A DNA stretch of 34,043 nt from Podaxis mareebaensis. Its lineage: Eukaryota > Basidiomycota > Agaricomycetes > Agaricales > Agaricaceae. Positions 1 through 34,043 of this stretch are shown here, one piece after another. The DNA is taken from assembly GCA_018524725.1 (NCBI GenBank), contig JAEUWP010000357.1:1-34043 (forward strand), read 5' to 3'. How positions within the stretch are numbered: position 1 is the first letter of the stretch; every line of letters begins with the position of its first letter. The translations under genes and the position numbers were made by a program. Under the pieces are notes generated by a model, which saw only the letters and a list, made by a program, of their open reading frames with translations, made no database searches and was not told where the DNA came from.

Positions 1-1233
1 CCCTCTCCCCCATCTTCCACCCCTCCCCCCATCAACAAGGCCACCAAGCCTCAATATAGGTCTAATGCACCTTCTCCTTCCACTCAAAGGTCGTCCTATT
101 CCAAGGCAGCCTCCCAAACTCCACTCAAAGCGGATGAGCTCATGAAATATGCAGCTCTCCAAAATCAATTCCCTTCAATGTCGCCCATCAATGTTATCAA
201 CTTTTTACGCAGCACTGGAGACATCAAATCCCCTGCCACTAAGTTGACTTCTCCTTCACCCCGCCCCTCCAATTCCCCCAAGGCCACTCAGGGTCATTGG
301 CACAAGAACATTGTCATTCCTTATAATGACATGTTCAAACCCATCATGCTCACCTCCCTTGACCTCGTGGTTCAGTGCTGCAACAACACCCTATATCAAA
401 AGGGCTTCCTCCTTAAGATTGAGTCAGCTAAGTCCAACGACAGGACCCTTTGGCTCTCCACTAATCAAGTCGCGACTGATGAGGAACTCCTCATCATCAA
501 GAAGGGAATCGCTGATTCTAACCAATCCGCTTTTGCCACCCCGGAGATTAGGGATGCTGTTGTCCCATCCCTCCCCATGTCCAAATCATTTGTCAAACTA
601 ACGAACCTTCCCTACTTCCGCCCTGACGGCACCCCACACACATCTGATGATTTCAAAGAAGTCATTGAATCTTCACCTTACCATGAGATGATCCAACATC
701 TCATCGGTAAACCATGCTTCCACTGTGTCTCTCCCCACTCTGATTCTGCCATCCTCTTCTTCGACCTATGGGATTCACAGTCTGCCACAAGGGCTAAACT
801 CCTCATCAACCACACCCTCCTCTTTGAAAACAGGGTCTGCACCTTCCAAGGTGCTTCCATGCGCACAGCCTCCCCTCTCTGCAACTGCTGCTGGAGATGG
901 GGCCATCCCACACACCTTTGCCGAGCACATAATCCCAGATGTGTGATATGTGGAGATCCACACCACACTGACAACCACTGCCACGATGGCTTCTGCTGCC
1001 ATGGCAAACCAGGGCCTAATCCTCGCCCTCCCACCCCCGCTAACATCATAGAGTGTCCTCACATGACCTCCTTCCAGTGCCTTTCATGTGATTCTAAGGA
1101 CCATCATGTGAACTCCAACAAATGTCCATTCTTCCATCACCAATTTGATTGGGAATGGATCCAAATGAAGCTTCGCGAAGCAAAAGTGGAGAAGAACCGT
1201 TGTGACTTCAACTCTGGTGCGGTTAATGTCTAA
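1..1233 (+). CDS. LINE ORF1 (gag-like zinc-knuckle protein), outer copy, 5'-partial
   Basis: This is the nucleic-acid-binding ORF1 protein of the outer LINE, expected to coat the element's RNA. The frame is open from base 1, so the ATG at 142 is internal; homology to the inner ORF1 continues upstream of it. The C-terminus carries three cysteine/histidine clusters of the CCHC type: CNCCWRWGHPTHLC (C-x2-C-x4-H-x4-C), then clusters starting CVICGDPHH and CLSCDSKDHH. The upstream part is rich in Pro and Ser. The visible part has no internal stop. The TAA at 1231-1233 overlaps the ORF2 ATG at 1226. Function is inferred from the family. Confidence 0.88.
   Translation, partial: PSPPSSTPPPINKATKPQYRSNAPSPSTQRSSYSKAASQTPLKADELMKYAALQNQFPSMSPINVINFLRSTGDIKSPATKLTSPSPRPSNSPKATQGHWHKNIVIPYNDMFKPIMLTSLDLVVQCCNNTLYQKGFLLKIESAKSNDRTLWLSTNQVATDEELLIIKKGIADSNQSAFATPEIRDAVVPSLPMSKSFVKLTNLPYFRPDGTPHTSDDFKEVIESSPYHEMIQHLIGKPCFHCVSPHSDSAILFFDLWDSQSATRAKLLINHTLLFENRVCTFQGASMRTASPLCNCCWRWGHPTHLCRAHNPRCVICGDPHHTDNHCHDGFCCHGKPGPNPRPPTPANIIECPHMTSFQCLSCDSKDHHVNSNKCPFFHHQFDWEWIQMKLREAKVEKNRCDFNSGAVNV
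1226..1233 (+). promoter_or_regulatory. Overlapping ORF2 start and ORF1 stop (outer LINE)
   Basis: The bases ATGTCTAA contain the ORF2 start codon and, in another frame, the ORF1 stop TAA. The inner copy has the equivalent overlap at 7358-7365 (ATGTCTGA). Conservation between diverged copies decides the ORF2 start and suggests coupled translation of the two ORFs. Confidence 0.6.
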
Positions 1234-4200
1234 AGGACCTCTTAATCGAACTGCAACCTTCAATGACATCCCCATTCTCTTTTTTAACGTTCATCACTCC
1301 AAGGACACCATCAAGGCATTGTTAAACGACCCTCAATTCAAAGATATTCTCATCTTATGTATCCAAGAACCACCATTTAGCATCATACATAATGTCCCCT
1401 CTACAGATGACTCTGAAGGAGTCCCTTACAAAGGCACACCATACAACCCTGATTGGCAGATTTTCATTTCAGATGATGATCGGCCTCATACAGCCACCTT
1501 CATCCACAAATCATGTGAAGTGCTAATGCCGACTTCCCATCCCAGTATCATCTCTTCTCCTGATTTTCAACTAATTTCTTTGTCTTTCCCAAGAAAGATT
1601 TATTTTCTCAATTGCTATCTTGACCCTTCTGATGATTCCTCTCTAACATATCTAGAATCACGACTCCACCTCTTCCCCAACAATATTGTTTGTGCAGGAG
1701 GAGACTTCAACTCCCATTCTCCCGAGTGGGATCCCCATATCTTTCATCATTTGTCACGAGCTGATCTCATCGTCGACATCATGAATTCCATCAACCTCAC
1801 TCTCTCCACGCCCACGGAGGTTAAGTATACTCACATTCCTTTTGATGAATCTAAACATCCATCTGTCATTGACCTTATTTTCATGATAGATGACCCTCTC
1901 TGCCCAAGCCCAGTCCACACCGTTCATGACGACTGGCAAATCAGATCTGATCACCTCCCCCTCCTCACCTCCCTCCCCATTCCCTCCCCTTTTCAACCTT
2001 TCATCAAAAAGCTCACCATCCCACACGATTCCGAAGAAGAAGCAGCTTTCCTCTACTCAGTGGGTGTTCGTCTCCAAGCCATCCTGCCTCACTTTGACTC
2101 CAGCAATGACATCCTTTCTTATGCCAACTCTATGTCCCTCATTATCTCACAAGAACGGCAGAACAATGCCAAACTTGTCCGTATATGCGCCAAGTCCAAA
2201 CCCTGGTGGAATCAGCAGTGCTCATCTGCCCTACAAGCATTCCAAGCTCACAAGTCCAAGTCAAACTGGACCAAGTTCTGCCGCTCCACCCGCCAGGCCA
2301 AACATGCCTTCTTTGATAAAAAGATCAAAGACATAGCTGAAGAAAACCATCGCCCTTGGGACCTCATGTCCTGGATCAGCAAACGTAACCTCCCCCCCTC
2401 CCAATCCATCTCTTACAATGGGAAGAGTTGCGATGAACTCGAGGACCTCTGGCATGTGCTAGACTCTTCGTACAATTCCACCTCTGATCAACAAGTTGAC
2501 CTAAGCGCCATCAAGTCTGTTGATGCCCACCCCGAATGCCCATGGCTTCCCTTCTCTAGCACTGAGCTTTTTGATGCCCTCAACCCCTGCACTAACACAT
2601 CCGCCCCGGGCCCAGATCACCTATCATGGGCCCACATCAAACACCTCATGTCAGATGACATCTTTAGATCAAACTTCCTCCTCTTCGCATCCAAATGCAT
2701 CGAGTTCTCTACTTGGCCGGATCACTTCAAACACTCCACCTCCATCGTCATCCCTAAACCCAATAAGCCACACTACTCCACCCCAAAGATGTTCTGGCCC
2801 ATAGTCCTTCTCAATACCCTCAGTAAGTTGATCGAAAAGATGATCTCCACTAGGATGCAATTCGAAGCATCCCAGCATGACCTCATCCACCCCCTCCAAT
2901 TTGGAGGTATTATCCAGTGCTCAACAGAAGACGCTGGCATCTATGTCACTCACCTTGTCTGCACAGGCTGGAAATGAAAACTCAAGACAAGTGTCATCGC
3001 CTTTGACATGGCGCAGTTCTTCCCTTCTACCAACCACTCTATCCTCATCTCCACCCTATGCTGCCAGGGTTTCAACTCTAACCTCGTCTCTTTCTTCTCT
3101 GATTACCTAAAGAACTGCTTCACCACCTATTCCTGGAACAATCATCTATCTCCAAAGTTTCCCACTTCTGTTGGCATTGGCCAGGGTTCTGCACTTTCCC
3201 CCATCCTCACTGCTCTCTCTCTCTCTCCATTTATGTACAAATTTTCCAATGACCCTTGTTGTAAAATAGTTTCTTTCATCGATGACGGACTCATTGTTGT
3301 TCAATTGGACTCCTTCACTACTAACTGTCGCCTTCTCTCACAGGTCTACAAGAACTGTGAAGATTACCTCAACCACCTTGGCTTTATTCTTGAAAGAGAT
3401 AAAACTGAGGTATTCCATTTCTCCAATCACCCCTCCCATGATCCCAATCCCCCCGTCACAATTGATGACTCCTTCACCATTTGCCCTAAACCCTTCCTCC
3501 ACTACCTTGGCTTCTGGTTCAACAGAAGCCACTCCTTCAAGGAACACATCTGCTTCTATTCTACGAAAGCACTCTCTACTGTCCGTTGCATGTGCATGCT
3601 CAGGAACTCTGTCTGCAGTCTATCCCCTCTCCACAAATGACTCCTGTATCGCTCATGCGTCGTCCCTATCACCATTTACAGATTTCGTCTGTGGTTCAAT
3701 CACAATGCCCAATACTGTGAATTAATCAAATCCCTACAATGCATGCAATGCCAAGCTGCTCTCTGGATTATGGGTGCATTCTGCACCACTCCCTCGGGTG
3801 GGGTTGAGGCCATTGCCGGTCTCATCCCTATTCAGCTTCACCTCTTCAAACTCGCCAAGTGATGTTCCCTCTGTTTCCATACCCTCCCCCCTTCTCACCC
3901 CCTTAAACTCCTCACCTGTGACATCAATCCCTTAGACACTCGCCATACCAAACAGCACTCGACAGCACTCAACTTCGTCTCAGATGCTCAGCTGGTCACG
4001 GACCGGTTCCAGCATCTCCACCCTAGTGCCAAACCTGGCCAGTGCCTGCTGGACTTGTTTAGCAATCAAATTAAATTCATTGAGTGTCCTGACCCTTCGA
4101 AAGAAGGTGCCATGGCGCTCCACATTGCCAATGTTTCCCGTGCTCACAACCTTTCCTTTTCCTCCCCCATCTCCCTCACTGTAGCTACTGATGGCTCCAT

Positions 4201-4650
4201 TCCCTCCAACTCCTCTCTTTCTGCCACTTCCGCTTTCTTAGTCTTTAATTCTTCTGACTCTGATATCCTTTCTTCCTCTGTTCACCCTTGTGGTGAGGTA
4301 ACCTCATCTGATTCTGAATCATATGCTTTACGTCTCGGACTTTTCTCTTCTATCTCTCATACTCAATCTCTCAATATCTCCTCTATTGTTGTTTTCACCA
4401 ACTCAATCACTTCTGCTAAACTCCTATTTTCTTATAGGCCCCACAGCGCACATCCGGACTCAATTGCAGTCGCACCTCTTCTCCACTCCTGGCTTTCCTC
4501 CTCTCCTCTTAACCACATCCATTTTTGGTCCATTCCATCATCTGCCAACTGGTCCATTCACCACAAGGCACACACCCTTGCAAAATCCCTATGCCTTCCC
4601 AACCCACATCATCAACCCATCCACACCTCCCTTGGATTCGTTCACAACCA

Positions 4651-4664
4651 CTATACTCAAAAAT
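4651..4664 (+). repeat. Target-site duplication, left copy (inner LINE)
   Basis: The 14-bp sequence CTATACTCAAAAAT occurs here and again at 11597-11610, directly after the inner element's poly(A). It may be 15 bp, because a preceding A is ambiguous with the tail. The duplicated bases encode part of the outer ORF2 (His-Tyr-Thr-Gln-Lys) and mark the insertion point of the inner LINE. Confidence 0.95.
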
Positions 4665-4764
4665 CGGGTTCTTGGACACCTTCCTTTCTCAGTAACCACC
4701 ACCTTCAACTTCATGGAACGGTTATTCATAGTACAAGGAATACACATTTCAGTTCTAAATCACT
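4665..4764 (+). promoter_or_regulatory. 5' leader of the inner LINE
   Basis: This is the stretch between the target-site duplication and the ORF1 ATG at 4765. LINEs normally carry an internal promoter here. I see no recognisable core promoter motif, and the equivalent part of the outer copy is outside the window, so conservation cannot be judged. Confidence 0.4.
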
Positions 4765-7365
4765 ATGGCAGAGTCCAAGGACCATTCCAGTCTTCATGGA
4801 GTTCTGAACAAAGTCAGTTCTAAAGTCTTTTGTTGCCGCTGCTCAAGTGCTAGTTTAGTGCCCTCCTCTACTCAACCTCGGGCTGCCTCCTGCACCCCAT
4901 TCAACGATATCGAGGACAACAATAACTTCATTCATTGTCCCCCATCCCCTACCCCATCACTTGGCAAATGGTCCATTTCAACAGACTGCATGCTCTCTGA
5001 ACAAGCTCACAAGAGCTTCAAACTCAACGATGATGATGACGCTGCCACCATTGCTCATGCAAATGAAGAGGAGTACGATTCCCAATCCAAAGAAGACGTT
5101 TCTACTCCCAGATCCATTGCCCAATCCCTCATGCCAGTTCGTGAGGAATTAAACATGTCCCCAGAGATTGCCCCCTCCTCCCACCATGTATTGTCCCCCT
5201 CTCAAGCCATCGTGTCTTCTTATGGCTTTGTCCCTCCCACTCCAGGAGCTGCATGGGATGAGTCCCAACCTTTGGACCCTCTCCCGTCTCTCCCCACCTT
5301 CACCCCCATCTCTCCCCCAACCATCACCCAGCCTCAAGGTGAGGACCCTGTGTCCTGTGGAATGGATTGGTCAGCAGTCCGTTCCTCCCTTTGTGACATT
5401 TTCAGTGACATCGATGTCACTTCCACATCCGATCCCAAAGTGCTAAGTCTCATGACAGTGCTTCTTTCTTACTCTTCCAGTTGGCTCTCTTCGTGGGCTA
5501 ATAATGGGGGGGATTTCTCCACTTTCAAGGGAACATCTTCCCTCATTCATTTAATGCAAACCATTGCTCACTCTGAGCAGCTCCGGAACAAGTCCGTTCC
5601 TTACAACAATCACAATGTGCGTCTTTACAATGCCATTTCCATGCAATTCCCTCCCTCCCACACACTATCTCCTACCCCCATGCCCATGTCAACTGGGCAT
5701 CATCAAGAACGTCAGGCTGAAAAAGCACCGGCAGTGTCCTCCCCTTCCCCCAAAGATGCCTCTGGGACACTCCAGGGCTCTTCCCCCTCTTCCTTTCCTG
5801 ATGCCTCTGGGATTCTCCAGGGCTCAGATTTGCAACTCGCTAGGGACACTGCACAAGCAATCACCCTTTTGCGCCTTCCACCCACCAATCCCACTAAACC
5901 AGGTGAGTCTTCAACTAATATTGTTGATGCTGACATGCTCCCTCCCTCCCCTATCCAACCCACCATCCCTGCTGCTCCTGGTCCATCCAGCCAGGAAAAG
6001 GCTAACCCTAACCTTAGTGCATGGTCTACAGTCAATCGTCGACGGGCGCCTCGTAAAACAATAGCTGCCCCTGCTCAGCATAAGCCTATTGTGGCCCCCG
6101 CCTTTCCCCCCAAGGAGCCCCTCCCCCTTCCTCGTCCTTCTCCCCCCCCCTCTACCCCTCCCCCCATCAACAAAGCTACCAAACCTCAGTACAGGTCTGG
6201 TGTGCCTTCCCCCTCTACTCAGAGGATGTCTTACTCTAAGACGGCCTCTCAAACTCCTCTCAAAGTGGATGAGCTGCAAAAATATGCCGCTCTCCAAAAT
6301 CAATTCCCTACAATGTCGCCAGTTGACGTCATCAACTTCTTGCATAGCGCAGGAGACATTAAATCGCCTGCTCCCAAATCCCCTTCCTCCTCCCCCTGTC
6401 CTTCCCAACCTAAAGCCACTCAGGGCCCGTCTCGCAAAAACATCGTTGTGCCATTCAACGATTTGTTCACCCATCTCATGATTACATCACTTGATCTTGT
6501 GGTCAGGTGTTGCAATAATGAACTTCATCACAAGAACCTTCCACTTTGTGTTGAATCAGCCAGAAAGAATGAGCACACTCTTTGGCTTAACACTAGCTCT
6601 GTCGCTACTGAAGCAGAACTCAATGCCATTAAAAAAGGCATCTCCAACTCTAACTGGTCATCTTTCGCAACCCCGGAAATCAGGAATGCGGTCAACCCGT
6701 CTCTCCCAATGTCCAAATCTTTCATCAAATTAACCAACCTCCCGTACTTCAAGGAGGATGGCACCCTTTTCACAGCCAATGACATCAAGCCCGCCATTGA
6801 TGCCTCCCCCTATGCTGATATTGTCAATCACCTTGTTGGCAAACCCAGGTTCTGCCGAGTATCGCCTCACTCTGACTCAGCCATTCTATTCTTTGACCTT
6901 TGGGACTTGCAAACAGCCTCAAGGGCCAAACTTTACATCAACCACACCATTCTCTTCGAGAACAGAGTGTGCACCTTTTGCAGGGCTAACATGAGGGTTG
7001 CAAGCCCTCTGTGCAACCGCTGTTGGAGATGGGGACACCCCACTCATTTGTGTAAGGCACGCAACCCCAGGTGTGCCATTTGTGGTGACCCCCATCACAC
7101 CAACAACCACCGCTGCGATGGGTACTGCTGTCACAGCAAGCCGGGACCTAACCCCTGCCCCCCTACCCCCACCAACATCATGGAATGCCCTCACATGACC
7201 TCATTTAACTGCCTGTCATGTGGCTCCAAAGAGCACCACATGAACAGTGACAAGTGCCCATTCTTCTGTCATAGGTATGACAAAGAATGGATTATAAACC
7301 AACTCAAGGAGATGAAGACTGAGAAGGCGAAGGCCGATTTCAATGCACGTGCCATTAATGTCTGA
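4765..7365 (+). CDS. LINE ORF1 (gag-like zinc-knuckle protein), inner copy, intact
   Basis: This is an 866-residue ORF1 protein, predicted to bind element RNA and form the ribonucleoprotein. The first 480 or so residues are low-complexity, rich in Pro and Ser, with a short internal repeat (DASGTLQGS and DASGILQGS near 5757-5826). The conserved part starts near residue 505 and matches the outer ORF1. Three CCHC-type clusters follow at about residues 750 (CNRCWRWGHPTHLC), 770 (CAICGDPHH) and 816 (CLSCGSKEHH). The start is an ATG 100 bp from the element's 5' end. There is no internal stop or frameshift, unlike the neighbouring ORF2. The TGA stop overlaps the ORF2 start by 8 nt. Confidence 0.92.
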   Translation: MAESKDHSSLHGVLNKVSSKVFCCRCSSASLVPSSTQPRAASCTPFNDIEDNNNFIHCPPSPTPSLGKWSISTDCMLSEQAHKSFKLNDDDDAATIAHANEEEYDSQSKEDVSTPRSIAQSLMPVREELNMSPEIAPSSHHVLSPSQAIVSSYGFVPPTPGAAWDESQPLDPLPSLPTFTPISPPTITQPQGEDPVSCGMDWSAVRSSLCDIFSDIDVTSTSDPKVLSLMTVLLSYSSSWLSSWANNGGDFSTFKGTSSLIHLMQTIAHSEQLRNKSVPYNNHNVRLYNAISMQFPPSHTLSPTPMPMSTGHHQERQAEKAPAVSSPSPKDASGTLQGSSPSSFPDASGILQGSDLQLARDTAQAITLLRLPPTNPTKPGESSTNIVDADMLPPSPIQPTIPAAPGPSSQEKANPNLSAWSTVNRRRAPRKTIAAPAQHKPIVAPAFPPKEPLPLPRPSPPPSTPPPINKATKPQYRSGVPSPSTQRMSYSKTASQTPLKVDELQKYAALQNQFPTMSPVDVINFLHSAGDIKSPAPKSPSSSPCPSQPKATQGPSRKNIVVPFNDLFTHLMITSLDLVVRCCNNELHHKNLPLCVESARKNEHTLWLNTSSVATEAELNAIKKGISNSNWSSFATPEIRNAVNPSLPMSKSFIKLTNLPYFKEDGTLFTANDIKPAIDASPYADIVNHLVGKPRFCRVSPHSDSAILFFDLWDLQTASRAKLYINHTILFENRVCTFCRANMRVASPLCNRCWRWGHPTHLCKARNPRCAICGDPHHTNNHRCDGYCCHSKPGPNPCPPTPTNIMECPHMTSFNCLSCGSKEHHMNSDKCPFFCHRYDKEWIINQLKEMKTEKAKADFNARAINV
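7358..7365 (+). promoter_or_regulatory. Overlapping ORF2 start and ORF1 stop (inner LINE)
   Basis: ATGTCTGA holds the ORF2 ATG and the ORF1 TGA. An in-frame ATG also lies upstream at 7343, but it has no counterpart in the outer copy, whereas this one does (1226). Termination-reinitiation is the likely route for ORF2 translation; this is inferred from the layout. Confidence 0.6.
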
Positions 7366-10300
7366 ACAATTTTCTCGTAACACTGCTTTGTTATCTAACA
7401 TTTCAATTTGCTCATTTAATGTACAAAAGAATTGGAGTACTGTAGAATTCCTCTTAAACTCACCATTACTCAAAGACATTCATGTTCTATGTTTGCAAGA
7501 ACCGGCCTTTAGGTTCATTCATAACATTCCGTCCACATTGGCCTCTGAAGGAGATCCAATGGAAGGGCCACCTATCCATAAAGATTGGCTACTACTTCAT
7601 GACCAGTCTATTCCCAAACCTTGCGTTATCACATACGTACGCAATTCTCTCAGGTCTCTCAACCCAATTATCCACCCAAACATTATTTCGTCTCCTGATT
7701 TTCAAATCTTTTCACTTTCTATCCCCAGCAAACAGTATTTCCTTAATTGCTACTTTGAAACAAACAATTCTTCTTCCATAGACTATTTAGAATCGTGTAT
7801 TCATTCCTTCCCTAATAATGTTAGGTATGCAGGAGGCGACTTCAACACGAGGTCCCCTGAATGGGATCATAATGCACCCCACCACTCCACATGTGCTGAT
7901 CTGTTGTGTGACATTATGGACATGATCAGACTTACTAGATCTACTCTGATCCAATACTCTCCTACTCACTTTCCTGATGATCCCAATAAGTCAGCGACAG
8001 TGATCGATCTCATCTTCGCTACATCTCTGCCAGATCTTCCTGCCCCTACACATTCCTACCAACATGAGTGGAGATCTTGATCTGATCATATTCCCTTATT
8101 CACACACGTCCCACTGTCATCCACCATCACACCCATCACTGTCAAACATACCATACCTAGAGATTCCAAAGAAGAAGCTCTATTCCTATACAACTGCTCC
8201 TTGCGCATCAAGGCACTCCCCTCAAACTTTGAATCTTCTGATGATGTCAACAAATATGCAAATTCCATTTTCGATATTATTTCTGAAGAATGGAATGTGA
8301 ACACAGTAGAAGTCAAAATCTGTCATCGCTCGAAGCCTTGGTGGAATAACCATTGCTCCAATGCCTTGTATGCCTTTAATGCCCATCGCACCAAACGTAA
8401 TTGGAGCAATTTCAGACGAGTCACTAAGAAAGCAAAGAGAGCCTTCTTTGATGCTAAGATACTAGAAATCTTGAGGGAAAAACAATGACCTTGGGACCTA
8501 ATGTTGTGGGTGAAAAAGTGGAACCTTCCTCCATCCCAATCCATCCTTCACAAGGGACAGCCATGTGATGAACCAGAAAGCTTATGGAAAGTGCTCAATG
8601 AAATGTACAATGTGGCATCCAACAGACCTGTTGACCTTAATACAGCCAACTTCGCTCCTAAACAAGAAGAGAGATCATGGCCTCCATTCTCACCCAGGGA
8701 ATTGACAGACACCCTCTCACCATGCACTAACTCCTCTGCTCCAGGCCCAGACCATCTCACATGGGCCCACATCAAATTCCTCACGTCCGATGATGTCATT
8801 AAATCGAACTTTACATCTTTCACCTCTGCGTGTATTCAATTCCACACATGGCCAGAATATTTCAAGACATCTACTTTGGTTATCATTCCTAAACCAAATA
8901 AACCTCATTACTCAACGCCTAAAATGTTCCAGCCCATTGTTCTCCTCAACACCTTAGGCAAACTTATCAAAAAGATGATTTCCAATCATCTCCAATTCGA
9001 ATCCACCCAGTTTGATCTGGTACACCCTCTTCAATTTGGGGGCATCATTCAGCGCTCAACTGAGGACACAGGTGTCTTTGTCACTCATATGGTCCACACT
9101 GGATGGAAAAAGAACTTGAAAACAAGCGTCCTCACCTTTGATGTCACTCAATTCTTTCCTTCTATTAACCACTCCCTTTTAATTGAAATCCTTAAGAGAC
9201 ATGGTTTTAATTCTTCTGTTGTATCCTTCTTCTCTAACTACTTAGTCAATCGTTTCACTAAATATTCTTGGAATAATGACTATTCTCCTCCATTCCCTGC
9301 TTCTGTAGGTGTAGGACAAGGTTCTGCTCTCTCCCCCATTCTAACTGCTCTCTACCTCTCACCTTTCATTCACAAATTCTCAAACAATGCTAGGTGTAAA
9401 CTACTCTCTTTTGTAGATGATGGTCTCATCATTGTACAGTCTGATTCATTTCACAAAAACTGTAAATTACTCGCTTCCGTCTACCTTAGTTGCAAACAAT
9501 TACTCACCTCCATGGGCCTTGCTCTTGAACACGACAAGACGGAGGCCTTCCACTTTTCCAACCACCCTTGGGTGGAACCTGACCCTCACATCATCATCGA
9601 TCATCCCACTGATGGTCGTCTCACCTTCATTCCCAAGCATCATCTTAGATATTTGGGATTCTATTTCAATCAGGCACTATCCTTCAAAGAACACATCTGT
9701 TACTATTCTACCAAGGTGCTATCCACAGTCAAGTGCATGCACCTCCTTGGAAATTCAATCCGAGGTCTATCTCCTCTACACAAACACCTCCTTTACAGGT
9801 CTTGTGTAGTCCCCATTGCCATATACGGTTTCTGCCTATGGTTTAATCAAAATGGCCAATATAAAGGCCTAATAAAACAACTCCAACAAATGCAATGGTC
9901 AGCCGCACTCTGGATAACCGGTGCATTTCACACAATGCCCACGGGTGGTGTTGAGGCCATAGCCGGTCTCATCCCCATCCAACTTCACCTCTTTAAACTC
10001 GCCAAGCAGTGCTCTCTCTGCTTCCAAACCCTTCCCTCCTCCCACCCCCTCAAAATCCTCACACGTGACATCGATCCACTTGATGTGCACTCTACCAAAA
10101 ATCAATCCACAGCATTAGATTTTGTGTCTGACACCCAACTAGTCTTGGACTGATTTAACCACCTCCATCCCAGTGCCAAACCTGGCCAATGTCTCATTGA
10201 TCATTTCGATTCCCAAATCCATTTCCATCAATGTCCTACTCCTGTCGATAATAATGTCAAGGCTAGATACATTCAATCTCTCAATGTAGCTAGGGATTCT

Positions 10301-11290
10301 TCTTTTTCCTCTCCTGTTTCATTAGTGGTTTCTTCTGACGGCTCAGTTCCCCTCAATCTGCAGCTCTCCACTACCTCTGCTTACTTAGTCTTTGGTTCCT
10401 CTGCCTCTGATATTCTCTCCTCCTCTGTTCGCCCCTGTGGGGAAGTTCTCTCTTCGGACTCTGAATCATATGCTATCTGTCTTGGTCTCTTTTCCTCTAT
10501 CTCTCTTGCTATATCTCATAGTATCTCCTCTATCTGTTTCTTCACTGATTCTATTTCCTCTGCTAAACTTCTCCTTAACTATGGCCCCCACAGTGCTCAT
10601 AAAGACACTCTAGCAGTCATACCTCTTCTCCGAGAGTGGTTGTCCTCCTCCCCCCTCAACAACATCCATTTCTGGTCAGTCCCCTCCTCTGAAAAATGGT
10701 CAGTTCATTTCCAAGTGCATAACCTTGCCAAGTTGCTGCATATACCCAACAATCCACGGTTCCCCATCCGCACCTCCCTAGGCTATGTTCGCAATCACTA
10801 CACCACCAAATGTCTTGCTCTTTGGAGACAAAAGATGAATGTCCCTAAATACCGAGGCCATAACTGGCTTCCCCTTACCAACCCCGTGGACCAACCCCTG
10901 GAACCCAAATACACCAACAGCGGCACTTGGCTCTCTTCAGGCCTTGGTGCCGACCCCAATCTTTGCACACACTTTACTCACTGCATGACCGACCACGCAC
11001 CCATTGGTGCCTTCAGACAGCACTTCTTCCCAGGGCGCTACATCACCTCCTGCCCATGCAGTGAAGAACTTGAGACTCAGGACCACATCATCCACCATTG
11101 TCCCCTTTATCACCAACCTTATGGTATTTGTATGAATATCTACTGGCTTATTGAGTTTCTTCGCAAAAACCCAGTGGCATTCTCCTTCGCTGACCAGATA
11201 CAAGGACCCATCACATTTGAGGACTACAACACTCAATGGCTTACTCGACGAGAGAGGCTGGCTCTACATGGTGCTCCAGATGTTCACTAA
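7358..11290 (+). pseudogene. LINE ORF2 (endonuclease-RT-RNase H-zinc cluster), inner copy, three TGA stops
   Basis: The frame is open over 1310 codons apart from TGA at 8078, 8486 and 10151. All three align with arginine codons (AGA, CGC, CGG) in the outer copy. Domains in order: AP-type endonuclease (LQEPAF, GGDFNTRSPEW near residue 160, TVIDLIF, SDHIP); reverse transcriptase (FGGIIQRS, GQGSALSP, catalytic FVDDG near residue 684); RNase H (SSDGS near 992, SDSESYA, FTDS); and a C-terminal cluster beginning SCPCSEE and ending HHC near residue 1232. The usual fourth RNase H acidic residue is not obvious (VHNLAKLL). There is no frameshift. The protein would nick the target and prime cDNA on it, but the gene is inactive as written. 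Confidence 0.93.
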
Positions 11291-11596
11291 AGGGCTTATT
11301 CTCCTTCTTTCTTTCTCTTATGTACACTTGCCTCTCGCTAGCTCCATCAATCCTCCCCCAATTCAACTTCGTCTTTTTCTCTCTCTCTATTTGAGTAACT
11401 GTACCCTCTATCTTGTGTTGGTTGTCTATCGCTAGCTCCCTCACTCCCCTCCTCACTTCTTTTTCTCTTTTCTCTTCTATTCATTTCTTTCTCGTGTCTG
11501 TAGGTTTCGGTTCTTGGGACTGCTATCACGCACCCGTTTGTAGTAGCTAGTCTATTGCAATAAATGTTGATTTAAAAAAAAAAAAAAAAAAAAAAC
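11291..11596 (+). other. 3' UTR, AATAAA signal and poly(A) tail of the inner LINE
   Basis: This pyrimidine-rich untranslated region ends in a block from about 11506 to 11573 that is shared with the outer copy. AATAAA lies at 11559-11564, 10 nt before a run of 23 A (11574-11596). The A run shows that the copy came from a polyadenylated RNA. Confidence 0.92.
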
Positions 11597-11610
11597 TATA
11601 CTCAAAAATG
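11597..11610 (+). repeat. Target-site duplication, right copy (inner LINE)
   Basis: This is an exact second copy of CTATACTCAAAAAT from 4651-4664, directly after the poly(A) of the inner LINE. The outer ORF2 frame resumes across it without loss. Confidence 0.95.
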
Positions 11611-12088
11611 CCTTTCCCTCTGGCAACAAAAAATGAACGATCCCAACTACTGTGGTCACAACTGGCTCCCATTGCTCAGCCCCCCATCACAGCCCCTTCA
11701 CCCCAAGTATGCCAAAGGCAGCACTTGGCTCAATTCACCTCTCGGAAAAAACGCCAACCTATGCATGCGCTTCACGCGCTGTGTTACCAATCACGTGCCC
11801 ATCAGTGCCTTCTGACAGCACTTTTTCCCTGGGCACCATATCACTTCCTGCCCATGCAGCAAGCCACTTGAGACTCGCGACCACATATTTGACGACTGCC
11901 CCCACTTTTGCTACCCAGTAGGAGAACGTGATGGCTTCTACTGGGTCATCCAATTCCTAGACCAGAACCCAGCTGTGTTTTCATTTGCTGACCAAATTCA
12001 AGGACCCATCACCCAAGAGGAGTTTGCCACCCGCCGCCTCAACAGAAGAGAGTGACTTGCAAGAAATGGAGTCCCGGATGTTCACTGA
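11597..12088 (+). pseudogene. LINE ORF2 C-terminal end, outer copy (continues from 4664)
   Basis: This is the continuation of the outer ORF2 after the nested insertion. It aligns with the inner ORF2 C-terminus and keeps the cysteine/histidine cluster (TSCPCSKPLET, then DHIFDDC). In-frame TGA stops at 11813 and 12053 align with arginine codons AGA and AGG of the inner copy. The natural stop is TGA at 12086, after Val-His, the same C-terminus as the inner ORF2. There is no frameshift. Confidence 0.92.
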
Positions 12089-12339
12089 AGGCTTCTCCCT
12101 CCACCATCTGTATCATAGTTAGCTCCACTGCTTCTATTCTCTCTCTTTCTTTTCTCACTCATCAATCTCAACTCATTAAGTTAGTTTTCTTTCTTTTCGT
12201 CTCACCTCTCTCTAGTAGTTCATATACTTCTATCTCTCCTCTTCTTCTCTATTTTCTTTCCTTTCCTTTTCTCTAGTTTCGGTATTGGGACTGCTATCGT
12301 GCACCTGTTTGTATTAGCTAGTCTAGTGCAATAAACGTC

Positions 12340-12377
<38 letters not shown>
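11611..12377 (+). mobile_element. Outer LINE, right part, ending in poly(A)
   Basis: This is the 3' remainder of the outer LINE: the end of ORF2, a pyrimidine-rich 3' UTR, a conserved 3' block (about 12277-12344), AATAAA at 12330-12335 and 33 A at 12345-12377. The sequence directly after it, GAGATGCTGAAAGG, belongs to the KDZ transposon, so the LINE probably landed in or beside that gene. Confidence 0.93.
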
Positions 12378-12380
<3 letters not shown>

Positions 12381-15298
12381 ATGCTGAAAGGTCAGGCTTG
12401 CTGGTACAAAGAACATCCAGTGGACTTCACGGAAGAAAATGATAATGAGCCAGGGTGGGAAGACCTAGATGAGGAGGCAGCCAACCTAGAAGATATTGTC
12501 GAATATCTCAACCCAGCACACCTGGCAACAGGTCCTCAATCAGAAGCCCCGAAATATGATGCCTTCAACAACCACTATGTCCGGATTGTGCATGTTAACG
12601 GAATTCATCACCAGGCATTGGTGACATGCTCATGCCAGGGTGCCAATGCAGTACATGCTGACCTCATGTATTGCCGATTGGTTCCAACAACATTCAGCCA
12701 TTATCATACACTCTTTACAACAGCCGTCCTTGATGACTTTCAGCTCTCAAACTTGGAATGTAAAGCATCAGCTTATCAATACTTCCAGAAGCTTCATTGT
12801 CTCACATCCCCAATGGACCCATCCAAAATGCCCAACTTGTACCAGGAGCTACTTTGAATGTCAAGACTTTGGCAGTGGTTGAAAAAGAAGAAATGGGCCA
12901 GCCATGGTCATAAATCTGGCATGCAGGCACTGGAAGCACCAGGTGAGCTTGCAATATTTTGTCCAGCATGCCCTCAACCTGGTATCAACCTGGTTGAAAA
13001 TTGGAAGGAAGATCCCCAATGGTGAGGGTATTCTTGATATATGTTATTCACCAGCCTTAACTTCATTTCAGTTGGGTGTACCGGTGCTTCTTTGTTGCTG
13101 ATGGCAACATGAAAGCAGATCATGTTTGGCAGACATATACATCAGACATCTGGCTTTCTGAGGGGACAGGAATGTTTTCCACCCATGAACAATATCATAA
13201 ATTTTTGGAGGCAGCTGTGGAGCGTCTTACCATGCATGCCCAATCTCTGTGTGCTGGGGCAGTAGTGCCAGTGGGGTGATTTCTTGTGATTGATATTTGA
13301 AAACAGAAAGCACCTTGTCAGGCCAAATTCTGTGCAGTTGACCTCGCAATGCATGGTTCCAAGGCATGCAATATAACAGGCATTGTGGGCATCGCATGTG
13401 CCTGGCATGGTTGTTTTGCACCAAATGCCATTGCTGACCTCTTCAAGGGTGAACAGCAAAAAAACATTGACTGGGTGCTCTTACAGGCACTAAAGACCAC
13501 AAATATGGACCCAGAACAAGGTGCTATGCTGATCTATGATATTGCCTGCCAGTATTTCATTCATCTCCAAGATCACATCAGGCATTTATTGCTGGATCAG
13601 CTAAAGCTTGATAGGGGCATTGGCATGTTCCATGTCCATGGCCACAAGGAAGAATGCCTCTTCTGGTATGTGACATTGTTCATCCCATATATGGGTGTAA
13701 CAGTTGGGGAGATTCTTGAAATGTTGTGGTCAAATCTCAATGTAATCACCCCAACTGTACAGACAGCAACTCTGGCCACTTGTGCTGAGACAATTGATGA
13801 TCATGCAAATGACTCAAATTTCAAAAAGCTTTTGGCAATAGGTGTAAACTTTTTTGCACCAAGTGCTGACAATATACTTATGCTTCATGTTAGTCACAGT
13901 TCTATGCAATTGTCATCAGGATGCATCAGCCATGGCACTTGACTCAGAGACTTATTTCTTAAAAATCACTGGGTCTAGCTGACCAGAGGATTGGGCAAAA
14001 TGGGAATGGGATATTGTCAAAGCCAAGCAGTGCCAGTTTGATAACCCAGCAGCAATGGACATACTACATGCTGAAAGTGTGCTGGCCTCTACCAGTCCTG
14101 TGATGCAAGACCCAAATCCAGGGAGTACAGATGCCAAACAGTGGCTTGAGATGGTCCTTGATACTGAAGAGAAACAGTAAGTGGCAACCTTAGTAGCTAT
14201 TTAGGAAATGTGCTCAGGCATTGCAGAACCAAATTACAATATACCTTGGACTATTTCCAGGACATAGCTCAGGGAACTACATCTGAGGAGCTCCATCAAA
14301 TGCTAGAGGCTCTCCATGTGCAGCTTGCTACACTGGAGCAAATGCAACACAAAGTCACCAGTCAACCTGGACATACCTATGACATTGACCCAAATATGGA
14401 GGAGGTCCCACTGCTTGATGGCATTGAAGACAATAATGCTGAAGAAGAGATGGATGGTGAAAGTGCCAATATAGTGCATTCAGCACTGGCAATACCCTTG
14501 TCACCTGGTTGATCATTGGCCTCAACATTGCCAATCCCAATGCCCTCAACAAGCAGTGCTCTGCAAGATATGTATAGAGAGCTTGAACTTGCCTTGTGCA
14601 AGGAAAGGGCTAACTGGCATCTCTCCACACTTTGGCAATTGATTGCAGAAAAATCATTCCAATATTCCCATGTCATCTGTGTTGCTCCTCAGAAGAGCCT
14701 TAAAACATGCTTGCATGTGGAGATTGCAAAACTTAACAAGAAGATTTCATTTCATTGCCGGTCATACAACAAGTGCTGATCAGCACTCTTCCGTCTTCAG
14801 CCAGATCCAGCGACACAGGCAGTGTTTCTGCCACTTGCATGGGAGGATGTCAAAGCTAGCATGGCATTGCTTGACCCAAACCGGCCAGGCTCAACTACAA
14901 TCTGCCTTTCCTGGATATGGCAACATGGACCAGGTGCCAGTTCAGCCTCCCCTGGCACTGTCCATGAATGTAAGTCTGGTGATCACTGCTTTATCTGTGC
15001 CTTGGCATTATGTCTCATCTATCTGACAGTTCAACAGGTCCATTATTTACATGCCCGAGCTAGGAAAATGCATTGGGAAGAAGAAGTGACACTTGTCCAG
15101 TATGAAATGGAGTGGGTAGTTCGTTCCTTTCTTTTCAACTGGTCCCTCTGGGAAAATAGGAAGATGTCAGCAGTATCTCCAGGACTGGCAGCTTATGCCA
15201 CATGTAAATCAGCAATGTGGCAAGGCATGGCTCACAAAGCTGATACTGCGTTTGCCCAGACCAATGACCAATATGTAGTCCAATGTTCCGGCACTTGA
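12381..15298 (+). pseudogene. KDZ-type transposase with CxC2 cysteine cluster, N-terminally truncated and decayed
   Basis: This encodes the transposase of a Kyakuja-Dileera-Zisupton DNA transposon. From 12381 the protein shows the CxC2-associated region (ALVTCSCQGAN, then KASAYQYFQKLHCLT), followed by GELAIFCPACPQPGINL. The catalytic-region hallmarks come next: YRCFFVADGNMKADH, ACAWHGCFAP, IYDIACQYF, FHVHGHKEECLFWY and LWSNLNVI. The typical C-terminal stretch is at about 15030-15240 (VHYLHARARKM, then SPGLAAYA). Likely introns are 13022-13071, 13262-13306 and one ending near 13919. In-frame TGA at 12855 and 13980 break it. The upstream zinc-binding part usual for this class is missing; the frame starts right after the LINE poly(A). 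Later exon joins are not resolved. Confidence 0.85.
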
Positions 15299-15385
15299 CC
15301 TTGGACCCATCGATAATGCTGCAGATAAGCTTATATAGATTTTTGTTATGTCATCATGTATATCCTGAACTGATCTCATCCATCT

Positions 15386-17754
15386 TTGCTTCCTGCTCCC
15401 ATGCCTTCCATTCCCCAACCCACTGCAACACAACCACTGGCCGACCTTGACTCAAGGCTACTTATCCAGTACTTTGAGTCTCACCTTCATGCCATCTTAC
15501 TTCAAAGGCAGAATACAAGGGATTACAAAAGGGCGGAATGGCTTGAAAAAGGCCTTATCAGGGAATATGTAAGTTCAACATTATTACTGAATTATCATAT
15601 GACCCATTAGTTGATGTGAATACAGTATTTTGTGATGTCCTGGTTCGGAATGGAAGCCATCAGGGGTTGTCGGGTAGTCTCAGTTCCAGCAGTCATCCAT
15701 GCTCTTGCCTCGGCCATCAACCACTGGGAACAGTGCTTGGTATTTGACTGGCACCTTCAACACGTCTTGGATGCCAGTGATATTATTCCCTTCCCACTCA
15801 GCACTGTAACCAAATACTTAAAGGACTGGTGGAACAAGAGGCGGTTGCCTCTGGACTTGTTCTTCCTCAACTTCACATCATTGCTGGAGTGCCTGTTGTT
15901 TCACCAGCAACAACTGGCAAAGGAACAAGGCAAACCAGCACCTCCCCCGGACCTCACAGACCACACTGACGAGGTTCCTGCAGCTCATATACCACTGAGT
16001 TGCAAGATGTGCACTCTTTACCGGGGGGTAGCAATGGATGCCCTTCAGCACCTCCAGGCATTACAACATCAAATCTGGCATGTCAGCACTGAACACTGGG
16101 AGAAATGGCAGTTAACGATGCACTGTGTATCTGGCTTCAACCAGTTGTATGAGAAGGCCATCAGCAAAGAGGCCAAAAACTCTGCCCAGGGATATGAGGC
16201 ACAGGGCACTGTCTCTGAGTCTTCGACATCACAATCGATGCTGGCAGGAGCACCTTTGGCATCAACTCCAGCTACTGGGCACACACAGACTTCCAAGGGC
16301 AAAGGAAAGGCAGCCAAGCCTCCTGTCAAGGTATCCAAGCATGATCTCATTAGGTTTGTCTGGGAACATTCTGAAGCTGAGAGAGATCACGTCGCCCCAC
16401 ACCCATCCCTCAAATGGACCTGGGGAGTCGACCTGACTACTGACGATATCTCCCAGATGCAGCATGCTGGCAACAATGATTTTGAAATTCCACACACTGG
16501 CTACGATGCTCCCCTGCCTTGGGGATGCTTCACCAGCACATACTACTCTGGCCAACCTTCTCACTCAGCCACCCCAGCACTGGCACCCCATTCATCTGTC
16601 AATGTGGCCTCTCCCTTGCCAGAACTAGCATCTGCTGATGTCCCAGACCATTTCCACCTCAGGCCCCTGTGCCACCATGCCTCATCTTCTGTTGGTTGGT
16701 TTCCTCTGTCATTGCCTGAAGCAGATCTGGCCACAATCAATGCTCCTGATGCCAGTGCTGATGCCCAAGTCCAAATGCCAGTCACTCCCAGTGCCCAAGC
16801 CAGTGTCCATGCAAGTGCTGGCTCAGCCCAACCGTCGCCACCTTCACCCTCCATTGTTCTCGCTGCCCTCCACACATGTGCTGCAAGTGACTCATCAGGT
16901 GTCTTGCCACCATCTCCCCATACCTTTGCTGCTATCAATGCTGCAGCTGATACCTCTCCTGAATCTCACAGTTCCAGCAGTGAAGTTTCTGTCCCTTCCA
17001 TCACACACATTCATCGGGCCTTAGTGGATATGTCTCTGGATGACAATGGTTCTCATGCCGGCTCGCCTCATGATGTGCCAGTTGCTGGTTTGTTATCCCC
17101 TCTGCTTGCTCTCTCTTCCTTCCTTATAACTTATGCTCTTATTTGCAGCCATTCACCAGGCTCTTTTGGCCATCTCATCCAATGACAAAAGCTCCCACTC
17201 CGACTTGCAACCCGATATGCCAAATGCCGGTAACCCACCTTCTCTCACTTTGTTTTTACAAGGTTCACCTCACCAACCCCACCTAGCCACAGATATCCAT
17301 AGGGCACTTTTAGAGATGTCCTCCAATGCTGAAAGCTCCCCTGATAACTCACATGCTGATATGCCATATGCCAGTAATCACTCACTCATTTTACTTTCAT
17401 CTTTTTTCACCTGATGGCCCATGTGCCTATCTACAGATGTTCACAGGGCACTTTTAGAGATGTCCTCCAGCACGGAAAGCTCCCCCACCCACATAACTGA
17501 TGATTTGCTGGATGCCAGTTTGTTACCATACACTTCTACTTTCTTCCCATGTGACTCAGATGTCTACAGATTCTAGTGATGGTCTGTCTGTCCCAGATGT
17601 GACAGATATTCACCATATTCTCCTAATCATGCCAGACTCTGATGATGACATGGAGGCTGGTCCATCTGGCACAACTATGGCACTGGGACCTTACACTGTG
17701 GCCGACTTTGACAACTATCTGGGGCTGGATGACTATGTGACATTCACCGACTAA
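15386..17754 (+). CDS. Unrecognised second gene of the KDZ transposon region
   Basis: I do not recognise this protein. A first open stretch (15386-15610) is followed by a long frame at 15632-17087. The early part looks folded (WFGMEAIRG, then IHALASAINHWEQ, then LKDWWNKRRLPLDLFFLN). From about 16200 it is low-complexity, rich in Ser, Ala, Pro and His, with a Lys-rich patch (TSKGKGKAAK). The 3' end is spliced from repeated exon-intron units (separate entry) and ends in an acidic tail (VADFDNYLGLDDY). It follows the transposase on the same strand with about 90 bp between, has the same low CpG content, and may be an accessory gene of the element. Whether it is still functional is uncertain. Confidence 0.5.
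16999..17680 (+). repeat. Tandem exon-intron repeat units at the 3' end of the KDZ-associated gene
   Basis: Five exon segments encode variants of one motif: IHRALVDMSLDD, IHQALLAISSND, IHRALLEMSSNA, VHRALLEMSSST and IHHILLIMPDSD. Introns at 17088-17148, 17230-17292, 17374-17436 and 17518-17569 separate them, each starting GT and ending AG. All four introns sit in the same codon phase, with donors after Ala-x at the repeat end, so the joined frame stays open to TAA at 17752. The exon-plus-intron unit of about 145 bp was evidently duplicated as a block. Confidence 0.75.
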
Positions 17755-18880
17755 TGTAATCATTATGCACACAATCTCTTGACTGTAATAATTTGCACAT
17801 AGTCACTCCCTATCTGTGAATATATTTTCTCAACTTCCCACTTCTCCTCTCAGAGTGAAGAGCCAGTCAGCTTCCAGCTTGCTCCTGGTGCCGGAACCAT
17901 GGTGCCTGTTTTACCCGTCCAAACCTGTTGTATGGCCAGTGGGCCCGCTGGTCTCATCTCACTCGTTACGTTGTATGGCTTTGCTAGAGTGAGTCACTCG
18001 CTACACTGTAGGTTGACTATGTGGGATATGGAGAGTGATGGTGAGGAGTGATGAGCAGATGAGTTCCAGGGACCATACAGTTTTATTTTTCATTGATTTC
18101 ATGCTTGCGGTGTATTTGTAGCCATTGTAGATAACACATATGTTTTGCATAGTTTTTGATGATACCTTATAATTCATGTGTGGTCGCTCAGTCTTAGTCG
18201 TGAGAAAGCGGATAATGTGCAAATTAAGCACACTTCTAACTTGAGCAGGCTTAAGAGCCAATGCGCACTGATAGAGTGGATTAGCAAGTAGGCTAAGGGT
18301 TGCAGGTTGAGACATGATAGTGAAGTTAATTCATCTTTTCTTATTCATGAGCATCTTCCTTAGTCCATCTCTGACAAACAGACGTGAGGAAGGTGATTGT
18401 GTTGGAGCGCTGAACGCGTGGCGAAATCATAGCTCAAGTACTCACTCTTCCTGCTAATGCTCACTGCGCACTTGACGTTGGTAGCATTCTGTCATCATAT
18501 CCCTTTGTTGGTTGTAACAGCCAGGATATCAATATACCATCAACCACGGACAGTTCAAAGGAGATTCATTATGGGAAATACAGACCCGAACAAACTCGGT
18601 GGGGCCAAGATACAGCATTCAATGTGTGTAGCAAAAAAGGGGCCAGATGCAAAATGAAGATGGAACGGCGATCTGTTTGGTAATGGGAGTGGGAAGGATG
18701 AGTTGGAGGGAATAGGTGAAGGCAAAGGTCTGCTATTTCAACAGACACTAGGGCTTCATTCACAAATCTGAACAGGAAAGCACGAACCGACATCATCACA
18801 TCTATTCAAACCCATCCTCCCACTCGGACATCTCCTACATTCCACCGACTTCGAGCAACACCACGGGTCCAAAATGCCAG
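17755..18880. other. Gap without a supported gene
   Basis: Small ORFs on both strands show no recognisable motif or splice pattern. Low CpG continues from the KDZ element to about 17830 and then rises, so the right end of the transposon may lie near here. I did not find a convincing terminal inverted repeat. Confidence 0.4.
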
Positions 18881-19590
18881 CATCGGCGCTAACACTACCG
18901 CCCACAGTATTCCTCCTTCACCCATCTCAACCCTGTCCCACGTCGCAAGGTTGATACTGTTGTCTCTGGGGCCTCCTATGCCTGATGTATCCTTTCGTAG
19001 CGTGTCACAGGTGAGGAGGGCATTTGAGTAGTCTGATTCGACAGATGCAGGAGATTTCGTGAGAGACGCAACAAAGGACGCTGAGTTCCAAATAGCGCTA
19101 GCATACGAGTGCGAGCTCAGTCGCGACGGCCACAATCCTCGCGATAGTGAAACCAATGAATATACAGGACAAGAGGGGCAGGCGAAAGAGCAAGCGATAA
19201 GAGGGCAAGTACCGACATTCGCGGACTAAACGAGGTATTTGAGGAGAAGACTAGACGTCATGAAGAAACGGTTGGCGGGGATGGAGGTAATTAAGAGTGT
19301 GTGTAGTGAGGAAGCGCAGAGGGGTGCAAGAAGGTTGGCCATCGGTGGATTTGGGATGTCTCAAGCCGTCAGGAGGCTCTATACCATGCGCGATCGGGGT
19401 TCGATCTGGAGTTGTGGGCAGAGTTGATTGGAGAACGAAGGGCTTTGTACAAAGAAATTGGGCGCATTGCCGAAGACTAAGACGAGCAAAGGGTACATGA
19501 AGAAAGGCGACGACGACGACGACGGCATTGTTGAGCAAGTCCGGTTAAAGCAGGGAAGAGAGGATAAAATGTTGGATATTGCATAATAAC
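18880..19590 (+). pseudogene. Degraded multi-exon gene remnant, unrecognised
   Basis: Three plus-strand stretches read like coding sequence but lie in different frames. The stretch 19045-19229 follows a likely acceptor (GACAG) and contains DAEFQIALAYECELSRDGHN. The stretch 19313-19480 contains DLELWAELIGERRALYKEI and ends at TAA. The last, ending at TAA 19584, contains VEQVRLKQGREDKMLDIA after a run of Asp codons. Charged, heptad-like text suggests a coiled coil. Joining them needs at least one frame change, so I call it a pseudogene; an unusual intron structure is the alternative. CpG content here is normal, unlike the transposons. Confidence 0.35.
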
Positions 19591-20028
19591 ACATCTTATT
19601 CGAGACTTGGGCAGGTCCGTGTTAGGAGTATCGCAATGATTGGTGTGTGTGTGGAGGCATTTTTACAAAAGGAATGAACTGCCATGAACATGAGAGTCGT
19701 CGAGACCCCCATAGCTTGCCCGTCGCTAGCAACATGGTCATCATCACGGGCGTGCAATCCTACGGACACGAGGACCTGGTAGGGTCTGCCAGTTCTGTGA
19801 CTCAAGCCACCTGAACATGGTGACATCTGTTTACCCCAGGACATGGTGGTATCGGCCAAATGTGTTGTATATTGACAGTCAACTCAGATGCAGAAGCTCT
19901 TCTCAGATATGTGGCGATTGTTCTGTTAGACCTTCATCTCGATTCTAAACGCAGACGATGGCAGTGGAACAGCCTTGCTTCCGACGCCCATCAACGTTCA
20001 ACACAGGCTGAACGTGCTGTTGCACGGA

Positions 20029-20329
20029 ATGTTCCATGAAACACTAGCCAATCCGGGCCCTTGGTGCAGATGCCATGAACCAGAAGCACCTTGTTTGGCA
20101 CAAGGCACTTTTGACGCCCTAACCTTGTCTTTCGCCCATTCCCCTACGTCCGTCTCAGCGAGAACCATCGCCGTGAAAAGGAAATCACTCAGTCCTCCTT
20201 CATCCCCACAAAGCCGTATGTCACACTCCAAACGACGCAGGGAGGAATCAATGCCTGAAGGCCCAAACAAGAACACACCTCAGGAACTACCTATCCTACA
20301 GGCGAGTAGCAGCCAAGCCTCTATCGAAG
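20029..20329 (+). other. Possible upstream exon of the NLR gene
   Basis: An open frame from ATG 20029 runs to a good donor (GTAGGC at 20330). It contains a basic patch (SKRRREESM) and ends with the 28-nt segment that is duplicated downstream. It could be the first coding exon of the NACHT-WD40 gene or 5' UTR. Splicing between here and 20766 is not resolved. Confidence 0.35.
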
Positions 20330-20894
20330 GTAGGCTCGAGTGCTCGCCAGTCAGCCCTCGAGTATGGCTTATAGTCCGTCGCTTAGTACCCAACGCTGAG
20401 TCCCGATCTCGACGGACGGATGAGCTTACAAGTATGCTATCCCTGCATATCTCGCGCCGTGGTTAAAAATGTTGAACCCATTCTTCCTGGAGGCCATAAT
20501 CAAGCAACGCTCAAGGATGCACTCAACCCTGCACCGAATCAACCAACAATAGTTGAAGCTCAAGACGTACGTATCGATAATACATCTCAAGGCCCATCTG
20601 TCCTACAGGCATGTGGCGGCCAAGTCCCCATCCAAGGTGGGCTTGAGCGCACATCGGCTGGCCTTTGAACATTACTTACAATATGTTGTCTGGTGCCCAA
20701 CCCTGAATCTGAATCCCAACGGACAGATGAACCCACAAGTGCGCTATCTTTCCATATTTTATACCATGATCAAAAATGTTGAATTCGTTTTTCCCGAAGG
20801 ACCCGATCAAGGAATGTTCAACAATGCACACGACTTTGTGATCAATCACCCAATAATCGGTGGACGTCAAGAGATAAAGATCAACATGCCACAA
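20285..20894 (+). repeat. Tandem duplication of a microexon plus motif exon, NLR 5' region
   Basis: Two diverged direct copies have a period of about 307 bp. A 28-nt segment flanked by CCTACAG and a GT donor occurs at 20302-20329 and 20609-20636. A coding motif occurs at about 20462-20590 (NVEPILPGGHNQATLKDAL) and 20766-20894 (NVEFVFPEGPDQGMFNNAH). Only a few bases of indel separate the copies. The second motif copy joins in frame to the NACHT exon, while the first looks degraded. Confidence 0.7.
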
Positions 20895-23800
20895 GTAAGT
20901 GATTTCTCGCTTGAGGGAGCACTTTCAGCCTCATATATTCCATCGACAGGCGCTCAAGTCCGGTAGGCCGCTCCTTGAGAATGACAACTTGAGATTCTCA
21001 TATCATTACAGATCTGATTGACAAACTCCGTTCCGAGGGTGCTTCATATAAATCCCGGCACTCTGCCTATGGCGATCCCACAGGATGCATGCCCGGTACA
21101 CGCGTCAATGTCCTCGAAGAGTTGGAAGCCCCAGCTTTTGACAAGAAGGGTGTCAAGGTGCATTGGCTTGCAGGAATGGCAGGCATCGGGAAGTCGACGA
21201 TCGCGCAGTCGTTGTGCGAGCGCTTTGATCAACGGCAAATGCTTGGGGCGAGTTTCTTTTGTTCTCGAGCGTCATACAAAACCAAGGACGCGCGCCGCAT
21301 CATCTTGGGTGTTGCATACAGCCTTGCCAAGGGTTCACCGACTTTCGATGCGGAGCTCGTGAAGGTCCTGGAGAGGGACCCAGATTTGATGGAGTCGAAT
21401 AACATGGAAGAACAGTTCAAAAAACTCATTGTTGAACCATTACGGACCACCGTCGATAGCCAGGTCGGGATCTACAAGATTGTGGTCATTGATGCTCTCG
21501 ACGAATGCACAAACGCTAACCACGTCAAGCGCCTTATCCGGGTCATTCTCGGTTCCCCTTCTGACCTTCCCCTCAAGTTCTTCCTCGTCAGCAGAGCCGA
21601 TGACTTCATCACTACCGCCTTCAGTTCCTCGAACGATTCCCACAATACTTTCTTGCTTCACGAGGTGGAGAAAAGCGTAGTGGAGAACGACATCCGGATG
21701 TATATGAAGGCATCGTTGGCTGAGATCAAGAGGGACTATGATCCAGACAAGGAGGATGGGTGGCCACCCGATAGCGAATTGTCTCAAATTGTCAAGGACT
21801 CTGGAAAACTTTTCGTCTACGCAGTTACGGCAGCGCGTTATATTCGAGACGGCAAACGAGCCCATTACAAACGACGACTCACTTCCTTGGTAAATCATGC
21901 ATGGAGCCCGCAACAAACCTCAGCCATCGATGGACTGTATGGAGATATTGTTCAGCAAGCCTGCGATGGTCAGGAACGTGGAGAATTGCCCTTCATGAGA
22001 ACCCTTGTCTCGTTTGTCATATTCCTTCAACATCCGTTATCAATCGACGCCCTTTCCATGTTGTCGGGGATATCAGATCCCGTCGCCTATTTATCGCCAC
22101 TGAACTCCGTCATTCACATCCCCCCTGGAGAAAACGCTCGAGTGTCCCCATTCCATGCATCCTTCCCAGAGTTCCTCGTAGACCCTTACCGCTGCTCACC
22201 AGAGCGTTTCTCCCCGTTCGCGCCTCTCGTCCCCGCTGATGGTCACGCAGAACTTGCACTCAAATGTCTCGAGCTCATGAACCGGTCGCTCAAGTATAAC
22301 ATCTGTGATGTTCCCGAAAAGTTAACCATCTCGCATGTGGACAGAACCAATCCACCCGAGGATGCCAGCAAAATCTCCGAGGCACTCAAATACGCGTGTA
22401 TTTATTGGGCCACCCATTTAAATGAGGTCCGGGATTCAAGCGAGCCAGCCATTAGTGATGCTTTGGGCAACTTCCTGAAAACTCACCTCTTGCATTGGAT
22501 GGAGTGCCTGAGTATTGTTGGTGAACTGAGGACAGGGGTTAAATCGCTTCTCAGTGCAAGCACCACCCTCTCGGTAAGTCTTAATGATGAGAAAGCAAGG
22601 TGCATGTGCTGATGTCATGGCAGCGCGCCCAAACTACAAATGGCGAGGATTTGCGACCGCTTGTTGATGATGCCTGTCGGTTTCTGCGGATGAATTTCGA
22701 GGGTATCCAGCAGAATTGTTTTGAGGTTTATCAGTCGGCGTTCACGTGGATTCCCAGGAAGTGTTTAATGCGTCAAGTTTATGGTGCACAGGTGAAGGGC
22801 CCTCGAAGTGTCGTAATGGGTCTACCTGACTCCTGGGGATGGATGGAACACTGCATGGGTGGAGGTTCGAGGATTGATTCTGTTGCTTTCTCACCCGATG
22901 GCATGCGAGTTGCCTCGGGATCGGAGGATCAGGCGGTGAGGATCTGGAATGTGGGGACTGGCGAGGAGGAAGCCCGGTTGGAGAGCCATATGGGTCCAGT
23001 GAGGTCTGTCGCTTTCTCGCCCGACGGCATGCGAGTTGCCTCGGGATCGTCGGATCGGACGGTGAGGATCTGGAATGTGGGGACTGGTGAGGAGGAAGCC
23101 CGGTTGGAGGGCCACACGGATTCGGTGTCGTCTGTCGCTTTCTCGCCCGACGGCATGCGAGTTGCCTCGGGATCGTCGGATCGGACGGTGAGGATCTGGA
23201 ATGTGGGGACTGGTGAGGAGGAACCCCGGTTGGAGGGCCACACGGGTTCAGTGAGGTCTGTTGCTTTCTCGCCCGACGGCATGCGAGTTGCCTCGGGATC
23301 TTGGGATCAGTCGGTGAGGATCTGGAATGTGGGGACTGGCGAGGAGGAAGCCCAGTTGGAGGGTCACACAGGTTTGGTGTGGTCTGTCGCTTTCTCGCCC
23401 GACGGCATGCGAGTTGCCTCGGGATCACTGGATCGGACGGTGAGGATCTGGAATGTGGGGACTGGTGAGGAGGAAGCCCGGTTGGAGGGCCACACGGAGG
23501 GGGTGTGGTCTGTCACTTTCTCGCCCGACGGCATGCGAGTTGCCTCGGGATCGTCGGATCGGACAGTGAGGATCTGGAATGTGGGGACTGGCGAGGAGGA
23601 AGCCCGGCTGGAGGGCCACACGGATTCGGTGTCGTCTGTCGCTTTCTCGCCCGACGGCATGCGAGTTGCCTCGGGATCGAAGGATCGGACAGTGAGGATC
23701 TGGAATGTGGGGACTGGTGAGGAGGAAGCCCGGTTGGAGGGCCACACGGGTTTGGTGTGGTCTGTCGCTTTCTCACCTGACGGCATGCGAGTTGCCTCGG

Positions 23801-24171
23801 GATCTTGGGATGGGACAGCGAGGATCTGGAATGTGGGGACTGGTGAGGAGGAAGCCCGGTTGGAGGGCCACATGAAGGCGTTGTCTGTCGCTTTCTCGCC
23901 CGACAGAATGCGAGTTGCCTCGAAATCGCAGGATTGGATGGTGAGGATCTGGAATGTGGGAACTGGTGAAGAAGCCAAGTCGGCCGGTAATTCACACAAC
24001 ATTGAATTCAAGCTATGTCCCTTTCCGCTTCACTTATCTGTCAATCGTGATTGGGTGGTGGGTGCACATTGCCATTGCTGGATCCCCCTTCATTATCGGG
24101 CCAGGACGTTAAGTGCATTTTTTGTTGGAGCACTACATCTGAGCATTGTGGTTTTTGTCACTCCGGAGTAG
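20766..24171 (+). CDS. NACHT-WD40 protein (NLR-type receptor candidate)
   Basis: Proposed exons are 20766-20894, a 13-nt microexon 20950-20962, 21012-22573 and 22624-24171, giving about 1083 residues with no stop; further 5' exons may exist. All introns are GT-AG and 49-55 bp. The N-terminus has a short motif (DQGMFNNAHDFVI) of a kind I recall from agaricomycete NACHT proteins. The linker SAYGDPTGCMPGTR precedes the NACHT ATPase: Walker A GMAGIGKST (about residue 102), Walker B IVVIDALDEC (about 204), then FLVSRADD. Nine WD40 repeats fill about residues 650-1020. Such proteins act as nucleotide-switched sensors in fungal non-self recognition. The ligand and the effector are not evident, and no known effector domain is seen at the N-terminus. 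CpG content is high and there is no TGA decay. Confidence 0.85.
22867..23980 (+). repeat. Nine near-identical WD40 repeats (126-bp unit)
   Basis: The conserved ATG of the DGMRV motif recurs every 126 bp from 22903; in the ninth unit it falls 3 bp early (23908), a one-codon deletion. Each unit encodes 42 residues with a fixed core (VAFSPDGMRVASGS, then RIWNVGTGEEE). Changes cluster at the residues before SVAF, around GSxDxx, and after EGH. The minus strand shows long open frames here only because of the repeat. Confidence 0.95.
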
Positions 24172-26187
24172 ATTATAGCCATTTTTTTAGCCCAGGTAGA
24201 TAATCCCCATGAATGCAGCTTGTATCTTCCTGGAGAGTCGCACATGAGTGAGTGCAAGCCTTGTCTGTCATGGATGGCTCACCCCAGTGTCTCCGCTGTG
24301 AAGGCAGACAGTTGAGGTGAGTTGGTGCAACAGTCCCGTTTCTGTCCTACTTGTAGATTGGCTAATCGGGAAAATTTTATAAGGCAATAATAATGATGGA
24401 CCCACAATCATGCAGGCCATCCATCCACCTGGATTGAACATCTCCGACACTATGCTGTCCACCAGTCTGACTAGGCAGGGTAACACCGTGCCCGATCCTA
24501 TCAAGGAAGACATGTTTTTTTCTGGTGCAGTTTCGATCATCCTTGCATGCTAAAACCAGTGGGATATGTCAGAATTGATTTGAGGGGTCATCACTCGGAC
24601 TTATACCAAGTTGGATGGGATTAATGGGTTGGATTGCATAAGCAGCCATTACATAGCCAAAATGTGTAGTTGTCCAATTCTCCCATAGACCATCGTGTCT
24701 GGCCTACCTGGAGAACCAGATCTTTCTGGATACAACTATGGCACTATCTCCTCTCTTGTCCTTGCTGCAGATGGGTCTGCTCTTCCATGCAGAGACAAGG
24801 AGCCAGGTGGCACACCAACTTCACTCATAGGCTGCATCTATTTACAGGAAATGGGCTCTCATGTCATCTGCCAAACCCCTAAGGACCTCAACAAGAAGAA
24901 GAAAAAGCCTGCAGAGACACATGAACATGTGGGTAAGCAGGTGAATCAATGTGCAGAGGGTGCTGGCTTCAGCTATGCAGACATCATGTCCACTCAGGAG
25001 TTGGAGGGCCTCACATATTGACCTAGTTGATGAAGCTCTTCAACTATCAGGGCCATTACATTATCCAAGTTTTCACCAAGAACTGCAATGCCTTTGTCCA
25101 GTGCACAAAGCTTATGCATAGCAATGCCAACAAGTGTGGACCATGCTTGGAAAGATTAAGAACAGGGATGAGGTGGTGCAGTGGTTAGAGTATGCACACT
25201 TGTTATGCAGTCTCCCTATGTCTAGATACACAGGTGATCTTGTTGGGTTATGAGGATACAGAAGAAGAATCCTCTTGGCTACCCACAATGGAGTTAGAGC
25301 ATGCTGCAGAGCTTGTAGCTGATTTCTACTCTGCTTATCCCACTAAGCCTGGTCCTCTTTCTGCATTATCTTTTTCATGCTGAACTTCTGATTTTTTCTT
25401 TAGTTTTTTCATTTTATTTTCCACTTATTCTTTTCAGTCACAGACAAGAAAAAATTGTTCATATCATTCAAAATTTGCAAAACATTTCTGACATGATACA
25501 AGTACAAGATAGCACATGAGGAATGGATTGGGACAACCACCCTCAAGTGTTCCTATGGACCTGCCTTGTTGTTCCCTCTCTGTACCTCCCTGGATCCTCC
25601 TGTCATCCCCCAAAACTGAGATTCTGCAACATGAGAGTATTCCAATCCAATGCTGCCACCAATTCAGTGTTTGACTCCATATTCTGATTCATGAATTGCT
25701 CCTGTCACACCAACATCTGCTCCACTGTCTGCTGCAAGTTCCACATCACTTCCAACAATCTCTCTAACACAAGGGTCAACTGATCCATCACTTCCTGAGT
25801 GCAACTGTGTGCCAGCTGACTTTCTGCCATCTCTTTCTTCAGCTGGTCCAACTTAGACCCGAGGTAATTCATCTGTTGGGTCATTATTTTCATCCTCAGA
25901 GACAAAGGGGACTGTTCACAGATCAGTAATATGTTTTCCAGGTTGAGCACCACTCACAATTGAAAGACCTTGCACTGGTTCAGACTTGACTACCCTCTTT
26001 GATTTCTTCTTCCCTTTCTCCCACATGGCTGCCTGACTCCCCTCTGATGCCTGACAACACTTATTTGCATCCCTGCCTTCCCTGACCTCAACTTCCATAT
26101 CATCCATCCCTGCTCCCTGCTTTTCCACCATTTGCACAAGCACTTGTTGACAGAGATTGGCATCAAGTTTGGAAAAATCAACAATCA
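24172..26187. other. CpG-poor relic region, no intact gene
   Basis: Between the NLR gene and the gypsy LTR the sequence is poor in CG dinucleotides, like the KDZ element. It contains short open stretches: plus strand 24695-25021 with a Lys-rich patch, 25030-25188 (separate entry), 25192-25383, and minus-strand ORFs at 25705-26188. None matches a family I recognise. An old DNA transposon is the likeliest origin, by composition only. Confidence 0.4.
25030..25188 (+). pseudogene. Short ORF with a CxxC motif, probable fragment
   Basis: This 52-codon frame from ATG 25030 to TAG 25186 contains NYQGHYIIQVFTKNCNAF and then KCGPCLERLRTG. The regular pattern and the cysteine pair suggest a real coding relic. 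The neighbouring upstream frame (ending TGA 25019) is in another phase, so a frameshift or lost intron is possible. No family is recognised. Confidence 0.3.
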
Positions 26188-26188
26188 T
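25705..26188 (-). pseudogene. Coiled-coil-like ORF remnant cut by the gypsy LTR
   Basis: There are two overlapping minus-strand frames. The upstream one (25916-26188) is charged and Lys-rich (WEKGKKKSKRVV). The downstream one (25705-25953) has heptad-like text (LGSKLDQLKKEMAESQL). Its apparent ATG uses the first base of the LTR, so the true N-terminus lies beyond the gypsy element and the gene was cut by the insertion. Function is not recognised. Confidence 0.35.
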
Positions 26189-26458
26189 GTAAACCCGTTG
26201 GGTTTACTTAGAGCGTATGACCTTACGTTCACACCGAAGTACTGTAAGCCCGATGTATTGGGTGTACTTATGGTATGGTATAAGGTCAGCTGTCCTAACG
26301 ACAGCTGACAACAAGATTTATAAGGAACGCATTTTGATGGATTGAGTAATCCATCAAGGTCGAAGACAAACAAAAAAAAACAAATGATTAATTATTAACG
26401 AGTGACTTAAATAATCCTGAACAATTGAAGATACGACTGTAAGGGCCCAGCCCTTACA
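26188..26458 (-). repeat. 3' LTR of the gypsy element
   Basis: This 271-bp segment begins TGTAAGGG and ends TTTACA on the minus strand (TG...CA). It is bounded on the inner side by a purine tract and on the outer side by unrelated relic sequence. A TATA-like TTATAAAT lies at 26316-26323 (minus strand). Four perfect hairpins lie inside: 26189-26207 (arms 8, loop 3), 26285-26309 (10, loop 5), 26334-26357 (10, loop 4) and 26438-26458 (9, loop 3, at the very end). Confidence 0.88.
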
Positions 26459-26469
26459 CACCCCCCGTT
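26459..26469 (-). other. Polypurine tract
   Basis: On the minus strand AACGGGGGGTG directly precedes the LTR start TGTAAGGG. This is the expected position of the plus-strand DNA primer in LTR retrotransposons, and it fixes the LTR as the 3' one. Confidence 0.8.
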
Positions 26470-26627
26470 GAGACCATAGAATACGGTCAAGGAAATTGAA
26501 ACACAAGTGGCGCGGCTACTTGTGGTAGTGAGCGATAGATGGGGCACATATAGTGCCCAGCCGGCAAGGTAGATTAGTACGAGGTGACGGTTCACCTCGA
26601 CGAAGGTGTAAGCTGGAGTCGACTCGT

Positions 26628-29600
26628 TCACGATGGTGACAAGGATGAGCATGAGCGGGAAGAGGCAATTGATGAAGACTCGCTGACAACATCTTGGGAT
26701 GAGGGGACGGAGGCGTTGGCCTCAGCCAAGAATGCAATGGGAGGCAGATTGGATGCAAGGGCAGAGGCGTTGGCCTTGGTCATGGTTGCATCCAATGACA
26801 GATGGTCAGCAACGATGGGGGTGATTACAGAGGCATTGGCCTCTGTCATTTGGGTGTCCGCATCGAGGGCCGCTTCCTCGGTGATTGTAGGTGCCAGCCC
26901 AGTGAGGGTTAGCGCGAGGGGGTGGGCTACCCATAATTGAGAGGGGGGCGGTTCCAGCAGGCATTGAGGGTACTCGCAGTTCTGGAGGAGCTGGAAGAAT
27001 GGCGAGGCCCCTGCTGGTAACCATCCTCGGGGAACAAAGTGCTCCCCCTTGGTCTGTTGTGCGTTCTTGTACTCAAAGTACAAGAATCAGTTAATGTCGT
27101 CATGAGTGGGATGTCTCCATCCATCCCACTCAGGAATTGCTGGGGGTTCGTGATATCAGTCGAGATATTCGACCCGACGATTGTCATGTTCGTCATATAA
27201 ATCGTGGTGCAGCTGGTCACCATGGTAGGTGTGGTTTAGCCACCACAGCCCGAAGAGGTAGGAGTGGTCTACCCATGAAATGGGTATGCCGTTACGGATG
27301 AGAACATGAGCCACATCATTGAGGCTCAAGTTGTGCGAGGCATATGAGGTCATTTCTAAGGGCCGTATTGAGTATACGGGCCTGTTTTGAGGAATGAAGG
27401 TGCATTCTGGAGGAACGCGACTATTGTATGATGTGATGAACTCATGGTACAGGTGAGGAGTCGCCACCAGTACAGCGAATAATCGCACAAATCTCTGGGC
27501 AGCACTCTTGTCATCAGGGCTCAGGGCATGACCCAGGCCATATCCGAAGATGCAACGGCAGTGCACGAGTTTCTGCTGTTCAAATGCAATGCCGTTGAAG
27601 GCATTACAGGTATCCGGGTTTCCGTGTATCAGGAGATATTGACCTAGAAGGTCAATATCGAACAATTGGGGTCTGGAGGGCATGGGCAGTCCTTTGCCCT
27701 CATTTCGTTTGAGGACGTTATGCACGCCGTGATCTTGGATGGCACACGGAATAGGCTCTAACCTGGTGATATACTCCTCCTGCATCCCAGGCGCTAGGAA
27801 CTTGGGGTCGTAACCCTCAAGGTTCAAGATGAATTCCATAGCATCATTGTGATGCTCCAGAAGGGTCGAGGAGGCAATGTTGTGCAGTTCTCGAAGCAGG
27901 AAATATGCTTCGAACCTGCTATGGATGTTGATGTGGTGGTTATTCATAAACCGCCATAATCTGATGACTTGTCTCAGGGTCATAGGTAGACCCCATCCTG
28001 CGATATGATGAATGGTGCCCTTCTTGTTGTTGTGTATGAACTCCCTGCCTTGGAGTTTGGCGTTGGCAGCAAGTCGAGCATTGGTACCTGCAAACACTGT
28101 ATTTGTTCACCGGTAGTAGTAAATGTCATGTGACAACATTCCACGCATGAAGTTGTCACACTCGTGGATGCTGGGTTTGGTGCCCCAGAGCCCCCAGAGG
28201 TCAGGGATCCTGCCTCTGCGGCCAATGAGGTCCGAGATGTCGGCACAGTCGTCAGCATTCGACGACGGTGCCTTATTTTTGCCCTTTCCTTTGGCCTTCT
28301 TGCGACAATTCTTTGCTGAATCATCGTCATCGCTCGAGTACTCCAGCCCTGACAACTGCTCGTCTGGGTCATCTGGGCTGTATCGGGTGAATTCATGGTG
28401 GAGGCGGATTTCTGGTTCTGGCAGTAGGGTACCTGGTGGGCGTACCAGGATGGGTTGACCGAATGAGAGTCCCTCGAATAAGGACTCTGGTGGAGTAATG
28501 CCACTCGAGGTCGGTTCTGTTGACCTCGAGGAGAGTAGTTTAGGAGGTTCCGTCATGGGGACGTCAATGTCCCCTGAGGGTACTTCCTCAATGTAGGGTA
28601 GTGTGATATCGGCTGGGGGCAGTGGTGGCCAATATGATGACAATGTGATTGGTGGGGGCGATGGTTGGCAGCGTTGGTGAGGTAATGGTTTTACCTCGTT
28701 GCCCATGCGTGATGTTGGTGTGGTGGGGGCTTGTGGGGTGCTGGGCACCCCCTGTTGGGATGACGACGTCAATTGGGACATTGCATGTCGTTTCACTGGC
28801 CGTTCCTCCTCCCAGTCCGGCTTCTCACTCAGTTGTCATTGCAGGTTAGAAACCTGCCTTTGCAAGAGGCTGTTTCGTCCTTCGAGCATGATGAAATGAT
28901 CCTGAAGGCTGCAGAGCTTGGCGAGGAGCTCCTCAATGATGGCGTTGCAACCAGCATGTCGTGAGCTGGTGCTCATTTCTGATACCAGGTCTATCAGTAG
29001 ACCTGCTTCGTTGAGGTGGTTCATGAGCTCTTGGACATACTGGTTGTCCTCAAGCTCTATGTCTATGGCTTTTTGTTTTCCTCGAGCTTTCGAGGACAGC
29101 GCTGGCTGGACTAGCTCCATTGTTCTTTGTTTGTCCTTGTCCTTTGAGGATGAGGGCAGTGGTCGTTCAGTTGTCCTACTTCTTCCTCTATTGGATGTTA
29201 CAGAGGAAGATCATGATGGAGGAGCATTAGTGTTCCTCCATGATTTGGGATTGGTGGGTTCCAGTGTGATCGGGTGCGATGTGGTTGTTGGCCGGTCTTG
29301 GTTCTGTGGTGGTGGTGGTTGGGGTGCCTGCATCATTTGTTGGATTGACGCATGCTGTTGCTGTATGAGTGGCGCAGTGGGCGGTTGTTGATATGATGGG
29401 TATGGGTTCATCAGTGGAGGGTATGGTCCGTACGGTTGTGGGAAACCGTACATGTGTGGGGGCGGTGGGTAAAATGCGGGGTATGGGAAACCCTGCATGA
29501 AAGATTGTTGTGGCAGAGGCATTGCGTGGAATTGTGATGGGTCCATTAGGTTGGGGCCTTGTGGTATCGGGCCCACAGGGTTGGATAATGGTGCTCGTTG

Positions 29601-29786
29601 GGCAGCGAATTGCTGTCCGTTGTGCAAATGAGTTGGGGTTGGGTCGGACGATATGTCCATTGCCCTCCCCCCTTCGAGGCCCAGTATAGGGCCTCCGCTT
29701 TGTGCAGGGTGATTTGGATCACCCAGCGTTGGTTGCTGGGTTTGTTGCTGAAGCAGTTGAGCTTGCTGTGAATGTTGCGCATCCAT
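26628..29786 (-). pseudogene. ORF3 of the gypsy element, between pol and 3' LTR, function unknown
   Basis: A single frame of 1052 codons from ATG 29786 (another ATG is at 29906) to TGA 26628 is broken by TGA at 29211, 28836, 28107, 27156 and 27087. The first 200 or so residues are rich in Gln and Pro with a Tyr-Pro-Gly stretch. A heptad-like coiled coil lies near residues 229-316 (DNQYVQELMNHLNEAGLL). A Pro-rich and acidic linker follows (SSDDDDSAKNCRKKAKGKGK). The globular part is at about residues 560-880 (RLWRFMNNHHINIHSRFEAY, then GNPDTCNAFNGIAFEQQ). I recognise no family. No signal peptide or membrane segment is evident, so it does not resemble an envelope. It could be a structural (gag-like) or accessory protein. 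Confidence 0.75.
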
Positions 29787-29838
29787 GATGGTGGTGGTGA
29801 AGAGAGGACGAATTAAAGTTATTTGTCCCATCTTTGTG

Positions 29839-29892
29839 TTCCCAAACATTGGGAATGCAATCCTCAGGGTCAAGTGTCCAAATTTGGACACT
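29839..29892 (-). repeat. Two perfect inverted repeats in the pol-ORF3 junction
   Basis: The 126-bp stretch between the pol stop (29913) and the ORF3 ATG (29786) holds a 7-bp stem with a 3-nt loop at 29839-29855 (TTCCCAA and TTGGGAA) and a perfect 20-bp palindrome at 29873-29892 (half-site AGTGTCCAAA). They could act in ORF3 expression, or belong to the element-wide hairpin pattern. Confidence 0.7.
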
Positions 29893-29912
29893 GTCAATTT
29901 TTCCATGGATAG

Positions 29913-32900
29913 TCATTGACTGATCCGTGGTAATTGTTGAATTGAGTTAGCACCTTTCAGCTCTAGATACCGATCTAGAGCTGCTAGGTCTTTACAATGG
30001 CGATACGGCTCCCATGTCATATCGCCTAGACTCCAGCATACCTGGAATTCTGCCTTGCCATCGTTTGTGAAATGATGACCAATGATTTCATCGACGAACC
30101 ATTCATGTTCGTCATCTACGCCAAAGTTGTAGGGTTCTGGTTTATTTTGGCTAGGGAATAGTGTATCGTCCGATGCATTATAGGGCTGAAGCAATGATAT
30201 GTGGAACGTTGGGTGTATTCGATGTTCCTGCAGGGCTGGTGGTAGCTTGAGGTGGTAGTTAGATGTCTCAGGTTTGGCTTCCAGGACCTTAAAGGGTCCA
30301 ATGAACTTTGGGCAGAGCTTTTGAGCTCTGCCTTTCAGCAAGTTCAGGTTTTTGGTGGAGAGGAATACCAGATCCCCGACTTTAATGTCGGGTTCGGGCC
30401 CTCTCTTTTTGTTCGCCTGGTGGGTTTGGAAAACCCGTGCTTCTATGATGGCATCATGAGCGGATGCCAAGTTTATCAGGGCGGCTTTGGTGAATAGTCT
30501 AACACCCTTAGGGGGTGTTAGGTCACCCTGTATTTCTCAGATCATACTGGGCATGTATCCACTGTTCAATTCGAACGGTGCGTACCCAGTAGTGGCCGAT
30601 ATACTCGAGTTTATAGCAAACTTGGTCATGGGTACCTTGTCTACCCAGTTTTTCTGGTCATGGCTGACCGTTGCTCGGAATATCTGTCCGATATTCTGGT
30701 TCATGCGTTCGGTCTGTCCGTCCATTTGTGGGTGGAATGATGTGGACATTAGGAGCTTGGCTCCTAAAATTTTATGGAGTTCTATCCACCAAATGGAGGT
30801 GAACTTTGAATCTCGATTGCTTACGATCGAGCTAGGGAGGCCATGTAGCCTCATGATCTCTCGTAGGTAGATCCAAGATAACTCAGATGCTTTCATCCAC
30901 GTATGTACTGGGATCAGGTGTACCATACTCGTCATTCTACAAATGACGACCCAAAGGTAGTCAAAGCCTTTGGATTCAGGGAATGGGCCGACAAAGTCCA
31001 TTCCAATGGAATCCCAAGGCTTGGTTGGGACTGGTAGTGAGTGCAGTGTCCTGGAAGGTTTCGTATTCAAGACCTTCAAGCGTTGACATATTTCGCATGT
31101 TCTGCAGAACATGCGTGCGTCTTTGGCTAATTTTGGCCACCAATACCACCTTCGGAGGTACTCTGCTGTCCGTTGATCACCGAAGTGACCAACGATCTTG
31201 TGAGCTTTATTCAAAAGCTCTGTAATTAAGGGTCGATTGTTGGGGACACATACTACCTCCCATCCTTGGGGGGTAGTTCTTCTAATAATACCGTCATTGT
31301 TGACGGTAAAACCACTGTATTTCTCAGGTGCTTCAAGCACCGCTGAAAATACAGGGTCGGATGCGTATCCCGATGTGATTGTATTCATCATGTCACTTGG
31401 GAGCTCCATTGGAGCTTCGGTGGTGATGTTACCTGTTAACACATCTCCCAGTGTTGGGGACTCAGCGAGTCGTCCTTGTGGCTCCTGTTGAGCAACCTGT
31501 CTCTGGGCTGCTTCTTGAAGCTCACGAGCTTCAATCTCTCGTTCTTCCTGCCATTCACGCAGGCAGTCGCTTTGCCGCAATGGTTGCTCAGCCATTGCCT
31601 TGACTCTGTCGAGGAGATGCTCGATTTCCTTGGTTCGTTGTAAGGGTAGATCCTCGCAGTGAGGATCGATTTTGTAGTCGACTTGGACGTAGTCTCCAGG
31701 GGAGTGTTCCTCTCCTGGGGTATCACTTTTGAAGTAGCGAGACAAGCAGTCTGCTACCTTGTTTCGTTCCCCTTTGACATAAGTGATGTCAAAGTTGAAG
31801 CGTGACAGGTAGTCCATCCATCATCGTTGTCGACTGGACAATCGCGTTTGGGTTTTGAAAAACTCAAGTGCTTTGTGATCCGTGATTACATGGATCTGAT
31901 AACCAACAAGTTTATCTTCCCACTTCATTAGTGCTTCCAAAATCGCTAGTGTCTCAAGTTCATGCATGGCATAGTTTTGCTGTGTGGGGGTGAACTTCTT
32001 GGACATGAACCCTGCTGGGCGGCAGTCTGCCCAGGTGGGTCCTTGTCCGTACATAGCTCTGATGCCTCTCTTAGAGGCGTCGCAGATGATCCATATAGGT
32101 TCCCCAGTTCTGGGGTCTATTGGTTTGACGATGGGGGTCTTCTTGCAGATCCTCTTCACCATGTCAAAACATCATTGGTGAAGGGGCCTCCAATGGAACG
32201 GAGTCCCGTTCTGAGTGATTGTGAGCAGTGGCCCGGTGTATGCAGATACGTCTGGCAAAAAGTTTGCCAGGTAGTTGATGAGTCCAACGAATCATTGGAC
32301 ATCGGTATAGTTTCTGGGAGTGCACCACTCCCGGATGCGGGTCAATTTGTCTTTGTCTGGGTGTATCCCTTGGTCATCGATAATATGACCAAGGCAGTCG
32401 ACGCGATCTGCGTACAGATCGCATTTGGATTGTTTGACGTATAGCTTGTGTTTGCGCAGTCGCTCGAACACAAGCCGTAGATGATCTTCGTGCTCATCTA
32501 TCGAGTCAGAGAATATGAAGATGTCGTCAAGGTATACGTGTACGCATATACCTATGACGTCGCGAAATATAGCGGTCATCAACCGCTGAAAGGTTGCAGG
32601 GGCATTGCAATCCCCCTGCTGCATTATGTTGCTAACATACGTGCCAGCGATTGTGGCAAATCCTGTTTTGTCTACGTCTTCCAGACGTATTCAGACTTGT
32701 TCGTAGGTGTCAGCAAGATCAATTTTGGATCGATATCGTGCTCAAGCGATGTCTTCTCGAATGACGTCTTGGTCTGGCAAGGGCGTGGCGTCCTTGACAG
32801 TGTTTTCATTTCATTGTCGTGCATCTATGACGGTTCGTAGTCAACCATCTTTCTTTGGAATGCACAGTAACAGCGCCGCTTGGGAGACATGTCGTGGCTC

Positions 32901-34043
32901 CCACCATCTTGCATTCACATAATGGTTGAGTTTCTGGTGAAACTCCCCATGTAGAGATTGAGGGCATCGAGGAGTGAAGTAGTTGTACTTCTTGTTCTCA
33001 TTGATGAGGTTTATTTTGTGATTTACTTCACGAAATGGTGGTAATTTGTTGGGAGGACCTTGCATGATGTCCTCGAATTCGCTGAACCACTGCTGGCACA
33101 GAGTCGGTATGTTTTTCTTGGAATACCGACCTTGTCACTCAGGGTGGCAATTCCTCTTTTCAGTGTTGATATGAGCATTTCGTATTCGTGTTTCTGAATT
33201 GTCTTCCACTGGAAGACGAGTGACGATCATACTGTGGAGTTGATCTCGCACCATTTTATCAGGGTAATGTACCCTGGTAAACTCCTGGGTTTCAACTACG
33301 TCGTCGAGGTTGGGTTGTGTGAACCCAGTCGAAGTTGGTAGTTCGTCCCCAGGACGACACATTTCCCATATGCCACAGACCATGGCATTCCATTCTGCGG
33401 GCATTCGGGGGTCGTAATACCACTCGAACATTGGGTTCTGAGCTGGTCTGTCTATCAAATGAGACTTGTATCTCGTTTTTTGTGGTCCATGAGGGGCATT
33501 TTGTCCCTCTTGATTTGGTGAAGGGGGCACTTTCTCCTTCAGTTTGTGTCTCTTGGAAGAGACCTTGTGTTCTTCTTGATCCACGTCCCCCCTTCGAGAG
33601 TTCATGGAACTCTCGACCTTTTCTAGGAGGTGATGGCTATTGTGGGGTAATGTTTCCCCTCGGGAACTTTGTTCGTCATCTCGAACTTCTTCTATGGATG
33701 TTTGATGAATATTATCTCGTCGAACATCCTCCACAAGTCAACTTGACTTGTTTTTGTCAGTTGCACAGTGGCGACACAGGCAAGTATCTGATTCACCAGC
33801 AAAATTTGCCACTGCTATGGTTTCGTTCCTGATTCTGACTTCATTCTTGATGAAGTCGAGGATGATGTTATTCATACGCATGAATGGCATACCGATTATC
33901 ATGTCGTAGCGATTGAAGTTCACTACATCTACATACGTACAGGTACGTATGTTTCCAATGGCAATGTTTACTGTCGCTCTGTACTTGACAGTGGATCGAC
34001 TGCCCACTGTCCCCAGCTGCAGTGTGTGAGGGTCTAATAGTTC
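29913..34043 (-). pseudogene. Gypsy pol polyprotein (protease-RT-RNase H-integrase-chromodomain), partial, ten TGA stops
   Basis: The frame runs in from the right edge. The protease C-terminal half shows YDMIIGMPFM; its catalytic Asp-Ser/Thr-Gly would lie beyond 34043. RT has PKKDG, KIDLADTYEQ, NAPATFQRLM and catalytic YLDD. RNase H keeps ICDAS, HELETLAILEAL and ITDHKALEFF. Integrase has the HKIVGH/CRTCEIC zinc finger, MDFVGPF and HPQMDGQTERMNQ, but its second catalytic aspartate reads SNRD instead of SDRD (ATT at 30816-30818, plus strand). A chromodomain (EWFVDEIIGHH, then VCWSLGDMTWEPY) is C-terminal. TGA stops are at 33738, 33135, 32841, 32811, 32742, 32691, 32292, 32172, 31821 and 30537, with no frameshift. 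It is inactive as written. Confidence 0.95.

Follow-up and report, generated by a model that had tools for sequence, protein, structure and literature searches.

Ty3/gypsy retrotransposons are defined by the domain order reverse transcriptase, RNase H, integrase, and their lineages include the Ty3/gypsy chromoviruses (Metaviridae), with the Tf1/Tf2-like elements among them. Chromoviruses are characterized by a chromodomain in the C-terminal part of integrase and by a tRNA primer site or self-priming site immediately 3′ of the 5′ LTR. Genome-scale ordered RNA structure exists in RNA viruses. Conserved stem-loops occur in the LTRs of retroviruses and retrotransposons, with inverted repeats at the LTR tips, according to the available text of PMC3601003. 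Perfect short stems with short loops can also be made by template switching, for which the available parts of two sources give loop inversion as a footprint, in yeast (PMC8604942) and in rRNA (PMC8794818). No description of a retrotransposon filled with short perfect hairpins was found in the open literature, outside which most subscription journals lie.

Here we analyzed a window of 34,043 nucleotides from Podaxis mareebaensis, in which positions 26188..34043 carry part of such an element, from the 3′ LTR up to a protease-like region; this part was recognized by hairpin count, Pfam domains and LTR and pol matches on contig C286. Judged from its sequence, it belongs to the Ty3/gypsy retrotransposons and is one decayed copy of a hairpin-rich clade; it lies on the minus strand, as do all features given below. 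The 3′ LTR (26188..26458, 271 bp, ends TGTAA...TTACA) was delimited from the sequence and from LTR-only matches and carries four hairpins. The 5′ portion of this copy, including its 5′ LTR, is outside the window; the copy on C286 has an LTR at each end and, by LTR and pol matches, a total span of about 11.7 kb. In other copies the 5′ LTRs were located by stretches matching only the LTR part of the query. Pfam matches were obtained for fragments of the reverse transcriptase (32292..32690; RVT_1, 5e-22) and RNase H domains (31821..32171; RT_RNaseH, 5e-24), for the integrase region with its H2C2 zinc finger and integrase core (30537..31820; Integrase_H2C2, 1e-16; rve, 5e-5 and below cut-off) and for the integrase C-terminal part (29913..30536; SH3_Tf2-1, 64.6 bits; a weak Chromo match, 16 bits against a cut-off of 25.1), and their coordinates give the order of the Ty3/gypsy definition. 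These domains, the chromodomain as a weak match only, and the TG...CA LTRs are shared with the chromoviruses, Tf1/Tf2-like elements included, from which the element differs in being saturated with short perfect hairpins and in its additional 3′ open frames. One of these (29211..29912) is proline/glutamine-rich and has no Pfam match; the others (26628-27086, 27156-28106 and 28107-28835, together 26628..28835) contain hairpins and have no Pfam match above cut-off. A single relative of one extra 3′ open frame was found by protein search. No relatives were found in viral contigs by a search that may exclude records close to this genome, and no known RNA family was matched at gathering score. As a possible tRNA primer site, TGG was looked for directly 3′ of the 5′ LTR and was absent in the five loci read.

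Between 26188 and 34043, 38 perfect inverted repeats (arms of at least 8, loops of 0-14) were counted against 1.5 ± 1.1 (maximum 4) in 60 dinucleotide-preserving shuffles, about 25 times chance in this copy. The initial annotation had claimed at least 32 of them, spread over LTR, pol, junction and ORF3 and stopping at the LTR edge; the spread and the stop were borne out, and the excess is stronger than claimed. With longer arms the contrast increases (at least 9, 21 against 0.4; at least 10, 11 against 0.03; same 60 shuffles), and with shorter ones 113 were found against 22.7 (at least 6) and 70 against 6.3 (at least 7) in 20 shuffles. The arms are mostly 8-11 bp long. Four hairpins fall within the 271 bp of the LTR and the others within pol, the stretch 5′ of it and the 3′ open frames, with a spacing no more regular than random. 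The excess has a hairpin-like optimum at loops of 3-5, and beyond loops of 14 the short-arm excess is just 0.8-1.8-fold. Long dispersed inverted repeats were rejected as a source, with zero inverted pairs of at least 60 bp in 24000-34043.

The host controls were the remainder of the window and the upstream flanks of other copies. Beyond the LTR edge, 20900-26187 holds 0 hairpins against 0.7 (arms of at least 8, loops of at most 10), and the 1.5 kb upstream of the 5′ LTR holds 0 at four of the five loci read, with L042 excluded from this count; the fifth flank, L062, has 6 in 1.5 kb, probably because a further copy of the family lies next to it. The equal flank density that could have refuted the pattern was hence not seen, although the LINE-labelled stretch at 1-11300 has a mild excess (6 against 1.45); the KDZ- and NLR-labelled stretches have none. 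Every one of the 25 full-pol copies of the first family (86-100% identical) is hairpin-rich (3.9-7.2 hairpins per kb), and the same holds for the members retrieved from a second family of about 67% identity, while three other Ty3 families show no or mild excess, mild in one of them. Since the hairpins are common across copies, they must predate the insertion of these copies.

After insertion the pairing is not maintained. Among the 25 first-family copies, 312 double CpG decays were matched and 302 unmatched, which shows that CpG decay strikes the two arms independently, and correction of the arms in the host genome was rejected for these copies. The two imperfect, CpG-decayed stems described earlier (around 33456-33477 and 33016-33037) are present, and the view that the stems arose before they decayed was right.

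In the LTR, four hairpins hold their positions with conserved stems and variable loops. H1 (26438..26458) is at the 5′ tip, with 9-bp arms, a 3-nt loop and 7 of 9 pairs invariant; H2 (26334..26357) has 10-bp arms, a 4-nt loop and a compensated pair, T-A in one LTR subtype and C-G in the other; H3 (26285..26309) has 10-bp arms and a variable 5-nt loop; H4 (26189..26207), one base from the 3′ tip, has 8-bp arms and a compensated pair, A-T in one subtype and G-C in the other. Outside CpG, and with L041 excluded, the divergence between subtypes is 0.091 in stems, 0.417 in loops and 0.288 elsewhere, and LTR stretches outside stems are also conserved. A compensated change is found in 11 LTR cells against 3.4 in shuffles; counted by pairs, double changes affect 2, no more than in the shuffles. 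Conserved stems and tip inverted repeats are also features of the LTRs in the available text of PMC3601003; here there are four perfect hairpins per 271 bp, one at and one beside the LTR tips, in a series running through the element. These observations support the reading of the four LTR hairpins as selected structure, each important on its own.

In the genes the hairpins are carried mainly by synonymous choices. In 10 copies (8 of the first family and 2 of the second, with variably decayed frames) there are 11-18 hairpins with arms of at least 7 per copy against 1.3-2.1 after codon-preserving shuffles, so the equal count foreseen as a possible refutation did not arise; by this and the dinucleotide control, chance and composition were rejected. 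The first family prefers codon registers which allow third-position matching (pairs 121:50:14; 35 sites, 17:13:5), a preference weaker in the second (pairs 68:47:26; 13 sites, 6:3:4). Among silent non-CpG sites, variants in at least three copies occur at 15.5% of 194 stem, 29.4% of 51 loop and 20.2% of 287 other sites. The loop value exceeds the stem value with a rotation P of 0.007, in one of 18 uncorrected comparisons; stem against other sites is not significant (P 0.08-0.13), loop against stem is marginal in divergence between families (P 0.053), and CpG columns show no such loop-stem difference. Of the individual coding hairpins, that at 31772..31794 (9-bp arms) is perfect in all 25 first-family copies and varies in its loop, that at 30749..30767 has an 8-bp core identical in both families, silent sites included, its varying base being in the loop of the window's copy, and that at 31094..31115 occurs in both families with different loops and a T-A to A-T double change. 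Most second-family coding hairpins lie elsewhere (6 of 27 sites coincide with first-family sites). From the first family to the second, 66 one-sided breaks stand against 8 compensations (3.9 expected by chance) and in the other direction 44 against 3 (2.2 expected), so the individual coding stems are hardly protected. Selection on coding hairpins, for which the greater variation of silent loop sites than of silent stem sites speaks, is more weakly supported than on LTR hairpins. It seems that the hairpins are built mostly at silent positions in the active element and decay once it is dead.

We consider it about an even chance that the hairpins are of a generic Watson-Crick type and that selection maintains them while the element is active, with a strong effect in the LTRs and a weak one in the genes. 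The hairpin-like loop optimum, the disregard of pairing in decay after insertion and the low folding energy of both strands, detailed further on, count in its favour. Selection in the replicating phase would favour many generic local hairpins that form both in genomic RNA and in minus-strand cDNA, which would explain why G.U pairs, of use to a single strand, are not favoured. The coding hairpins would be redundant and each weakly selected, so that their places change from family to family at a density that remains high. Their role may be the compaction or shielding of single-stranded intermediates, which is a guess. Against such selection, it would be hard to sustain weakly on very many hairpins with few active copies. 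The selected structure proposed by the initial annotation fares well in the LTRs and less well in the genes. If the hairpins are selected, they represent a structural constraint along an LTR retrotransposon which acts on both polarities.

The main rival is template switching by the element's reverse transcriptase, and selection and copying are not fully separated by these data. Here the cDNA would fold back, copy a few bases from the other arm and return, so that imperfect stems become perfect over cycles and protein constraint leaves mostly synonymous traces; we regard this as possible and less probable than selection. It accords with maintenance before insertion only, with Watson-Crick stems that end at chance-level mismatches, and with a pattern that is pronounced in a single retroelement clade, only mild in further retroelements and absent from the KDZ- and NLR-labelled stretches. 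Three exact loop inversions with intact arms, each in a single copy (L033, L018 and L073), also point to template switching and against selection. They make up three of the six cells in which a 3-4 nt loop differs from the commonest at three or more bases, and three of 33 such cells over loops of 3-8 nt (821 hairpin-copies, 94 sites with at least three intact copies). These inversions may postdate insertion, as events in the host genome, and CpG-type transitions are an alternative route to that of L073.

Multi-base changes in one arm that complete a stem, on the other hand, were not above control. In 48 family-specific stems the differences are shared evenly by the two arms (119 and 119; mean imbalance 1.13 against 1.44 expected). 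Among first-family copies, 29 of 84 sites have an imbalance of at least 3, compared with 36 ± 5% of shifted control positions; when the three most divergent copies are left out, the figures are 7 of 71 sites and 20 ± 5%. Copy-specific clusters gave 6 candidates in 155, which all come from those three copies and have a p of about 0.1 each, and 0 in 17 in the second family; shared changes were scanned as a list inspected by eye. In the available text of PMC8794818, 94.7% of two-step compensations are isolated single changes, uninformative on the process, and the missing clusters do not exclude template switching on that account. The element differs from the hairpins described in the parts consulted of PMC8794818 and PMC8604942 in having dozens per element and no one-arm conversion above control, and resembles them in its short perfect stems, short loops and loop inversions. 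The conserved LTR stem sequence is a further argument against copying, since unbiased copying between arms would not yield it. Of the template-switch cause named initially, the loop inversions are in favour and the one-arm changes are not. Should it hold, template-switch mutation would be naturally recorded in this element on a scale of which we know no other example. A bolder form, which we hold only tentatively and slightly below the copying account itself, is that the enzyme writes hairpins into its own genome, self-templated copying driving the whole sequence toward perfect hairpins with protein coding as the main limit, and that the element then uses some of them, those of the LTR; a structural copying bias, rather than base composition, would then steer the sequence evolution of a mobile element. 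Selection and copying are both testable because the many dead copies separate maintenance before insertion from later decay.

Sense-strand RNA structure as in RNA viruses, with packaging, stability or evasion of RNAi as the selected benefit, is improbable. Like the viral structure, the element has a low folding energy along its length and hairpins made by synonymous choice: in 150-nt windows of its own copy the mean folding z is -2.7 sense (52 windows) and -2.4 antisense, against +0.3 to -0.9 on both strands of three other stretches of the window. On average, the energy thus lies below sequence-order controls along the part in the window, the codon-preserving control covering hairpin counts and not folding energy. 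Sense is more structured than antisense in seven of eight sequences, the LTR hairpins have compensated changes, and G.U is found in 10 LTR cells at three pairs. Of 329 cases, 36 show a stem that continues for at least two pairs past one mismatch, where 21 were expected, a modest excess which decay of longer stems also gives. Unlike viral structure, which is specific to the RNA strand and tolerates G.U pairs, these are short local Watson-Crick hairpins in a retrotransposon, with antisense nearly as structured as sense. G.U is not preferred over A.C, whether within stems, at their ends or in the comparison of the two families; the stem-end count, the better test, excludes 32 ends without clear majority and 7 that pair, and in the one-mismatch count the loop rule missed some stems and the copies are not independent. 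No loop motif is apparent, and GNRA or UNCG occurs in 0 of 30 four-base loops, a count too small to tell, with 0.9 and 0.4 expected. The conventional sense-RNA form of the proposed selected structure is not supported.

That the hairpins arise merely from composition, from codon usage or from host DNA processes acting on all repeats (cruciform repair, host replication) is very improbable, for the mild excesses of the LINE-labelled stretch and of one further Ty3 family would suit it but both kinds of shuffle, the limit of the pattern at the LTR and the absence of arm correction in integrated copies speak against it. As for the families themselves, L072 was dropped as a third one; together with L075 it probably makes up a single second-family element that has been interrupted.

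In this genome, one clade of retrotransposons is saturated with hairpins, and the effect is both real and strong. At 26188-34043, 38 perfect inverted repeats (arms of at least 8 bp, loops of 0-14 nt) were counted against 1.5 ± 1.1 in 60 dinucleotide shuffles, which bears out the saturation that the initial annotation had claimed for this stretch; with loops of at most 10 nt, 33 were observed and 1.05 expected. The pattern was also said to stop at the LTR edge, and this is true under the same limits for most of the tested flanking sequence, which lies near chance (one hairpin against 1.6 expected at 12000-19000, none against 0.7 at 20900-26187), but not entirely for the LINE-labelled stretch at 1-11300, where a mild excess was found (6 against 1.45, and 15 against 5.7 for arms of at least 7 bp) with folding z of -0.9 on the plus strand and -0.2 on the other. 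The LINE label is that of the initial annotation, as are the KDZ and NLR labels given to other parts of the window. The loop-length profile was drawn from 45.7 kb of twelve related sequences, and the excess of arms of at least 7 bp is 60-fold at loop 3, 22-fold at loop 4, 19-fold at loop 5, about 5-fold at loop 10, 2- to 7-fold at loops 11-14 and 0.8- to 1.8-fold beyond. This is the profile of hairpins and not of dispersed repeats.

The element at 26188-34043 is part of a Ty3/gypsy retrotransposon on the minus strand, comprising the 3′ LTR, 3′ open frames, integrase, RNase H and reverse transcriptase, together with a weak protease-like stretch on the same strand within these limits (RVP_2, E 0.07). 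Downstream of integrase lies an open frame of 316 aa (27156-28106, minus strand) with no Pfam match and with one relative in a large protein search (45% identity over 99%). The 5′ LTRs of other copies were located by matches confined to the last 271 bases of the LTR query. One such copy, on contig C286, measures about 11.7 kb from LTR to LTR, and its two LTRs have 13 differences, all transitions. In five loci (L057, L058, L060, L062, L066) the sequence just after the 5′ LTR begins CTTTTTTACT and a TGG-type tRNA primer site is absent directly after the LTR; self-priming of the element is possible.

The genome (36.95 Mb, 429 contigs), probably that of a basidiomycete to judge by the kinds of element and the NLR-like gene in the window, was searched with the pol segment and gave 45 matches, of which 25, including the window's own, span the segment at 86-100% identity. 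Each of these 25 loci, about 5 kb long, carries 20-37 hairpins of arm at least 8 bp, or 3.9-7.2 per kb, and four of the five partial copies (L034-L038) are hairpin-rich, the fifth being poor (1.05 per kb). A second family matches the pol segment at six places with 70-73% identity; three of these were retrieved over pol (about 2.2 kb) and contain 9, 8 and 11 hairpins. Three more loci of this family, L072-L074, were picked from a protein search; in 1.6-3.0 kb they hold 9, 8 and 12, where 0.35-0.6 are expected. L075 holds 8 (arms of at least 7 bp) in 1.0 kb, with 1.2 expected, and probably represents, together with L072, two parts of a single interrupted element. On contig C70 (12001-24415) an insertion of about 11 kb appears to split a second-family element. 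Eight other Ty3 loci, forming three families by cross-identity, sum to 10 hairpins against 4.6. A mild excess was also seen in another Ty3 family of this genome (L004-L008; 33 arms of at least 7 bp against about 11, five loci summed). No such hairpin-saturated element was found in those parts of the searched literature that were available to us (including PMC8794818, PMC8604942 and PMC3601003).

In five copies (L059, L061, L063, L065, L068 against L017, L019, L025, L015, L030) pol is 87-91% identical to the window but the LTR and 3′ end reach only 72-74%, a pattern that an exchange of LTR and body between subfamilies would give. L067 has LTR hairpin H2 from one LTR type and H4 from the other.

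In the integrase frame of ten copies, the codon-preserving shuffling that had been proposed as a check mostly removed the hairpins, arms of at least 7 bp falling from 11-18 to 1.3-2.1 (dinucleotide shuffles of the same segments gave 0.7-1.4), so most of the hairpin content rests on synonymous codon choice and a small remainder on the protein sequence. The codon registers favoured in the first family (121:50:14 for pairs, 17:13:5 for 35 sites) are those letting third positions match first or second positions, and the preference is weaker in the second family (68:47:26 for 141 pairs, 6:3:4 for 13 sites).

CpG decay accounts for much of the between-copy variation. CpG faces CpG across the arms at 48 places; where both have decayed in a copy, 312 cells are matched and 302 unmatched, and 583 unpaired CpG pairs gave 3989 and 3985. 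The arms seem not to be corrected after insertion, and their maintenance therefore belongs before it.

The same four LTR hairpins are found in both LTR subtypes (four and five sequences), whose divergence outside CpG is 0.091 in stems (68 sites), 0.417 in loops (12) and 0.288 elsewhere (141). Across 18 LTRs, 94.1% of cells pair against 24-44% when slid, and compensated changes occur in 11 cells against 3.4 in shuffles; the LTR pairs with a compensated change number 2, which is not above shuffles. Pol presents another picture: 35 sites have an arm of at least 8 bp in at least one of 25 copies, but of the 27 sites counted in the second family (arms of at least 7 bp) only 6 coincide with them. 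The first family provided 185 stem pairs outside CpG. In the second family 105 of them are the same, 66 differ on one side (14 to G.U, 18 to A.C, 34 to other combinations) and 14 differ on both sides, with 8 of the last still pairing where 3.9 were expected; in the reverse direction the 141 pairs divide into 88, 44 and 9, with 3 still pairing against 2.2. Some stems are common to both families, one having a T-A to A-T double change and differing loops.

The simplest explanation of the saturation is selection for generic hairpins, which would be carried by single-stranded replication intermediates. At silent sites of pol, shared variants are found at 29.4% of loop (n=51) and 15.5% of stem positions (n=194), with a rotation P of 0.007 that is one among 18 uncorrected comparisons. 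CpG columns in pol gave no loop-versus-stem difference in shared variants, the comparison of stem with other silent sites is suggestive only (P 0.08-0.13), and that of loop with stem in between-family divergence is marginal (P 0.053).

Template switching is a serious alternative or contributor, as three loops between intact arms are the exact reverse complement of the loop most frequent in the family (CAT to ATG in L033, CTA to TAG in L018, TGTG to CACA in L073), although the last is also reachable by CpG-type transitions, even if five relatives share TGTG. A fourth candidate, ATAC/GTAT, is two CpG-type transitions apart and was left out of the count. Between-family differences are, however, equal in both arms, and one-sided differences among copies occur at 29 of 84 sites (35%) against 36 ± 5% at shifted controls; once the three most divergent copies are left out, the figures are 7 of 71 (10%) and 20 ± 5%. 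Copy-specific change clusters gave no convincing case of template switching, and unbiased copying, we argue, would not conserve LTR stem sequence. Ordinary selection on the sense RNA agrees poorly with the 103 clearly mismatched stem ends, whose 9 G.U, 28 A.C and 66 other come close to the 12.5, 22 and 68 worked out from base composition. The hairpins also showed neither a loop motif nor regular spacing, and both strands fold strongly.
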